Assembly (NCBI RefSeq): GCF_014268455.2
Contig: NZ_CP077085.1
Span: 3,637,001-3,701,000, forward strand
Reading direction: 5' to 3'
Source of the DNA: Pseudomonas shahriarae
Lineage (GTDB): Bacteria > Pseudomonadota > Gammaproteobacteria > Pseudomonadales > Pseudomonadaceae
DNA length: 64,000 nucleotides
Of this stretch, positions 1-64,000 are shown one piece after another (within the stretch, counting starts at the first letter, position 1; every line of letters starts with the position of its first letter). A model generated the notes under the pieces. That model saw only the letters and a program-made list of their open reading frames with translations. It was not told the origin of the DNA and did no database searches. The translations under genes and the position numbers were made by a program.

Positions 1-1248
1 CTTGGCCACATCACGCACCGCGCCGGCACCGTGGTAGCTGCTGACTACTGCGGTCAAGGCCGCGCGGCGCCGGCCATAGCGCTGGAACACGTATTGCAGC
101 ACCTCTTCACGACGCTCGTGTTCGAAATCCACGTCGATGTCCGGTGGCTCGTTGCGTTCCCGGGACAGGAAGCGCTCGAACAGCATGTTCATGCGGCTGG
201 GGTCGATTTCGGTGATGCCCAGGGCAAAGCACACTGCCGAGTTGGCCGCCGAGCCACGGCCCTGGCAGAGGATCGAACGGCTGCGGGCGAAGCGCACGAT
301 GTCGTGCACCGTCAAAAAGTAGCTTTCGTAGCCCAGCTCGCTGATCAACTCCAGCTCATTATTGATCTGCTCCAGAGTCTTGGCTGCTACCCCCTCGGGC
401 CAGCGCCGGGCAATGCCTTCTTCGGTCAAGGCACGCAGCCAGGATTTTGGGCTCTGCCCTTCTGGCACCAGCTCCCTGGGGTATTGATAGCGCAACTGGC
501 TCAGGTCGAAGCTGCAACGGCGGGCGATGTGCAGCGATTCTTCGAGCAAGTGCGCCGGGTACAACGCACCCAGGGCCTCCAGGCTGCGCAGGTGCCGCTC
601 GCCATTGGGGTGCAGGCGCTGGCCAGCTTGCGCCACCGGCAGGTGGTGGCGGATCGCGGTCATGGTGTCCTGCAAGGCACGCCGGCTGCGCACATGCATA
701 TGCACATCGCCACAGGCCACGGCCGGCAGGTGCAGGTCGGCGGCCAGTTGCAGGCGTTGCGCCAGGCGGCGGGCATCGTCCTGGGCGCAATGCAGCTCTA
801 CCGCCAGCCATAGCCGCCCGCTGAAGGTTTCGCACAACCATTGGCCGTCGGCAGGTGTGTCGCCCTCCTCGGCCAGCCACAGCACCAGCAGCCCCGGTAC
901 CGGCTCGGCAAAGTCTTCGCGTAACAGGCGGTACTGGCCTTTTGCGGCACGGCGCCGGGCCTGGGTGATCAGTCGGCACAGGTGTTGGTAGCCCTGCAGG
1001 TTTTCCACCAGCAGCACCAGTTTCGGGCCGTTTTCCAGGCGCACCTCACTGCCGACGATCAACCCCAGCCCAACCTCCTTGGCCGCCTGCCAGGCCCGCA
1101 CGATGCCGGCCAGGGTGCATTCGTCGGTGATTGCCAGGGCCTGATACCCCTGCTGTTTGGCGCGCTCGAACAACTCGCGGGCACTGGACGCGCCGCGCTG
1201 GAAGCTGAAGTTCGACAGGCAGTGCAGCTCGGCGTAGCCCTCCATCAT
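1..1248 (-). CDS. dnaE2: Error-prone DNA polymerase DnaE2 (ImuC), 3' end outside window
   Basis: N-terminal 416 codons of a C-family polymerase alpha-like protein; the rest lies beyond position 1. It starts with a PHP domain ([12 protein letters not shown], then [10 protein letters not shown]), followed by the polymerase core with [16 protein letters not shown] and the catalytic [12 protein letters not shown], which supplies acidic metal ligands. DnaE2/ImuC is the catalytic subunit of the SOS mutasome with ImuA and ImuB. The ATG at 1248 overlaps the imuB TGA as ATGA; a second ATG at 1245 is equally possible. The gene is the last of lexA2-imuA-imuB-dnaE2 and is probably cotranscribed from the LexA2-controlled promoter. 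Confidence 0.95.
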
Positions 1249-2660
1249 GCAAACCAGCCTTGCAGCCACAGCCCGGCGCTGTCACCCACGGTGCGATAGG
1301 CCCAGCCTTGCTGCCCGCTGCGAGTGCGCACCAGGTAGTAATCGCGGCGGATATCCGCGCCATCCCACCAACCGGACTCGATGCGCTCCGGGCCCAGCAG
1401 GATCTGCAGGCCCTGCTCGGCGAGCAGAGTCGGTTCATGGAGCAGCCAGCCAGGGCGTTGCACCGGGCTCAAGGCCGGGCAGGCACGGCTGTCGGCGCCC
1501 GGCAGCCAGGCGCACTCGGGACGATGGTCGGCATGAAAACGCAAGCCCTGCACCGCCTCATCCCCCAGGCGCGCGCGCAGACGCTCGCGCAATTGCACCC
1601 AGGGCAGGGTTTGCTGCGGGCGCTCGTCGAACAGGTCCTGGCGCTGCGGTACAAACACCGGCAAGTCTTCGGCCAGCAGGCGCAGGCCACGCACCGGCGC
1701 CGCCACTTGCACCTGCTCCAGGCGGCCACGGGCCAGTTCAAACAGCATCGAGGGTTCGCGCTCGGCACTGAGCAGGCCCACCTGGATCACGCTGTCGGGC
1801 GCCTCGGCATGCTCCAGGTGCAGGGCAAAACGCTGCACGCCACTGTCGCGGCCACAAAGGAACGCCGCAAGGTCGCCGGTCAGGCGCCGCAAGGGAAACA
1901 GCAGCGCCTGGTGGGACTGCACATCGAAATTCAACTCGATGCGCAGATCAAAACGATCCGGCGGCTGATAAAAATCCAGGGCCAGTGGCCGTTGCCCGGT
2001 CAAGGCATCCAGGTGCTTGAGCACCCCCGCGTCGAAGCGCCTGGCCAGGGTATGCCGGGGCAACGCCTGCAGCTGGGCCAGGGTCCGCAGGCCCATGCGC
2101 GACAAGGCCGTGGCGGCTTGCGGGTCGAGGCCGACGCGATCAATCGGCATCGACCCAAGGGCGTGCTGTAAACCCTCGACATCGGCCACCGCCAGGCCAT
2201 CGTAGGCATTGGCCAACACCCGCGCAGCGGCCGGGTTGGGGGCGGCGACGATACGGTGGCGAAAACCCAGGGCGGTCAGTTCCTCGCGCAAGCGTGCTTC
2301 CAGCAGCGGCCACGGCCCGAACAGGCCCAGGCTCGATTCGATTTCAAACAACAAGGCCCGCGGATAGAACACGCTGACCTGGGAACTGAAACGGTAGGCC
2401 CAGGCCGCGAGCAATTGCTGGCAGCGCTCGATATCCACCGGGTCGTATTCGACGCAGGTAAAAGCCTTGGTCAGGGCATGGGCCGCCGTCAGGGATTGGC
2501 CGGGCCGCAAGCCCAGGGCACGTGCAGCGGCATTGACGGTTTGCAACACCCGGCGTTGCGGCGGGCCGGCCAACAACGCCAAGGGTTGGTCGGGTTCGGG
2601 ACGCTGACGCAAGACCCCGTCCAACGCCAATTGCGGGAAGACAATGCACACCCAGCGCAT
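1245..2660 (-). CDS. imuB: ImuB, Y-family polymerase-like mutasome hub protein
   Basis: The 471-aa protein begins [14 protein letters not shown] and has the Y-family fold ([12 protein letters not shown], helix-hairpin-helix [16 protein letters not shown]) but lacks the catalytic acidic residues of DinB/UmuC, as known for ImuB. In the family it is non-catalytic and bridges the beta clamp, ImuA and DnaE2. I chose the ATG at 2660 because it has a GAGGTTG-type ribosome site just upstream and starts 7 bases after imuA ends. The reading frame stays open 10 codons further upstream, into imuA, but that start has no support. The stop overlaps dnaE2. Confidence 0.95.
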
Positions 2661-2667
2661 ACCAACC

Positions 2668-3279
2668 TCAGTGCCCGCTGGCCAGGGCAATCGGCGCGGG
2701 ATGGGCGAGGCCGCCCCGACACTTGAGCACCCGCACCTGGCTCGGTTCGACGACCAGGCGCAGGGCGGCCGGTGACGGGTTGATCGCCTCGCTCAGGGCC
2801 CGCCAGGCGAACGCCAGGGTCTGGCCGGTTTCGGCGGCCACCTGCAAACGGCGCAAGGCCCGGTCATCGGCCTTGTGCGGCCAGCACAGCACCGCGCCGC
2901 AACTGCCGGAGCGCAGGCATTGCTCGGCCGCCCACAAGGCATCGCGTTCATCGGCCTGGATCACCGAGAGCTGGCGCAGGTCCACCCCGGCGTTCTGCCA
3001 GGCGTGGGGGTATGGGGTATACGGCGGCGCCACCAGCACAATCCGCTCGCCGGCCGCCGACAGCCGCGCCAGGGTTGGCCAGACCAGTCGCAGCTCGCCC
3101 ACCCCCTGCTGGGCCACAAGGATTTCACTCAAGGCCGCCTCCGGCCAGCCACCGCTGGGCAACACCGCATCCAGGGCCGCCAGCCCGGTGGGGTGCACAC
3201 TGGCCGGCGGCGCGGCCGGCCGCCCCTTCCACACCCGCCCGCCATTGAACAGCGAGTCCAGCGCAACCACCGCGCCCAT
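2668..3279 (-). CDS. imuA: ImuA, RecA/SulA-like translesion synthesis protein
   Basis: This is a 203-aa protein. PTGLAALDAVLPSGGWPEAALSEIL corresponds to the RecA-like entry strand region, and the Walker region is degenerate, as in ImuA/SulA-like proteins; later it has RIVLVAPPYTPYPHAW and RALRRLQVAAETG. ImuA partners ImuB and DnaE2 in damage-induced mutagenesis. Its ATG (3279-3277) shares one base with the lexA2 stop (TGATG), so translation is probably coupled. The frame is open upstream through lexA2 to 3660, but that extension would overlap lexA2 and is not coding. Confidence 0.92.
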   Translation of the reverse strand: MGAVVALDSLFNGGRVWKGRPAAPPASVHPTGLAALDAVLPSGGWPEAALSEILVAQQGVGELRLVWPTLARLSAAGERIVLVAPPYTPYPHAWQNAGVDLRQLSVIQADERDALWAAEQCLRSGSCGAVLCWPHKADDRALRRLQVAAETGQTLAFAWRALSEAINPSPAALRLVVEPSQVRVLKCRGGLAHPAPIALASGH

Positions 3280-3896
3280 CAACCTTGCCTCACCAAGCCA
3301 CAGAACACGCCTTCGATGGCCAAGTCCTGGTCGGCACGAACCACAATAGGTTGATAGGCAGGGTTGCGCGGCAACAGGCGCACACTGTGGCCCACTCGCT
3401 CGAAACGCTTGATGGTGACTTCGCCGTCCAGGCGCGCGACCACGATCTGCCCGTTCAGCGCCTCGGCACTGCGCCGCACGCCCACCAGGTCGCCATCGAG
3501 AATGCCGTCCTCGATCATCGAGTCCCCCTGGACCCGCAGCAGGTAATCCGGGACCCGGGCGAAGGTCGCCGGATCGAGCATCAGCCGCGTGTGCACTTCG
3601 GCGTCGGCGCCGATGGGCAGGCCAGCGGCCACGCGGCCCAGCACCGGGACCTCCAGCCACTCAGGCCGCGCCGGTTGATTGAGCAGGCGAATCCCCCGGG
3701 CCTGGTTCGGGTTGACCTCGATAAACCCGGCTTCGGTCAGCGCCAGCACGTGTTTGCGCGCCACACTGCGCGAAGCAAAACCAAAGGCCTCGGCGATCTC
3801 GGCGAGGCTGGGGGGCTGACCTTGCTTCGCGATACGTTCGCGGATGAAGTTCAGGATGGCGGAACGGCGGGGAGTGAGAGTCGTCATGGAGTACAT
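3279..3896 (-). CDS. lexA2: LexA2 repressor of the imu cassette
   Basis: This 205-aa LexA-family repressor has an N-terminal winged helix (residues 6-70, LAEIAEAFGFASRSVARKHV as recognition region), a cleavage site Ala91-Gly92, catalytic Ser126 (VQGDSM) and Lys163 (EVTIKR). The N-terminal helix differs from canonical LexA1, fitting the second LexA of Pseudomonas that governs lexA2-imuA-imuB-dnaE2. It is first in the operon. I favour the ATG at 3896 because AGGAG sits 5 bases upstream; an in-frame ATG at 3887 would give 202 aa. Regulation is likely autorepression through the palindrome overlapping the start. Confidence 0.95.
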   Translation of the reverse strand: MYSMTTLTPRRSAILNFIRERIAKQGQPPSLAEIAEAFGFASRSVARKHVLALTEAGFIEVNPNQARGIRLLNQPARPEWLEVPVLGRVAAGLPIGADAEVHTRLMLDPATFARVPDYLLRVQGDSMIEDGILDGDLVGVRRSAEALNGQIVVARLDGEVTIKRFERVGHSVRLLPRNPAYQPIVVRADQDLAIEGVFCGLVRQG

Positions 3897-3905
3897 TTGT
3901 ACTCC
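3888..3905 (-). promoter_or_regulatory. LexA2-type operator GTAC-N4-GTAC
   Basis: GGAGTAC-ATTT-GTACTCC has perfect 7-base arms around a 4-base spacer. It covers the lexA2 ribosome-binding AGGAG and start codon. It resembles the GTAC-N4-GTGC-type motif reported for LexA2 in P. putida. Its position over the translation start means the mRNA leader is very short or the repressor blocks early elongation. Confidence 0.75.
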
Positions 3906-3975
3906 TATGGGAAATTCCTGACAATAGCCGCCAGTCAGACCAACACCTTGCCGGCTCCGACAAGGGTGGGCGGCG

Positions 3976-4944
3976 TCAGGGCTTGCGCTGCAACACCCGA
4001 TCCATGATGCGGTCGGTCTTCAAGGCCTCGATCGCCAGTGCCGGGTGCACACTCTCGCCGCGAATATGCGCGTTCATGCCCAGCACGTGGTGCCACTGGA
4101 TATGGGGGTGATGGGCAATATGCAGGGTTTCGCTGACCTCGGCTGCAAGTTGCAACGGCTGCTCGTCGAACACGGAAAAACTGATGCGCCCTGTGCTGCC
4201 GATCAACTCGACCCGATCCTCGCGTCGGTCAGCCACAAAGTTCCAGCAGCCCATCCCCAGCGCGCCCGAGCTGAAGCTCCAGCAGGCGGTGACCGCATCT
4301 TCCGCCGCATAGCGCCCGGCCTGGCGCGCGGTATAACCCGTGACCTCGACAATATCCCCTGCCAGGTACTGGAACAGGTCGAAGCCATGGCTGGCGAGGT
4401 CGGCAAAATAACCACCGCCGGCAATCGCCGGATCGGTACGCCAGTTGCTCGCGTTGGTGTCCGTGGGCGATGGCGGCTTGCACAACGTCCAGTTCAGCTG
4501 CCGTAACTCGCCGATGCGCCCCTCTTGCAGCCAGGCACGCACCTGCTGGAAGCGCGGCAGGGAGCGGCGGTAATAGGAAACAAACAGATGCAGCCCGGCC
4601 CGCTCGAAGGTGCGCTGCATCAAGGCGCTCTGCTCGGCATTCAGCGCCATCGGCTTTTCGACACAGCAATGCTTGCCCGCCGCCGCCACCAGCAGGCTGT
4701 ATTCCAGGTGGCTGTCGGGGGGCGTAGCGATGTACACCGCATCCACTTCGGGGTCATCAATCAGCGCCTGGGCATCTGTGTAAAACCGGGCAATCCCATG
4801 GCGTGCCGCATAATCGCGCACGGCTTCCTCACGGCGCCCCATCACGGCCACCAGGGCTGAGCCTGGCGCTTTGTAGAAAGCGGGTCCACTCTTGATTTCA
4901 GTAACACTGCCACAACCGATCATGCCCCAGCGGATGGTGCTCAT
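3976..4944 (-). CDS. Gfo/Idh/MocA family NAD(P)-dependent oxidoreductase
   Basis: The 322-aa protein has an N-terminal Rossmann fold (GMIGCGSVTE, residues 7-16), the family EKP motif at residues 96-98 (CVEKPMALN) and a C-terminal alpha/beta sheet domain (GGGYFADLASHGFDL). Family members oxidise or reduce sugars, inositols and related cyclic alcohols; the substrate here cannot be read from sequence. I took the ATG at 4944, which has AAGGAAAG upstream, rather than the in-frame ATG at 4959. It is a single gene, convergent with nothing and separated from lexA2 by a short gap. Confidence 0.88.
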   Translation of the reverse strand: MSTIRWGMIGCGSVTEIKSGPAFYKAPGSALVAVMGRREEAVRDYAARHGIARFYTDAQALIDDPEVDAVYIATPPDSHLEYSLLVAAAGKHCCVEKPMALNAEQSALMQRTFERAGLHLFVSYYRRSLPRFQQVRAWLQEGRIGELRQLNWTLCKPPSPTDTNASNWRTDPAIAGGGYFADLASHGFDLFQYLAGDIVEVTGYTARQAGRYAAEDAVTACWSFSSGALGMGCWNFVADRREDRVELIGSTGRISFSVFDEQPLQLAAEVSETLHIAHHPHIQWHHVLGMNAHIRGESVHPALAIEALKTDRIMDRVLQRKP

Positions 4945-5082
4945 ATGACTTTCCTTCATCGGTACTTTTTCAGTCGGGCAGTATCAGCGTTTTCCTTCGC
5001 GGTCTCCAGCCTCCGCCCATAAAGACCCAGCATGACAATTGCATTACACTTTTATGACGATCATCTTGCGGGGGCACAGACG

Positions 5083-5445
5083 ATGAAAATACGCGCAACG
5101 GTGATTTGCGAAAGTGAGGGGCACATTCTGTTCGTGCGCAAGGCCAGGTCGAAATGGGCATTGCCCGGTGGCAAGGTCGAGCGCGATGAGCGCCCAGTCG
5201 GCGCGGCCGAGCGGGAACTGCAAGAGGAAACCGGGCTGAACGTGGATGGTTTGCTGTATCTGCAGGAGTTGAAGGCCAGTGACACGCTGCATCACGTGTT
5301 TGAAGCCTCGGTGGTGAACATCGACCAGGCCCGGCCCTGCAATGAAATCACCGACTGCCAGTGGCATGCCTATAGTGCCCTGGAGCAACTGGACACCACC
5401 GACGCCACCAAGCGCATTGTCCGCTCGTTTCTGCGCCGGCTCTGA
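5083..5445 (+). CDS. Nudix hydrolase
   Basis: This 120-aa single-domain protein has a complete Nudix box, G-x5-E-x7-REL-x-EE-x-GL, at about residues 30-52 (GGKVERDE ... RELQEETGL). Nudix enzymes hydrolyse nucleoside diphosphates linked to another moiety; the substrate is not predictable here. The ATG at 5083 gives the expected start just before the first beta strand (MKIRATVICE); an upstream ATG at 5032 adds 17 residues unlike the family. It is a monocistronic gene, convergent with the DUF1652 gene, with only 3 bases between the stop codons. Confidence 0.88.
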   Translation: MKIRATVICESEGHILFVRKARSKWALPGGKVERDERPVGAAERELQEETGLNVDGLLYLQELKASDTLHHVFEASVVNIDQARPCNEITDCQWHAYSALEQLDTTDATKRIVRSFLRRL

Positions 5446-5448
5446 CGC

Positions 5449-5697
5449 CTAGCCGAATGCCGCAAACCCACGGCGCCCGGCCTTGAGTTCGGTGCGCAGT
5501 TCGCCAATCAGGTTGGAGATGGCACGGATGCTGTCCAGACCCTGGGGCGACACGCCGGTCAACAGCAGTTCGACGCGACCGGACTCCGGTTCGAAGACTC
5601 GGATGGTCAAGAAACCCTGGGGGTTGACGCTACAGTCGCACGACAGCGGGACGAAACCGGACGCCATGATGCGGCTCAACTCAGCGATCGGAATCAT
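5449..5697 (-). CDS. DUF1652 family protein
   Basis: This small protein of 82 aa has IPIAELSRIMASGFVP, CDCSVNPQGFLTIRVF and ELLLTGVSPQGLDSIRAISNLIGELR, the pattern I recognise as DUF1652, a family found almost only in Pseudomonas and of unknown function. It has no signal peptide or membrane segment, so it is probably cytoplasmic. I chose the ATG at 5697 because it begins at the family-typical MIPIAEL; an ATG at 5718 would add seven residues. Confidence 0.8.
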   Translation of the reverse strand: MIPIAELSRIMASGFVPLSCDCSVNPQGFLTIRVFEPESGRVELLLTGVSPQGLDSIRAISNLIGELRTELKAGRRGFAAFG

Positions 5698-5888
5698 CCT
5701 GGGCACCCTTGCTCGCACATGACGCGGTGGACGTGATCCATGCAGGGTAGATCAGGTTGTGCAACGCGTGTAGGCAATCCTACGAAAGTGTTAGCTACCC
5801 CACACTTTTCTGCGAAAGCGTTGGTGCACTGGCGCCAGAAAAACCACGGACGTTTATCTGCCAGGCAGGTATGAAGGTCAAATCGCGG

Positions 5889-5928
5889 ACAAAAAAAATC
5901 CCAAGTAGCTGATGGAAACTTGGGATTT
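5889..5928 (-). terminator. Intrinsic terminator
   Basis: The stem AAATCCCAAG / CTTGGGATTT (10 bp, perfect) has a 13-base loop. On the minus strand it continues into a run of eight Ts. It would end the candidate sRNA and any read-through from the exported-protein gene at 6160. Confidence 0.8.
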
Positions 5929-5958
5929 AAAAATGCATAAACCGTGGGAGGTGAACGC
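5889..5958 (-). ncRNA. Candidate small RNA, about 70 nt
   Basis: On the minus strand a near-consensus sigma-70 promoter (TTGTTA, 17 bases, TATTAT) points into a segment that ends after about 70 bases in an intrinsic terminator with a perfect 10-bp stem and eight Ts. The predicted RNA starts near 5958, holds a C/U-rich stretch CACCUCCCAC that could pair with Shine-Dalgarno sequences, and a U/A-rich single-stranded piece before the terminator hairpin such as Hfq likes. I do not recognise it as a named Pseudomonas sRNA. The transcript start is inferred only from the promoter. Confidence 0.5.
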
Positions 5959-5964
5959 CCGGTC

Positions 5965-5993
5965 ATAATAACCATCGAGACAACCTGTAACAA
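5965..5993 (-). promoter_or_regulatory. Sigma-70-like promoter of the candidate sRNA
   Basis: The -35 TTGTTA is at 5993-5988 and the -10 TATTAT at 5970-5965, with a 17-base spacer. It faces the terminator at 5889-5928 and no open reading frame follows it. Confidence 0.5.
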
Positions 5994-6159
5994 GTTGATT
6001 ATTAGCCTTTCGTCGGATTGAAACAGCGCTAAGTCATTCAATAACCACACATTTTTCAGGGTTCGCGATATCTTTCGTGCCACTTTTTGGTGCAACTTCC
6101 AAACTTACCGGGTTAAAACCCTAATAACTATCAGGTTAATAACCGAGTATGTAGCGTGT

Positions 6160-6489
6160 CTATTTACGCGCCCGTTTGTAGCGCACGCACTCTTCATAAA
6201 AGCTCGAACGAACAGCCGTCGGTTTGAGCCGCGAGGGGCTGTCATAGGTCTGCTCGGTGATCCCCATGGCCATCATGCGCATCCAGGACTTGTCGAACTT
6301 GTACCGCTGGATTTTCTGCCGCGCGGCATACAGCGAAACACCGGCCAACTTCAGCTCCTGGGCCCTGGCCGCCGTGCCCGCGCCCCAACTGCACATGTAC
6401 CGATCCCCTTCGCGCAGCGTCTTGCCCTGGGCCGCCGCCGCCCCGCTCGCCAGGGCCAAGGCAATCAGCGTGATTTTTACGTTACGCAT
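6160..6489 (-). CDS. Small exported protein of unknown function
   Basis: This is a 109-aa protein with a signal peptide (MRNVKITLIALALASGAAAAQ, cleavage probably after the AAA run), so it is likely periplasmic. The mature part is basic and has two cysteines (YMCSWG and YEECVRY) that could form a disulfide. I do not recognise the family. The ATG at 6489 lies 8 bases after GGTGG; an ATG two codons upstream (6495) is too close to that site. It stands alone, with the TonB receptor terminator upstream of it. Confidence 0.65.
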   Translation of the reverse strand: MRNVKITLIALALASGAAAAQGKTLREGDRYMCSWGAGTAARAQELKLAGVSLYAARQKIQRYKFDKSWMRMMAMGITEQTYDSPSRLKPTAVRSSFYEECVRYKRARK

Positions 6490-6587
6490 TGGCATCCCAC
6501 CTAACCACCTGAAAATAAAAGTGATTTTGGCGAAACATCGGCCAGTTGGGGGCCATTAAAATGCCTTCTCGATGCATCTGAGCGAAA

Positions 6588-6617
6588 TAAAAAGGTCAGC
6601 TCGAAACGAACTGACCT
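6588..6617 (-). terminator. Intrinsic terminator of the TonB receptor gene
   Basis: The minus strand reads AGGTCAGTTCG TTT CGAGCTGACCT (11-bp stem with one mismatch, 3-base loop), then a T-rich stretch. It lies 35 bases beyond the stop codon of the receptor gene. Confidence 0.75.
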
Positions 6618-6651
6618 GTTCCGATACTGCTATGCAGAACGGTTTTTCAAC

Positions 6652-9129
6652 TTACCACTGATACGTCGCACTGGCCTGCACCGTCCGTTGCGAGCCGTAC
6701 CAGCACCACGAGTACGAATAGCAGGACGCCACGTACTCTTTATCCGCCAGGTTGGTGGCGTTCAGCGCCAGGCGCAGGTTGTCGCCCTGGGTATTGATGT
6801 GCGGGATGTCGTAGTGCACCGACGCATCGAACAAGGTATAGCCCGGAACCTTCAGGGTGTTGGCGGTATCGCCCCAGGACGAGCCGACATACCGCGCGCC
6901 TGCGCCCACGCCGAAGCCTTTGAGGTTACCGTCATGCAAGGTGTAGTCGGCCCACACCGAGGCGGTGTGGCGCGGCACAGCATAGGTCGTGGTGCCCTGG
7001 GTCGGCACGGCCGGGCCGACGCCAATGTCGGTGATCGGCGCATAGCGCACGGTGCTGTTGGATTTGCTGATGCGGTTATCGAGGTAGGCATAGGCCGCCG
7101 TGATATCCAGGTTGTCGTTGAGACTGGCCTTGCCTTCGAGTTCAAAGCCACGGGAGCGCACTTCACCGTCCTGGACCTGGCAGCGACCATTGCCGCACAA
7201 GTGGGTTGGGTCCGGGTCCATGGTCGGTACGTTGTTCTGGCGCAGGTCGAAGATGGCCGCGGTGATAAAGCTGTTGCTGCCTGGAGGCTGGTACTTGATG
7301 CCGATTTCGTACTGTTTGCCTTCGGTGGGCTTGAACACCGAACCACCGTAGCCGGTGCCCGATTGCGGGGAGAAGGATTCGGAATAGCTGGCGTATGGCG
7401 CCAGGCCGTTATCGAAGAGGTAGACCACCCCCAGGCGGCCGGTGAAGGCTTTGCTGTCCAGGGAGGATTTGGTTTTCTTGCCGTCGGTCAAACTCAATGA
7501 GCTGTTATCCGTGCTGGCCCAGTCATAACGACCGCCCATCAACAGCACCCACTTATCCCACTTCGCCTGCTCCTGCAGGTACACGCCAGTCTGCTCGCTG
7601 CGCTGGGTCGCGTCGCTGGAAAATGCCGGGGTGGTGACCGGCGCGCCATATACCGGATCGAAAATATCCAGGTCCGGTCCCTTGCCGTAACCGGCCTTGG
7701 TATCGACGCTGGTGTTCTGGTAATCAAGCCCCATCAACAGCGTGTGCTGGACCGGGCCGGTGTCGAACTTGCCCTGCAACTGGTTATCCAGGTTGTAGGC
7801 ATCCATGTCGACATCGGTGGCGATGGTCGAGCGGTTCAAGGTGCGGTAATCGGCCTGCAGGTTGCTGCTGTAGATACTGCGGTAGATCCCTTCGCTGCGC
7901 ATATAGCGAGCGTTCTGGCGTACGGTCCAGACGTCGTCGAGGTGATGCTCGAAGGCATAACCGATGGAGTAATGCGCGCGGTCACTCTTCTCGAAGTTCT
8001 TCTCGCCGTCGTAGAAATCGACATCAATCTTGCGCCCCAGCGGGCTATGCAACACCGAGCCCCAGGCCGGCATCGAACCGTAGGAAGCGCCCTTGGGATC
8101 CTTCTGGAAATGCCCGAGCAGGGTCAGCGAGGTGTCCTCGTTCGGGCGCCAGGTGAAGGCAGAAGACAGGGATTGGCGGCGGGTCTCGGTGTGCTCGACC
8201 TGGCCGTCGGCATCATCGAACAAGCCGGCGACGCGGTAGGAGTACACCCCTTGCTCATCCAGCGGGCCGCTGAGATCGAAGGTGGTGCGCTTTTTGTTGA
8301 AGGTGCCGTACTCCACGCCCACTTCGTGAAAAGGCGTATCCAGCGGGCGCTTGGTGACCATATTGATCACGCCGCTGGGGCTGCCCTGGCCATACAACAC
8401 CGAGGCCGGGCCGCGCAGGACCTCCACGCGCTCCAGGTCGAAGGCATCCTTTTGCGGCGAGGCATCGCGGCTCGACGCCACGCGCAGGCCGTCGAGGTAA
8501 GTCACCGGCGAGAAGCCGCGAATGGTCAACTGGTCCAGGCGCGAGGCAGTGGCGCCACGGGTTTCCGGGACGACCGCGGCGCTGTAGCGCAGGATCTGGT
8601 TGAGGCTCTCGGCATTCTGCGCGCGCATCTGGTCTTTGGTGACCACCGAGATCGACTGTGGGGTCTCGATCAGCGCGGTGTCGGTCTTGGTACCGGACAG
8701 GCTGCGCGTGGCTACATAGCCGGACACCGGGCCGATGGGGCTTTCACTTTGAGCGGCGCCGCTGATGGTGGTGGCTTGCAACTCCACCGAGCCATCCGCC
8801 TGGGGGATCGGCTCGATGCGATAGCGCTGGGCAGACAGCGCCTGGGCCCGCAAACCGCTGCCCGCCAGCAACTGGGCGAGTGCCGCGTCGCTGCTCAACT
8901 GCCCGTTCAAACCGCTGCTGCGCTTGCCGCGGGTCAAGGCCGGATCAAAGGCCAGGACCAGCCCGGCCTGTTCGGCAAAGCGGTTGAGGGCCTGGCTCAG
9001 GTCACCGGCAGGGATCGAGAAATGGCTGCTTTCATCAGCCCATGCGGTGTGAATGGTCAGGGGCACAGCGGCAAAAGCCATCGCCACTGACAGCGCCAGC
9101 GGGTGCAACGGACGAGCAAAGCGTGACAT
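6652..9129 (-). CDS. TonB-dependent siderophore receptor with STN domain (FhuA/FoxA type)
   Basis: This is an 825-aa outer-membrane receptor. The signal peptide ends near Ala31, followed by an STN signalling domain (about 36-105; FSIPAGDLSQALNRFAEQAG), a plug domain (IETPQSISVVTKDQM, VEVLRGPASVLYGQGSPSGVIN) and a 22-strand barrel ending in aromatic YQW. The C-terminal region with CYSYSWCWYGSQR is typical of hydroxamate receptors of the FhuA/FoxA/FiuA kind, so ferrioxamine or ferrichrome-like ligands are likely but not proven. The STN domain fits control through the FecR and FecI homologues directly upstream: ligand binding, FecR relay, sigma factor release and receptor transcription. Confidence 0.92.
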   Translation of the reverse strand: MSRFARPLHPLALSVAMAFAAVPLTIHTAWADESSHFSIPAGDLSQALNRFAEQAGLVLAFDPALTRGKRSSGLNGQLSSDAALAQLLAGSGLRAQALSAQRYRIEPIPQADGSVELQATTISGAAQSESPIGPVSGYVATRSLSGTKTDTALIETPQSISVVTKDQMRAQNAESLNQILRYSAAVVPETRGATASRLDQLTIRGFSPVTYLDGLRVASSRDASPQKDAFDLERVEVLRGPASVLYGQGSPSGVINMVTKRPLDTPFHEVGVEYGTFNKKRTTFDLSGPLDEQGVYSYRVAGLFDDADGQVEHTETRRQSLSSAFTWRPNEDTSLTLLGHFQKDPKGASYGSMPAWGSVLHSPLGRKIDVDFYDGEKNFEKSDRAHYSIGYAFEHHLDDVWTVRQNARYMRSEGIYRSIYSSNLQADYRTLNRSTIATDVDMDAYNLDNQLQGKFDTGPVQHTLLMGLDYQNTSVDTKAGYGKGPDLDIFDPVYGAPVTTPAFSSDATQRSEQTGVYLQEQAKWDKWVLLMGGRYDWASTDNSSLSLTDGKKTKSSLDSKAFTGRLGVVYLFDNGLAPYASYSESFSPQSGTGYGGSVFKPTEGKQYEIGIKYQPPGSNSFITAAIFDLRQNNVPTMDPDPTHLCGNGRCQVQDGEVRSRGFELEGKASLNDNLDITAAYAYLDNRISKSNSTVRYAPITDIGVGPAVPTQGTTTYAVPRHTASVWADYTLHDGNLKGFGVGAGARYVGSSWGDTANTLKVPGYTLFDASVHYDIPHINTQGDNLRLALNATNLADKEYVASCYSYSWCWYGSQRTVQASATYQW

Positions 9130-9231
9130 GAGAGGTCCTGGAAAAGAGGGTTCTATATTCCATGACGGCCATGTCGGGAAATCGGGTATGAATGAGACCG
9201 GTTTTTATTTGAACGGGTGTCTTCAGGCAGA

Positions 9232-10176
9232 TCAGAGGGGTTTGATCACCACCAGCAGGTCGGTGAAATGCTCCACTTTGATCGGCAGGTTATCCGCCAG
9301 GGTCGCCAGCGCTGCATCGCTGTCATCGAGCTTGAACACCCCTGACACGCGCATGCTTTGCAACGCCTGAGGATCAAAACGCACCACGCCATGGCGATAG
9401 CTGGCCAGGGTTTGCAGGACCTCGCTCAACGGCCGGTCATCCACCGTGAGCAAGCCCCGGGTCCAGGCCGCCGGGTCGCCGCTGCCGACCGCTTGCGCCG
9501 GCTGGGCGTGGCCCTGCTTGAGGATCGCGCGCTGGCCTGCCGTGACCTTCACCGCCTCGCTGTGATTGCCTTTGGCGGCCACCGTTGATTCGATCACCGT
9601 GACCACGGTCGAGCCATCCACCGCACGCTGGACCAGGAAACGCGTGCCCAACGCGGTCGCCGTGCCCTGGTCGGTGCGCACCACAAATGGCCGCTGCGCA
9701 TCCTTGGCCACCTCGACCCACATCTCGCCCTTGAGCAACTCGATTACACGCTGCTGGCCGTCGAATTTCACGTCCAGTGCCGAGTTGCTGTTGAGCTGCA
9801 CCCGGCTGCCATCGGCCAGGACCACTTGGCTCCGTTCGCCGACGCCGGTACGTTGGTCGGCCATCCACAGTGGCAGTTGCTCGACGCTCGCCCAGCCGAG
9901 CACCAACACACCCAACAGCCCCAGGACCTGCCCGCCGCGCACGGCGTACCCGGGCTTGCGTGGGATGAAGGCTTGATTCAATGCCAGCCGTGCCGGTTCG
10001 GCAGGCAGTTCATCGAGGCTGCCCCACAATGCCCCCATGCGCTCGAAAGCCACCCGATGGCGTGGGTCAGCCTCACACCACTCTTCAAATGCCTGGCGGT
10101 CAGCGGCGCTGACTTTCTCATCATTGAGCAGCGCCAACCATTGCGCTGCCTCGCTGACAATCTGTTCGGCGGACAT
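9232..10176 (-). CDS. fecR: FecR-type anti-sigma / sigma regulator
   Basis: The 314-aa protein has a cytoplasmic N-terminal sigma-binding domain (EQIVSEAAQWLALL, FEEWCEADPRHRVAFERM), one membrane helix (about 82-97) and a periplasmic FecR domain (GERSQVVLADGSRVQLNSNSALDV) plus a C-terminal STN-like part (LSEVLQTLASYRHGVVRFDPQ). It should carry the signal from the STN domain of the receptor to the partner sigma factor. The ATG at 10176 overlaps the fecI stop (TGATG), implying translational coupling, so I rejected the longer in-frame start at 10212. Confidence 0.92.
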   Translation of the reverse strand: MSAEQIVSEAAQWLALLNDEKVSAADRQAFEEWCEADPRHRVAFERMGALWGSLDELPAEPARLALNQAFIPRKPGYAVRGGQVLGLLGVLVLGWASVEQLPLWMADQRTGVGERSQVVLADGSRVQLNSNSALDVKFDGQQRVIELLKGEMWVEVAKDAQRPFVVRTDQGTATALGTRFLVQRAVDGSTVVTVIESTVAAKGNHSEAVKVTAGQRAILKQGHAQPAQAVGSGDPAAWTRGLLTVDDRPLSEVLQTLASYRHGVVRFDPQALQSMRVSGVFKLDDSDAALATLADNLPIKVEHFTDLLVVIKPL

Positions 10177-10718
10177 CAAAGCGGATCCGCGCCATGCAGC
10201 GTCTGGTAGCAATGCACCAGCGCGCTGGAGATGTAGTTTTTTACTGTGCTGGAGGAGACCTGGAGCTGGGCCGCGATTTCACTGTAGGTCAGGCCGTCCA
10301 GGCGACTGAGCAGAAACGCTTCGCGGGCCTTGTCCGGCAGGCCGGCGAGCATCAGCGCAATGCGTTCCAGGGCCTGCAGCGCGACATGAATGGTCGCCGG
10401 ATCGGGCATGCCAGCGTCTTCGTACTGGATCGCCAGGGCTTGCATATAGGCTTTCTCGATCTTGCGTCGCCGCGCACCGTCAATCAGCAAGCGCCCGGCA
10501 GTGGTCGCGAGAAATGCCCGAGGCTCCTGAATATTGTGGGGCTCGGCCAGCAGCAACACCCGCACGAATGCATCCTGGGCCAGGTCCGCCGCATGCTGCG
10601 AACAGCCGAGTTTCTTGCGCAACCAACCCTGCAACCAGGAATGGTGGTCGCTGTAGAGCGCGGTGAGTGTCTGCTGGCGGCGGGCTATATCACAATCGGC
10701 CACAGGAAAGTCATGCAT
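10176..10718 (-). CDS. fecI: ECF sigma factor, FecI family
   Basis: This 180-aa ECF sigma factor shows region 2 (YSDHHSWLQGWLRKKLGCSQHAADLAQDAFVRVL) and region 4 (LDGLTYSEIAAQLQVSSSTVKNYI). It most likely directs transcription of the receptor gene at 6652-9129. I chose the ATG at 10718 (MHDFPVAD), a start common in Pseudomonas FecI proteins; a TTG at 10739 would add seven residues. The order fecI-fecR-receptor is the standard cell-surface-signalling arrangement. Confidence 0.92.
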   Translation of the reverse strand: MHDFPVADCDIARRQQTLTALYSDHHSWLQGWLRKKLGCSQHAADLAQDAFVRVLLLAEPHNIQEPRAFLATTAGRLLIDGARRRKIEKAYMQALAIQYEDAGMPDPATIHVALQALERIALMLAGLPDKAREAFLLSRLDGLTYSEIAAQLQVSSSTVKNYISSALVHCYQTLHGADPL

Positions 10719-10737
10719 GCGCAAAAGTTTCTCAAAC

Positions 10738-10756
10738 AAGAAAGATTACCAATCGC
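10738..10756 (-). promoter_or_regulatory. Possible Fur box upstream of fecI
   Basis: The minus strand reads GCGATTGGTAATCTTTCTT, which matches the 19-base Fur consensus at 12 positions by my count, including the central TAATC. It is 20 bases upstream of the chosen fecI start. The match is moderate, so it is only a candidate for iron control of the fecIR genes. Confidence 0.25.
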
Positions 10757-10886
10757 GCAAACGATGACAGTAAAACGATGGCAGGGCAAGGGCTCGGCAA
10801 CGAACCCCAGGCACATCCAGACCAGCTGTCCCCCACGGGTGCAGGAGGCCCGACTTATGGCGAGGGGTTCGCCGGCAATGGCCTGC

Positions 10887-13034
10887 TTAGCGCAAGCTCC
10901 AGGACACCCCGGCATACACGCCCATGCCATCGCCCGGCGTCGAGCGCGCCATATCCTTGCCATGATCGTCATAGCCCGGGGTCACGGTATTGGCATAGCG
11001 CTGGTTGGTCAGGTTGCGCAGGTCGACCCAGGCTTGCCAGTCGTGCTTCGGCGCGTCATAGCCAACGGTGGCGCCCAATAAGCCATAGGCTCGCGCGTAG
11101 TAGGAGTTGGCGTAGTCCACCGCCACCCGCGAGGAGTACTCGCCATTGAGGCTGCTGAAAAAGCCACTGGGATGGCCGTAGCGCACCTGCGCCTGGTAAT
11201 AGTGCTTGGGGATACCGGGCAATGTGTTGTCGCCAAAGCGCGGGTCGTCGCGGTAGTGGAAGTTGCTGTAGGTGTAGGCCTGGCGCAGGGCCAGGCGGCC
11301 AGTGTTGCCGCCCTCCCACAACGGGCTGGTGAGGCTCAGTTCCAGGCCTTGGTGAATGGTCGGGCTGGCGTTGGATTCGGCGACCACCTGCGACAGGTTG
11401 GGCGTAGCCGCCTGGGTCTCGACGCTGAGCAACTCATGGCGCACCAGCGAGTGATACAGCGCCAGATCCCATTGGCCGAACCAGGCTTCGCCGCGTCCGC
11501 CCACTTCCAGGGTGGTGGCGGTCTGGTTTTGCAGCTTAACGCCTTCGCGGGCCAAGCCTGAAGCCGGATTATTAACATCTTCGGCAAAGAACTTGTTGGA
11601 ACCCCAGATCATCGACCAGGCATGCGGCGGTTCCACCGAGCGGCTCAGGTTGCCATACACCTGCAATTGCGGGTTGAAGTCATAGCGCAGGCCCACGCGC
11701 GGGGCATAGTCCCAGGCATGAGTGCTCAAGGGGGCATGGGTCTCGGGATAGGTGACTTCGGTTTCGCGACGGGTATAGATCGCCGCCAGCCCGGTGGTCA
11801 GCCACAGATCGGGCAGCAGCTCCAGGTCGTTGCTCACGTGCAGCACCGTATCCGACCCCAGGTAGCTGTAGTCACGGGTCTTGGTGCCCGGGGCGAAGGT
11901 GGCGGTGGTACCGGTAGGCACCCGCACGTACTCCGACACACCGTTATTGGGCAGGCCCTGGGTGGTGCGCAGGCCGACCGTGGTCTTGCTGTCGCGTCCC
12001 AGCAGGGTGTCCTGGCGGATGTAGTTCAAGGTGCCGCTGATATCGGTATACGCCACCTTGAGCCGGTTGGTGCCTTCGCGCAGGTCCATGGGGTAGTCGT
12101 GGTACACCAGCCCCGCTTCGATGCGGGAGTTATCGTCCAACTGCAGCGTGGTCTTGTTGGCGATCCAGGTAGAACCCGGCTGCAAGCGCTTGGAGTCGCG
12201 CGTCAAATTGAGCGCATTGGCCGCACGCGGGCTGTGCTCGATCTGCTGGCGCGTGAGTTTGCCGGGGCTGTCGTTGGCGGTTTCGCGGTAACGCAAATAG
12301 AAGCGGGTTTCCAGGTCCGGGTTGAACCGGTAGCCGAAGTTGGCCGCCACGCCCTTGCCACTGCCGGCGCTTTGTTGCTGGAAGCCATCGTAGTCAGTGT
12401 CGGTCAGGCTGATGTAATAGTCGGCATCGCCCAGCACTTGCCCGGAGCTGATTTCCCGCTGGGCATACCCGTGGCTGCCGGCCTCGTAGCGCACGCGCAA
12501 CTTGGGCGCATCGTAGCCGGTGCGGGTGACATAGTTGACCGCCCCGCCCAGGGCCAGTGCGCCCCGGTCGAAACCGTTGGCACCGCGCAGCACTTCGACG
12601 CGGCTGAGCCACAGCGGGTCCTTGAGTTCATAAGGCGTGCCGCCGGGGCCGGTGAGTGGCAGGCCGTCGATGGTTTCATACAGGCCGGACGCATGGCTGC
12701 CGGGGCCACGGTTGATGCCCGAGCCGCGAATGGAGATTTTCACCCCTTCGTTATTCGCCGCCTTGGCATAGATGCCGGCCTGGTACTTGAACACGTCTTC
12801 ATTGCTGCTGACCCGCCCCTGCTCGACGCTGGCCATGTCAACGTAGTTGGTCCCACCGGGTACCTGCTTGAGTTGCGCCTGGGCCGCTTCGCCTTCGCTC
12901 AGTTCGGTGCTGGTGACTTGCAGCGGCGCCAACTGCAGCGCCTCCTCGGCCTGGGCCAGGTGACTGAACGTCAGGGCAGCCCCCAAGCCAAGCCAGCGCG
13001 GGGAAAGAACAAGCAGAGGTTGTCGCAGGCGCAT
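10887..13034 (-). CDS. TonB-dependent outer-membrane receptor without STN domain
   Basis: This 715-aa receptor has a signal peptide ending near Ala29 (FSHLAQA), a TonB-box region near LAPLQVTSTEL, a plug (GVKISIRGSGINRGPG, VEVLRGANGFDRGALALGGAVNYV) and a barrel ending in SWSLR. It resembles FecA/iron-chelate receptors of Pseudomonas; the ligand is unknown. With no STN domain it is not expected to signal through FecR. The ATG at 13034 has AAGGA 8 bases upstream; a frame extension to 13094 lacks support. It sits upstream of fecI on the same strand, 147 bases away, and is divergent from the phosphatase gene. Confidence 0.88.
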   Translation of the reverse strand: MRLRQPLLVLSPRWLGLGAALTFSHLAQAEEALQLAPLQVTSTELSEGEAAQAQLKQVPGGTNYVDMASVEQGRVSSNEDVFKYQAGIYAKAANNEGVKISIRGSGINRGPGSHASGLYETIDGLPLTGPGGTPYELKDPLWLSRVEVLRGANGFDRGALALGGAVNYVTRTGYDAPKLRVRYEAGSHGYAQREISSGQVLGDADYYISLTDTDYDGFQQQSAGSGKGVAANFGYRFNPDLETRFYLRYRETANDSPGKLTRQQIEHSPRAANALNLTRDSKRLQPGSTWIANKTTLQLDDNSRIEAGLVYHDYPMDLREGTNRLKVAYTDISGTLNYIRQDTLLGRDSKTTVGLRTTQGLPNNGVSEYVRVPTGTTATFAPGTKTRDYSYLGSDTVLHVSNDLELLPDLWLTTGLAAIYTRRETEVTYPETHAPLSTHAWDYAPRVGLRYDFNPQLQVYGNLSRSVEPPHAWSMIWGSNKFFAEDVNNPASGLAREGVKLQNQTATTLEVGGRGEAWFGQWDLALYHSLVRHELLSVETQAATPNLSQVVAESNASPTIHQGLELSLTSPLWEGGNTGRLALRQAYTYSNFHYRDDPRFGDNTLPGIPKHYYQAQVRYGHPSGFFSSLNGEYSSRVAVDYANSYYARAYGLLGATVGYDAPKHDWQAWVDLRNLTNQRYANTVTPGYDDHGKDMARSTPGDGMGVYAGVSWSLR

Positions 13035-13160
13035 GGGCCGTATCCTTGAAGAGGTCTGCGGTTGGAAGCCGCGGATCATACGCAGGTCACGCACAAACCT
13101 CGTCGATTAGGCTAATGTGCTGGCCCTGAGCGCCCCTTCACTCTTGAGGCCGAGCCTTTC

Positions 13161-13997
13161 ATGCGCAATCTCACCTTCGCCAGCATCTGCCTGTTCTCTT
13201 CACTATTGGTCGGTTGCCAACAGCATCCACCGGCCAACGACCAACTGGATGCGGTGCTCTGGACCCAAACCTCCATCGAGCATGAGTTGATCTATCGCCA
13301 GGTGTTTGCCAACGCCACCCGCCAGCTCGACGTGGCCCTGGCCAGCAAGGACTGGGACGCCCTGCCCTTTGCCCCACGCAACCTCAGCGGCCTGCCGCCG
13401 GCGGTGATCGTCGATATCGACGAAACCCTGCTGGACAACGTGCCACTCAACGCGCGGGACATCATCAACAACCAGGTCTACTCCTATGATCGCTGGAACA
13501 CCTGGGTCGACCAGGCCAAGGCCAAGGCCCTGCCCGGCGCCATGGCGTTTGTGCAGGCGGCGCAGCAACGCGGGATCAAAGTGTATTACCTGACCAACCG
13601 CGAACACAGCCAGGTCCAGGCCACGGTCGCTAACCTGCGCCTGCGTGGTTTCCCGGTGGACAGCAACCAACAAATACTGGCGGCCGCCACCCCGACCGGC
13701 CATTGCGAACAGGCCGGCTACGGCAAAAACTGCCGCCGCCAGTGGGTCGCCAGCCAGGCGCGGGTGCTGTTGATGGTCGGGGATTCCCTGGGGGATTTCG
13801 TCCAGGCCGAACACAACACCCTGGCCGCCCAACGCCGGGCGGTCGAGCCCTATGCAGGCTGGTTCGGCCAGCGCTGGTTCCTGCTGCCGAATCCCACCTA
13901 CGGCAACTGGTACAGCGCACCCTACGCCGACCGCGAAGAGATTCCATTTGAGCAGAAGCGCTTTTTCAAGCGTGAGGCCCTTCAGTTGCAGCAATGA
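13161..13997 (+). CDS. Lipoprotein acid phosphatase / 5'-nucleotidase, e(P4)-like
   Basis: This is a 278-aa HAD-superfamily protein. A lipobox LVGC puts the lipidated cysteine at residue 19, so it should be an outer-membrane lipoprotein facing the periplasm. The catalytic motif DIDETLLDN (Asp85, Asp87) is followed by YYLTNRE (motif II) and MVGDSLGDF (motif IV). The e(P4) family dephosphorylates nucleotides and, in Haemophilus, helps NAD uptake; the physiological substrate here is unknown. It is a single gene divergent from the TonB receptor and is followed directly by the tandem repeat array. Confidence 0.88.
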   Translation: MRNLTFASICLFSSLLVGCQQHPPANDQLDAVLWTQTSIEHELIYRQVFANATRQLDVALASKDWDALPFAPRNLSGLPPAVIVDIDETLLDNVPLNARDIINNQVYSYDRWNTWVDQAKAKALPGAMAFVQAAQQRGIKVYYLTNREHSQVQATVANLRLRGFPVDSNQQILAAATPTGHCEQAGYGKNCRRQWVASQARVLLMVGDSLGDFVQAEHNTLAAQRRAVEPYAGWFGQRWFLLPNPTYGNWYSAPYADREEIPFEQKRFFKREALQLQQ

Positions 13998-14010
13998 AGA
14001 TCCAAGGTGG

Positions 14011-15034
14011 CAGCTGAAATGCAATCCTCCACCCCCTGAAGATCGAGGTGGGAGCTGTCGAGCCCCGGCGAGGCTGCGATGGCGGCAGCATTGCGGGGGT
14101 TGATGTTGGCTGAACTACCGCTATCGCAGGCAAGCCAGCTCCCACCTTGGATCCTCAGTACATTGAGTACCGGATGCATCCTGCAATGGCAGCTGAAACG
14201 CAATCCTCCAGACCCTGAAGATCGAGGTGGGAGCTGTCGAGCCCCGGCGAGGCTGCGATGCCGGCGGCATTGCTGGGATTGATGTTGGCTGACCCGCCGC
14301 TATCGCAGGCAAGCCAGCTCCCACCTTGGATCCTCAGTACATTGAGTACCGGATGCATCCTGCAATGGCAGCTGAAACGCAATCCTCCAAACCCTGAAGA
14401 TCGAGGTGGGAGCTGTCGAGCCCCGGCGAGGCTGCGATGCCGGCGGCATTGCTGGGGTTGATGTTGGCTGAACTACCGCTATCGCAGGCAAGCCAGCTCC
14501 CACCTTGGATCCTCAGTACATTGAGTACCGGATGCATCCTGCAATGGCAGCTGAAACGCAATCCTCCAAACCCTGAAGATCGAGGTGGGAGCTGTCGAGC
14601 CCCAGCGAGGCTGCGATGGCGGCGGCATTGCTGGGATTGATGTTGGCTGACCCGCCGCTATCGCAGGCAAGCCAGCTCCCACCTTGGATCTTCAGTACAT
14701 TGAGTACCGTATGCATCCTGCGGTGGCAGCTGAAATGCAATCTTCCAAACCCTGAAGATCGAGGTGGGAGCTGTCGAGCCCCGGCGAGGCTGCGATGGCG
14801 GCGGCATTGCTGGGGTTGATGTTGGCTGACCCACCGCTATCGCAGGCAAGCCAGCTCCCACCTTGGTTCCTCAGTACATTGAGTACCGGATGCATCCTGC
14901 AATGGCAGCTGAAACGCAATCCTCCACCCCCTGAAGATCGAGGTGGGAGCTGTCGAGCCCCAGCGAGGCTGCGATGGCGGCGGCATTGCTGGGATTGATG
15001 TTGGCTGACCCACCGCTATCGCTGGCAAGCCATC
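14011..15034. repeat. Tandem array of a 179-bp REP-containing unit, 5 full + 1 partial copies
   Basis: Anchoring on CAGCTGAAA, copies begin at 14011, 14190, 14369, 14548, 14727 and 14906, exactly 179 bases apart; the sixth stops matching near 15034. Each unit holds AGGTGGGAGCT on one side and its exact complement AGCTCCCACCT on the other, a REP/BIME-like inverted pair, with GCGAGGCTGCGATGGCGGC in between. Copies differ at few positions (for example GAACTACCGC against GACCCGCCGC). The 67- and 75-residue open frames that recur on both strands are products of the repeat. The array fills the gap between the phosphatase and the AraC regulator. Confidence 0.9.
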
Positions 15035-15056
15035 TGTCACATGGACTTGCGTCCAC

Positions 15057-15827
15057 TCATTGGCTGGTGGCCTGCCGATACTGACGCGGCGTAAAGCCAG
15101 TCAATGCCTTGAACTGGCGGGTGAATGCACTGTGGTCGGTGTAGCCGCATTGCAGGGCCACTTCGGTGATCGGCAACTCGGTGTGCAACAGGCGATGGGC
15201 ATGTTCCAGGCGCACTTTCTGGATCATCTGCCGGGGTGTCAGATGGAATACGCGCTTGCAGTAACGCTCCAGTTGCGCCACCGAGATGCCGGCGATGCGT
15301 GTCAGTTCGCCGAGGGTCACGCGCTGGTTGAAATGGGCGCGGATGTGTTCGTCCACCGCCGCCAGGCGCTGATAGGCCGGGTGGGTCTCGCTGGCGGATT
15401 GCAGGTCGACCGAAATCCCAGCCAAGCCGATGATCGCCCCCTCGCGGTTATACAACGGCCATTTGTGGGTCAGGCACCAACCGGGTTCGCGGCTGCCGTA
15501 CAGGTGCAACTCCAGTTGGTCCTCCAGTACCAGGCCCTGTTCCAGTACGCGCCGATCCTGTTCGGTATAGCCCGGCCCCAACTGCGCGGGGAACACTTCG
15601 GCGCTGGTCTTGCCCAGTAACGGGCGCCGGTCTTTCAAGCCACAGCGCTGCACCAGGGTGTGGTTGGCCATGACATAGCGCGCCTGCACATCCTTTATAA
15701 ACATCGTCGCATTGGGGATCACGTCGAGCATCGGCAACAGCATGGCCACGCCCGCCAGCAGCTGTTCGAGGCTGTGGGGGCGCTGCTCATCGCCCTGGCA
15801 CAGGGTTGCAAACGCGTTGTGCATCAT
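15057..15827 (-). CDS. AraC-family regulator with PAS domain, hydroxyproline genes (LhpR-like)
   Basis: This 256-aa protein has an N-terminal PAS-like domain (about 35-145; IPNATMFIKDVQARYVMAN, AIIGLAGISVDLQ) and a C-terminal AraC double helix-turn-helix (about 155-252; LGELTRIAGISVAQLERYCKRVF, EVALQCGYTDHSAFTRQFK). It is transcribed away from the hydroxyproline catabolic genes that start 200 bases off, so it is most likely their inducer-responsive activator, with the PAS domain sensing hydroxyproline or an intermediate. I chose the ATG at 15827; ATG 15824 is next to it, and the longer frame to 15908 has no family support. Confidence 0.85.
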   Translation of the reverse strand: MMHNAFATLCQGDEQRPHSLEQLLAGVAMLLPMLDVIPNATMFIKDVQARYVMANHTLVQRCGLKDRRPLLGKTSAEVFPAQLGPGYTEQDRRVLEQGLVLEDQLELHLYGSREPGWCLTHKWPLYNREGAIIGLAGISVDLQSASETHPAYQRLAAVDEHIRAHFNQRVTLGELTRIAGISVAQLERYCKRVFHLTPRQMIQKVRLEHAHRLLHTELPITEVALQCGYTDHSAFTRQFKALTGFTPRQYRQATSQ

Positions 15828-16027
15828 GCCGCTCACCGCCTCGTTTATCGCCTCGCCGGGCCAGCAGATTGCCCGATGGCCGGGGCCCTGTCGAGCGCCG
15901 TTGCCCACCTGGCAATTGTGCTGAATTCGTCATTGATAGCCGCGCAAAACATCAATCGCCAGCGCGCCGATGGGTTCACTGTAGCGCCACTGCATGCCTA
16001 TCCAATAACCCACAAGAAGGCGCCGCT

Positions 16028-17644
16028 ATGTCAGCCCAAGGCAAGTTCAAGAAACAGCTGTCTCTGATCGACCTCACCTTTATCGGCCTGGGAGCCATCT
16101 TCGGTTCCGGTTGGTTGTTTGCCGCCAGTCACGTGTCGTCCATTGCCGGCCCCGCGGGGATTTTTTCCTGGTTGCTCGGCGGTTTTGCCGTGCTGTTGCT
16201 GGGCATTGTGTATTGCGAATTGGGCGCCGCCCTGCCCCGTGCCGGGGGCGTGGTGCGCTACCCGGTGTATTCCCACGGCCCGCTGCTGGGCTACCTGATG
16301 GGCTTTATCACGCTGATCGCGTTTTCCAGCCTGGTGGCGATTGAAGTGGTTGCCGCAAGGCAATATGCCGCCGCCTGGTTTCCCGAGTTGACCAAGGCTG
16401 GCTCCAGCGACCCCACCCCCCTCGGCTGGTTGGTGCAGTTCGGCCTGCTCTGCCTGTTTTTCGTGCTCAATTACCGCAGCGTCAAGACCTTCGCCATCGC
16501 CAATAACCTGGTCAGCATTTTCAAGTTCATCGTGCCGCTGCTGGTGATCGGCGTGCTGTTCACCTTCTTCAAACCGGCCAACTTCCACTCCCAGGGGTTC
16601 GCGCCGTTCGGCCTGTCGGGGATTGAAATGGCGGTGTCCGCCGGCGGGGTGATTTTTGCCTATCTGGGGCTGACGCCGATCATCTCGGTGGCCAGCGAAG
16701 TGAAAAACCCACAACGCACCATTCCCATTGCCCTGATCCTTTCGGTGCTGCTGTCCACGGCAATTTATGTGCTGCTGCAAGTGGCCTTCCTCGGCGGCGT
16801 GCCCACCGAAATGCTCGCCAATGGCTGGGCCGGCATCAGCAAGGAACTGGCCCTGCCCTATCGCGATATCGCCCTGGCCCTGGGCGTGGGCTGGCTGGCC
16901 TACCTGGTGGTGGCCGACGCGGTGATCTCCCCCAGCGGCTGCGGCAATATCTATATGAACGCCACGCCACGGGTGATCTATGGCTGGGCGCAGACCGGCA
17001 CCTTCTTCAAGATTTTCACGCGTATTGATGAGAAATCCGGCATCCCGCGCCCGGCGTTGTGGCTGACCTTTGGCTTGTCGGTGTTCTGGACCCTGCCGTT
17101 CCCGTCCTGGGAAGCGCTGATCAATGTGGTGTCCGCCGCCCTGGTGTTGAGCTACGCCGTGGCCCCGGTGTGCGTGGCTGCGTTGCGACGCAATGCACCG
17201 GACATGCCGCGCCCGTTCCGGGTCAAGTGGATGAGTGTGCTGGGCCCGCTGTCGTTCATCATCGCCGCGCTGATCGTCTACTGGTCGGGCTGGAACACCG
17301 TGTCCTGGCTGCTGGGCCTGCAAATCGTGATGTTTGTGGTGTACCTGCTGTGCCGCCGCCTGGTGCCGACCCAGCACCTGAGCATCGCCCAGCAAGTGCG
17401 CTCCAGCGCGTGGCTGATCGGCTTCTACGCCGTGACCATGGTGCTGTCGAAACTCGGTAGTTTCGGCGGCCTGGGCGTGCTCAGCCATCCCTTCGACACC
17501 CTGGTCGTCGCCGCCTGCGCCATGGGCATCTACTACTGGGGTGCGGCCACCGGCGTGCCGGCGCACTTGGTAGAACTGGAACACGAAGACGACGAAAGCG
17601 AAGCCGTGCTGCCCACTACCGGCATGCACCCGGCGAACGCGTAA
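16028..17644 (+). CDS. APC-family amino acid permease
   Basis: This 538-aa protein has about 12 hydrophobic segments and begins with the APC signature [21 protein letters not shown]. It resembles the AAT/aspartate-proton symporter branch. Because it is the first gene of the hydroxyproline cluster, uptake of 4-hydroxyproline (or proline) is the likely job, but specificity cannot be read from sequence. The ATG at 16028 is preceded by AAGAAGG; the open frame reaches back to 15806 over the regulator start and is not coding there. The C-terminal tail is acidic (EHEDDESEA). The epimerase gene starts 26 bases downstream. Confidence 0.88.
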
Positions 17645-17670
17645 TTGGCCAATCACCAAGGAATAGCTGG

Positions 17671-18597
17671 ATGAAACGACTGCATGTGATTGACTCCCAC
17701 ACCGGCGGCGAACCGACGCGCCTGATCATCAATGGCTTCCCGCAACTGGCCGGCCAGACCATCGCCGAGCAGCTCGAGAGCCTGCGCACTGAGCACGACC
17801 CATGGCGCCGCGCCTGCCTGCTGGAGCCCCGTGGCAACGATGTACTGGTCGGCGCTCTGTACTGCGAGCCGGTCTCGCCGGGGGCCACCTGCGGGGTGAT
17901 TTTTTTCAACAACGCCGGCTACCTCGGCATGTGTGGCCACGGCACCATCGGCCTGATTGCCTCGTTGCACTACTTGGGCCGCATCGCGCCAGGGGTGCAC
18001 AGCATCGACACGCCGGTGGGCCAAGTCAGCGCCACCCTGCATGAGGACGGCGCGGTCACCCTGCGCAACGTGCCCGCCTATCGCTATCGCCAGCAGGTGC
18101 CCGTGGATGTACCGGGGCATGGCCGGATCTACGGCGATATCGCCTGGGGCGGCAACTGGTTTTTCCTGGTGTCCGAGCACGGCCAGGATTTGCACATGGC
18201 CAATGTCGAGGTCCTTACCGACTTCACCTGGGCCATGCTCAAGGCCCTCGAAGCCCAAGGCATCCATGGCGCAGACGGCGCGTTGATCGACCATATCGAA
18301 CTGTTCGCCGATGACGACCAGGCCGACAGCCGCAACTTCGTCATGTGCCCCGGCAAGGCCTACGACCGCTCGCCCTGCGGCACGGGTACCAGCGCCAAGC
18401 TGGCGTGCCTGGCCGCCGATGGAAAGCTTCAGGCCGGTGAGCCCTGGGTACAAGCCAGCATCACCGCCAGCCAATTCGAAGGCCGTTTTGAATGGGAGGG
18501 CGAACGCATCCGCCCCTTCATCACCGGCCGCGCCTATATGACCGCCGACAGCACCTTGCTGATCGACGAACAGGACCCCTTCGCCTGGGGCATTTGA
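17671..18597 (+). CDS. lhpA: 4-hydroxyproline 2-epimerase
   Basis: The 308-aa proline-racemase-family enzyme carries both catalytic cysteines, Cys88 (GMCGHGTIG) and Cys236 ([10 protein letters not shown]). The Cys/Cys pair and the neighbourhood indicate trans-4-hydroxy-L-proline to cis-4-hydroxy-D-proline epimerisation rather than proline racemisation; trans-3-hydroxyproline dehydratases of the family lack the first cysteine. This is step one of the pathway encoded here. It is cytoplasmic and homodimeric by family knowledge. Confidence 0.92.
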
Positions 18598-18641
18598 GCA
18601 CCCGGCAGCGTTACAACAGACCCTTCCAAGGAGATAGAACC

Positions 18642-19589
18642 ATGAGCGATAACATTTTCACCGGCTGCATCCCTGCCCTGATGACCCCGTGCACCGCCGA
18701 GCGTCAGCCGGACTTCGACGCCCTGGTCGCCAAGGGCCGCGAACTGATCGACATCGGCATGAGCGCCGTGGTGTATTGCGGCTCCATGGGCGACTGGCCG
18801 TTGCTCACCGAAGCCCAGCGCCAGGAAGGCGTGGCGCGCCTGGTGGCTGCGGGCATCCCGACCATTGTCGGCACCGGGGCGGTCAACAGCCGTGAAGCAA
18901 TATCCCATGCCGCCCACGCCGCCAAGGTCGGCGCCCACGGTTTGATGGTCATCCCACGGGTGCTGTCCCGTGGCGCTTCGGCCACTGCGCAAAAGGCCCA
19001 CTTCGCGGCGATCCTCAGCGCCGCACCGAACCTGCCGTCGGTGATCTACAACAGCCCCTACTACGGCTTCGCCACCCGCGCAGACCTGTTCTTTGAACTG
19101 CGTCGCGAGTACCCGAACCTGATCGGCTTCAAGGAGTTCGGCGGCGGCGCCGACCTGCGCTATGCGGCCGAACACATCACTTCCAAAGACGATGACGTGA
19201 CCCTGATGGTCGGTGTCGATACCCAGGTGGTGCACGGTTTCGTCAACTGCAACGCCACCGGCGCGATCACTGGCATCGGCAACGCCCTGCCACGGGAAGT
19301 CCTGCAACTGGTGGCCCTGAGTAAGAAGGCTGCCAAGGGCGATGCCAAGGCCCGGCGCCAGGCCCGGGAGCTGGAAGCGGCGCTGGCGGTGCTGTCGTCC
19401 TTCGATGAAGGCTGCGACCTGGTGCTCTATTACAAGCACCTGATGGTGCTCAATGGCGACCTGGAATACAGCCTGCACTTCAACGACAGCGATGTGCTCA
19501 GCGATGCCCAACGCCGGTATGCCGAGCACCAGTACGCGCTGTTCCGCCAGTGGTACGCCAACTGGTCGGCAGAACAGAACGTCGACTGA
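18642..19589 (+). CDS. lhpC: DapA-family 1-pyrroline-4-hydroxy-2-carboxylate deaminase
   Basis: This 315-aa member of the DapA/NAL aldolase family has the Schiff-base lysine Lys164 (IGFKEFGG) and the tyrosine Tyr136 (VIYNSPYYG). In hydroxyproline clusters this enzyme deaminates 1-pyrroline-4-hydroxy-2-carboxylate to alpha-ketoglutarate semialdehyde. The ATG at 18642 has AAGGAGAT 7 bases upstream; the open frame to 18492 overlaps the epimerase and is ignored. The assignment against true dihydrodipicolinate synthase rests mainly on context. Confidence 0.9.
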
Positions 19590-19644
19590 CTGCTCGTACG
19601 CCGCTGCTACACAGCGGCGTCCCTTCTTTTTTCAGGAACAGGCC

Positions 19645-21216
19645 ATGACTCTGACAGGCAATATGCTGATCGGTCAGCACTCCATTCCCGGCACCCGCAC
19701 AGCCATCCGTGCGATCAACCCAGCCACCGATGCTGCGCTGGAGCCGGCCTATCCCGGCGGTTCCACCGAGCAGGTGGCCCAGGCTTGCGCGTTGGCGTGG
19801 TCAGCCTTCGACAGCTACCGCGAGACATCCCTGGCGGCGCGTGCTGAATTCCTCGAAACCATCGCCAGCGAAATCGAAGCCCTCGGCGATGAACTGATCG
19901 AGCGTGCCGTGGCCGAAACCGGCTTGCCCCACGCGCGGATTCAGGGCGAACGGGGCCGCACCTGCCAGCAACTGCGCACCTTCGCCCGCACCGTACGCGC
20001 TGGCGAATGGCTGGACGTGCGGGTCGATGGCGCCCAACCAGGCCGCCAGCCCCTGCCCCGTGCCGACCTGCGCCAACGCCAGGTGCCGCTGGGCCCGGTG
20101 GCCGTATTCGGCGCCAGTAACTTCCCGCTGGCGTTCTCGGTGGCCGGCGGTGATACCGCTTCAGCCCTCGCCGCCGGTTGCCCGGTGATCGTCAAGGCCC
20201 ACGGCGCCCACCCCGGCACCAGCGAACTGGTGGCCCGCGCGCTGGCACGTGCCGTGAAGCAGTGTGGTCTGCCCGAGGGCGTGTTTTCCCTGCTGTACGG
20301 TTCCGGACGCGAAGTGGGGATTGCCCTGGTCAGCGACCCAAGGATCAAGGCAGTGGGATTCACCGGTTCGCAAAGTGGCGGTATCGCCTTGTGCCAGGCG
20401 GCCCAGGCACGGCCGGAGCCCATTCCGGTGTACGCGGAAATGAGCGCCATCAACCCGGTGTACCTGTTTCCGGGCGCCCTCAAGGCGCGCGGCGAAGCGC
20501 TGGCACAAGGGTTTGTTGCCTCATTGACCCAGGGCGCCGGGCAGTTCTGCACCAACCCCGGCCTGGTGATTGCGGTTCAAGGTCCGGAACTGCAGCAGTT
20601 TGTCAGCCTCGCCAGCGACTTGCTGCAACGCAGCCCGGCGCAGACCATGCTCACACCGGGCATCTTCCAGGCCTATGAGGCGGGCGTCAGCGCACTGGCT
20701 GAGCATGCCCACTGCCTGGCCTGCGGGTTGCCGGCGCAAGGGCCGAACCAATGCCAGGCGCAGCTGTTTACTACCCACGCGCAAGACTTCCTTACCAACC
20801 CGCATTTGCAGGCCGAAGTCTTCGGCGCCGCCTCGCTCCTGGTGCAGTGCGCCGACAACGCGCAAATGCGCCAAGTGACTGAGCACCTCGAAGGCCAGTT
20901 GACCGCCACCCTGCACCTGGATGAGGGCGATGTTGAACAGGCACGGGCATTGCTGCCGGCACTTGAGCGCAAGGCTGGCCGGCTGCTGGTCAACGGCTGG
21001 CCGACCGGGGTCGAGGTGTGTGATGCCATGGTGCATGGCGGGCCCTTCCCCGCGACCTCGGACTCGCGCTCGACCTCGGTCGGCACCGCCGCGATCCTGC
21101 GCTTCCTGCGGCCGGTGTGCTACCAGGACTTCCCCGACAGCCTGCTGCCCGACGCACTGAAACAAGGCAATCCGCTGCGGCTGCGACGCTTGCTCGACGG
21201 CCAGAGAGAAGCCTGA
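19645..21216 (+). CDS. lhpG: Alpha-ketoglutarate semialdehyde dehydrogenase
   Basis: This 523-aa aldehyde dehydrogenase has the general base Glu265 (YAEMSAINP), the nucleophile Cys302 ([10 protein letters not shown]) and the NAD(P)-binding region GFTGSQSGG. Its form ([21 protein letters not shown]) is that of the AraE/KgsaDH branch that oxidises 2,5-dioxopentanoate to 2-oxoglutarate, the last step of hydroxyproline breakdown. The ATG at 19645 follows AGGAACAGG. The stop is 2 bases before the dehydrogenase start. Confidence 0.92.
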
Positions 21217-21218
21217 TC

Positions 21219-22490
21219 ATGCTCGACAATCGTCAACCCGAGATCGACATCGCGGTGGTCGGCGCCGGCATCATCGGCGTCGCCTGCGCGCTGCAACTGG
21301 CGCACCAGGGCCGGCGCGTGGTGGTCATCGACCAGCAGGAACCGGGGATGGGCGCCTCGTTCGGCAATGCCGGGCATTTGGCCACCGAACAGGTGTTCCC
21401 CATCGCCGACCTGTCGATCCTGATGCGCCTGCCCGCGATGCTCATGGATCCCATGGGGCCGCTGCGCCTGGACTGGAAATACCTGCCCCGTGCGCTGCCC
21501 TGGTTTGCTCGCCTCTTGTTAAACCTGCGCCCGGCAGCTTACCAGCGCACGGTCGCCGGCATCCGTGCCCTCAACGAAAGCAGCCTGGGCGCCTGGCAGC
21601 GCTTGTTGGCGAACATCGACCGGCCACAGTTGATGCGCGAGGACGGCTCGCTGCTGGTGTTCGAGCGTGCCGAATCGCGGCAAGCAATTGAGGGTTTGCA
21701 AGCGCGCATGACCCAGCAGAATGTGCCGGTGGACTGCTGGTCGGCCGACGCCGTGCAGCAGGCCGCACCGCAATTAAGCGAGCGGATCCAGGGGGGCTTG
21801 TTCTTTCCCCGCACCGGGCATTTCCTCGATCCGTATCGCGTGGTGTGCGAACTGGTCGAGGCCGCCAAGGCCAGCGGCGTGACCTTTCTCAAGCGCCAGG
21901 TCCGGGACGGCCAGCTTCAGGCCCAGGGCGTTGCACTGATCACCGACCAGGGCCGCTTGGCCGTACGCCAGGTGGTGATCGCCTGCGGCGCCCACTCGGC
22001 CAGGCTCACCCAGGCGCTGACCGGCAAAAAGGTGCCCCTGGACACCGAGCGCGGTTATCACCTGATGCTGCCCCATGAACAAGATCGCCTGCCCTTCGCC
22101 GTCACCTCACTGGAACGCAAGTTCATCATGACGCCCATGAGCGATGGGCTACGGCTGGCCGGCACCGTGGAATTCGCCGGCCTCGACCGCCCGCCAAACA
22201 TGCAGCGCGCCTGGCAGTTGCACAGGCTCAGCCGCGGCCTGTTGCGTGACGAACTGAGCGCTGAGGACGCCACGCCGTGGATGGGCTTTCGGCCGTCGTT
22301 GCCGGACTCGCTGCCGATCATCGACCGGGTGTGCGACGGCAGAGTGTTGCTTGCTTTCGGGCATCAACATTTGGGGTTGACGCAAGCGGCCGTCACTGCC
22401 GAGCTGATCGCGCAGTGGGTATCGCCGATTTATGTGCCTCAGCCCCAGGGATTGCCGGCATTGGCGGCCTATCGGCTGGATCGGTTCTGA
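21219..22490 (+). CDS. FAD-dependent D-amino acid dehydrogenase (cis-4-hydroxy-D-proline)
   Basis: The 423-aa DAO-family flavoprotein has the dinucleotide motif VVGAGIIG (residues 13-20), substrate-domain ERGYHLMLP and a C-terminal FAD-contact segment LLAFGHQHLGLTQA. In this cluster it should oxidise cis-4-hydroxy-D-proline to the pyrroline carboxylate used by the DapA-like deaminase. It is a single-polypeptide type; the multi-subunit form known from P. aeruginosa is not present. The gene ends the plus-strand operon, 20 bases from the convergent adhesin stop codon. Confidence 0.9.
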   Translation: MLDNRQPEIDIAVVGAGIIGVACALQLAHQGRRVVVIDQQEPGMGASFGNAGHLATEQVFPIADLSILMRLPAMLMDPMGPLRLDWKYLPRALPWFARLLLNLRPAAYQRTVAGIRALNESSLGAWQRLLANIDRPQLMREDGSLLVFERAESRQAIEGLQARMTQQNVPVDCWSADAVQQAAPQLSERIQGGLFFPRTGHFLDPYRVVCELVEAAKASGVTFLKRQVRDGQLQAQGVALITDQGRLAVRQVVIACGAHSARLTQALTGKKVPLDTERGYHLMLPHEQDRLPFAVTSLERKFIMTPMSDGLRLAGTVEFAGLDRPPNMQRAWQLHRLSRGLLRDELSAEDATPWMGFRPSLPDSLPIIDRVCDGRVLLAFGHQHLGLTQAAVTAELIAQWVSPIYVPQPQGLPALAAYRLDRF

Positions 22491-22510
22491 CGCAGACCTA
22501 GCAGGAGCAA

Positions 22511-23638
22511 TCACTGGTAAATAATCGTAAACGTCGCCGAGGCATTCGCCGGGCCGGGGGTTACCTTGCTCGCCGTCTGCAGGTAGCGGGCGCGCAAGGG
22601 GATCGTATAACTCCCCTCGTTGGGGCGCAGGGTGAGGCCGCTGCTTTGGTTGGTTCCAAGGATGACCGAGTTGCCGTTGCGGTTCTGCACCTGCACGCCA
22701 ACCCCTGTGGCGGCGGGCGCACTGCCCGTGGCGCCAGGGTCGAGGCTCAGTACACCGTTATTCGTGTTGATCGCCGTACGCGCGGGGTCGATGCGGTACT
22801 GCAGGGTGTTACGCACCAGAGAGCCACTGCCGATGTTCGTACCAGAAGGAAAATTTCCACTTTGCGATGACCAGGCCGGCCCCGTTGTCGTATAGATCCC
22901 GTTGAACGCCGGGCAGTCATTCAAAGCGATGGAAAAATCCGTCCAGCCCGTGCTGCTGTTGAGCCCGGTGAACTTGGAGGTCAGATGAGAGCCCATGGGC
23001 ACCGAGACATCCGGTGTACGGCAGGTACTCGAGACAATCTGGATATTGCCGGAGATCCCCATACTGAAGCCGCGCATTCTCGCATCGCCGAGGTTGCCGT
23101 ACAGACTGACGACCGGCAACGTATTGCCCACCAATACACCAGGCGTTACATCGCCCAGTTTGATCAAGATCAGCTCAAAGTTCGAAGGCCCGTCAAATGG
23201 GACCACACACCTGTAGCCAGATGTGCATGTGGTCCATGCCTTGCCAGATTGCCTTGGCAGCAGGCCGCCCGAGCTGTTGAAGGCAACCCCCAGCCCCGGA
23301 ATGCTGGTTCTATAGACCTTGTTGGCGTAGGTCCCGCTGGACACATTGGCCATGGGATAACGGGAGTCGACTGTCATCTCAGTCCACTGCTGATACGGGG
23401 CATAGAGGCATTCAAGCTTGGGCGCCTGGCCCGCAGCCATGCTGAAGCGCTGACGATATACCTCGGTACCCACCGGCAGATCGCGCCCGATAGTGATCGC
23501 CGAAATCTGCAATGGCATGGAGCCCACGGCCGGCTGGATACCCTCCATGTAGGTGCAAGTGACCGCCATGGCCGTCCCCGCCGCCGCCCACAATGCCGCG
23601 ACGGCCAGGCCCGCCTTGATCAAAGCGCCAATGTTCAT
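22511..23638 (-). CDS. Fimbrial tip adhesin/minor subunit
   Basis: The 375-aa exported protein has a signal peptide (ALWAAAGTAMA, cleavage near residue 25) and a C-terminal pilin-like domain ending in ATFTIIYQ, the alternating pattern that completes donor-strand exchange. The N-terminal part with paired cysteines (VTCTYMEG, LECLYAP, TTCTSGYRC) looks like a separate receptor-binding domain. Last gene of subunit-chaperone-usher-adhesin; its ATG overlaps the usher stop (ATGA). The receptor is unknown. Confidence 0.85.
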   Translation of the reverse strand: MNIGALIKAGLAVAALWAAAGTAMAVTCTYMEGIQPAVGSMPLQISAITIGRDLPVGTEVYRQRFSMAAGQAPKLECLYAPYQQWTEMTVDSRYPMANVSSGTYANKVYRTSIPGLGVAFNSSGGLLPRQSGKAWTTCTSGYRCVVPFDGPSNFELILIKLGDVTPGVLVGNTLPVVSLYGNLGDARMRGFSMGISGNIQIVSSTCRTPDVSVPMGSHLTSKFTGLNSSTGWTDFSIALNDCPAFNGIYTTTGPAWSSQSGNFPSGTNIGSGSLVRNTLQYRIDPARTAINTNNGVLSLDPGATGSAPAATGVGVQVQNRNGNSVILGTNQSSGLTLRPNEGSYTIPLRARYLQTASKVTPGPANASATFTIIYQ

Positions 23639-26232
23639 AACTGTACCTTTTGAAGAATGTTGGGCTGCACGCTGCCAGCGACTTGCTTACCGGCCGCACA
23701 AACCGCGTCTACCTGTTGCAATTGCTGCCCTTCGCCGGGGCCCGCCGGGATGACCAGTGCGCACTGTTGATGGGTCTTGCTTCCCCAGTTGATCAGTAAC
23801 TGACGGGTTTGCGGCTTGATCCGTGCGTAGAGCTGGCCACCCTGCCCGACCACGCCGACCGAGGTGCCGTCGATATCTGTCACGCCAGCACCAAAGGGCA
23901 GGCTGCTGCCATCGTCGAGGCGTACGTTGAGCAACACTGCGCGGCCCTGGTTGGTGGTGTACTTGAGGTGCACCACCGCACCGGCGCGCGGGGCCACCTG
24001 TTGGCTGGTTTCGCTGAGTTCGACGTCCAGCGAGCTACCAATAGGGTCGATTGCCACTTCGTTCAACTCATATGGCCGCAGGTACGGAACCACGGCATTG
24101 CCGCGGCTGTCGAGCTTGAGGCCAGGGTAGCCGGACACCTTGGCCCCCTGCGCACCCGGGGCACTGACCACCGCCATGGTTTCACCGCGATAAGGAGTCA
24201 TGGTCACCCCATCGGCATGCGCCACCACGCTGCCGCTCGCGCCCACCGAGGCGCTGGTGTAGCCATCACCGCGTCCCAGGGCAGCGCTGAGCATGGCGCG
24301 CGCGCCGGTGTATTGGCCATTGAGGGCCGCGCTCTTGCTGTTACTGGCACCGTCATGGCCGACCGTCGCGCCGTAGCCATATTGACGGTCCTCGCCAGCG
24401 GTGCCGCTGATGCCGGCCTGCTCGCTGTAGTTGCCTTGGGAGTCACGTCCTACCTGTGCGGTCATTTGCGGGCTGAAGCCTGGACCGCCAAATTCCAGAG
24501 GCATGCTCATGGTCAGCAAAAAGCTGTTTTCCATGTCCCCCAGGCCCATGCGGCTGCGGTTGGCGTTCACACTGAAGCTGATGCGATTGAACTGCTTGCT
24601 GTAGCTGAACTGGTACTGCAAATCACTGCCCGGCAGGTTCCAGTAGTTCTGCGCATAGCCGCTGATTGCCACTTGCCCCCACTCCCCCAGGCTCTGGTCG
24701 GCGGTGACCGAAAAGCGACTGCGCGGGCGCCCGAACATGCTGGTGTCCCACCCCGTTTTCTCGGCATCGAGCAGTTGCATGGCGTTACTGAAGTCCAGGT
24801 ATTCGCTGGTAGAAAAACGATAAGCCGCAACGGTGAAGTTACTGCCCGTGCTGAGCACATTTTTGCTGTAGGACACCCGCATGCTCTGCCCTTTGGCGGC
24901 ACCAGTGGCCAGGTCGGTCTGGGCGTGAGTCAAGTCGATGGCCATGGCACCGATCGGCGTGCCAAACGCCAGGCCGGTGAGCACGGCGGTGTAGTCATCG
25001 CTGGACTGCATCCCGGCAAATCCGGTGAACGTATTGTTCAGGCCATATTGCACAGTGCCTTGTAGCAGGCGCGATTGCTTGTCGACGTAGTTATTGCGGG
25101 TCTCGCCTGCGGTCAGGCTGAAGCGCGAGGTACCGGGGCGCAGCAACTGGCTGACCGAGGCATAGGGCACGATGAAGTTCTGCTCGGTGCCGTCGGCTTC
25201 CGCCACGCTGACACTGAGGTCGCCGCCATAGCCGGTTGAATACAGGTCATCAATCACAAATGCCCCGGGAGCCACGGTGGTTTCCAGCAGGATGTTGCCG
25301 GCCTGGCGAATGGTCACACGGGCGTTGGTGCGGGCAATCCCACGGATCACCGGGGCATAGCCGCGCATGGAGTCGGGCAGCATGCGGTCGTCACTGGCCA
25401 GTTGCACACCACGGTAGGACAGGGTGTCGAAGATCTCGCCGGAGGTGTTGGACTCACCCACCGTCAGTTGGCTTTTCAACGCGGTGATGTCGCGTTGCGC
25501 ATAGGAGTCCAGGGCTTGGTAATTATTGCCCTGACGTGACTGCCAGCTCATCGACGCGTTGTGGCGCAGGCGCCAGTCACCCAGGTTGAGGCCGGTGTGC
25601 AGGCCCAGGAATGCCGAGTCAGAGTTGCCACTGCGGGTACGGTTACGGCTGCCATTGAAGCTGTAGCTGAGCATGCCTGCGGTCACGCCGCGATCCCACA
25701 GTTCCGGGCTGACGTATCCTCGGGCATTGCGCCGCAGCGCCGCCTGGGGAATGCTCAGGTCGAGGGCCTGGTTTTCCGGTGAAAAATTCGCGGTTGCACC
25801 CGGGATCAGACTGCCCACGGCGGCACAGCCCAGGCTGTCCAGCGCCAAAGTGCTTTCAGGCGCCAGCTTGCTCATCTCCACACCCTGACGCTCAAGCAAG
25901 CCACGCGTCATGCAGACCACCGGCTTACTGCCGTCGGCCTGGGCGTCGATGCGAATGTCCTGGCGGCTGTTCAACTGGCCGTTAAGCACTACGTCTGCAC
26001 GGTATTGCCCGGGCATCACCGGGTTGCCGGTCTGGTAGGCGCCCAAGTCGAGATTGCGCGAGTCTTCAGGCAGGAACGCATCGTTGAACTGCACCTCTTG
26101 CGCCAGCGCACCCTGTATACCCCATGCACCAGGGGCGATGGCCAATACCCTGAGGATCAAGGCAGAGAGCGGATTCAAGGCGAAGCAAGGCCGCGCCCGC
26201 AGAGAAAGCCTGCAGCTGGAAGAGGTCGACAT
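23635..26232 (-). CDS. Chaperone-usher fimbrial outer-membrane usher
   Basis: This is an 865-aa FimD/PapC/CupA3-type usher. It has an N-terminal signal peptide, an N-terminal chaperone-binding domain (VQFNDAFLPEDSRNLDLGAYQTG), a long barrel, a plug (YAPVIRGIARTNARVTIRQAGNILLETTVAPGAFVIDDL) and C-terminal domains (GTSVGVVGQGGQLYARI). It translocates chaperone-subunit complexes and assembles the fibre. It overlaps the adhesin gene by 4 bases and follows the chaperone gene after 33 bases. Confidence 0.93.
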   Translation of the reverse strand: MSTSSSCRLSLRARPCFALNPLSALILRVLAIAPGAWGIQGALAQEVQFNDAFLPEDSRNLDLGAYQTGNPVMPGQYRADVVLNGQLNSRQDIRIDAQADGSKPVVCMTRGLLERQGVEMSKLAPESTLALDSLGCAAVGSLIPGATANFSPENQALDLSIPQAALRRNARGYVSPELWDRGVTAGMLSYSFNGSRNRTRSGNSDSAFLGLHTGLNLGDWRLRHNASMSWQSRQGNNYQALDSYAQRDITALKSQLTVGESNTSGEIFDTLSYRGVQLASDDRMLPDSMRGYAPVIRGIARTNARVTIRQAGNILLETTVAPGAFVIDDLYSTGYGGDLSVSVAEADGTEQNFIVPYASVSQLLRPGTSRFSLTAGETRNNYVDKQSRLLQGTVQYGLNNTFTGFAGMQSSDDYTAVLTGLAFGTPIGAMAIDLTHAQTDLATGAAKGQSMRVSYSKNVLSTGSNFTVAAYRFSTSEYLDFSNAMQLLDAEKTGWDTSMFGRPRSRFSVTADQSLGEWGQVAISGYAQNYWNLPGSDLQYQFSYSKQFNRISFSVNANRSRMGLGDMENSFLLTMSMPLEFGGPGFSPQMTAQVGRDSQGNYSEQAGISGTAGEDRQYGYGATVGHDGASNSKSAALNGQYTGARAMLSAALGRGDGYTSASVGASGSVVAHADGVTMTPYRGETMAVVSAPGAQGAKVSGYPGLKLDSRGNAVVPYLRPYELNEVAIDPIGSSLDVELSETSQQVAPRAGAVVHLKYTTNQGRAVLLNVRLDDGSSLPFGAGVTDIDGTSVGVVGQGGQLYARIKPQTRQLLINWGSKTHQQCALVIPAGPGEGQQLQQVDAVCAAGKQVAGSVQPNILQKVQL

Positions 26233-26265
26233 AAATGACTCGCGACTAAAAAACTTGAGGTTTAA

Positions 26266-27012
26266 TCAGGGCTTGAGTGCTTTACGGGTCGGGATCAGTG
26301 CGCCGTAATCGTTGATAGCGCTGAACTCCACCTGAGCCCCCGCAGCCGGTCGGACCTTGAGCGTTGGGAGCACAAATTGGCGGGTTTCACCCGGAGCGAT
26401 CATGCCGTCTTCACTGCGCTCACGCTGGGCGCCAGCCACCAGTTCCAACTCGATCAGCGAAACATGGAACGCCGACGGATTGAAGGCCTGCAAGGCCAAG
26501 CCTTGCCCATCGCGTGCGGGCACCAATTGCCACTGCACCTGCTCGATCGCCTCGCTGGCAGTGCCTGGCAAGCCGGTCGGGCGATAAAACAATTTGATCC
26601 GCGAACGGAATGCCATTTGCAGCGTATTGATATCTGCACCCGCCTCGGGCTTGGGTGGAATTTCCAATACGTTGAGCCAGAACACCGACTCTTTGTCCTG
26701 GGCCATGGGAGCCCCGGTAAACAACACCCGCAGGCTTTGGCCCTTGGTCGGATCGATGCGCGCCACCGGCGGTGAAAGCAGGAACGGCGCCTTGGAGCTG
26801 GTCGGAGTCGACTCGACGCTGCCGGTGTCGATCCACGACTGGATCAGCGCTGGCTGCGTGCCATTGTTGTTGAGTTTTACCGTGATTTCTTTCTGGTCCG
26901 CCGGGTAGAGCAGGCGAGTTCCGGTAATCACTACACCCCCGATAGCCTGGGAACACGTCAGTGTCACAAGGCTTGCCAGGAGCAATTGTCTGAGGGCAGA
27001 TATGCAAGGCAT
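26266..27012 (-). CDS. Periplasmic fimbrial chaperone (PapD-like)
   Basis: This 248-aa protein has a signal peptide (LTCSQAIG) and the PapD fold: GVVITGTRLLYPADQKEITVKLNN strand G1/A1 with the conserved Arg, VARIDPTKGQSLRVLF, and the SVFWLNVLEIPPK motif. It binds subunits by donor-strand complementation before usher delivery. It is second in the fimbrial operon, separated from the major subunit by 72 bases that hold a stem-loop. Confidence 0.92.
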   Translation of the reverse strand: MPCISALRQLLLASLVTLTCSQAIGGVVITGTRLLYPADQKEITVKLNNNGTQPALIQSWIDTGSVESTPTSSKAPFLLSPPVARIDPTKGQSLRVLFTGAPMAQDKESVFWLNVLEIPPKPEAGADINTLQMAFRSRIKLFYRPTGLPGTASEAIEQVQWQLVPARDGQGLALQAFNPSAFHVSLIELELVAGAQRERSEDGMIAPGETRQFVLPTLKVRPAAGAQVEFSAINDYGALIPTRKALKP

Positions 27013-27037
27013 TACGTAATCCCGTTGCTGCCTGGAA

Positions 27038-27068
27038 GCACGCCCTTTTGTCGCTGAACAGGGCGTGT
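27038..27068 (-). promoter_or_regulatory. Stem-loop between fimbrial subunit and chaperone genes
   Basis: CACGCCC at 27039-27045 pairs with GGGCGTG at 27061-27067 around a 15-base loop. On the transcribed strand no T run follows, so it is more likely an RNA-processing or stability element, or a leaky attenuator, that raises subunit over downstream expression. Confidence 0.4.
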
Positions 27069-27084
27069 GTCCATGAGCGGCGAC

Positions 27085-27633
27085 TTACTGATAATTGATG
27101 GAGTAAGTCACGGAGCCAACTACGGTACCCGGAGTGGTCGGGGCTTGAGCGTAGTACTGGACAGCGTATGGCAGGATGGCGGCCTTGGAGGTTGCATCGA
27201 TGGCAATACGGCTGGTGGAAGTGACCTGCGCAGTGTTGCCGGCCTTGATCGCGTTGCCATTGGTTGCGTCAACCAATTGCAGCTGAACCTGGGTGGCAGT
27301 ACCGCTCACGTTCTTCAGGTTGCCGCTGGTTGCATCAACGCTGCCGCTCGACTCAAAGAATGCAGCAGCTGTTTTCAGCGCGGCAGAACAATCGCTCAGC
27401 TCGATATTGAAACCGGTCTGGCCTGCCACTTGGCCTTTTGCTCCCAGGGCAGCGGTAGAGACGGTTGGCAGCGTGACAGTCGACGGGCTCGCACCAGCCG
27501 CGCCGTTAACCGCAACCTTGCAGGTTTCGGCTTTCAGTTCGCCGTTGAAATCGATTTTGCCGTCTGAAGCCAGAGCAACGGTAGAGGCGGTGGCAGCGAC
27601 CAGTACAGCGAGGGCGCGAGCTTTGTAATTCAT
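27085..27633 (-). CDS. Major fimbrial subunit
   Basis: This 182-aa type-1-like pilin has a signal peptide ending at VALA-SDGK, a conserved cysteine pair (AETCKVAVNG and LSDCSAALK), an N-terminal donor strand (KIDFNGELKAET) and the C-terminal beta-zipper ending TYSINYQ. It forms the fimbrial rod. It is first in the operon and the only gene between it and the two RcsB-box-like sites upstream (27745-27761 and 27857-27873). A GGAG ribosome site lies just before the ATG. Confidence 0.92.
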   Translation of the reverse strand: MNYKARALAVLVAATASTVALASDGKIDFNGELKAETCKVAVNGAAGASPSTVTLPTVSTAALGAKGQVAGQTGFNIELSDCSAALKTAAAFFESSGSVDATSGNLKNVSGTATQVQLQLVDATNGNAIKAGNTAQVTSTSRIAIDATSKAAILPYAVQYYAQAPTTPGTVVGSVTYSINYQ

Positions 27634-27744
27634 GAGTAACTCCGAGAGAGCGATGTTCTACAGTAAGTTATAAAGCTTCCGTTTATCGGAGAGCTTCTGT
27701 GCTGTTGCGGGGCTGAGTTTAGGGAGCCCACATCGAACTCAATA

Positions 27745-27761
27745 TAGGAGCGCTCTGAAAA
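27745..27761 (-). promoter_or_regulatory. Putative RcsB-box-like operator, site B
   Basis: The minus strand reads TTTTCAGAGCGCTCCTA. The core AGAGCGCTCC is nearly palindromic. An AT-rich TATATT, a possible -10, directly follows at 27746-27741. The site is about 112 bases upstream of the fimbrial subunit start and shares its pattern with sites at 27857, 34536 and 35986. Confidence 0.5.
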
Positions 27762-27856
27762 ACAATTGAGCACGGAAAATTCCCAACAATTAAAACCACT
27801 ATAAAACTTACTGTCGCACTGCACTATTTAATGGAAAAACATTAGTAACCCGTCTA

Positions 27857-27873
27857 TAGGAGCACTCCTAAAA
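27857..27873 (-). promoter_or_regulatory. Putative RcsB-box-like operator, site A
   Basis: The minus strand reads TTTTAGGAGTGCTCCTA, containing the palindrome TAGGA-N4-TCCTA. This matches the enterobacterial RcsB box (TAAGA-N4-TCCTA) at nine of ten half-site positions. TATAGA follows directly. It lies about 224 bases upstream of the fimbrial subunit start. Confidence 0.55.
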
Positions 27874-28034
27874 ACAGGCGCTGCAATGTTTATCAATGCA
27901 GAAGCAGCGAACAACCGGTGGCCGCCATCGAGTTTTATCGAGGCGGTGAGGCAGATGTTGCGGCAGGGCATGCAATTCGCGGCGATTGCCTCATTCCCAG
28001 ATCAGCCTGTCCTGCTGTGAAGCCCCTACTCTAC

Positions 28035-30383
28035 CTAGGCTCCGCAGGGAAGCCCGGCCCTGTGCTCAAGCAGGCTACGGGCATGGCCCGCAACCGCTTC
28101 TGCTGGCCAGTTCACTTCGTCCTGCAACAGCACTTCGATACGCTGCGCGGTGGCCGCGAAGTCCTCCCAGCCGACGTCCAACGCGGCAGTGCGCAGTCTG
28201 TGTAGCGCCTCCAGCGCCATGCCGCGATCGCGCAGGGCAAGTAGTTCTATGAGGCGGTTAAGTTCCTGGCGCACAGCCTCCGGCGACCCTGGAGTTTCCA
28301 GGTACTCTGCAACTTGCGGCGCCGGGGTTACTTCGCACCAGAGTTCAATCATCTGCTGCAACATGGCCTGTTGGACCGGTTTGCTCAGTACACCATCCAT
28401 ACCGGCATCGAAACAACGTTGCAGGTATTCATTCCCGCTAAATTGCGAGAGCGCGATGATCGGGCAATATGAGCGTTCCTGTTGGAGCTGCGACTCACGA
28501 AACGCGCTGACCATGCCCTCGGCGTCGCCCTCTGGCGAGTCACAGTCGATCAGCACCATATCGACCCGGTGCGCACTGAACAACGCCACCGCCTGGTCGG
28601 CATCAGCCGCCAGCAGCGCCGCGCAACCAAGGCTGTCGAGTTGTGCCTGCAACACTTGCCGACTGGGTAGCGAGTCGTCCACCACCAACACCTGCAAACC
28701 GTTAGCCGATTCCGCGCTCGGCGCAGGCTCAGGTGCCGGCAGTTGCGGGGAAACAGCCCGCTCAACTGGCAACCACACCTCGACCTGGGTACCGACCCCC
28801 TGCAAGCTGCTGAGCACCAACCTGCCGCGCATCAAGCTGACCAGGCGCCGGCAGATCACCAGGCCCAGGCCGGTACCGCCAGTGCGCCGATAGGATTGCT
28901 TGGCCTGGGCATACGGCCGGAACAGCGAGGCTTGCGCCTGCTTGGACAAGCCTATGCCCGTATCGATGACCCGGATCACCAGCTGTCGCACCTCGACCGC
29001 AGGCTTTTCCAGCTGTTGCAACTGCACCTCTACCCGGCCCACATCGGTGAACTTGACGGCGTTGCAGATCAGGTTGCGCAGCACCTGCGCCAGACGCAGT
29101 TCGTCCAGCAACAATGGGGCGCCGGGACGCTCGCCGGTGACGAGCAGCTCAATGCCCTTTTCCTGTGCTTGCGCTCGATGCTCATCGACTATCCGCAAGA
29201 CCAGCGCCCATAGGTCCACCGGTTCAAGATTGAGGGCCAGTTGCCCGGCTTCCATCTTGGAGATATCCAGCACATCATCCACCAGCCGCAGCAAGGTATT
29301 GGCGCCGCTATTGGCCAAGCTGGTGAAATGTCGCTGCTGCTCATCGAGCGGGGTGTGCTCCAGCAGTTCCACGGCGGCCAACACTGCGTTCATCGGCGAA
29401 CGCACTTCATGGCTGATGACCGCCAGGAACATCGCCTTCTCCCGTTCGCTGTTCATGGCCTGGCGCCGTTGCAGGCGACTTTGCACGACCAGCCCGACGA
29501 GCACTGCCACCACGGCCAGCAGCAACCACAGCTCACCTTGGTAGTGCTCGGCAATGGCCTTGACGGTGGGAATATCCAGGTCCATATCCACAAACCAGGC
29601 GTCATAGATCGCCTTGCGCTCTTCGCCGCTGATGGACGCCAGCACCTTGTCCAAAATAGACAGCAGGAGCACATCGCTGTCACGTACTGCCATGCTCACG
29701 CCGGTATGCAGCGACGGCAGCACCCCAGAAATCTGCAGTACCCCATGATATTGGCGGGACAGGTAGGGAATCAGCAGCCATTCCGAAGCAATCGCCGCGT
29801 CCGTGCGGCCGTCCTTGACCATCGCCATCATGTCCAGCGCATTCAGGGCTGAAACAATGGTTATCCCCGGGGCCTTACGCTTCAAAAAAGCGACGTAATC
29901 CTCCTCACGCCCCAGCACCACCACCCGCTTGCCGGCGAGTTGCTCCAAGTCGGCAAACGGTTGATCGCCAAAACGGCTGACCATAACGGTCGAGCTGGTG
30001 TTGTAGGGCGCGGTGTAACGCAGCCCGAGATCCTTTGCCGGGTCATCATCCCGGCGCCGGGTGGACAAGATATCGACTTCGCCGCTGATCAGCATGTCCT
30101 TGCGGGCGCTGCGCGTAGTGGTGGTGACGGGTTCGAAATACAGGCCCGTGCGCGATGCAATCAACCCCAGGTATTTGGCTGACAACCCTCTGAGTTGGCC
30201 ATTGCTGATGTATTCAAAAGGCTGCAAGTTATCGAATACGCCAACACGCAGCACCGGATGGGCGGCAATCCAATCACGCTCCTGCTGGGTCAAGTCCAGC
30301 GGCGTCGGGCCTGCCTGCACCCCGACGCCCAGGTTTCCCAACACGAACGCTATCAGCAGCAGGCGTAGCAATTTGGCGTTCAT
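28035..30383 (-). CDS. Hybrid sensor kinase SBP-HisKA-HATPase-REC-HPt (RocS/PvrS/RcsC-like), first paralogue
   Basis: This 782-aa inner-membrane sensor has, in order, a signal/anchor, a periplasmic SBP_bac_3-like domain (about 40-265), a membrane helix (about 285-305), HisKA with the phosphorylated His in FLAVISHEVRSPMNAVL, HATPase (NLICNAVKFTD, DTGIGLS, GGTGLGLVI), REC (VLVVDD, phosphoacceptor in VLIDCDSP) and a C-terminal HPt with His in ALHRLRTAALD. The HPt signature is weak (HRLRT rather than HRLKG). The ATG at 30383 overlaps the stop of the paralogue (ATGA). It likely senses a periplasmic ligand and feeds the two RcsB-like regulators. Confidence 0.88.
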   Translation of the reverse strand: MNAKLLRLLLIAFVLGNLGVGVQAGPTPLDLTQQERDWIAAHPVLRVGVFDNLQPFEYISNGQLRGLSAKYLGLIASRTGLYFEPVTTTTRSARKDMLISGEVDILSTRRRDDDPAKDLGLRYTAPYNTSSTVMVSRFGDQPFADLEQLAGKRVVVLGREEDYVAFLKRKAPGITIVSALNALDMMAMVKDGRTDAAIASEWLLIPYLSRQYHGVLQISGVLPSLHTGVSMAVRDSDVLLLSILDKVLASISGEERKAIYDAWFVDMDLDIPTVKAIAEHYQGELWLLLAVVAVLVGLVVQSRLQRRQAMNSEREKAMFLAVISHEVRSPMNAVLAAVELLEHTPLDEQQRHFTSLANSGANTLLRLVDDVLDISKMEAGQLALNLEPVDLWALVLRIVDEHRAQAQEKGIELLVTGERPGAPLLLDELRLAQVLRNLICNAVKFTDVGRVEVQLQQLEKPAVEVRQLVIRVIDTGIGLSKQAQASLFRPYAQAKQSYRRTGGTGLGLVICRRLVSLMRGRLVLSSLQGVGTQVEVWLPVERAVSPQLPAPEPAPSAESANGLQVLVVDDSLPSRQVLQAQLDSLGCAALLAADADQAVALFSAHRVDMVLIDCDSPEGDAEGMVSAFRESQLQQERSYCPIIALSQFSGNEYLQRCFDAGMDGVLSKPVQQAMLQQMIELWCEVTPAPQVAEYLETPGSPEAVRQELNRLIELLALRDRGMALEALHRLRTAALDVGWEDFAATAQRIEVLLQDEVNWPAEAVAGHARSLLEHRAGLPCGA

Positions 30384-32767
30384 CGCTGGGTCACCCGCGA
30401 GGCACGCGCGGGCGGCAGCACTTCCAGGGGAGCATCCCCGCCCAAGGCCCGCCAATGCTCAACCAACGCCCGCAGGGCCTGGGCGTAGGCCGGGCAATCC
30501 CAGCCCTCCTGCGCGCGCAGCAGGCGCTCCAGATGCTCGGCACTCTGCCCCAGGGCCAGCCACTCCATAATCAGCGCAGCACCGTGCAGACGATGGGCAA
30601 CGTGGACGGCGCTGGGGCGGTCACAGAGCGCTATGGCCTTGATCAGGCTCCCCAGGTCACTGGCCATCTCCCGATTGATCGCCGCCTGATCCAGTTGAGG
30701 GGCCATCAGGCTCGCACGAGGTGCAGCCAGGGTGACGTCGCACCAGCGCTCGATCACTTCGCGCAGTTGCCCAAGGCGTATCGGCTTGCTCAATGCGGCG
30801 TCCATCCCAGCATCCATGCAACGTTTGAGGTGCTGTTCACCGGTCAGGGCAGAAATGGCAATGATTGGGCAGCGTGGACGCCCCAAGCCGCGCTCGAACT
30901 CACGCAGTTCGCGAACCAGGCTGTAACCGTCCTGGTCCGGCAGGTCACAGTCCATCAGAATCAATTGGTAGGCCTGCTGCACGAACAAGCTGTGGGCCTG
31001 GGCGGCATCGGCGGCGATCACCGCCTCGCAGCCAAAGCCGCCGATCTGCGCCCGCAGCACTTCCTGGTTGGCCAGGGTGTCTTCCACGACCAGGATTTGC
31101 AGGCCGTCCGTCTCGGCCTCTGGCGCGGACTGCTGAACCTGCGGTGGTTCAGCAGTCTGGGGGGCAACCGTTACCGGCACGCAGAGGATGAAGGTCGTGC
31201 CAACCCCCGGCTCACTGCTGAGTGTCAACGACCCCTGCATCAAGTTCGCCAGTTGCTGGCAGATCACCAGGCCCAGCCCGGTACCACCGGAGCGCTTGTA
31301 GGATTGACTGGCCTGGGCATATGGCCGGAACAACGACGCCTGTACCGCTTCACTGATACCGATCCCGGTGTCGCGCACCTTGACTTGCAACTGTTGACCA
31401 CCGGCCGGTAGGGCCAACAGGTACAGCTTGATGTCGACACCGCCGACATCGGTGAACTTGATGGCATTGGAAAGCAGGTTATGAAGAATCTGCGTCAGGC
31501 GGGAGCTGTCGAGTAACAGCAAGGGCAGCGCGGTGTGGATGCTCACATTCAGGCTCAGGTGCTTTTCCCGGGCGCGCAGGCGGTGCAAGCCAACTACACC
31601 CTGCACCAGCGCCGTCACATCGGTCGGTTCAATGCTCAGGCGCAACGCCCGCGCACCCGAGCCTGGCGTGTCCAGCACGTTATCCAGCAAACGCACCAAC
31701 GCATTGGCGCCGCCATTGGCAAGGTGCACAAAGTGGCGCTGCTGTTCATTGAGCCGGGTGTGCCCCAATAACTCCATGGCCGCCAGCACGGCATTCATAG
31801 GCGAACGGATTTCATGGCCCATGACCGCCAGAAACATGGTTTTTTCCTGCTCGTTGCGCACAGCCTGACGCCACCGGAGATGGCCGCGATAGACCAGCAC
31901 ACACAGGCTGGCCAGCAGCAACGCCCCCATGATCAGTACATGCCAGTAGTGGCTGGAGACGGCAACCAGGGTTGGAACATCCAGACCCAGGTCGTGATAC
32001 CAGTGCTCGTACATCTCATTGCGTTGCTCGGCAGTGATCGAGCCCAGGACTTTTTCGAGGATCGAATGCAGCAGCGCTTGGTCCGAGCGAACCGCCATGC
32101 TGACATCCAGCATCTGGCTGCCGACCACACCTGAAGCCTCCAGGATGCCCTGGAACTGGCGGTACAGATAAGGCATCAGGAAGATTTCCGTGGCAACGAC
32201 CGCGTCAGCACTGCCGTCCCGGACGCGGGTCAGCATCTCCAGGGCCGATTTGCTTTTGATCAGCGTGACCTCGATCCCTGATGCTCCGACGATCTCTTCG
32301 TAATGATCCACGTCGGGAACCATCACGGTTTTGCCATGCAGTTGGTCGAGGTCGAAAATATCCGGGTCTTCGAAGCGCGTCACGATGATCGGCGAGGTGG
32401 TCTGGTAGGTCAGCAAGGCAAGGCCCTTGGTGGCCGGCTCAGTCCTGAAACGCAAGTAAGAGGACAGCAGATCCACCTGGCCATCGAGGAGCATTTGCTC
32501 GCGTATCTCAATGGTCTTTCCCGGGACATAGGTGAATTCAAGGCCGGTGGCATCGGTCACCAATTGCAGGTAATGCGCTGAGCGTCCCTGCAGGGTGCCA
32601 TCACGCATGTACTCAAAAGGTATCAGGTCTTCGACCACGCCCACCCGCAACACCGGATGCTGCTGTATCCAGCGCTGCTCCTGCTCGCTCAGTTGAACCG
32701 GGCCAGCAGCGAAGACGGTCCCTCCAAGCGACCACAACAGCACGCCCCCCAGCCACCACCGCCTCAT
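30380..32767 (-). CDS. Hybrid sensor kinase SBP-HisKA-HATPase-REC-HPt, second paralogue
   Basis: This 795-aa protein has the same architecture as its neighbour: signal sequence (GGTVFAAG), SBP_bac_3-like sensor (PVLRVGVVEDLIPFEYM), membrane helix (LIMGALLLASLCVLVY), HisKA His in FLAVMGHEIRSPMNAVL, HATPase (NLLSNAIKFTD, DTGIGIS, GGTGLGLVI), REC Asp in ILMDCDLPDQDG, and HPt His in VAHRLHGAALI. Extensive identity with the neighbouring kinase indicates a tandem duplication. Its ATG overlaps the response-regulator stop (ATGA), so all are translationally coupled. It resembles RocS1 or RcsC/PvrS of P. aeruginosa, known controllers of Cup fimbriae. Confidence 0.88.
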   Translation of the reverse strand: MRRWWLGGVLLWSLGGTVFAAGPVQLSEQEQRWIQQHPVLRVGVVEDLIPFEYMRDGTLQGRSAHYLQLVTDATGLEFTYVPGKTIEIREQMLLDGQVDLLSSYLRFRTEPATKGLALLTYQTTSPIIVTRFEDPDIFDLDQLHGKTVMVPDVDHYEEIVGASGIEVTLIKSKSALEMLTRVRDGSADAVVATEIFLMPYLYRQFQGILEASGVVGSQMLDVSMAVRSDQALLHSILEKVLGSITAEQRNEMYEHWYHDLGLDVPTLVAVSSHYWHVLIMGALLLASLCVLVYRGHLRWRQAVRNEQEKTMFLAVMGHEIRSPMNAVLAAMELLGHTRLNEQQRHFVHLANGGANALVRLLDNVLDTPGSGARALRLSIEPTDVTALVQGVVGLHRLRAREKHLSLNVSIHTALPLLLLDSSRLTQILHNLLSNAIKFTDVGGVDIKLYLLALPAGGQQLQVKVRDTGIGISEAVQASLFRPYAQASQSYKRSGGTGLGLVICQQLANLMQGSLTLSSEPGVGTTFILCVPVTVAPQTAEPPQVQQSAPEAETDGLQILVVEDTLANQEVLRAQIGGFGCEAVIAADAAQAHSLFVQQAYQLILMDCDLPDQDGYSLVRELREFERGLGRPRCPIIAISALTGEQHLKRCMDAGMDAALSKPIRLGQLREVIERWCDVTLAAPRASLMAPQLDQAAINREMASDLGSLIKAIALCDRPSAVHVAHRLHGAALIMEWLALGQSAEHLERLLRAQEGWDCPAYAQALRALVEHWRALGGDAPLEVLPPARASRVTQR

Positions 32768-33429
32768 GGCGAGCCAATGATTTTGTTGAGCTTGAACAGT
32801 TCGTTGTTCGACGTAACCCCCAGCTTGCGAAACGCCGTGGTTTTCTGGGTGCTGATGGTCTTGATGCTGCGATTGAACTTCTCGGCAATTTCAGTGATGG
32901 TCATGCCCGCCAGATAACAACGAATGACCTCCTGCTCGCGACTGGTCAACTCCGCCAGGATCAGGGCGTCGGGCACTTCGCCAGGGCCTTTGCGGGTATC
33001 ACTGGTGACGGTTTCGGCCAGGCGATAGGTCATGTCAGGACTCAGGTACACCGCCCCCGACGCCACTTTGCGAATGGCCTTGACCAACTGGTCCATGTCC
33101 TCACCCTTGCCGACAAACCCGCGGGCTCCGACACGCATGGCCAGGCCCACGGTCGCCGGGTCGTGATGGGTGGACAACACAAGGATGTGGCTAGCAGGAA
33201 ACTTGACTCGCAAGGCACGGATCAATGACACGCCGTCCAACTCCTCGGGACTCAGGGAGAAATCCAGTAGCAGCAAGTCTGCAGGCGCTGTGGCGAGACC
33301 GGCAATCAGGTCGCGGCTGCGCTCATAAATGCCTACTACTTCAAAGTTCGCCTCGGCCGCCAGGGTATTGGCCAGACCATGTCGAACAACCGCGTGATCA
33401 TCCAACAAAGCAATACGTATAGATTTCAT
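32764..33429 (-). CDS. RcsB/NarL-type response regulator, first paralogue
   Basis: This 221-aa regulator has a REC domain (IALLDDHAVVRHG; phosphoacceptor Asp in LLLLDFSLSP; Lys in GFVGKGEDM) and a LuxR-type helix-turn-helix (LTSREQEVIRCYLAGMTITEIAEKF, NRSIKTISTQK). The recognition helix strongly recalls RcsB (NRSIKTISSQK). It is a likely transcription activator of the fimbrial operon. The start at 33429 aligns with that of the second paralogue (MKSIRIALLDDH against MKRLQIALLDDH); the longer frame to 33444 is unsupported. Confidence 0.9.
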   Translation of the reverse strand: MKSIRIALLDDHAVVRHGLANTLAAEANFEVVGIYERSRDLIAGLATAPADLLLLDFSLSPEELDGVSLIRALRVKFPASHILVLSTHHDPATVGLAMRVGARGFVGKGEDMDQLVKAIRKVASGAVYLSPDMTYRLAETVTSDTRKGPGEVPDALILAELTSREQEVIRCYLAGMTITEIAEKFNRSIKTISTQKTTAFRKLGVTSNNELFKLNKIIGSP

Positions 33430-33542
33430 TATGATCGAGCCCACTCAACCCAGCGCAAACCGCGCTGCCGAAAACAGGGATACCCAACGATAGAACAGTA
33501 TATGCAATAACCGGCAAATGACACGGCGCCAGCCCGCCAGGT

Positions 33543-34208
33543 TCAGATACCTTCAATGAGGTGCTTGATCTTGAATAGCTCGTTGTTCGATATCACACCC
33601 AACTTGCGAAATGCCGAAGCCTTTTGGGTGCTGATGGTCTTGATGCTACGGCTGAATTTCTCAGCAATTTCGGTGATGGTCATGCCCGTCAGATAACAGC
33701 GAATCACTTCCTGCTCACGGGCAGAGAGACTGACAAAGCGCAACGCATCCTCGCGATTGCGCGCCTCGCCGTCATAGTTGACCGCAGTGGCTTCGGCAAC
33801 CCTGTAGGCCATGTCCGGGCTCAGGTAAACCGCCCCCGACGCCACCAGCCGGACGGCGTCGACCAACTGGCCCATGTCTTCACCCTTGCCGAGAAATCCC
33901 CGGGCACCGGCACGCAAGGCCAGGATCACGGTAGCGGCGTCATGGTGCGTAGAGAACACCAGGATGCGGCATTGTGGAAACTTCACCCGTAACGCTCGAA
34001 TCAGTAACACGCCGTCCAACTCGCTGGGCCCCAGGACATAGTCCAGCAACAGCACCTGCGCCGGGTCCTTGGCCAACCCTGCCAACAGTTCACGCGTCCG
34101 AGCGTAGACACCGACCACTTCAAAATCAGGTTCCTGCAGCAATCGATTGACCAGGCCATGTCGCACGATTGCATGATCATCCAGCAAAGCAATTTGTAAG
34201 CGTTTCAT
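33543..34208 (-). CDS. RcsB/NarL-type response regulator, second paralogue
   Basis: This 221-aa protein, roughly two thirds identical by eye to the regulator just downstream, has REC (IALLDDHAIVRHG, phosphoacceptor in LLLLDYVLGP, Lys in GFLGKGEDM) and a LuxR-type domain with SRSIKTISTQK. The near-identical recognition helices suggest both proteins bind the same sites, while REC differences could give different kinase pairing. A 113-base gap separates it from the next regulator; it is probably the first gene of the regulator-kinase operon. Confidence 0.9.
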   Translation of the reverse strand: MKRLQIALLDDHAIVRHGLVNRLLQEPDFEVVGVYARTRELLAGLAKDPAQVLLLDYVLGPSELDGVLLIRALRVKFPQCRILVFSTHHDAATVILALRAGARGFLGKGEDMGQLVDAVRLVASGAVYLSPDMAYRVAEATAVNYDGEARNREDALRFVSLSAREQEVIRCYLTGMTITEIAEKFSRSIKTISTQKASAFRKLGVISNNELFKIKHLIEGI

Positions 34209-34589
34209 AGATCACAGGACACTCTGTATAACGAGCAAAAAGATGAAAAATAACGCTATTTCATCATTGGTAAGTTGCCGCCAGGGAAGACGGACCTACA
34301 ACATCAATTCCATCCGTGCAACTGAGCCATCGCACATTAAAAACAAACAGGCGAACTTTCGATCAGGCAATACAACACCCACCGGCAAACTTTAAGTTGC
34401 CAGGCAAGTAGTCGACTTTTTGAGATTCAAGACATCCAGCAGTGGTTATCGAATGGGCAGAGCAGTTAACTCCAGCGGCATACAATATAAAAAAATCGAT
34501 GATGGAAATTTAAGGCCATGACGAAACAATTGAAATAAGAGCACTCCTAAAAACCGCCTCCTCCCAGAGCCAGACGGACAGAAATATTT
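34209..34589. other. Gene-free interval upstream of the regulator operon
   Basis: No open frame of note and no RNA gene is recognised. The sequence is AT-rich and should hold the promoter of the regulator-kinase operon. The only structured element I can name is the RcsB-box-like site at 34536-34552, which would leave a leader of about 320 bases. Confidence 0.6.
34536..34552 (-). promoter_or_regulatory. Putative RcsB-box-like operator, site C
   Basis: The minus strand reads TTTTAGGAGTGCTCTTA; on the plus strand its core is TAAGAGCACTCCTA, which fits the enterobacterial RcsB box half-sites TAAGA-N4-TCCTA exactly. The first 14 bases (TTTTAGGAGTGCTC) are identical to site A. TTATTT follows directly. 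It faces the regulator-kinase operon, so autoregulation is possible. Confidence 0.55.
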
Positions 34590-35924
34590 TTACGGGTGTT
34601 TCCCCCGCTCAATCAGGAAGCTCAAGAAGGCCTCGATTTCCATCGGCCGCGCCAGCGCATAACCCTGCCCGACGCGGCAGCCCAGGCGATGCAGTAAAGG
34701 GATCGTGGACTCATCCTCAATGCCCTCGGCCACCAGGTTCAGATTCAGCAGGCCGGCCCAACTGACGATGCCCGCAATCACCTTGCGTGATGAGGAATGC
34801 TGCTCTACAGCACGCACGAATGAGCCGTCGATTTTCATCTCATCGAACGATAGGTTCGCCAACAGGTTCAGCGTAGCCGCGCCGGTACCAAAATCATCCA
34901 GGGACACCTGGAAACCCTTGGCGCGGATCGCCGTCAGTGATGCCGAAAGATGAAGCTCATCCGGTTCGTGTACGTCCTCGGTAAGCTCGATTTTCAGCAA
35001 ACGGTTCGGTAAGCCGGCCTGCTGCATCCGTGTGGCAAGGCGATCGGCAAAATGTGGGGTGCAAATGGTTTTTGCCGATGCATTCACCGCGATGGGGATC
35101 AGGATGTTTTCACGCTTGAGCGCCAGCATCGCCCTGATGCTCCACATTTCCACCAGGCTGAACAGCAACAGGTCCAGGCCCAGTCGGTTAACCAACGGCA
35201 TCAGCACCGACGGCGGGATTTCACCAAAGCGCGGGTGCTTCCAGCGCACCAGCGCCTCAGCCCCCACTACACGCCGGCTCAACAGCTCGAATTGTGGCTG
35301 GAACACAAAACGCAATCCCTCCCCCGTGGTCAGCGCGTTGATCACTTCATCTTCGGCCAAGGCGTCGAATGTGGTCATGCACAACTGCGGGTCCGGTTTC
35401 GCCCGGGTCAGCACCACGGCTCGCAAGGCATCGCCCAGTTCCAGGGTTGCGCCTTCACGCAGAATTTCCACCAGGATCCCTGCAGCCCGGGCCAATCGTG
35501 CATGAGACTCCAACGCACTGATGGCCACCCCCCCCATGTACTTGATCCAGAACTGCTGGGTGCCAGTATGCGGGGCAGTCACGCTGCCCCCTTTCACATC
35601 GCGCAGTTGGGCATTCAAGGTGGCTTTGCCGGTCCAGAAGATACTCGGCAACTGCGCCACGGCACCGGCTTCGTGCAGCCCCTTGAGCAGGCTTGGCAGC
35701 ATCAGCCCATCATCACATCCCGGGAGAATTTCGCAGACGATGACGTCCACCGGCTGTTCCAACAGCCATGCCTCCACGTCCTTCAACGATTGAGCATTGG
35801 TCAGCGCTGTAACGCCCATACTGCTCAGCGCGCCGGCTAACCGATCGGCACAGGTGACGTCAGCTGCCAACGTGATAACGCGTAGGGCGTTGAACTCCTC
35901 AGACACGGCGGCATTTACGATCAT
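34590..35924 (-). CDS. EAL-domain c-di-GMP phosphodiesterase with degenerate REC-like domain (RocR/PvrR-like)
   Basis: The 444-aa cytoplasmic protein has an N-terminal REC-like domain (about 14-130) and a C-terminal EAL domain (about 190-440). All EAL catalytic residues I can check are present: EALVRW, the Asn in AVNAS, IELTEDV, SLDDFGTG, MKIDGSF, VAEGIEDE and GCRVGQGYALARP, so it should hydrolyse c-di-GMP. The REC phosphoacceptor position is Glu65 (VIVCEILPG) instead of Asp. RocR and PvrR in P. aeruginosa are REC-EAL proteins encoded next to fimbrial two-component systems. It probably lowers c-di-GMP or competes for the HPt output here. Confidence 0.88.
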   Translation of the reverse strand: MIVNAAVSEEFNALRVITLAADVTCADRLAGALSSMGVTALTNAQSLKDVEAWLLEQPVDVIVCEILPGCDDGLMLPSLLKGLHEAGAVAQLPSIFWTGKATLNAQLRDVKGGSVTAPHTGTQQFWIKYMGGVAISALESHARLARAAGILVEILREGATLELGDALRAVVLTRAKPDPQLCMTTFDALAEDEVINALTTGEGLRFVFQPQFELLSRRVVGAEALVRWKHPRFGEIPPSVLMPLVNRLGLDLLLFSLVEMWSIRAMLALKRENILIPIAVNASAKTICTPHFADRLATRMQQAGLPNRLLKIELTEDVHEPDELHLSASLTAIRAKGFQVSLDDFGTGAATLNLLANLSFDEMKIDGSFVRAVEQHSSSRKVIAGIVSWAGLLNLNLVAEGIEDESTIPLLHRLGCRVGQGYALARPMEIEAFLSFLIERGKHP

Positions 35925-35985
35925 GACAAAAATTTCCCGATACTTTTCCAGAAAAAAAGCTTAGCAGTACCAAAAAAGATGCAAA

Positions 35986-36002
35986 TAGGACTGGGACTAA
36001 AA
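35986..36002 (-). promoter_or_regulatory. Putative operator, site D (diverged)
   Basis: The minus strand reads TTTTAGTCCCAGTCCTA. It shares TTTTAG-N6-TCCTAT with site A, but the inner bases are not palindromic. TATTTG follows directly. It lies 62 bases upstream of the EAL gene and has the same orientation as that gene. Confidence 0.35.
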
Positions 36003-36197
36003 GTACCCTTGTTCGCGGGGAGACCCACAACGAAGCGCTGATCGGTAGGGATCAGAGCTGGCCAATGCGCGCTGATAGGCGCGCTAGTGAAAAATAACGT
36101 CGAGCGATGAATTATTTAGTGTCCTCATGTATCTGACCCAATAGACCATGCCATTAAAACAATGGCATCGACACCGATCAGCAACAGAGTGACCTGT

Positions 36198-37700
36198 ATG
36201 AAATCGCGCAAGAAAAGTGTCGGCCCTATCGGGTTGAAAGACATCACCATTGTCGACGACGCCAAGATGCGCAAGGCGATCACCGCCGCGGCGCTGGGCA
36301 ATGCCATGGAGTGGTTCGACTTCGGCGTGTATGGCTTTGTCGCCTTCGTACTGGGCAAGGTGTTCTTTCCCGGCGCCGACCCTGGCGTACAGATGATCGC
36401 AGCGTTGGCAACCTTTTCCGTGCCGTTCCTGATCCGCCCCCTGGGGGGCCTGTTCTTCGGTGCGTTGGGGGATAAATACGGGCGGCAAAAAGTCCTCGCG
36501 GCCACCATCGTGATCATGTCCCTCAGTACCTTTGCCATCGGCCTGATCCCGTCCTATGCCTCGATAGGCATCTGGGCGCCGATCCTGTTGCTGTTGGCCA
36601 AAATGGCCCAGGGTTTCTCGGTGGGCGGGGAATATACCGGTGCCTCGATCTTCGTCGCCGAATACGCACCCGACCGCAAGCGCGGCTTTCTCGGCAGCTG
36701 GCTGGACTTCGGCTCCATTGCCGGCTTTGTACTCGGCGCCGGCGTGGTGGTCGGGATCTCGTCGGTACTGGGTGAAGAACAGTTCCTGGAATGGGGCTGG
36801 CGCCTGCCGTTTTTCCTCGCCCTGCCCCTGGGCATGATCGGCCTGTACCTGCGCCACGCCCTGGAGGAAACCCCGGCCTTCCAGCAGCACGTCGAGAAGC
36901 TCGAACAAGGTGACCGCGAAGGCCTGGCACGCGGCCCGCGCGTGTCGTTCAAGGAAATCGCCACCCAACACTGGCGCAGCCTGATGACCTGTGTCGGCGT
37001 GGTGGCGGTGACCAACGTCACCTACTACATGCTGCTCACCTACATGCCCAGCTACCTGACACACAACCTGCACTACAGCGAAAACCATGGCGTGCTGATC
37101 ATCATCGCGATCATGGTGGGCATGCTGTTCGTGCAGCCCTTGATCGGCTTTATCAGCGACAAGGTCGGACGTCGGCCCTTTATCATCGCTGGCAGCATCG
37201 GCCTGCTGGCCCTGGCGATTCCGGCCTTTATGCTGATCAACAGCGGCAAGCTGGGGCTGATCTTTGCAGGCTTGCTGATACTGGCAGTGGTGCTGAACTT
37301 CTTTATCGGCGTGATGGCGTCTACCCTGCCGGCGATGTTCCCCACCCATATCCGCTATAGCGCCCTGGCCAGTGCATTCAACATCTCGGTGCTGATCGCC
37401 GGCCTGACCCCGACTGCCGTGGCCTGGCTGGTGGAAAGCACCAACGACCTGTATATGCCCGCCTACTACCTGATGGTCATTGCCGTGGTAGGCCTGGTCA
37501 CCGGCCTGACCATGAAGGAAACCGCCAACAAACCCCTGCGCGGCGCGGCGCCGGCGGCGTCGGATATTGAAGAAGCTCGGGAGCTGTTGCAGGAACACCA
37601 CGACAATATCGAACAGAAAATCGAAGACCTCGACGAGCAGATCGCCGAGCTGGAGGCCAAGCGCAAGAACCTGGCGCAACAGCATCCGCGGATTGACTGA
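36198..37700 (+). CDS. proP: MFS osmolyte transporter ProP (proline/glycine betaine)
   Basis: This 500-aa 12-helix MFS transporter of the metabolite:H+ symporter group has AAALGNAMEWFDFGVYG at helix 1, the DKYGRQKVL loop 2-3 motif and SDKVGRRPFI. A C-terminal coiled-coil tail (HHDNIEQKIEDLDEQIAELEAKRKN) is the hallmark of ProP osmosensory transporters. It likely imports proline or betaine under high osmolality. The ATG at 36198 follows GAGTGACC; an upstream ATG at 36162 adds 12 residues. It is monocistronic, followed by REPIN sequence. Confidence 0.88.
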   Translation: MKSRKKSVGPIGLKDITIVDDAKMRKAITAAALGNAMEWFDFGVYGFVAFVLGKVFFPGADPGVQMIAALATFSVPFLIRPLGGLFFGALGDKYGRQKVLAATIVIMSLSTFAIGLIPSYASIGIWAPILLLLAKMAQGFSVGGEYTGASIFVAEYAPDRKRGFLGSWLDFGSIAGFVLGAGVVVGISSVLGEEQFLEWGWRLPFFLALPLGMIGLYLRHALEETPAFQQHVEKLEQGDREGLARGPRVSFKEIATQHWRSLMTCVGVVAVTNVTYYMLLTYMPSYLTHNLHYSENHGVLIIIAIMVGMLFVQPLIGFISDKVGRRPFIIAGSIGLLALAIPAFMLINSGKLGLIFAGLLILAVVLNFFIGVMASTLPAMFPTHIRYSALASAFNISVLIAGLTPTAVAWLVESTNDLYMPAYYLMVIAVVGLVTGLTMKETANKPLRGAAPAASDIEEARELLQEHHDNIEQKIEDLDEQIAELEAKRKNLAQQHPRID

Positions 37701-37703
37701 CTG

Positions 37704-37913
37704 ATCCCACGGGGGATCTCATAGGGACAGAGAACTGTGGTCCCACCACAAATCCAATGTGGGAGCTGGCTTGCCTGCGATGTCGGCGGGTCAGCCACCC
37801 ACTATAGTGATTGGTACACCGTCATCGCGGGCAAGCCCGCTCCCACAGGGGACCTCATTGGGGCAGAGAATTGTGGTCCCACCACAAATCCGATGTGGGA
37901 GCTGGCTTGCCTG
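37704..37913. repeat. REPIN plus direct duplication
   Basis: A REP doublet at 37758-37847 (TGTGGGAGCTGGCTTGCCTGC ... inverted GCGGGCAAGCCCGCTCCCACA). The 74-base stretch 37704-37777 recurs at 37840-37913, offset 136 bases, including GTGGTCCCACCACAAATCC and a REP head. The second copy is cut off at GCTTGCCTG. It lies downstream of proP, where such elements stabilise transcript ends. Confidence 0.75.
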
Positions 37914-37921
37914 AACTGGAC

Positions 37922-37960
37922 GGCCCCTATGAGAAAAACCCGACGTGTGGGGCCATTTTC
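37922..37960 (+). terminator. Possible terminator after proP
   Basis: GGCCCC at 37922-37927 can pair with GGGGCC at 37949-37954, followed by ATTTTCTT. The loop is long (21 bases), so this is weak. Confidence 0.3.
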
Positions 37961-38014
37961 TTGAGCAGACGGTGCGTTACTCCCCTGCGGCGCAGGGCCC
38001 GCCGCGGCGTCCTT

Positions 38015-38347
38015 TCAGCGGCCATTGTTACGGCACAGCCCCATGACTTTATATTCGATGGTATTGAGCTTGCCGCTCGAGTCTTCGTAGGTCATCCGCG
38101 ACGGTACGATGTCACAGGAGCGGATCGGCGGGGTCACGCTGACCACCTTGGCGATGTCCAGTTTCATCCCGTAGCGATAGTCCTGGACCACTGGCCGGTC
38201 CTTGCCATGTTTTAACGCGTAAGCCTCCATGGCTTTCTGGTTATCGCTCATCAACGCCTCAAATGCACGATCACTGCCTCCCGTGGCGAGCACGACCGTA
38301 GACAATGACAACGCCAATGCAGCAATACTCAGTTTCAACAGGTTCAT
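38015..38347 (-). CDS. DUF2790 family small exported protein
   Basis: This is a 110-aa protein with a signal peptide (LSIAALALSLSTVVLA) and the DUF2790 pattern KHGKDRPVVQDYRYGMKLDIAKVVSVT ending in a YKVMGLCRN segment with one of two cysteines (the other in IRSCDIVP). The family is small, periplasmic, nearly confined to Pseudomonas, and often induced by copper or stress; function unknown. Monocistronic. Confidence 0.8.
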   Translation of the reverse strand: MNLLKLSIAALALSLSTVVLATGGSDRAFEALMSDNQKAMEAYALKHGKDRPVVQDYRYGMKLDIAKVVSVTPPIRSCDIVPSRMTYEDSSGKLNTIEYKVMGLCRNNGR

Positions 38348-38561
38348 CGGGTTTACCTCTCAAGTCACTCATTCCAGGCTTGAGATTAACGAACCGACCC
38401 TGTCAGCAAGGTAGCTTGATGATTACCTTTCTGTTATCCGCAACCAAACAGTGCCTGCAACGGCAACAAGCATCACCGACTAAGCGCCGACGCGGCCAGT
38501 TGTGCTACCCCGAGGGTGACTCCAGGCTCATCACCGTTCAGGTAAGGCTCAAACAGCGCCA

Positions 38562-38765
38562 TCACTGGGCCCGGAACCTCAGAAAGCTCATGGCATACAG
38601 CCAACCACTGAGCATGGACAGGTAGATAGGGGTGTACGAAGCAACGGTGTAGTCCAATAAGAAGTTGAGCGCGGTCAACGCAATGGCGGCGCACAGGAAT
38701 TGCGTGGGGGTAAACCGGCTCAGAAAGCGTTCCATTGCGGCATTCAAGGTGCGCAGGTACTTCAT
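38562..38765 (-). CDS. Small membrane protein of unknown function
   Basis: This 67-aa protein has a hydrophobic stretch (QFLCAAIALTALNFLLDY) and a second weaker one (PIYLSMLSGWLYAMSFL), so it probably spans the membrane twice. AGGGA lies 8 bases before the ATG at 38765, supporting that start over the longer frame to 38828. I do not recognise the family. Confidence 0.5.
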   Translation of the reverse strand: MKYLRTLNAAMERFLSRFTPTQFLCAAIALTALNFLLDYTVASYTPIYLSMLSGWLYAMSFLRFRAQ

Positions 38766-38910
38766 TGGTTTATCCCTGGAAATGGTGACGGCATCCGCAC
38801 ACTTACACCCGCCGATCCTGAAAAACACCAGAATAATGCTGCACAGAGCTGATGAGAATCAACCGCAGAAATGGCATAGTCGCCCGTACAGCAAATGGAG
38901 TAGGCCCCCG

Positions 38911-39516
38911 ATGAAGCAATACATCCTCTACCCCCTCTTGGCGCTGCTCGCTGGATGCAGCAGCGGGCCGTATCTGCATCCCCAATCGGCAGTGGGCACC
39001 CATGCGTTACTCGAACGTACCTGCCCCGGCCCGAAAGCCGCAATGAGCTACGCCCCGCTCTCGGAAGAACTCGATTGGGTGCACGTATTGGTCTATGTAG
39101 CACCGCCCGGAACATCCAGCTGGCCAGGCAACCTGCGCTCAACCGACACAGAACTGCGCCTGTTTGGCCGGCTTTACATCCCCCCACGCCTGCGCAACCT
39201 GGACACCCCGGATCAACGCCGGGCGGCTTACAAACAAACTGACCCGCCGCTGTGGGTCAGCGCCGATTCGCCGTTGGTCACTGTTACGCTGGCGACAGGC
39301 GAGACCTATCAAGTCAGTATCGAACAACTGAAAACCGGCTTTGACCCCAAGAAGCAATCCAGCAGCAGCGGCAAGGGCACGGCCCTGGGCAAGGGCGATA
39401 TGGATGATTTCACCCTCACCTTCCCGGCTATATTTGTGAACGGTGAAAAAGTGCCGATGGCGCCGATTCACTTCAAGAAACGCGAAGAGCGCTATGCACC
39501 GGTATTTAACTGTTGA
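38911..39516 (+). CDS. Putative lipoprotein of unknown function
   Basis: This 201-aa protein has a signal peptide and lipobox (LLALLAGC, lipidated Cys16) and otherwise no domain I recognise. Visible features are a proline-rich middle (IPPRLRNLDTPDQRRAAYKQ) and a Ser/Gly/Lys linker (QSSSSGKGTALGKG). The ATG at 38911 gives the signal peptide directly; the open frame continues upstream to 38665 but without signal or ribosome site. The stop overlaps a TTG of the next frame; the GNAT gene follows after 50 bases. Confidence 0.65.
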   Translation: MKQYILYPLLALLAGCSSGPYLHPQSAVGTHALLERTCPGPKAAMSYAPLSEELDWVHVLVYVAPPGTSSWPGNLRSTDTELRLFGRLYIPPRLRNLDTPDQRRAAYKQTDPPLWVSADSPLVTVTLATGETYQVSIEQLKTGFDPKKQSSSSGKGTALGKGDMDDFTLTFPAIFVNGEKVPMAPIHFKKREERYAPVFNC

Positions 39517-39566
39517 GTGAAAAAATTCAGGACCTGCGTCCGACAATTCAGGCAAGGAGCAGTGCA

Positions 39567-40088
39567 GTGATCAGCATTCGGGAAGCAACCATAGAAGACA
39601 TCCCCCTCCTTCAGGAACTCGGCATGAAGACATACCGAGAGCATTTCTCTGAAATCTGGACCGCTGCGGGCATGCAGAACTTCCTGAACGAAGATTTCTC
39701 GACCCGCGAAATGCAGAAATCCATCGAGTCGCCTGCCCATCACTGCTGGCTCATCGCATTTGACGAAACCAACCACGCCGTAGGCTTTTCAAAGGTCAAC
39801 TGGTCCAAACCTATGCCCCTGCCTGGTCAGGTTGGCAGTGAGCTACAGAAAATTTACTTCCTCAAGTCACAGGCGGGCAAAGGCTACGGAAAGCAACTCT
39901 TGCAGCTTATCCACCAGTACGCAAAAGACCGTAAGGAAGGCTCTATCTGGTTGGATGTGCTGAAGTCCAATACCAGTGCACAGCGCTTTTATGAAAACTG
40001 CGGATTTGAGGCACTCGGCGAAATCCCGTTCAGTACCGACAAGGCCGACATCGGGATGGTTGTAATGCGCTGCGATCTTTCCCGGTAG
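39567..40088 (+). CDS. GNAT-family N-acetyltransferase
   Basis: This 173-aa protein begins ISIREATIEDIPLLQEL and has the acetyl-CoA motif SQAGKGYGKQLLQLIHQYA and the C-terminal SAQRFYENCGFEALGE. The acceptor is unknown. I chose the GTG at 39567 because AAGGAG sits 7 bases upstream and the N terminus then matches GNAT proteins; the TTG at 39513 overlapping the lipoprotein gene adds 18 unlikely residues. Confidence 0.85.
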   Translation: MISIREATIEDIPLLQELGMKTYREHFSEIWTAAGMQNFLNEDFSTREMQKSIESPAHHCWLIAFDETNHAVGFSKVNWSKPMPLPGQVGSELQKIYFLKSQAGKGYGKQLLQLIHQYAKDRKEGSIWLDVLKSNTSAQRFYENCGFEALGEIPFSTDKADIGMVVMRCDLSR

Positions 40089-40142
40089 ACAAGGGTCACG
40101 CTTCTCATACCCGCAACGCGTTACATCACCCAAGGAATGGCA

Positions 40143-40391
40143 ATGAGCTTCGACTGGCACTCCGGCCCCATCACCCGCACCACCCCACTGGACAAGCACT
40201 ACAGGAATACACAGAAGGTGCGCCAGTTCCTGATCGGCGAGTGCGGGGAGTCATTCAAGTTCGATCGGGCGTTCATGGCCTGGATCAAGAGTAGCGAGCC
40301 CTTGACCATGGGGGACGTGGCGGATCAGTGGAATCGGACTCGATCATCCTTGCCCCAGGCACACCGACCCGGGAAAGAGTTGGATCAGTAA
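40143..40391 (+). CDS. DUF6434 family protein
   Basis: This 82-aa protein contains FDWHSGPITRTTPLDKHYRNTQKVRQF and FKFDRAFMAWIKSSEPLTMGD, a pattern I associate with DUF6434. Function unknown; no membrane or signal sequence. The ATG at 40143 has AAGGA upstream, whereas the ATG at 40137 overlaps that site. The last 48 bases overlap the convergent DUF2938 gene. Confidence 0.65.
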   Translation: MSFDWHSGPITRTTPLDKHYRNTQKVRQFLIGECGESFKFDRAFMAWIKSSEPLTMGDVADQWNRTRSSLPQAHRPGKELDQ

Positions 40392-40865
40392 CCAGCCCGC
40401 CACAAACAACCCGGCACCAAACGTGAGGTGGGCAAGCAGGCTTCGGCGCCTGGCTCGGTTCGGTGTCGGCGTCTTGGAAGCGGCGAAGCCGAAACCAAAG
40501 GCGGGCTGCATGATGCAGAACGGTGCAAGCACGCTGATCAAGCCCGTCAGTAACGCGGGCATCAGCGAGGGGCTGCAGAGCCAGGCCTGCCCTTGGAATG
40601 CCAGAAGCACCATCGCGAAGACAACACCGGTGACGTAGTGGAACCCCCAGCCAATCAGGCTTTCATGTCGGGTAGGGTGCGCAGCCACAATCGAGGCGTG
40701 GCGAAACTGTCCTTTGGGCATGTGGCCCAGCCAACGGCCGACAAGCCTGTAGTCCAGCGATGCGCTGCCAAATACCCGTGCTTGAATCAACGCTGACAGG
40801 TCCATGATCAACGTGGCCCCCAGCCCAACCAGCACCATACGCAGTACCATCTCAGCGGTTTCCAT
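40344..40865 (-). CDS. DUF2938 family membrane protein
   Basis: This 173-aa protein with about four hydrophobic segments (MVLRMVLVGLGATLIMDL, HYVTGVVFAMVLLAF, LTGLISVLAPFCIM, HLTFGAGLFVAGWLL) fits DUF2938, membrane proteins of unknown role. AAGAGGAAATAAC precedes the ATG at 40865. It is divergent from the MerR gene across a 71-base gap with a 14-base palindrome, so the MerR protein probably controls it. The 3' end overlaps the DUF6434 gene. Confidence 0.75.
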   Translation of the reverse strand: METAEMVLRMVLVGLGATLIMDLSALIQARVFGSASLDYRLVGRWLGHMPKGQFRHASIVAAHPTRHESLIGWGFHYVTGVVFAMVLLAFQGQAWLCSPSLMPALLTGLISVLAPFCIMQPAFGFGFAASKTPTPNRARRRSLLAHLTFGAGLFVAGWLLIQLFPGSVCLGQG

Positions 40866-40914
40866 GTTATTTCCTCTTGCCTTTGGCCGGTTTTGATCCC
40901 GGCAGTCTGCAAGT

Positions 40915-40928
40915 TCAAGTCGACTTGA
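40915..40928. promoter_or_regulatory. MerR-type palindromic operator
   Basis: TCAAGTCGACTTGA is a perfect 14-base palindrome in the divergent region between the DUF2938 gene and the MerR gene. Such CAAGT-type dyads are usual in MerR/SoxR operators. It ends 9 bases before the MerR start codon, which suggests autoregulation. Confidence 0.55.
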
Positions 40929-40936
40929 GGTCAAGC

Positions 40937-41404
40937 ATGAAAGAAATGGATATCGGTGAAGTGGCACGCCGCTGCGGCCTACCGTCTTCGACCCTGCGGT
41001 ACTACGAGGAAAAAGGCCTTATCCGCTCCATAGGTCGCCGTGGCCTGAGCCGGGTATTTGCTGCGGATGTACTTGAACGCCTGTCATTGATCACCCTCGG
41101 CCAGTCTGCGGCGTTTTCCCTGGACGATATCGCCACCATGCTGGACGCGGATGGCCAGCCGGCCATTGACCACCAGCGGCTGGCCGAAAAGGCTGATGAG
41201 CTGGACCGTACGATCCAGCAGCTCAGCGCCATACGTGATGGACTGCGGCGTGCTGCGGCCTGCCCTGTGGCGCGGCATATCGAGTGCGCGAACTTTCAAA
41301 AAATCCTGAGCGCTGTGAAGACGGGCAGCGTGAGGAGAAATACCAGCAACAGGTCTCAATCACACCTCAAGACCGCCAAGATCAAAGGGGGTCGAACCCC
41401 CTGA
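40937..41404 (+). CDS. MerR-family transcriptional regulator
   Basis: The 155-aa protein has an N-terminal MerR helix-turn-helix (MDIGEVARRCGLPSSTLRYYEEKGLIR), a wing (RRGLSRVFAADVLERL), a dimerisation helix and cysteines in AACPVARHIECANF that could bind a metal or sense redox state. The tail is basic. The ATG at 40937 begins just before the HTH. It is probably a regulator of itself and the divergent DUF2938 gene. Inducer unknown. Confidence 0.85.
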   Translation: MKEMDIGEVARRCGLPSSTLRYYEEKGLIRSIGRRGLSRVFAADVLERLSLITLGQSAAFSLDDIATMLDADGQPAIDHQRLAEKADELDRTIQQLSAIRDGLRRAAACPVARHIECANFQKILSAVKTGSVRRNTSNRSQSHLKTAKIKGGRTP

Positions 41405-41472
41405 GGCGTGTCCACCAAGGTGCCCGACCAGCGGCACCCCGTTTCGCCAGTTGATGCCGCACTATATTTGGC

Positions 41473-42312
41473 ATGCCTCTACGACCGATGCCCCCTGCCC
41501 TGCCCTTCGAATACCCTGCCCACCTTCGCGCCCAGGCCGAAGCTGCGCCGCGTGCGCCCGGCGTGTATTTTTTCTACGCGCAAGGCGATTCGATGCCGCT
41601 GTATATCGGTAAAAGTGTCGATATCCGCAGCCGTCTGCTGGCACACCTGCACACTCCCGAAGAAGCGCGCATGCTGCGTCAGGCACAGCGGATCGAGTAC
41701 CAGCAGACCGCTGGGGAAATCGGTGCACTGTTGCTGGAGTCGCGCCTGATCAAAGAGCTGCAGCCCCTGAAGAACAAGCGCCTGCGCAGGCAGCGACGCC
41801 TGTGCTCGCTGCGCATGCACCAAGGCAAACTCGAGATCATCGACACCACCGCGCTAGCTGAGGGGCCACAGTTGTACGGACTGTTCCGCACCCGGCGCAT
41901 GGCAATCGAAGCGTTGATGCTGCTCGCCGACGAGCATCGCCTCTGTCATAGCCTGTTGGGTATAGAGCCAGCCAACGCAAAGGGCTGTTTCCGCGCGCAG
42001 ATCCGTAAATGCGCCGGGGCATGCCGGGGCGACGAAACCCATGCAGCCCATACCGAACGTTTGCTGCAGGCATTGGCGCACTGGGCCGTCCACCGCTGGC
42101 CATACCCCGCGGCCATTGCGCTGCACGAACGCCATGGCCAGATGGAGCAATACCACGTCGTGGACAACTGGCGGTACATCGGGACTTATGCCTCGGAGGC
42201 CGAAGCCCGATTGGCGCCGGCCCTCCCGCCGCAGTCCTTCGATGCTGACAGCTACAAAATTCTTGTCCGTCCGGTGCTGTTCGAGAGCGCCCGTGTGGTG
42301 GTGCTGTCGTAG
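41473..42312 (+). CDS. cho: Excinuclease Cho (UvrC homologue)
   Basis: This 279-aa protein has a GIY-YIG nuclease domain (GVYFFYAQGDSMPLYIGKSVDIRSRLLAH) and further UvrC N-terminal motifs (ESRLIKELQPLKNKRLR, CHSLLGIE, CFRAQIRKCAGAC) but none of the UvrC C-terminal parts. Cho makes the 3' incision during nucleotide excision repair on bulky lesions. An ATG at 41488 is an alternative start. I see no SOS box of the LexA1 type upstream. Confidence 0.88.
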   Translation: MPLRPMPPALPFEYPAHLRAQAEAAPRAPGVYFFYAQGDSMPLYIGKSVDIRSRLLAHLHTPEEARMLRQAQRIEYQQTAGEIGALLLESRLIKELQPLKNKRLRRQRRLCSLRMHQGKLEIIDTTALAEGPQLYGLFRTRRMAIEALMLLADEHRLCHSLLGIEPANAKGCFRAQIRKCAGACRGDETHAAHTERLLQALAHWAVHRWPYPAAIALHERHGQMEQYHVVDNWRYIGTYASEAEARLAPALPPQSFDADSYKILVRPVLFESARVVVLS

Positions 42313-42405
42313 GTGGTGCCTTGCAGAGCCCGTGCGCCAGGAACCTTTTTCATAATCGGGAATCAGTGCTGCATGTTTTCATACCAACAACTCAGCGAAT
42401 TCCCG

Positions 42406-42555
42406 ATGATTCTCAGAAGATCCCTGCTCTGTATCGCCTTGGTGGCCGCCGGCTTTCTTGCCGGGTACGCCGCAAAACCCAATGACGGGCTGCAAGTGAC
42501 CGCTGGCCAACTCATAGAGTGTGGCCAGGTGACCATTCCCACTCTGGGCATGTGA
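42406..42555 (+). CDS. Possible small exported or membrane peptide
   Basis: This 49-aa frame has a signal-like stretch (LLCIALVAAGFLAGYAA) and a short tail with one cysteine (LIECGQVTIP). There is no convincing ribosome site; longer starts at 42373 or 42313 are possible. I do not recognise it, and it may be non-coding. Confidence 0.3.
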   Translation: MILRRSLLCIALVAAGFLAGYAAKPNDGLQVTAGQLIECGQVTIPTLGM

Positions 42556-42811
42556 GCCATGTTAGGGGGACGGATTTATTTAATTAAACCAATAAAGCAT
42601 CAGAGAAGCGGTCAGGCATAAAAACCCTCTCTCACAATAAAAACAAAGAAAAAGTCAGCATTGATCCCCTGGCGGAGGAACTAGCACAGATGGGCTAACA
42701 GCTGATTGCCCTTATCCGATGGCCTGATTTAATGATTGTGGCTCCACATACCTGCTGGCTAGCTGATACCCTTTTCGGCTCAATGTGCGGCAAGACAAGG
42801 ACGTGAACACA

Positions 42812-43375
42812 ATGAACAGGGAGATCATCCTGATGCGCCATGGCCAGCCGAATCTGACCATGCTCGGCAAGGTTTCATTATTCGAAATGAAACACTGGAT
42901 CGAACACTACAACTTATCTGAAATCACCCGCCAGCCCGCCCCGCAGGCGAGCATGCAACTGGCGGCGACCGCTCGAGTAATCGTATCGAGTAGTGCCCCT
43001 CGAGCGCTTTCCTCCGTACGGGCGTTGTGTCTTCAGCCTACAGTGGTAGACCCGGTGTTCTGTGAGGCACAACTGCCCCATGGCCGCTGGAGACTGCCGA
43101 AGCTCTCTGGGTTTACGTGGGCGTTTATCCTGCGTATTTCCTGGTTGTGCGGTTTCTCGGGAACGGTCGAATCAGCCCGCCAGGCCAAGCTACGGGCCGG
43201 CAAGGCAGCGCGACAACTTCAAGACCTTTCCAGCGCCGGGCCAGTCCTGTTGCTCGGTCATGGATTTATGAATCGAATGATCGGCAAGCAGCTCGAGGCT
43301 AACGGCTGGACTCGCCAGATTCGTAACGGAAACCGCTACTGGAGCACAGTGGTCTATCAGATGAATCAGCAGTAA
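42812..43375 (+). CDS. Histidine phosphatase family protein
   Basis: This 187-aa protein has the RHG motif near the N terminus (ILMRHGQPN, catalytic His10) and a second histidine in LLLGHGFMNRMIG, the phosphoglycerate-mutase-like phosphatase pattern. The middle includes a hydrophobic run (FTWAFILRISWLCGFSG) that is unusual for the family and may be a membrane contact. The ATG at 42812 follows GGACGTGAACACA; a GTG at 42785 is possible. Substrate unknown. Lower GC than its surroundings. Confidence 0.75.
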   Translation: MNREIILMRHGQPNLTMLGKVSLFEMKHWIEHYNLSEITRQPAPQASMQLAATARVIVSSSAPRALSSVRALCLQPTVVDPVFCEAQLPHGRWRLPKLSGFTWAFILRISWLCGFSGTVESARQAKLRAGKAARQLQDLSSAGPVLLLGHGFMNRMIGKQLEANGWTRQIRNGNRYWSTVVYQMNQQ

Positions 43376-43517
43376 TGCCCGTCGAGAGAACAACACGCGC
43401 GCTTCGTAGAGGCTGGTTTTTACGGATCATCTAACAGCCTCCAGGGATTGCAGCCTAGCTGCTCTCCCAGGAGCTGGATGACCAGCTGGCATGACCTGCA
43501 GTAGGCAGTCTATCGAA

Positions 43518-44771
43518 TCAACGGAAGTCGAAAAGTTCGAAGTGAAGATTAGCTTTCGGAATTCGATGGAGATCCATTAGTTCATACACCTTGCTCAGTA
43601 GTCCTTTGGGGCCGCAAAAACTGACATGAATTTGGTCCGGTTTGGTTTGAGCCACCGCGTCACTCAAGGTTTCAGCCAACTGCTCAGTCCCCCCCGTATT
43701 ACGAACAAATTGCGCACCACGCATGGTGGCCATACTTTCCAACTCTTCGGACGGAGGGAAGGCGCGCGAGGGGGTGAAACAATAGACCAGCGTTGCCTTT
43801 TCGAAGTCTTTGGCATTCGGATCTTGCAACCAGGAAATAAAAGGCGAAATCCCCACTCCCGCGCCGATCCAGATTTCCCGCTCGGCGTGAGAGGCCCGTT
43901 TAAATCTCCCATAAGGGGCGTAGACCGTGGCAAGCATTCCGGCTTTCGCGCACTCGCAGAGCTTTTTGGTGTAATCCCCAAGCCCTCTGATAATGAACTC
44001 AATTTGCCCATTCGGACCGTTGGCGCTAGCGATCGTGAAAGGGTGAGGCTCACGCAACCCTTTTTGCTGCATGGCCAGAAACGCAAACTGCCCGGCACTG
44101 AAGTCAAATGCTTTATGGATGGGCTCCAGCGTCAAATGCAGCGCCCTGTTGCCCCTATTGACGGTTTTCACCTTGTACTCGCCAGCACGGGCAAAAAAGG
44201 GGTAAAGAACCAGTTTGTAAAGGGCTGCCAGCACACCCAACCCGCAGGACAGCGCCAACCAGAGGCCTGAAGGGCTGAACAAAGTGATCGGCGACTTGAA
44301 GCTTAACCAATGTAAAATCACGACCAGAAACAATGGCCCGGAGAGCTTGTGCCACCACCGCCACAGGCTGTAAGGAATATTGCGATTCAACGCAAGAAGT
44401 ACGATCAGACCTAGTGCTACATAGCTCAACTGGCGCACTAGCCGCGTCCAGTATTTTGGCAATTCCAGAATAGGCACGCTGTTCCAGGCATCCAGATTTG
44501 CCTTGAATACAAAGTGATACGTGGCGAATACAAGCGCCCAGATACCTAGCCACTTGTGTGACTCATAGACCCGGTCCAAGCCGCCGAATAGATTCTCAAC
44601 TACCCTCCAGCGACTGGCCAACAGGCAGGAAGCCGCCATATAAACCAGTGCGCAAGCTCCAAGTATCAGGCTGAGAGTTGCCGAAGTGAGCCAAGTATCA
44701 ACAGGTATTTCAATCAGCAGCGTTAGTGTCGTAATCACTAAGATACCGAGTATGCAGTGCCAGCTCTTCAC
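43518..44771 (-). CDS. Ferric reductase-like transmembrane flavocytochrome
   Basis: The 417-aa protein has an N-terminal ferric-reductase-like membrane domain with paired haem histidines (HKWLGIWALVFATYH and HKLSGPLFLVVILH), then a ferredoxin-reductase-type FAD domain (HPFTIAS) and an NAD(P) domain (IWIGAGVGISPFISW, VSFCGPKGLL). It should move electrons from NAD(P)H across the membrane to ferric iron, oxygen or another acceptor. Monocistronic; lower GC than core genes nearby suggests it is accessory. Confidence 0.88.
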   Translation of the reverse strand: MKSWHCILGILVITTLTLLIEIPVDTWLTSATLSLILGACALVYMAASCLLASRWRVVENLFGGLDRVYESHKWLGIWALVFATYHFVFKANLDAWNSVPILELPKYWTRLVRQLSYVALGLIVLLALNRNIPYSLWRWWHKLSGPLFLVVILHWLSFKSPITLFSPSGLWLALSCGLGVLAALYKLVLYPFFARAGEYKVKTVNRGNRALHLTLEPIHKAFDFSAGQFAFLAMQQKGLREPHPFTIASANGPNGQIEFIIRGLGDYTKKLCECAKAGMLATVYAPYGRFKRASHAEREIWIGAGVGISPFISWLQDPNAKDFEKATLVYCFTPSRAFPPSEELESMATMRGAQFVRNTGGTEQLAETLSDAVAQTKPDQIHVSFCGPKGLLSKVYELMDLHRIPKANLHFELFDFR

Positions 44772-45121
44772 CGTGAACGCTCCCGTTATGAATATGGTGT
44801 CGTAGGCTGAACCTCATCCTCCCTGAAACCGTCAGCGGCCTGATACGTTAGCAGGCTACTGAAATAGGGGGATGACCCAGGTCATATCTAGGGAGAACAT
44901 GCGAATGAACCCAGCTATGCACGATGTCGCTCGCCACAGCGGTCTTCGGGAGCAGGGTTTCTGTGAGTCGTCCAGTGTCGGGCTCACCGGCAACAATCTC
45001 TGGATTCGCCTTATCGTAGCCAGGCTGCCTGAACGAGCTTGGCGCACTGGTCGAGCGAGTGGAAACTGTATCGATGGAGAGCAACTGCTGCTCCGTGCGA
45101 ACACCACCCAAGGAGGCGATA
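44772..45121. other. Gene-free interval
   Basis: No convincing gene. An open frame on the plus strand from 44872 overlaps the SH3-like gene in another frame and has no family resemblance. The region should contain the promoter of the ferric-reductase gene; nothing else is recognised. Confidence 0.55.
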
Positions 45122-45484
45122 GTGATCGAATCAAGCTATGTGGTAATTCACTCACATGTCAGCGAATTTCCTGAACCTATGACCCTCCGAACTGGGGACG
45201 GCGTTTTGGTTGGGGAGCGATATGATGGTCCCGAAGGCTGGCCTGACTGGTATTTTTGCACTGCCCCGGCCCAAGAACCTGGCTTTGTACCAGCGCAACT
45301 CCTTGATCGCCACGTGGACGGCTCCGCAAAGATGCTGGAGGACTTCACTAACAGAGAGTTGGATGTTGTCGAGGGACAAGTACTGCAAGGTAATCGTCAA
45401 TTGAACGGTTGGTTATGGGCGGTACGGATTTCAGACGGTGCAACTGGGTGGGTGCCCTTAGATAAGGTCCGGCTGCAAGATTGA
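45122..45484 (+). CDS. SH3-like domain protein
   Basis: This 120-aa protein has two SH3-like repeats: residues about 15-55 (GDGVLVGERYDGPEGWPDWYFC) and 60-118 (LDVVEGQVLQGNRQLNGWLWAVRISDGATGWVPLDKV). It lacks a signal peptide. I chose the GTG at 45122 because AAGGAGG lies 5 bases upstream; ATG starts upstream have no ribosome site. Ligand-binding role, unknown partner. Confidence 0.75.
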   Translation: MIESSYVVIHSHVSEFPEPMTLRTGDGVLVGERYDGPEGWPDWYFCTAPAQEPGFVPAQLLDRHVDGSAKMLEDFTNRELDVVEGQVLQGNRQLNGWLWAVRISDGATGWVPLDKVRLQD

Positions 45485-45681
45485 ATCATCTCTGGAATCG
45501 TGGATATCGGCGACGCAAGCCTGCTGCTGGGGCTCAGCAATCAGGAAATCACAAAGCGCGCTTACAGAAGGCTCGGCGCCACTACGAAGCCGTCAACATA
45601 GAAAAGTTCTGGAACGGTTCCATAATAGTTATGGAACACCGAGCAAATACAAGCCCGCCATGGCCAACCCCCAGAAACACA

Positions 45682-45705
45682 AAAGCCCCGCAATCGCGGG
45701 GCTTT
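45682..45705 (-). terminator. Terminator downstream of tRNA-Ser
   Basis: GCCCCGC AATC GCGGGGC with flanking AAA/TTT, 12 bases from the tRNA 3' end. On the minus strand it runs into TTTTG. Nearly symmetric, so it may work both ways. Confidence 0.85.
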
Positions 45706-45716
45706 CGTATGAATTT

Positions 45717-45807
45717 TGGCGGGAAACCAGGGATTCGAACCCTGGGAACGCTATTAACGTTCGCCGGTTTTCAAGACCGGTGCATTCAACCACTCTGCCA
45801 ATTTCCC
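45717..45807 (-). tRNA. tRNA-Ser(UGA)
   Basis: This 91-base class II tRNA on the minus strand has acceptor arm GGGAAAT / GTTTCCC, discriminator G, encoded CCA, anticodon loop CTTGAAA with UGA anticodon, a long variable arm (CGAACGTTAATAGCGTTC) and T loop GGTTCGAATCC. It reads UCN serine codons, mainly UCA. Confidence 0.95.
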
Positions 45808-45959
45808 TTGCGCAACACAGGATTATAATAGCCCATCCTGTCTCAGCGGGCGCCATAATACCCGAATGAAACACACTGTCAAACTCTCTGCATAGCTTGT
45901 TACAGAGCGTCTGTTATGATCTTTGCGACTGAACGTTTCAAAACTGAAGGAGTGTCGCC

Positions 45960-46631
45960 ATGCGCGAACAGGATTACGCAGTTAATAGCAACGTGCAGGC
46001 TGAGCAGCTAGAGGTTAGCCGCGTCCTGCGCAATACATACGGCTTGCTCGCCCTCACCCTCGCATTTAGCGGCGTGATGGCGTATGTGGCGCAGCAGATG
46101 CGTGTCGGCTACCCGAATATCTTCGTGGTATTGATCGGCTTCTACGGCCTGTTTTTCCTCACCAACAAACTGCGCGACTCGGCCTGGGGCCTGGTGTCGG
46201 CGTTTGCCCTGACCGGTTTCATGGGGTTCCTGCTGGGCCCGATCCTGAACCGTTACCTGGGTATGCAGGGCGGCGCGGAAGTGGTCAGCTCGGCATTCGC
46301 CATGACGGCCTTGGTGTTTGGTGGCCTGTCGGCCTATGTGCTGATCACCCGTAAGGACATGAGCTTCCTCGGCGGTTTCATCACGGCTGGCTTCTTCGTG
46401 TTGCTGGCGGCCGTGCTGGCGAGCATGTTCTTCCAGATCAGCGGCCTGCAATTGGCGATCAGCGCCGGTTTTGTGCTGTTTTCCTCGGTCTGCATTTTGT
46501 TCCAGACCAGCGCCATCATCCATGGCGGCGAGCGTAACTACATCATGGCGACCATCAGCCTGTATGTATCGATCTACAACCTGTTTGTCAGCCTGTTGCA
46601 GATCTTCGGCATCATGAGCCGCGACGACTGA
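45960..46631 (+). CDS. yccA: Bax inhibitor-1/YccA family membrane protein
   Basis: This 223-aa protein has seven hydrophobic segments and BI-1 family features (VLRNTYGLLALTLAFSGVMAY at the start, the C-terminal ISLYVSIYNLFVSLLQIFGI). In E. coli YccA is a substrate and modulator of FtsH. Start of the conserved core block. Terminator directly downstream. Confidence 0.9.
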   Translation: MREQDYAVNSNVQAEQLEVSRVLRNTYGLLALTLAFSGVMAYVAQQMRVGYPNIFVVLIGFYGLFFLTNKLRDSAWGLVSAFALTGFMGFLLGPILNRYLGMQGGAEVVSSAFAMTALVFGGLSAYVLITRKDMSFLGGFITAGFFVLLAAVLASMFFQISGLQLAISAGFVLFSSVCILFQTSAIIHGGERNYIMATISLYVSIYNLFVSLLQIFGIMSRDD

Positions 46632-46644
46632 TCCCAGCCTCATC

Positions 46645-46670
46645 AAAAAGCCCGCTTCGGCGGGCTTTTT
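46645..46670 (+). terminator. Intrinsic terminator after yccA
   Basis: AAAAAGCCCGC TTCG GCGGGCTTTTT: 11-bp perfect stem with TTCG tetraloop and T run, 13 bases after the yccA stop. Confidence 0.92.
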
Positions 46671-46718
46671 GTTGCCTGCGGCTTTATCATTGGCAAAGGT
46701 TTGCCTACAGAGTGTTCC

Positions 46719-47111
46719 ATGAAGTTCGCGATTGCGCTTTTTTCCGCCGCCCATGCGCCCTCCTCGCGCCGCGCCCTGCAGTTTGCCCAGGCGGCGTTGG
46801 CCGGCGGGCATGAGATTGTGCGGCTGTTTTTCTATCAGGATGGCGTCTACAGCGCTGCCAATTCGGTGGTCACGCCCCAGGATGAGCAGGATATCGCCCA
46901 ACAATGGCGCGCCTTCGTCAGCGAGCATCAGCTTGACGGCGTGGTCTGCATTGCGGCGGCGCTGCGCCGAGGGGTGTTGAATGCCGAGGAAGCTGCGCGC
47001 TACCAGCGCAGTGCGGTGAATCTGGACGCGCCGTGGGCGCTGTCGGGCCTGGGGCAGTTGCACGACGCCATTCAGGACGCCGACCGCCTGATCTGCTTTG
47101 GAGGGCCATGA
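46719..47111 (+). CDS. tusD: Sulfurtransferase subunit TusD
   Basis: This 130-aa DsrE-family protein has the active cysteine Cys77 (DGVVCIAAALRRG). TusBCD takes sulfur from TusA and passes it to TusE for 2-thiouridine synthesis by MnmA. The ATG at 46719 gives the family start MKFAIALF; the frame upstream to 46701 is not needed. The stop lies 1 base before the tusC start. Confidence 0.93.
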   Translation: MKFAIALFSAAHAPSSRRALQFAQAALAGGHEIVRLFFYQDGVYSAANSVVTPQDEQDIAQQWRAFVSEHQLDGVVCIAAALRRGVLNAEEAARYQRSAVNLDAPWALSGLGQLHDAIQDADRLICFGGP

Positions 47112-47112
47112 A

Positions 47113-47463
47113 ATGTCCAGATCCTTGTTAGTCATCAGCCGCCAGGCGCCATGGTCCGGGCCCAGTGCGCGGGAAGCACTGGATGTGGTGCTGGCCGGCG
47201 GCGCATTCGACTTGCCGATCGGGCTGCTGTTTCTCGATGACGGGGTGTTTCAACTGGCAACCGCCCAGGATGCCAAGGCCGTGCAACAAAAGGATGTGAC
47301 GGCCAACCTGCAGGCCCTCTCGCTGTTTGGCATCGACGACGTGTTCGCATGCAGCCACAGCCTGGCGGAGCGTGGGTTGACCGCCCCTGATAGCGCGCAG
47401 CCACTGAGCAGCGAACAGATTTCCCAGATGATTGACCGTTACGATCAGGTGATGACCCTCTGA
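47113..47463 (+). CDS. tusC: Sulfurtransferase subunit TusC
   Basis: This 116-aa DsrF-like protein (SLLVISRQAPWSGPSAREALDVVLAGGAFD) is a structural partner of TusB and TusD in the hexameric relay complex. Start just downstream of the tusD stop; the stop overlaps the tusB ATG (TGATG). Confidence 0.92.
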   Translation: MSRSLLVISRQAPWSGPSAREALDVVLAGGAFDLPIGLLFLDDGVFQLATAQDAKAVQQKDVTANLQALSLFGIDDVFACSHSLAERGLTAPDSAQPLSSEQISQMIDRYDQVMTL

Positions 47464-47756
47464 TGTCGACCTTGCATGTGTTGTCCCACTCCCCGTTTAC
47501 CGACAGCCGCCTCGGCAGTTGCCTACGCCTGTGTGGCGCGCAAGATGCGATCCTGCTGTGCGGCGATGCAATCTATGCCCTGCAACCCGGTAGCGCCCCC
47601 TTCCAGGCCCTGCAAGCCAAGGCCCTGGCCATCTTCGTGCTTGCCGAAGATGCCCAGGCCCGCGGCCTGGCGTTGCCGCAGTGGGCCAGGAGTGTCGACT
47701 ACCCAGGTTTTGTGCAGCTGTCGATCGACCATGACAAGGTCAACACCTGGCTATGA
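47463..47756 (+). CDS. tusB: Sulfurtransferase subunit TusB
   Basis: This 97-aa DsrH-family protein (MSTLHVLSHSPF, LLCGDAIYAL) is the third member of the TusBCD complex. It overlaps tusC by one base and tusE by four (ATGA), implying coupled translation and fixed stoichiometry. Confidence 0.92.
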   Translation: MSTLHVLSHSPFTDSRLGSCLRLCGAQDAILLCGDAIYALQPGSAPFQALQAKALAIFVLAEDAQARGLALPQWARSVDYPGFVQLSIDHDKVNTWL

Positions 47757-48088
47757 ACACCCTGACTGTAGGCACCCACACCCTTGAGCTGGACAAGGAC
47801 GGCTACCTGGTTGACCTGAATGCCTGGTCAGTCGAGGTGGCCAATGCCCTGGCGAGCGCCGAAGCGCTGGAACTGACCGACGAACACTGGGAAATCCTCA
47901 AGCTGCTCAGGGGTTTTTACCAGCAGTTCCAGTTGTCCCCGGCCACCCGCCCCCTGATCAAGTACACCGCCTTGAAGCTGGGCCCGGAAAAGGGCAACAG
48001 CCTGCACCTCAACCGACTGTTCAAAGGCACTCCCGCCAAACTTGCCGCCAAGCTGGCGGGCCTGCCCAGGCCGACGAATTGCTTATGA
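47753..48088 (+). CDS. tusE: Sulfur carrier TusE (DsrC family)
   Basis: This 111-aa protein has DsrC features (DGYLVDLNAWSVEVANALA, GFYQQFQLSPATRPLIKY) and the conserved penultimate cysteine Cys110 in the tail PTNCL, which receives the persulfide from TusD and delivers it to MnmA. Overlaps tusB and the next gene (ATGA). Confidence 0.93.
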   Translation: MNTLTVGTHTLELDKDGYLVDLNAWSVEVANALASAEALELTDEHWEILKLLRGFYQQFQLSPATRPLIKYTALKLGPEKGNSLHLNRLFKGTPAKLAAKLAGLPRPTNCL

Positions 48089-49086
48089 CCGACTTTGCCC
48101 CGTTGATCACCGAAACTCCCGCCGAACACCCCTTTGCGCCGTTTGTGCGGATCCTCGGCAAAGGCAAGCGCGGCGCCCGCAGCCTGACGCGCGAAGAAGC
48201 CCGGGAAGCCATGGGCATGCTGCTCGACGAGAAAGTCGAGGACTCCCAGCTCGGTGCGTTCCTGATGCTGCTGCGCCACAAGGAAGAAAGCCCGGAGGAG
48301 CTCGCCGGCTTCACCGAGGCCCTGCGCGAGCGGCTCAGCCCGCCAGCACTGAAGGTGGATGTCGACTGGCCCACCTATGCCGGGAAAAAACGCCACCTGC
48401 CGTGGTACCTGCTGGCCGCCAAGTGCCTGGCGCAGAACGGCGTGCGGATTTTCATGCACGGCGGCGGTGCCCATACGGCCGGCCGGCTGTACACCGAACA
48501 GTTGCTGGGTGAGCTGCAGATTCCACTGTGCCGCAACTGGCAACAGGTCGAGACCGCTCTGGAACAAGGCAACCTGGCATTTATGCCACTGGGCGACTGG
48601 GCCCCGCAGTTGCAACGCATGATTGACCTGCGCAATATCCTCGGCCTGCGCTCGCCCATTCACTCCCTGGCCCGCATCCTCAACCCGCTGGGCGCGCGCT
48701 GCGGCCTGCAAAGCATCTTCCATCCCGGCTACCAGGGGGTACACCGCGATGCCAGTGGCCTGCTGGGTGACAACAGCATTGTGATCAAGGGCGATGGCGG
48801 CGAGATCGAGATCAATCCCGACACCACCAGCCACTTGTACGGTACCACCGGCGGCACAAGCTGGGACGAGGAGTGGCCTGCCCTCTCCGCCCAGCGCCAC
48901 GTCAAGCCCGCCAGTCTCGACCCCGAACATCTAAAGGCCCTGTGGCGTGGTGAGGTACAAGACAGCTACCCGCAATTAGCGCTGATCGCCACCATGGCCT
49001 TGGCCCTGCGCGGCCTGGGGCACCCACGGGAACAGGCCTTCGAACTGGCCCAACAGTATTGGGATGCGCGCAACACATCGAACTAG
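48085..49086 (+). CDS. ybiB: YbiB/TrpD2 family protein (anthranilate phosphoribosyltransferase-like)
   Basis: This 333-aa protein resembles TrpD (RSLTREEAREAMGMLLDEKVEDSQLGAFLMLLR; HGGGAHTAGRLYTEQLL; ILNPLGARCGLQSIFHPGY) but belongs to the TrpD2/YbiB branch, shown in E. coli to bind nucleic acids rather than make tryptophan. It is translationally coupled to tusE (ATGA), as in other Pseudomonas, hinting at a link with tRNA modification that is only inference. Confidence 0.85.
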   Translation: MTDFAPLITETPAEHPFAPFVRILGKGKRGARSLTREEAREAMGMLLDEKVEDSQLGAFLMLLRHKEESPEELAGFTEALRERLSPPALKVDVDWPTYAGKKRHLPWYLLAAKCLAQNGVRIFMHGGGAHTAGRLYTEQLLGELQIPLCRNWQQVETALEQGNLAFMPLGDWAPQLQRMIDLRNILGLRSPIHSLARILNPLGARCGLQSIFHPGYQGVHRDASGLLGDNSIVIKGDGGEIEINPDTTSHLYGTTGGTSWDEEWPALSAQRHVKPASLDPEHLKALWRGEVQDSYPQLALIATMALALRGLGHPREQAFELAQQYWDARNTSN

Positions 49087-49174
49087 TCGATAATTAACCC
49101 CGACCCTTTGCGCTATTTGTTCGAACCCAGACGATTAGACTGCACTCCAACGCTTACTAGCCAAGGAGTCAGTC

Positions 49175-50170
49175 ATGGGTTTGCTGATTGAAGGACACTG
49201 GCACGACCAGTGGTACGAAAGTAGCGCAGATGGAGCCTTCCAACGGGAACAGGCGCAACGCCGGCACTGGGTCACCGCCGATGGCCAACCTGGCCCGAGC
49301 GGGGATGGCGGCTTCAAGGCCGAGGCTGGCCGCTACCATCTCTATGTTTCCCTCGCCTGCCCGTGGGCGCACCGCACCCTGATCCTGCGCAAGCTCAAGG
49401 GCCTGGAAAGCCTGATTGACGTGTCGGTGGTCAGTTGGTTGATGCTGGAGAATGGCTGGACCTTCGACAAGGCCCACGGCTCCACTGGCGACAAGCTCGA
49501 CGACTTTGCCTTCATGCACCAGCGCTATACCGCCGATACCGCCGACTACACCGGGCGTGTCACCGTGCCGGTGCTATGGGATAAGAAGCTCAATCGCATC
49601 GTCAGCAATGAGTCGGCAGAGATCATCCGCATGTTCAACAGCGCGTTCAACGGGCTGACCGGCAACACCCTGGACTTCTACCCCGAACCGCTGCGCCCGA
49701 CCATCGACGCGTTGAACGAGCGGATCTATCCCGCCGTGAACAATGGCGTGTATCGCGCAGGCTTCGCCACCTCGCAGCAGGCGTATGAAAGCGCATTTGA
49801 TGAGGTGTTTGCCGAGTTGGATCAGTTGGAACAACACCTGGGCCAGCAGCGCTACCTGGCCGGTGAATACCTGACAGAGGCCGATGTGCGGCTGTTTACC
49901 ACGCTGATTCGGTTTGACGCGGTGTATTACAGCCACTTCAAATGCAACCTACGACGGATAGCAGATTATCCGAATCTGTCGAATTGGTTGCGAGAGCTGT
50001 ATCAATGGCCGGGGGTGGCCGAGACCGTGGATTTTGCGCATATCAAGGGGCATTACTATGCCAGCCACCGGACGATCAATCCGACAGGGATTGTGCCGAA
50101 GGGGCCATTGCAGGCGTTTGATAGCAAACATGATCGAGAAGGATTGAGCGGTAAAGAGATCTGGCGCTGA
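49175..50170 (+). CDS. Glutathionyl-hydroquinone reductase (YqjG-like GST)
   Basis: This 331-aa xi-class glutathione transferase has the catalytic Cys62 in ACPWAHRT, a thioredoxin-like N domain and an all-helical C domain (YLAGEYLTEADVRLFTTLIRFD, VYYSHFKCNLRRI). The family reduces glutathionyl-hydroquinones. It is monocistronic. The stop codon lies in the loop of a 7-bp hairpin (CTGGCGC TGAT GCGCCAG, 50161-50178). Confidence 0.9.
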   Translation: MGLLIEGHWHDQWYESSADGAFQREQAQRRHWVTADGQPGPSGDGGFKAEAGRYHLYVSLACPWAHRTLILRKLKGLESLIDVSVVSWLMLENGWTFDKAHGSTGDKLDDFAFMHQRYTADTADYTGRVTVPVLWDKKLNRIVSNESAEIIRMFNSAFNGLTGNTLDFYPEPLRPTIDALNERIYPAVNNGVYRAGFATSQQAYESAFDEVFAELDQLEQHLGQQRYLAGEYLTEADVRLFTTLIRFDAVYYSHFKCNLRRIADYPNLSNWLRELYQWPGVAETVDFAHIKGHYYASHRTINPTGIVPKGPLQAFDSKHDREGLSGKEIWR

Positions 50171-50181
50171 TGCGCCAGCCT

Positions 50182-50207
50182 CATCGCGGGCAAGCCCGGC
50201 TCCCACG
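50182..50207. repeat. Single REP element
   Basis: CATCGCGGGCAAGCCCGGCTCCCAC, one REP unit of the common fluorescens-group type, between the convergent GHR and cysG genes. Confidence 0.75.
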
Positions 50208-50236
50208 GTGGGTCTGTGTGCAGCCGGGCGACCAGG

Positions 50237-51631
50237 TTATACCTGGGACTGGGCGCCTTCAAACCACTTCAACTTCTCACGCAACACCACCACTTCGCCT
50301 ACGATCACCAGGGTCGGCGCATGCACTTCATGCTCCGCCACCAGGCGCGGCAAGTCGGCCAGGGTGCCGGTAAACACACGCTGGTTGGACGTGGTGCCTT
50401 GCTGGATCAGCGCAGCCGGGGTGTCCGCCGAACGACCATGGCGAATCAGTTGCTCGCAGATGAGCGGCAAGCCCACCAACCCCATATAGAAGACCAGGGT
50501 CTGCGACGGCCCCACCAGGTCATTCCAGGGCAAATCCGAGGTGCCATCTTTCAGGTGGCCGGTGATGAAGCGTACCGATTGCGCATAGTCGCGATGGGTC
50601 AAAGGGATGCCCGCGTAAGCCGCGCATCCACTGGCCGCGGTAATGCCCGGCACCACCTGGAACGGGATGCCATGGGCCGCCAGCTCTTCGATCTCTTCGC
50701 CGCCGCGCCCAAAAATAAACGGGTCGCCGCCCTTGAGGCGCAGCACACGCTTACCTTGCTTGGCCAGGTTCACCAGTTGCTGGTTGATCTGCTCTTGCGG
50801 CACCGCGTGATCGGCGCGGCGCTTGCCGACATAGACCCGCTCGGCATCCCGTCGGCACAGCTCAAGAATCGCGGGGGCCACCAGGCGGTCATACAGCACC
50901 ACATCGGCTTGCTGCATCAAACGCAGCGCGCGAAAGGTCAGGAGGTCCGGATCACCGGGGCCTGCGCCCACCAGATACACCTCACCTGGTGCATGGGGCG
51001 GCTTGCCGTTGACTTTTTCCACCAGCAACCGCTCGGCTTCATCACCTTGCCCCGCCAGTTGCCGATCGGCAATCGGGCCCTGGAAAACCTCTTCCCAAAA
51101 AGCTCGGCGTTGCTGAACATCGGGATACAAACCCTTGACCTGGGCGCGAAAGCGCGCGGCCAGCCCGGCCAATTGACCATAGGTAGACGGAATCCAGGTT
51201 TCCAGCTTGGCGCGGATCAAACGCGCCAGCACCGGCGCGTCGCCGCCACTGGACACCGCAATCACCAAGGGCGAGCGGTCGACAATCGCCGGGAAGATCA
51301 CGCTGCACAAGGCTGGCGCGTCCACCACATTGACCGGCACACACCGCCGCCGGGCATCGCTGGACACTTGCGCGTTCAGCGGCTCGTCGTCGGTTGCAGC
51401 GATGATCAGGGTGCAGCCATCAAGGTCCGCCTCCTGATAACCGCGCGCAATCAGTTCACCGCCACTGCCCTGCACCAGTTCACGCAACTGATCTTCAATC
51501 AGGGGAGCAACCACCCGCAATACCGCGCCGGCATCGGCCAGCAGCCGGGACTTGCGCAAGGCAATCTCCCCACCACCGACGACCAACACACGGCTGCCGC
51601 GCAGGTTATGAAACAGTGGCAGAAATTCCAT
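50237..51631 (-). CDS. cysG: Siroheme synthase CysG (trifunctional)
   Basis: This 464-aa protein has an N-terminal precorrin-2 dehydrogenase/ferrochelatase part ([45 protein letters not shown]) and a C-terminal SUMT methyltransferase ([53 protein letters not shown]). It makes siroheme for sulfite and nitrite reductases. It follows serS on the same strand with no spacing. Confidence 0.95.
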
Positions 51632-53299
<1,668 letters not shown>

Positions 53300-53303
<4 letters not shown>

Positions 53304-54625
53304 AGTTTTCTCCGTTGTTTGGGGCTCAGGCGATCAAGTTGCGCCAGGTGGTTGAGCTTTTCCCCGATCTTCAACTCCAGGCCACGGGGCACCGGCTGGT
53401 AGAACGGTTGCGGGGCAAGCTCGTCGGGAAAGTAGTCTTCACCGGCGGCATAGGCATCCGGTTCATCGTGGGCGTAGCGGTACTCATCGCCATAACCCAA
53501 TTGTTTCATCAGCTTGGTCGGTGCATTACGCAGGTGCAAAGGGACTTCCAGCGAGCCGTGCTCGGCCGCGGCGCGCAATGCCGATTTGAAGCCCATATAC
53601 ACCGCATTGCTTTTCGGCGCGCAGGCCAGGTAGGTGATGGCTTGCGCCACCGCCAACTCACCTTCCGGGCTGCCCAGGCGCTCCTGGACTTCCCAGGCCG
53701 CCAGGCACAGGCTCAGGGCCCGTGGGTCGGCGTTGCCGATGTCCTCGCTGGCCATGCGCACCACGCGCCGGGCCAGGTACAGCGGGTCGCAGCCGCCGTC
53801 GATCATGCGGGCGAACCAGTACAGCGCGCCGTCCGGGTTAGAGCCGCGCACGGATTTGTGCAACGCGGAAATCTGATCGTAAAAGGCTTCGCCGCCCTTG
53901 TCGAAACGCCGCCGGGTATCGCCCAACAGGCTTTGCAGCAGGTCGACGCCAATCTCACTATTGTCTTCGGCAAGGTCGGAGGCGTTTTCCAGCAGGTTGA
54001 GAAACCGCCGGCCATCGCCGTCTGCCGCCGCCAACAGGATCTTGAAACCCTCGTCACCCAGACTCAGGTGGCGCTTGCCCAGCCCCTTGTCCACGCTCAG
54101 CGCCCGCTGCAACAGCTTCTGCATCGCTGCTTCATCGAGACTTTTGAGCACATACACCCGCGCTCGCGAGAGCAAAGCGTTGTTCAGCTCAAACGAGGGG
54201 TTTTCCGTGGTCGCACCGATAAAAATCAGCGTGCCGTCTTCCACGTAAGGCAGGAACGCATCCTGCTGCGACTTGTTGAAGCGATGCACTTCGTCGACAA
54301 ACAGGATAGTGCGCCGGCCATATTGCCCGGCCTGTTGCTTGGCGACTTCCACCGCCTGGCGGATTTCCTTGACCCCGGCCAATACCGCCGAGACCGTTTC
54401 AAAGTGTGCATCGGAGACCTTCGCCAGCAGCCGCGCCAGGGTGGTCTTGCCCACGCCCGGCGGCCCCCAGAAGATCATCGAGTGCAGGGCACCCTGCTCC
54501 AGAGCTTCGCGCAGCGGCTTGCCACGAGCCAGCAAGTGCTCCTGCCCGACATACTCATCCAGGTTGGTCGAGCGCAGGCGCGCGGCCAATGGCTGGGCAA
54601 TCGGGTCACTGCGAAACAGGTCCAT
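53300..54625 (-). CDS. rarA: Replication-associated recombination protein RarA (MgsA)
   Basis: This 441-aa AAA+ ATPase related to clamp loaders has Walker A ([14 protein letters not shown]), Walker B ([10 protein letters not shown]), sensor 1 ([11 protein letters not shown]) and the C-terminal tetramerisation region ([20 protein letters not shown]). It acts at stalled forks with SSB and RecQ-type enzymes. Ten bases separate it from lolA. Confidence 0.94.
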
Positions 54626-54635
54626 GGGCGGCTTT

Positions 54636-55259
54636 TTACTCCTGGATCACATCGGCACCCTTGGGGATGTCGAACTTGAACGTCTTGGCCGGGACCGACT
54701 CATTGGCCTTGACCCCGGTGAACAGGATATTGGTGCGCTGGCCGACACTGTCGATCAGTTGCATATCGTTGATCACCCCATTGCGGAACGACAGGCGCAG
54801 GCTGTCGAACAGCGTGTCCTTGGACTTGGGCTTGAGGGTGAAGTCGATCACGTTGCTTTGTTGCTTGGAGGTAATCTCGAAGCTCTCGCTGATCTGCGAC
54901 ACATCACCCGACAGCAGCAAGGCCGGGGTCTGGCTCAGGCGTGGGTCGAGGGTCTTGATGGTCGCCTGCTCCAGGTCCGGGTCCCACAGCGTGACTTTCT
55001 TGCCATCGGAGACAATGGTCTGCTCATTGGGCGCGTCGGTTTTCCAGAAGAACAGGCCGGGACGCTGCACGGCCATTTCACCGGCCGTTTCCTGCAACTG
55101 CGTACCGCCACCGTCCAGGGTCAACTGGGAGAAGCGCGCGGTCAGGGTCTTGGATTTGTCCAGCAAGTTGGTCAGGCTCGCGACGGATGCCTGGTCGGCG
55201 TGGGCCGAAAACGCGGTCAGGGCCAATGCCGGCAACAACAGCATGCGGATAAGACGCAT
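54636..55259 (-). CDS. lolA: Outer-membrane lipoprotein carrier LolA
   Basis: This 207-aa periplasmic protein has a signal peptide ([10 protein letters not shown]) and LolA features ([54 protein letters not shown]). It carries lipoproteins from LolCDE to LolB. TGAGGA 6 bases before the ATG at 55259 supports this start over the one at 55271. Confidence 0.93.
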
Positions 55260-55288
55260 GGGAGTCCTCATAGAATGATGTGAAAGGC

Positions 55289-55312
55289 GCGCCGCGTGCT
55301 GCCACGCGGCGC
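55289..55312 (-). promoter_or_regulatory. Hairpin between ftsK and lolA
   Basis: GCGCCGCGTG CTGC CACGCGGCGC: perfect 10-bp stem with a 4-base loop just after the ftsK stop. No T run follows, so it is a stability or processing hairpin more than a terminator. Confidence 0.45.
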
Positions 55313-55316
55313 GAGG

Positions 55317-57725
55317 TCAGTCGCGCATCGGCCCTGGCGCGATGACTTCGCGCGAGCCGTTGGTGTTCATGGCCGTAACGACGCCGGCCATTTCCATGGA
55401 CTCGATCATACGCGCGGCGCGGTTGTAGCCGATCTTCAGTTTACGTTGCACCGCCGAGATCGAGGCGCGACGGCTTTCCAGCACGAATGCCACCGCTTCG
55501 TCGTACAGCGCGTCAGTCTCGGCATCATCGTCGCCGCCACCGCTGCCACCGTCGAAACCGCTGCCGGCTTCTTCGACACCCGCCAGGATATCGTCGTTGT
55601 ATTCCGGCGCACCCCGCAGTTTCCACGCCTCGACCACGCGGTGCACCTCGTCATCGGACACAAATGCACCGTGAACGCGGATCGGCAGGCTGGTGCCGGG
55701 CGGCATGTAGAGCATGTCACCATGGCCCAGCAGTTGCTCGGCACCGCCCTGGTCGATGATGGTCCGTGAGTCGATCTTGCTCGACACCTGGAACGCCATG
55801 CGGGTCGGGATGTTGGCCTTGATCAGGCCGGTGATCACATCCACCGACGGCCGCTGGGTCGCGAGGATCAAGTGGATCCCGGCCGCACGGGCCTTCTGCG
55901 CGATACGCGCGATCAGTTCTTCAACCTTCTTGCCGACGATCATCATCATGTCGGCAAATTCGTCGACCACCACCACGATGGTCGGCAACTTGGTCAGCAG
56001 CGGCGCTTCATCGTGAATGCTTTCGCGCTTGTACAGCGGGTCGGTCAGCGGCGTGCCGGCGTCCTGGGCTTCCTTGACCTTGGCGTTGAAGCCGGACAGG
56101 TTACGCACGCCCATCTTCGCCATCAGTTTGTAGCGCCGCTCCATCTCGGCCACGCTCCAGCGCAGGGCGTTGGCGGCGTCCTTCATGTCGGTCACCACCG
56201 GGCACAGCAGGTGCGGGATGCCTTCGTAGATCGACAGTTCGAGCATCTTCGGGTCGATCATGATCAGCTTGGCGTCTTCCGGGCCGGACTTGAACAGGAT
56301 CGACAGGATCATCGCGTTCACACCCACCGACTTACCGGAACCGGTGGTACCGGCAACCAGCAGGTGGGGCATTTTCGCCAGGTCAGTGATCACCGGCTTG
56401 CCGCCGATGTCGTGCCCCAGGGCCAGGGTGACCGGCGACTTGAAGTTGTCGTATTCCGGGGTCGATAGCACTTCGGAGAAGCGCACGATCTGCCGGTCTT
56501 CGTTGGGAATCTCGATACCCACGGTGGTTTTGCCGGGGATCACTTCCACCACCCGCACGCTGGTAACCGCCAGGGAGCGCGCCAGGTCTTTGGCCAGGTT
56601 GGCGATACGGCTGACCTTGACCCCTGCGGCCGGCTGGATTTCGTAACGGGTAATCACCGGGCCGGGGTGGATCGAATCCACCGACACTTCGACGCCAAAC
56701 TCCTTGAGTTTGATTTCCAGCAGATGGCCGACGGCCGCCAGGGATTCCGGGGAATAGTTGAGTTGCTTCTTTTCCGCCGGATCGAGGATCGAGATCGGCG
56801 GCAAAGTGCCCTCGACGGCGCTGTCGATAAACAGCGGCGCCTGCTTTTCCTTTTGCACGCGATGGCTTGGCTCGGGCGCCTTGACCGGCGCCGGGGCGAT
56901 AACCGGCGGCACTTGCTTCTCGCGGTCGGACATGTGCTTGGTCAGGGCCTGCTCGCGCTCGATCAGGCGCTCCTTGACCTTGGCCTGCTCACGGCGGTCC
57001 GGCGTACTCGGGGCCACCACTTCGTTGACCCGGGTGTCGACTTCACGCAATTGCGCGACCATGCGCTTGCGGTCCACACGGGCGGCCCACCAGCGGTTGG
57101 CGGCACCCTGGAACAACTCGAACAGATCGAGGGTGATCTTGCCGGTCACGTCCATGACCTTGAACCACGACAAGTCGGTAAATACCGTCAGACCAAACAG
57201 GAACAGGGCAATGAACGTCAGCGTGCTGCCCTGGATATTCAGGGTCCTGCGGGCCAGGTCACCCAGGCTTTCGCCCAAGGCACCGCCCGCGCCAGCCGGC
57301 AGGCCGGTCGGTGCATGGAAGTGAATATGCGCCAGGGCCGCGCCCGACAGCACCAGGAACACCAGGCCGATCAGGCGCCAGGAGAACAGCCAGCCGCTCC
57401 ACTGCCACGGCTCATGGCGCTGGCGGAAGATCTGCCAGGTCTTGATCGCCAGCAACAACGGGAAGATATAGGCGAAATAGCCCAGGATCATGAACAGGAT
57501 ATCGGCGCTGTAGGAGCCCACAGGCCCGCCGAAGTTCTGCACATCGTCGATCTTGCTGTTATGGCTCCAGCCCGGATCGTCCTTGCCATAGGTCAGCAAG
57601 GCCATCATCAGGAACAGGCATAAAGCACCGATGGCAATCAGCGCGCCTTCCTTGAGCCGATAGTGCAGGTGCTGGCGCCAGGCCGGTACTACTGCTGTTT
57701 TGGGTGCTGCGGCGGATTTCTTCAA
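55317..57725 (-). CDS. ftsK: DNA translocase FtsK
   Basis: This 802-aa protein has four N-terminal membrane helices (about 30-190), a linker with charged repeats, the motor with Walker A ([15 protein letters not shown]) and Walker B ([13 protein letters not shown]), and a C-terminal gamma winged helix ([25 protein letters not shown]) that reads KOPS. It is needed for chromosome dimer resolution and division. In P. aeruginosa the same place holds ftsK; the next gene there is trxB, here missing. Confidence 0.95.
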
Positions 57726-58246
57726 AACGGGTCTTTTCCTGCGCCTTAAGCGCGTCCAACAGTTGAATGACTATAAAAATACTGCCCAATCCGGACAGAT
57801 GAAAAGTGAATGAGCGTCGTCAAGCGTCCTTTAACACTCCGAGATTGAATCATGCGCCGACGTTAACGCCAGCCCACAAGGACATAGTGCCGCCATTGTA
57901 CGGGTTTGTGTGCCCGTTGCCACGCTGCCGGCTTCGCTCATGGAGCATCATCCGGCGCATTGCCGATGCATTTCAATTTGAGCATGCATTGTCTTTACTG
58001 ACAAAGGCTTATGAGCTGTTTTTATCAGACTGGACAAGCTTTACCCAGCATTCCCGCTCAACGGATGGCGACATGACGCGATTACGACCGCATCACCGCT
58101 ATAGAGTTGCAGAAACACCCGCTCATGCATCAGGGTACGGATTACATGATCGGGCTGGCCGAGTGGCGCCGGCTCGACAATAATCACTGCTTAACGCGGC
58201 GGGCCCCGGCCTGTCACCGCCCTCCCCTTCTGTAAGCCTGAATACC
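57726..58246. other. Gene-free interval between ftsK and aat
   Basis: No gene supported in 520 bases. A plus-strand open frame (57806-58183) has no recognisable family or ribosome site. The ftsK and aat promoters must lie here. trxB, expected at this place from P. aeruginosa gene order, is absent and I see no remnant of its GSGPAGYTAA or CATC motifs. Confidence 0.6.
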
Positions 58247-58927
58247 ATGCTCACCTGGTTGCAACGCAACACCTTGACGTTTCCACCGCTGGCCAAAGCC
58301 ATGCGTGAACCCAACGGCCTGCTGGCTGCCGGTGGCGACCTGTCCGCCGACCGCCTGGTCCAGGCCTATCGCCACGGCTGTTTCCCCTGGTTCTCCGAAG
58401 GCCAGCCCATCCTATGGTGGTCGCCAGACCCACGCACGGTGCTGTTCCCCGCCGAACTGCACGTGTCCCGCAGCCTCGCCAAGCTGCTGCGCCAGCAACG
58501 CTACGAGGTCACCTTCGACCAGGACTTCGCCGCTGTCATACAGGCCTGTGCTGCGCCACGCAGCTATGCAGACGGCACCTGGATCACCGAAGCCATGCAG
58601 AACGCCTATCTGCAACTGCACCAACGGGGCTACGCCCATTCCGTTGAAGTCTGGGACCAGGGCGAACTGGTCGGCGGCCTGTATGGCCTGGCCATGGGCC
58701 AGTTGTTTTTTGGCGAGTCGATGTTCAGTCGCGCAGACAATGCCTCGAAATATGGCTTTGCCACGCTCGTCAGGCAATTGCAGGCCTGGGGTTTTGTGCT
58801 GATCGACTGCCAGATGCCCACCGATCACCTGCACAGCCTCGGCGCCCGCGCCATTCCCCGCAGCGACTTTGCCGGTTACCTGCGCGACCATCTTGATCAA
58901 GCCAGCAGTGGGCCGTGGGTTTCTTAG
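58247..58927 (+). CDS. aat: Leucyl/phenylalanyl-tRNA-protein transferase
   Basis: This 226-aa protein matches Aat throughout: [70 protein letters not shown]. It adds Leu or Phe to N-terminal Lys/Arg, making N-degrons read by ClpS and ClpAP, all encoded within this window. Confidence 0.95.
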
Positions 58928-58982
58928 GCGACATGCGCGCACCTGGCTTACACTTATTTCAAAGCTTATCCGAGGGTTGATC

Positions 58983-59690
58983 ATGACCGAGTTGGCGCGC
59001 TTGAAGTTTTATGCCACTCAACCCCACTCTTGCAGCTACCTGCCCGAAGAACAGGCCACTACGCTGTTCCTCGACCCCAGCCAGCCGATGGACGTGCATG
59101 TGTATGCCGACCTGTCAGAGATGGGCTTTCGGCGCAGTGGCGACCACCTGTACCGGCCGCACTGCCAAAACTGCAACGCCTGTGTGCCGGCGCGTATCCC
59201 CGTGGCGCAATTTTTAGCCGATCGCAATCAAAAACGCATCCTCAAGCGCAATGCCGACCTGATCGTGACCCCCGCCAAGCCCGGCTTCAGCGAAGAGTAC
59301 TTCGACCTGTACCAGCGCTATATCGAACAACGCCACGCCGACGGTGACATGTTCCCACCCAGTCGTGATCAGTTTTCCACGTTCCTGGTGCGCGACCTGC
59401 CGTTCTCGCGTTTTTACGAATTCCGCCTTGAGGGAAAGCTGCTGGCGGTCGCGGTCACCGACCTGCTGCCCAATGGCTTATCGGCGGTCTACACCTTTTA
59501 CGAACCCGCCGAAGAGCGCCGCAGCCTCGGGCGCTTTGCGATTTTGTGGCAAATCAGTGAAGCCTCCCGGCAAAACCTGGACGCGGTGTACCTCGGATAC
59601 TGGATAAAAAACTGCAAAAAGATGAATTACAAGACCCAATATCGGCCCATTGAGCTGCTAATTAATCAAAGATGGGTCACGCTTAACTAG
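58983..59690 (+). CDS. bpt: Aspartate/glutamate leucyltransferase Bpt
   Basis: This 235-aa protein has the N-terminal motif [15 protein letters not shown], the cysteine cluster [16 protein letters not shown] and C-terminal [15 protein letters not shown] of the Ate/Bpt family. In gram-negative bacteria it leucylates N-terminal Asp/Glu. The ATG at 58983 starts the family N terminus; the open frame to 58869 overlaps aat. It forms an N-end-rule set with aat, clpS and clpA. Confidence 0.94.
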
Positions 59691-59790
59691 AACCCCTTGG
59701 CTTAAACACCCTTTTTCGGGCACAATGCACGCCGCTTTTGCCTGGCGCAGTTGCACCGGGCCATTCACTGGATACCGAGGGCTTTACTGC

Positions 59791-60009
59791 ATGTCGAAAG
59801 AAGACAGCTTCGAAATGGAAGGCACTGTCGTCGACACCCTGCCCAACACCATGTTTCGTGTGGAGTTGGAAAATGGGCACGTCGTAACCGCGCATATCTC
59901 CGGCAAGATGCGCAAGAACTACATTCGTATTCTTACCGGTGACAAAGTGCGCGTCGAGCTGACGCCCTATGACTTGAGCAAAGGGCGCATCACTTACCGC
60001 GCTCGCTAA
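59791..60009 (+). CDS. infA: Translation initiation factor IF-1
   Basis: This 72-aa S1/OB-fold protein ([39 protein letters not shown]) is full length and standard. The ATG at 59791 is the family start. A terminator follows 15 bases later. Confidence 0.96.
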
Positions 60010-60024
60010 ACAAGTCAATACAAG

Positions 60025-60050
60025 ACGCCCGGTTATGCCGGGCGTTTTTG
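60025..60050 (+). terminator. Intrinsic terminator after infA
   Basis: ACGCCCGG TTAT GCCGGGCGT followed by TTTTG; stem of about 8 bp, GC-rich. Confidence 0.92.
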
Positions 60051-60069
60051 TGCGCGCTATAAAATTAAT

Positions 60070-60157
60070 GCGGGAACGGGCTTGCTCGCGATAGCTGTGT
60101 GTCAGGCAATACATCTGGCACCGATACACCGCTATCGCGGGCAAGCCCGCTCCCACA
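60070..60157. repeat. REPIN (inverted REP doublet)
   Basis: GCGGGAACGGGCTTGCTCGC and its inverted partner GCGGGCAAGCCCGCTCCCACA flank a 40-base spacer containing CTGTGTGTCAGG. Typical fluorescens-group REPIN between infA and clpA terminators. Confidence 0.85.
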
Positions 60158-60184
60158 TTTTGATTGCAGCGCTTGAGAAATAGC

Positions 60185-60208
60185 AAAAAGGCGCCGAAGC
60201 GCCTTTTT
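60185..60208 (-). terminator. Intrinsic terminator of clpA
   Basis: AAAAAGGCGC TTCG GCGCCTTTTT on the minus strand, 13 bases after the clpA stop; a 10-bp stem if the A/T flanks are included. Confidence 0.9.
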
Positions 60209-60220
60209 GTTGTGTTGCGA

Positions 60221-62491
60221 TCAGGCCATTTCAGCAGTGGTCTCGAAGTCGAAGGTCAGCTCGCCATCCTTCAAGTCGATATGCACCACGCCACCATGGT
60301 CGGAGAGCTCGCCGAACAGGATCTCTTCGGCCAATGGCCGCTTGATCTTGTCCTGGATCAGACGCGCCATTGGGCGGGCGCCCATTGCCGCGTCGTAGCC
60401 GCCCTCGGCGATCCAGCTGCGTGCCGCTTCCGTCACCTCCAGCTGCACGCGCTTGTCTTCCAACTGCGCCTGAAGCTCGGTAAGGAACTTGTCCACCACG
60501 CTCTTGATCACCTCATGGCTGAGGCGACCAAACTGGATAATGGTGTCCAGGCGGTTGCGGAATTCCGGCGTGAAGCTCTTCTTGATCACTTCCATGGCGT
60601 CGGAAGAGTGATCCTGATGAGTAAAGCCAATGGAAGCCCGCGCGGCCGTCTCGGCACCGGCGTTGGTGGTCATGATCACGATCACGTTGCGGAAGTCCGC
60701 CTTGCGCCCGTTGTTGTCGGTCAGGGTCCCGTGGTCCATGACCTGCAGCAGCAGGTTGAAGACTTCCGGGTGGGCCTTTTCGATTTCATCGAGCAGCAGT
60801 ACGCAGTGCGGCTGCTTGGTAATCGCCTCGGTCAACAGACCGCCCTGATCGAAGCCGACATAGCCCGGAGGCGCACCGATCAGGCGCGACACGGTGTGCC
60901 GCTCCATGTATTCGGACATGTCGAACCGCACCAGCTCAATGCCCATGGCCTTGGCCAACTGCCGCGCCGCTTCGGTCTTGCCGACGCCGGTAGGCCCGGC
61001 AAACAGGAACGAACCCACCGGTTTGTCCGGCGACTTGAGGCCAGCCCGGGACAGCTTGATCGCCGTCGACAGCGAGTCAATCGCCGCATCCTGGCCAAAC
61101 ACTGTCAACTTGAGGTCGCGCTCCAGGTTACGCAGCAGCTCTTTGTCGGAGCTGGTGACGTGTTTTGGCGGAATTCGCGCGATTTTCGCCACGATATCCT
61201 CGACCTGCGGCACTTCGATGCGCTTCACACGCTTCTCTACCGGCTGCAGGCGCTGGTAGGCCCCGGCTTCGTCGATCACGTCGATGGCCTTGTCGGGCAT
61301 ATGCCGGTCATTGATGTAGCGCGAGGCCAGCTCGGCGGCTGCACGCAGCGCCTCATCACTGTACTCGATGCCGTGGTGCGCTTCGAAACGCCCTTTCAGT
61401 CCCCGCAGGATGCCAATAGTGTCTTCGACCGAAGGCTCGGACACGTCGACTTTCTGGAAGCGACGCGCCAGAGCACGGTCTTTTTCGAAGATCCCGCGAA
61501 ACTCCTGGAACGTGGTCGAACCGATGCAACGGATATCACCCGAAGACAGCAGCGGCTTGAGCAGGTTGGACGCATCCATCACCCCACCGGAAGCCGCACC
61601 GGCGCCAATGATGGTGTGGATTTCATCAATGAACAGGATCGCCTGCGGACGCTTTTTCAGCTCGCCAAGCAACGCCTTGAAACGCTTTTCAAAGTCGCCA
61701 CGGTACTTGGTCCCGGCGAGCAGCGCGCCCAGGTCCAGGGAGTAGACAACGCTGTTGGCCAGCAGGTCAGGCACCTGATTATCAACAATGCGCTTGGCCA
61801 GGCCTTCGGCAATCGCGGTCTTGCCCACGCCCGCCTCGCCCACCAGCAAAGGGTTGTTCTTGCGACGACGCGCGAGGATCTGCGCAACACGCTCAACTTC
61901 CATCTCACGCCCCACCAGCGGATCAATCCGCCCCTGGCGCGCCAGTTCGTTGAGATTGCTGGCGTAGGCATCCAGCGGGTTGCTTGAAGAAGAAGACTCA
62001 CCGCCCTCGTCGTCCTGCATATCCTGCTCACCCTCGGAATGATCGCCATGCCCTGGCACTTTCGAGATGCCATGGGCGATGTAGTTGACGACATCAATGC
62101 GCGCCACGCTCTGCTGCTTGAGCAGGAACACGGCCTGGCTTTCCTGTTCGCTGAAGATGGCAACCAAGACATTGGCGCCCGTCACTTCGCGCTTGCCGGA
62201 GCTCTGCACGTGGAAGACAGCACGCTGCAACACCCGCTGGAAGCCCAGGGTTGGCTGGGTCTCACGGTCCTCGTCATGCACAGGGATCAGTGGCGTGGTG
62301 GAGTCGATGAACTCCTGCAGGTCATGCTTGAGTTTGTCGAGGTTGGCGCCGCACGCACGCAGAACGGTGGCGGCAGCTTCGTTATCCAAAAGTGCCAGCA
62401 GCAGGTGTTCGACGGTCATGAATTCATGACGCTTCGAACGGGCCTCCTTGAAGGCAAGATTGAGGGTGACTTCGAGCTCGCGGTTTAACAT
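60221..62491 (-). CDS. clpA: ATP-dependent Clp protease ATPase subunit ClpA
   Basis: This 756-aa class I Clp ATPase has an N domain (about 1-145), AAA-1 with Walker [19 protein letters not shown]-2 with [15 protein letters not shown] and Walker [16 protein letters not shown]. It unfolds substrates for ClpP and takes N-degron substrates from ClpS. It follows clpS after 29 bases. Confidence 0.96.
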
Positions 62492-62520
62492 AGCTTCACC
62501 TCATACCCAAGTGGTCGGAG

Positions 62521-62889
62521 TTAACCGTCCTTCTCGATTTCACAGAGTAGCGGATGCTGGCTTTCCCTGGCGTACTGGTTGACCTGCATGGCCTTGGTCT
62601 CGGCGATGTCGCGGGTAAACACTCCACATACTGCCCGTCCTTCTGTGTGAACGGCCAGCATTACCTTGGTCGCCAACTCGCGGTTCAGATTAAAAAACAC
62701 CTCGAGTACTTCGACGACGAAATCCATCGGCGTGTAGTCATCATTGAACAAAACCACCTTGTACATCGGCGGCGCCTGTAAAGCAGGCTTGGCCTCTTGA
62801 ACAGCGATGCCTGCAGAACCGTCATCGTCTTCTAGATGATCCGGGCGATCCTGATTGAATGTTAGTCGAATCTGGCTGAATGCATGCAT
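62521..62889 (-). CDS. clpS: ClpS, N-recognin adaptor of ClpAP
   Basis: This 122-aa protein has an acidic flexible N terminus and the ClpS core: [21 protein letters not shown], with the type-1 pocket residues of the NDDYTPM segment, and [20 protein letters not shown]. It delivers N-end-rule substrates produced by Aat and Bpt. Confidence 0.95.
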
Positions 62890-63112
62890 GAAAGAAAGGT
62901 TCGTCTGTTGTGCATTTACAGTGATGGGGGCGACCTGTCAGAAATTCAACTCCGACCGACTGGTCACCTTGACTATCGGCAAAACGGTGTTACAACCAAT
63001 AGAACCCACAGTGGGTAAAAAAGGTCCGCGCAGTCAACCTTATTTATTCGGGTTAGGACGGATAAACTGGATGATACTCCAGTGATGGAGTCTGGTGCAG
63101 AGGGATATGGGT

Positions 63113-63403
63113 ATGTCTGGCGTCAAGATCAGTGGCAAGGTCAAATGGTTCAACAATGCCAAGGGCTACGGCTTCATTAACGAAGACGGCAAAGAGGATG
63201 ATCTTTTTGCGCATTACTCGGCGATCACGATGGACGGATACAAGACCCTTAAAGCGGGTCAATTAGTATCCTTTGAAATCGTCCAGGGGCCCAAGGGCCT
63301 GCATGCTGTCGCCATCTGCGCAGTCGAGCCTGGAAAAACCAACGAAGACAGGCACGACAAGGCAGATAAATCCGCTCATTCGAAAAAGAAACAAACGGCC
63401 TGA
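63113..63403 (+). CDS. cspD: Cold-shock-domain protein CspD
   Basis: This 96-aa protein has one cold-shock domain with RNP1 (KGYGFI) and RNP2 (DLFAHYSAI), followed by a basic tail rich in Lys (KADKSAHSKKKQ). CspD in E. coli inhibits replication in stationary phase. AGAGGG 8 bases upstream supports the ATG at 63113; ATG 63107 and a start at 63095 are alternatives. Divergent from clpS. Confidence 0.9.
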   Translation: MSGVKISGKVKWFNNAKGYGFINEDGKEDDLFAHYSAITMDGYKTLKAGQLVSFEIVQGPKGLHAVAICAVEPGKTNEDRHDKADKSAHSKKKQTA

Positions 63404-63431
63404 TCCGCCACCGAGCAGATACCACGCATAA

Positions 63432-63469
63432 AAAAACGGCCATCCCGAGCAATCAGGATGGCCGTTTTT
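63432..63469. terminator. Bidirectional terminator between cspD and icd
   Basis: AAAAACGGCCATCC ... GGATGGCCGTTTTT: perfect 14-bp arms, 10-base loop. T runs on both strands serve the convergent cspD and icd genes. Confidence 0.92.
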
Positions 63470-63482
63470 CATAGCCTTCGAC

Positions 63483-64000
63483 TTACATATGCGAAATCAA
63501 CGCATCGCCGAAGCCCGACGACGACACCAGCTTGGCGCCGTCCATCAGGCGCTCGAAGTCATAGGTCACGGTCTTGGCCGAAATCGCCCCGTTGGTGCCC
63601 TTGATGATCAAGTCGGCCGCCTCGGTCCAGCCCATATGGCGCAGCATCATTTCCGCCGACAGAATCAGCGAGCCCGGGTTGACCTGGTCCTTGCCCGCGT
63701 ATTTAGGCGCAGTACCGTGGGTGGCTTCAAACATCGCCACGGTGTCGGACAGGTTGGCACCCGGTGCAATACCGATACCGCCCACTTCTGCCGCCAGGGC
63801 ATCGGAGAGGTAGTCACCATTGAGGTTCAGGGTGGCGATCACGTCATATTCGGCCGGGCGCAGCAGGATCTGCTGGAGCATGGCGTCGGCAATCGCATCC
63901 TTGACCACCACATTGCGGCCGGTGCGCGGGTTCTTGAACTGCATCCACGGCCCGCCATCGAGCAGGGTCGCGCCGAACTCTTCGGCCGCCACTTCGTAGG
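63483..64000 (-). CDS. icd: NADP-dependent isocitrate dehydrogenase, 5' end outside window
   Basis: These are the C-terminal 172 codons or so of the dimeric NADP-Icd: [59 protein letters not shown] (NADP-binding region) and the ending [11 protein letters not shown]. It oxidises isocitrate to 2-oxoglutarate, the same product that the hydroxyproline pathway yields. The reading frame continues past 64000. Confidence 0.95.

Follow-up and report, generated by a model that had tools for sequence, protein, structure and literature searches.

The window, a stretch of 64,000 nucleotides of Pseudomonas shahriarae (contig NZ_CP077085.1), carries on its minus strand regulatory and fimbrial genes that were characterised using Pfam. 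The EAL-domain protein (34590..35924; 444 aa; Pfam EAL, E 1.8e-54) resembles c-di-GMP phosphodiesterases and contains the EAL, DDFGTG, KID and EGIE motifs; no receiver domain was detected by Pfam in residues 1–196. It is followed by RR2 (33543..34208; 221 aa; Response_reg and GerE), a response regulator of the RcsB/RocA type, and by its paralogue RR1 (32764..33429; 68% identical). As the initial annotation had pointed out, both regulators share the recognition helix RSIKTISTQK, the corresponding helix of RcsB, which is the best solved-structure match of RR2, being RSIKTISSQK. Two hybrid sensor kinases are encoded next, HKa (30380..32767; SBP_bac_3, HisKA, HATPase_c, receiver and Hpt domains) and HKb (28035..30383; SBP_bac_3, HisKA, HATPase_c and receiver domains, no Hpt match in Pfam). 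The fimbrial operon begins with the major pilin gene (27085..27633; FimA, Fimbrial) and continues with a chaperone (26266..27012; PapD_N, PapD_C), an outer membrane usher (23635..26232; Usher, E 3.9e-165) and a tip adhesin-like subunit (22511..23638), whose MrkD-like receptor domain lies under the Pfam cut-off. An Rfam scan of positions 22000–38500 gave no match at gathering scores.

Four RcsB-box-like sites in the intergenic gaps

The initial annotation had listed four related minus-strand sites, and all four sequences were recovered, each in an intergenic gap and oriented toward the next gene. Site A (17-mer 27873–27857, 22-mer 27853..27874; TTTTTAGGAGTGCTCCTATAGA) is a candidate additional upstream site, site B (17-mer 27761–27745, 22-mer 27741..27762; TTTTTCAGAGCGCTCCTATATT) the predicted operator of the fimbrial promoter, site C (17-mer 34552–34536, 22-mer 34532..34553; TTTTTAGGAGTGCTCTTATTTC) that of the RR2 promoter, and site D (17-mer 36002–35986, 22-mer 35982..36003; CTTTTAGTCCCAGTCCTATTTG) that of the EAL promoter. 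Read on the plus strand, site C is TAAGAGCACTCCTA, an exact TAAGAN4TCCTA as had been claimed, and the sole one within the window; site A reads TAGGAGCACTCCTA and is the most symmetrical box. In a window scan for this 14-bp inverted repeat, A and B showed one mismatch each, and D was absent from the matches with up to two mismatches. In site D, a conserved variant and no plain RcsB box, the left half is different (TTTAGTCC, the EAL type). The A-N-G-A contacts of RcsB are present in both half-sites of A and C and in the right half alone of B and D, two of the three RcsB-contacted bases being missing from the left half of D. The AT-rich hexamers reported to touch the boxes exist as well and share the box's final TA.

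Conservation, specificity and association with the regulators

The loose form of the box is not distinctive. TAAGAN4TCCTA with up to two mismatches was found 14 times in the window against 12.4 expected, i.e. without enrichment. The initial annotation had proposed a whole-genome scan, and its outcome depended on stringency: a longer pattern gave 42 places with up to one mismatch (40 for the reversed control), its relaxed form gave 51 places with up to two mismatches (61 for the reversed control), and the exact matches of the relaxed form numbered six, namely the four sites and two at a decayed-looking copy. Three further places in the genome are not claimed as sites: 1130161 matches one longer pattern exactly and fails the relaxed one, 387812 (one mismatch), 307 bp upstream of an autotransporter-like gene, lacks a TANNNT hexamer at 18–19 bp, and 3711601 (one mismatch) lies inside a mechanically called ORF.

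The exact 19-bp form TTTTMRKMSYRNTCCTATW, which excludes site C, occurred at 23 places in 249 Pseudomonas genomes, whereas the reversed control gave 5. Of the 23 places, 21 are at this locus, at related loci or at a decayed second copy. The exact form was present in nine of the 249 genomes, that is, in 7/8 genomes with an RR2 relative of at least 61% identity and in 2/241 others. Stray exact matches were seen in genomes G141 and G144.

Comparison of the same gaps in related strains, likewise proposed beforehand, bore the sites out: 10/10 orthologous loci retain A, B and D while the flanks diverge, and C, often weaker (below 15 bits in L049), is kept in 9/9 loci having RR2. For these counts L047/L057 and L048/L055 were each taken as one genome, giving 10 distinct orthologous genomes, and the orthologue patterns were written after the site matches had been seen. 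An apparent loss of site C from relatives in a first alignment was a misalignment; C is present in all nine RR2-bearing loci. The wiring is of a known kind, but its layout is unusually well conserved. That the similarity of the four sites is due to chance, or is inherited sequence without function, is scarcely credible: loose RcsB-box matches in the window are as common as such a reading expects, but the boxes are conserved where the flanks have diverged, and the specificity, the permuted matrices and the –10 spacing described below also speak against it. The four sites are real.

Beyond the orthologues, in other Pseudomonas and in Betaproteobacteria, the same box stands before genes for EAL proteins, fimbriae and adhesins of the YadA and BapA types that neighbour related regulators. 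A matrix trained on the sites of six orthologous loci was applied to 74 other response regulator loci, among them L056, which has the gene set of the window minus the second regulator. Sites of at least 18 bits were found in 14 of the 74, compared with 0.57 on average and 4 at most for 30 permuted matrices. At 15 bits or more, a site was found in 15/15 loci whose regulator is at least 60% identical versus 9/64 others; five of the 15 are orthologous, including L055 and L057 from genomes used in training, and with these five set aside the count was 10/10. Searches for the regulator returned only the own genome among 293 genomes of the order (E ≤ 1e-60) and nothing among 25 genomes of a sister genus (E ≤ 1e-38). 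On plasmids, one 72% relative was found on a Janthinobacterium plasmid and seven below 60%, and a plasmid search for the EAL protein returned that Janthinobacterium plasmid only.

The box also follows the residues predicted to read it. K180 and S184 are described as base contacts of RcsB (PMC5829831). Loci whose regulator carries the equivalents of K180 and S/T184 had the box in 15/22 cases versus 4/49, and loci with K180 and G184 in 1/21. Owing to shared ancestry of the sequences, neither these nor the other counts are independent; orthologous sites also served to train the matrix. The residue test covered 71 of 79 loci (five orthologous loci set aside, three without a recognised helix dropped), the two-helix loci L098, L121 and L124 being counted in the S/T class. 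No box reached 15 bits in L065, L086, L087, L096 and L097, whose regulators have the RcsB-identical helix RSIKTISSQK; the best sites of L065 score 14.8 and 13.6 bits. In L088 and L066 no box was found at the usual distance before the EAL gene. The association with RR1/RR2 relatives bears on the proposal that the sites serve another regulator of the cell, e.g. a different LuxR-type response regulator. Further RcsB-like regulators do exist, such as a third relative at C1:3131245, but the helix of the latter is RSRKTISGQK, of the K180/G184 class that goes with almost no boxes, and the exact pattern tracks the RR1/RR2 family across genomes; we consider this assignment very unlikely.

Promoter geometry

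Each of B, C and D is followed at constant spacing by a conserved predicted –10 hexamer on the minus strand. TAAACT (27716..27721) lies 19 bp after B, with TA[AC]ACT in 10/10 orthologous loci and a predicted fimbrial start at ~27709; TAAATT (34507..34512) lies 19 bp after C, with TA[AG][ACG]TT in 9/9 and a predicted RR2 start at ~34500; TAAGCT (35958..35963) lies 18 bp after D, with TAAG[CA]T in 10/10 and a predicted EAL start at ~35951. TANNNT was found 18–19 bp past the 22-mer at 41/76 sites versus 3.1 in shuffled sequences, the other offset pairs giving a mean of 1.15 (at most 5). After removal of similar sites the counts were 30/64 and 25/57 versus 2.5 and 2.3. The TANNNT bases lie outside the matrix training, and the offsets 18 and 19 were noticed before being tested.

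This spacing contradicts the alternative raised in the initial annotation, in which the touching hexamers (TATAGA, TATATT, TTATTT and TATTTG) are themselves the –10 elements and the box, at about –11 to –27, lies in the spacer as a repressor site or a promoter part. The TAT after the box is indeed highly conserved; however, the touching hexamer has the form TANNNT at 16/76 sites, against the 41/76 for the downstream hexamer that is kept at B, C and D throughout the orthologues, and a TCCGAT at many sites elsewhere spoils its first base. The touching hexamers are therefore probably not –10 elements, and this arrangement is quite unlikely. With the –10 hexamer beginning at –12, the box centres fall at –42.5 for B and C and at –41.5 for D, close to –42, where activators classically bind. 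This places the touching hexamers at –35 and favours activation over repression. B, C and D show the class II layout of an operator near –41.5, a proper –10 and a poor –35, the last judged by eye.

Site A has no TANNNT at 18–19 bp and lacks the class II layout; it is probably an extra upstream fimbrial site, ~–154 from the predicted pilin start. The converse arrangement, with A as the working fimbrial operator and B secondary, or with cooperative binding to A and B through a DNA loop, would suit the symmetry of A and its retention in 10/10 loci at 108–133 bp from B. It appears unlikely, as B has a TANNNT in 10/10 loci where A has none, and the A–B distance, by our own reckoning, is no fixed multiple of the helical turn.

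Predicted circuit and comparison with known systems

Very probably, B, C and D are operators of the RocA/RcsB type that activate the pilin, RR2 and EAL promoters, and A is an additional upstream site at the fimbrial promoter. The initial annotation had seen operators linking both regulators, the EAL gene and the fimbriae. Conservation, specificity and the association with regulator and contact residues support this well for pilin, RR2 and EAL; for RR1, which follows RR2, the whole-genome pattern scan found no site match directly before the gene. We infer binding, phosphorylation, activation, the signs of feedback and how RR1 and RR2 share the work, as follows. HKa and HKb would phosphorylate RR2, RR1 or both, and a dimer of RR2 and/or RR1 would bind B, C and D, centred at about –41.5 to –42.5, beside sigma region 4 of the RNA polymerase, thereby activating three promoters whose –10 hexamers are good and which lack a recognisable –35. 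Binding at B would switch on the fimbrial operon; binding at C would raise RR2 in a positive feedback that probably extends to RR1 and the kinases encoded downstream; binding at D would raise the EAL phosphodiesterase as a brake on c-di-GMP.

The difference between the left halves suggests, tentatively and with more doubt than confidence, one operator code with two target classes, in which adhesin boxes are near-symmetrical (left half TTTAGGAG) and EAL boxes lopsided in a conserved way, the EAL half setting a different threshold or being read by another subunit. The EAL-type half occurred at 16/20 EAL sites versus 1/31 adhesin sites in a hand-made table, in which orthologous copies were counted separately and some sites below 15 bits included, and from which sites before regulators and unassigned genes were omitted (one of the omitted sites, L061 8453, has a TCC half); with the orthologous group counted once, 8/12 EAL sites were of the TCC type (hand count). 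The spacing from box to –10 is mostly equal in both classes. If such a code holds, adhesin and c-di-GMP brake would switch on in sequence, and the adhesin class (fimbria, YadA-type, BapA-type) would swap from species to species without loss of the paired code. Four short sites are in any case resolved into a defined promoter architecture (box, 18–19 bp, –10) that is tied to two DNA-contact residues and predicts genes under Roc/Rcs-type adhesion regulators in Pseudomonas and Betaproteobacteria. They also offer a sharp and inexpensive way to see whether a single half-site tunes adhesin promoters differently from phosphodiesterase promoters.

This kind of system is already known from cupD/RcsB/PvrR and Roc of P. 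aeruginosa. As in Roc/Rcs-Pvr loci, a regulator with RcsB-type receiver and LuxR-type HTH is found here with hybrid sensor kinases, and the position of the sites suggests that it likewise activates the fimbrial operon; the N-terminal receiver domain that marks the EAL protein of such loci was not detected here in residues 1–196. In the cupD-rcsB/rcsC/pvrS/pvrR cluster of strain PA14 (PAPI-1), an RcsB-type regulator, hybrid sensors, an EAL protein and a chaperone-usher fimbria are grouped as here; RcsB is described to activate cupD1, the GAA in an RcsAB-like box of the cupD1 promoter being crucial (PMC3842833), and to raise pvrR (PMC3842833, PMC2696094). Compared with the published description of that cluster, the present locus has two tandem regulators and four mapped boxes, three of them, including those of the EAL gene and of RR2, with fixed –10 spacing, and its EAL protein has no detected receiver domain. 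The Roc system (RocS1/S2, RocA1/A2/A3, RocR) resembles it in its several paralogous regulators, whose DNA motifs are very similar and whose in vitro targets, the roc1 locus and cup operons among them, are shared, and in its antagonistic EAL protein; binding of RocA1–3 to roc1, cupB and cupC is reported from DAP-seq (PMC12051241). The Roc regulator names are absent from the main text of a 2026 ChIP-seq paper (PMC13086498). In the Roc system, a single network acting on cup operons, lepBA and further targets is common to several roc loci, whereas here the regulators and their predicted targets form one locus, and the exact pattern gave no wider regulon in the own genome.

The enterobacterial RcsB/RcsAB box shares the TTAGGA/TAAGA half-sites, and RcsB the contact lysine and the best solved-structure match; in contrast, the neighbouring kinases here belong to the SBP-hybrid type, T stands at the position equivalent to S184, and the left half of D differs. 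BvgA of Bordetella is a NarL/FixJ family regulator with an SBP-type sensor. At the fim and fha promoters this response regulator is described to sit next to, or to overlap, a poor –35 (PMC7250471), as is predicted here at the fimbrial promoter, whereas in the present locus a single box stands at each –42 position.

The locus and its four boxes

The window (G000:C1:3637001–3701000, within the 6.05-Mb Pseudomonas genome) encodes on its minus strand, according to Pfam and in this order, an EAL protein, the RcsB-like response regulators RR2 and RR1 and the hybrid sensor kinases HKa and HKb, both with solute-binding-type sensor domains, followed by the pilin, chaperone, usher and adhesin genes of a chaperone-usher fimbrial operon. 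RR1 and RR2 (window 32764–34208) are tandem paralogues with 68% identity, and the nearest named relatives of RR2 are those of P. proteolytica (95%) and P. brenneri (92%). Both regulators were present in 9/10 orthologous loci, the tenth (P. spelaei, L056) having a single one. The EAL protein (window 34590–35924) starts with about 190 residues without Pfam match; in RocR and PvrR, the N-terminal position is occupied by a receiver domain.

The four RcsB-box-like elements which the initial annotation had placed on the minus strand at 27873–27857 (A), 27761–27745 (B), 34552–34536 (C) and 36002–35986 (D) were all found there, with the aligned sequences TTTTTAGGAGTGCTCCTATAGA, TTTTTCAGAGCGCTCCTATATT, TTTTTAGGAGTGCTCTTATTTC and CTTTTAGTCCCAGTCCTATTTG, respectively. 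In the same gaps of relatives, A, B and D were kept in all ten distinct orthologous loci within diverged flanks, and C, often weaker, in 9/9 loci having RR2; an apparent loss of C was rejected, as an early alignment had hidden the site. Box-to-start-codon distances were nearly constant in six loci (B 126–129 bp, D 78–82 bp).

A loose RcsB pattern (≤2 mismatches) matched the whole window 14 times versus 12.4 expected, which is no proof by itself. The longer element is specific in its exact form: a 19-bp pattern excluding site C had 23 exact occurrences, spread over 9 of the 249 Pseudomonas genomes (reversed control pattern: 5 places); 21 of these were this locus, its relatives or its apparent decayed copy, and two were stray (G141, G144). 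An RR2 relative with at least 61% identity was encoded in 8/249 genomes, seven of them with the exact pattern, and the eighth (G140, L050) showed by eye a near form of D before the EAL gene. In the own genome, a relaxed pattern gave six exact matches, two of them at the decayed copy and the other four being sites A–D; when ≤2 mismatches were allowed, 51 matches versus 61 in the control represented no excess. Good matches are thus neither frequent nor widely dispersed in the own genome, whose pattern scan revealed no wider regulon.

At L041, a B-like box (7445–7465; G000:C1:4333444–4333464) and a D-like box (15572–15592; G000:C1:4341571–4341591) flank a different chaperone-usher operon. By eye, the former precedes a pilin-like fragment and the latter a short stretch resembling the N-terminal start of the EAL protein; neither was listed by tblastn (1e-8, stretches over 60 residues). 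L041 apparently holds a decayed second copy of the locus in the same genome. Separately, an autotransporter-like gene with its start and beta-domain in two overlapping frames is preceded, at a distance of 307 bp, by a one-mismatch box (L155 3313–3331; G000:C1:387812) that has no TANNNT at 18–19 bp.

Related boxes at other regulator loci

A 22-bp matrix was built from the orthologous sites and run on 74 further loci encoding RR relatives. Sites of ≥18 bits were detected in 14/74 loci, versus a mean of 0.57 (maximum 4) for 30 column-permuted matrices. With RR identity ≥60%, 15/15 loci had a site of ≥15 bits (10/10 minus five orthologous loci), including Paraburkholderia, Variovorax, Mitsuaria and Janthinobacterium; the other 64 loci (<60%) had one in nine cases. 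In 12 of the 15 loci, counting L061 at 14.5 bits, the box ends 58–62 bp before the aligned EAL start, and L062, L066 and L088 have no box at this distance. The adhesin class after the other sites changes between loci: fimbrial genes (L056, L088, L064), YadA-type trimeric autotransporters (L059, L061, L066, L085; L060 by N-terminal likeness only, its scanned part being without Pfam match) or a 2963-aa protein with BapA_N (L063).

At L063 3275 (P. chlororaphis) and L064 3794 (P. protegens), a box-like site is followed about 20 bp downstream by a TTAAGT hexamer and then by the gene for a protein that contains LVFLRHAEKP and looks, by eye, like a histidine phosphatase. At L046 (2304–2325, reversed locus coordinates), a 21.2-bit box lies at a second, upstream EAL-like gene with 31.6% identity to the EAL protein of the window.

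The left half ..TCC (TTTAGTCC) was found at 16/20 EAL promoters versus 1/31 adhesin promoters in a hand-made table, and at 8/12 EAL sites when orthologues were counted once. It is without two of the three RcsB-contacted bases, yet identical in ten orthologues, and may represent a tuned phosphodiesterase operator of lower or different affinity.

Predicted promoter layout and candidate regulators

Bases tested for a −10 element lie downstream of the matrix and were unused in finding the sites. TANNNT starting 18 or 19 bp downstream of the 22-mer end was present at 41/76 sites of ≥15 bits, versus means of 3.1 for shuffles of the same stretches and 1.15 (maximum 5) for other offset pairs; after removal of sites with similar downstream sequence, 30/64 and 25/57 were retained. 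Among orthologues, B is followed by TA[AC]ACT at 19 bp (10/10), C by TA[AG][ACG]TT at 19 bp (9/9) and D by TAAG[CA]T at 18 bp (10/10), and A has no TANNNT at that spacing except in L056 (TATTTT at 18 bp). Assuming the hexamer start to be −12, the box centre falls at −42.5 for B and C and at −41.5 for D, a predicted layout that is that of class II activation. The AT-rich hexamers touching the boxes, initially proposed as possible −10 elements, probably do not have this role: they would sit at about −37 to −31, the −35 position, and TANNNT fits them at 16/76 sites. None resembles TTGACA.

The recognition helix RSIKTISTQK is, as annotated, present in both RR1 and RR2. In the RcsB–DNA crystal structure, as described in PMC5829831, K180 and S184 contact bases in the half-sites TTAGGAA and TCTAAGA; by the numbering adopted here, these residues are the K and second S of RSIKTISSQK. 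Among 71 loci with a recognised helix, the box occurred in 15/22 with K180 and S/T184 equivalents versus 4/49 of all others, a difference inflated by relatedness. In five loci (L065, L086, L087, L096, L097), an RcsB-identical helix occurs without a box at 15 bits, and the helix alone therefore does not suffice. Single-regulator loci carry the same box as two-regulator loci, and the analysis does not distinguish RR1 from RR2 as the predicted binder.

In ten Pseudomonas loci (L080, L084, L089, L092, L094, L099, L100, L105, L109, L112), which have a divergent usher/two-chaperone operon, the encoded regulator carries RSANTISTQK, with K180 replaced, and no box was detected at 15 bits; with RSANTIS or RSASTIS helices, a site was found in 1/19 loci (L127). 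These ten loci probably use another operator.

Proposed circuit and known precedents

Judged from sequence, the four sites constitute a real, conserved set of predicted operators of known kind, most likely serving activation at −41.5/−42.5. The box at RR2 would provide positive feedback on RR2, and that at the EAL promoter a phosphodiesterase brake. For the fixed −10 spacing and the EAL-type half, no account was found in a literature search based mainly on listings. In P. aeruginosa, RcsB is described to activate cupD, the GAA in an RcsAB-like box being crucial for the cupD1 promoter (PMC3842833), and to raise pvrR (PMC3842833; PMC2696094). Very similar DAP-seq motifs are reported for RocA1, RocA2 and RocA3, with the roc1 locus, cupB and cupC as in vitro targets (PMC12051241). 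Regulator, target and rough operator are therefore of a known kind. The predicted class II layout resembles that of the fim promoters of Bordetella, at which the last BvgA site coincides with the −35 position (PMC7250471).
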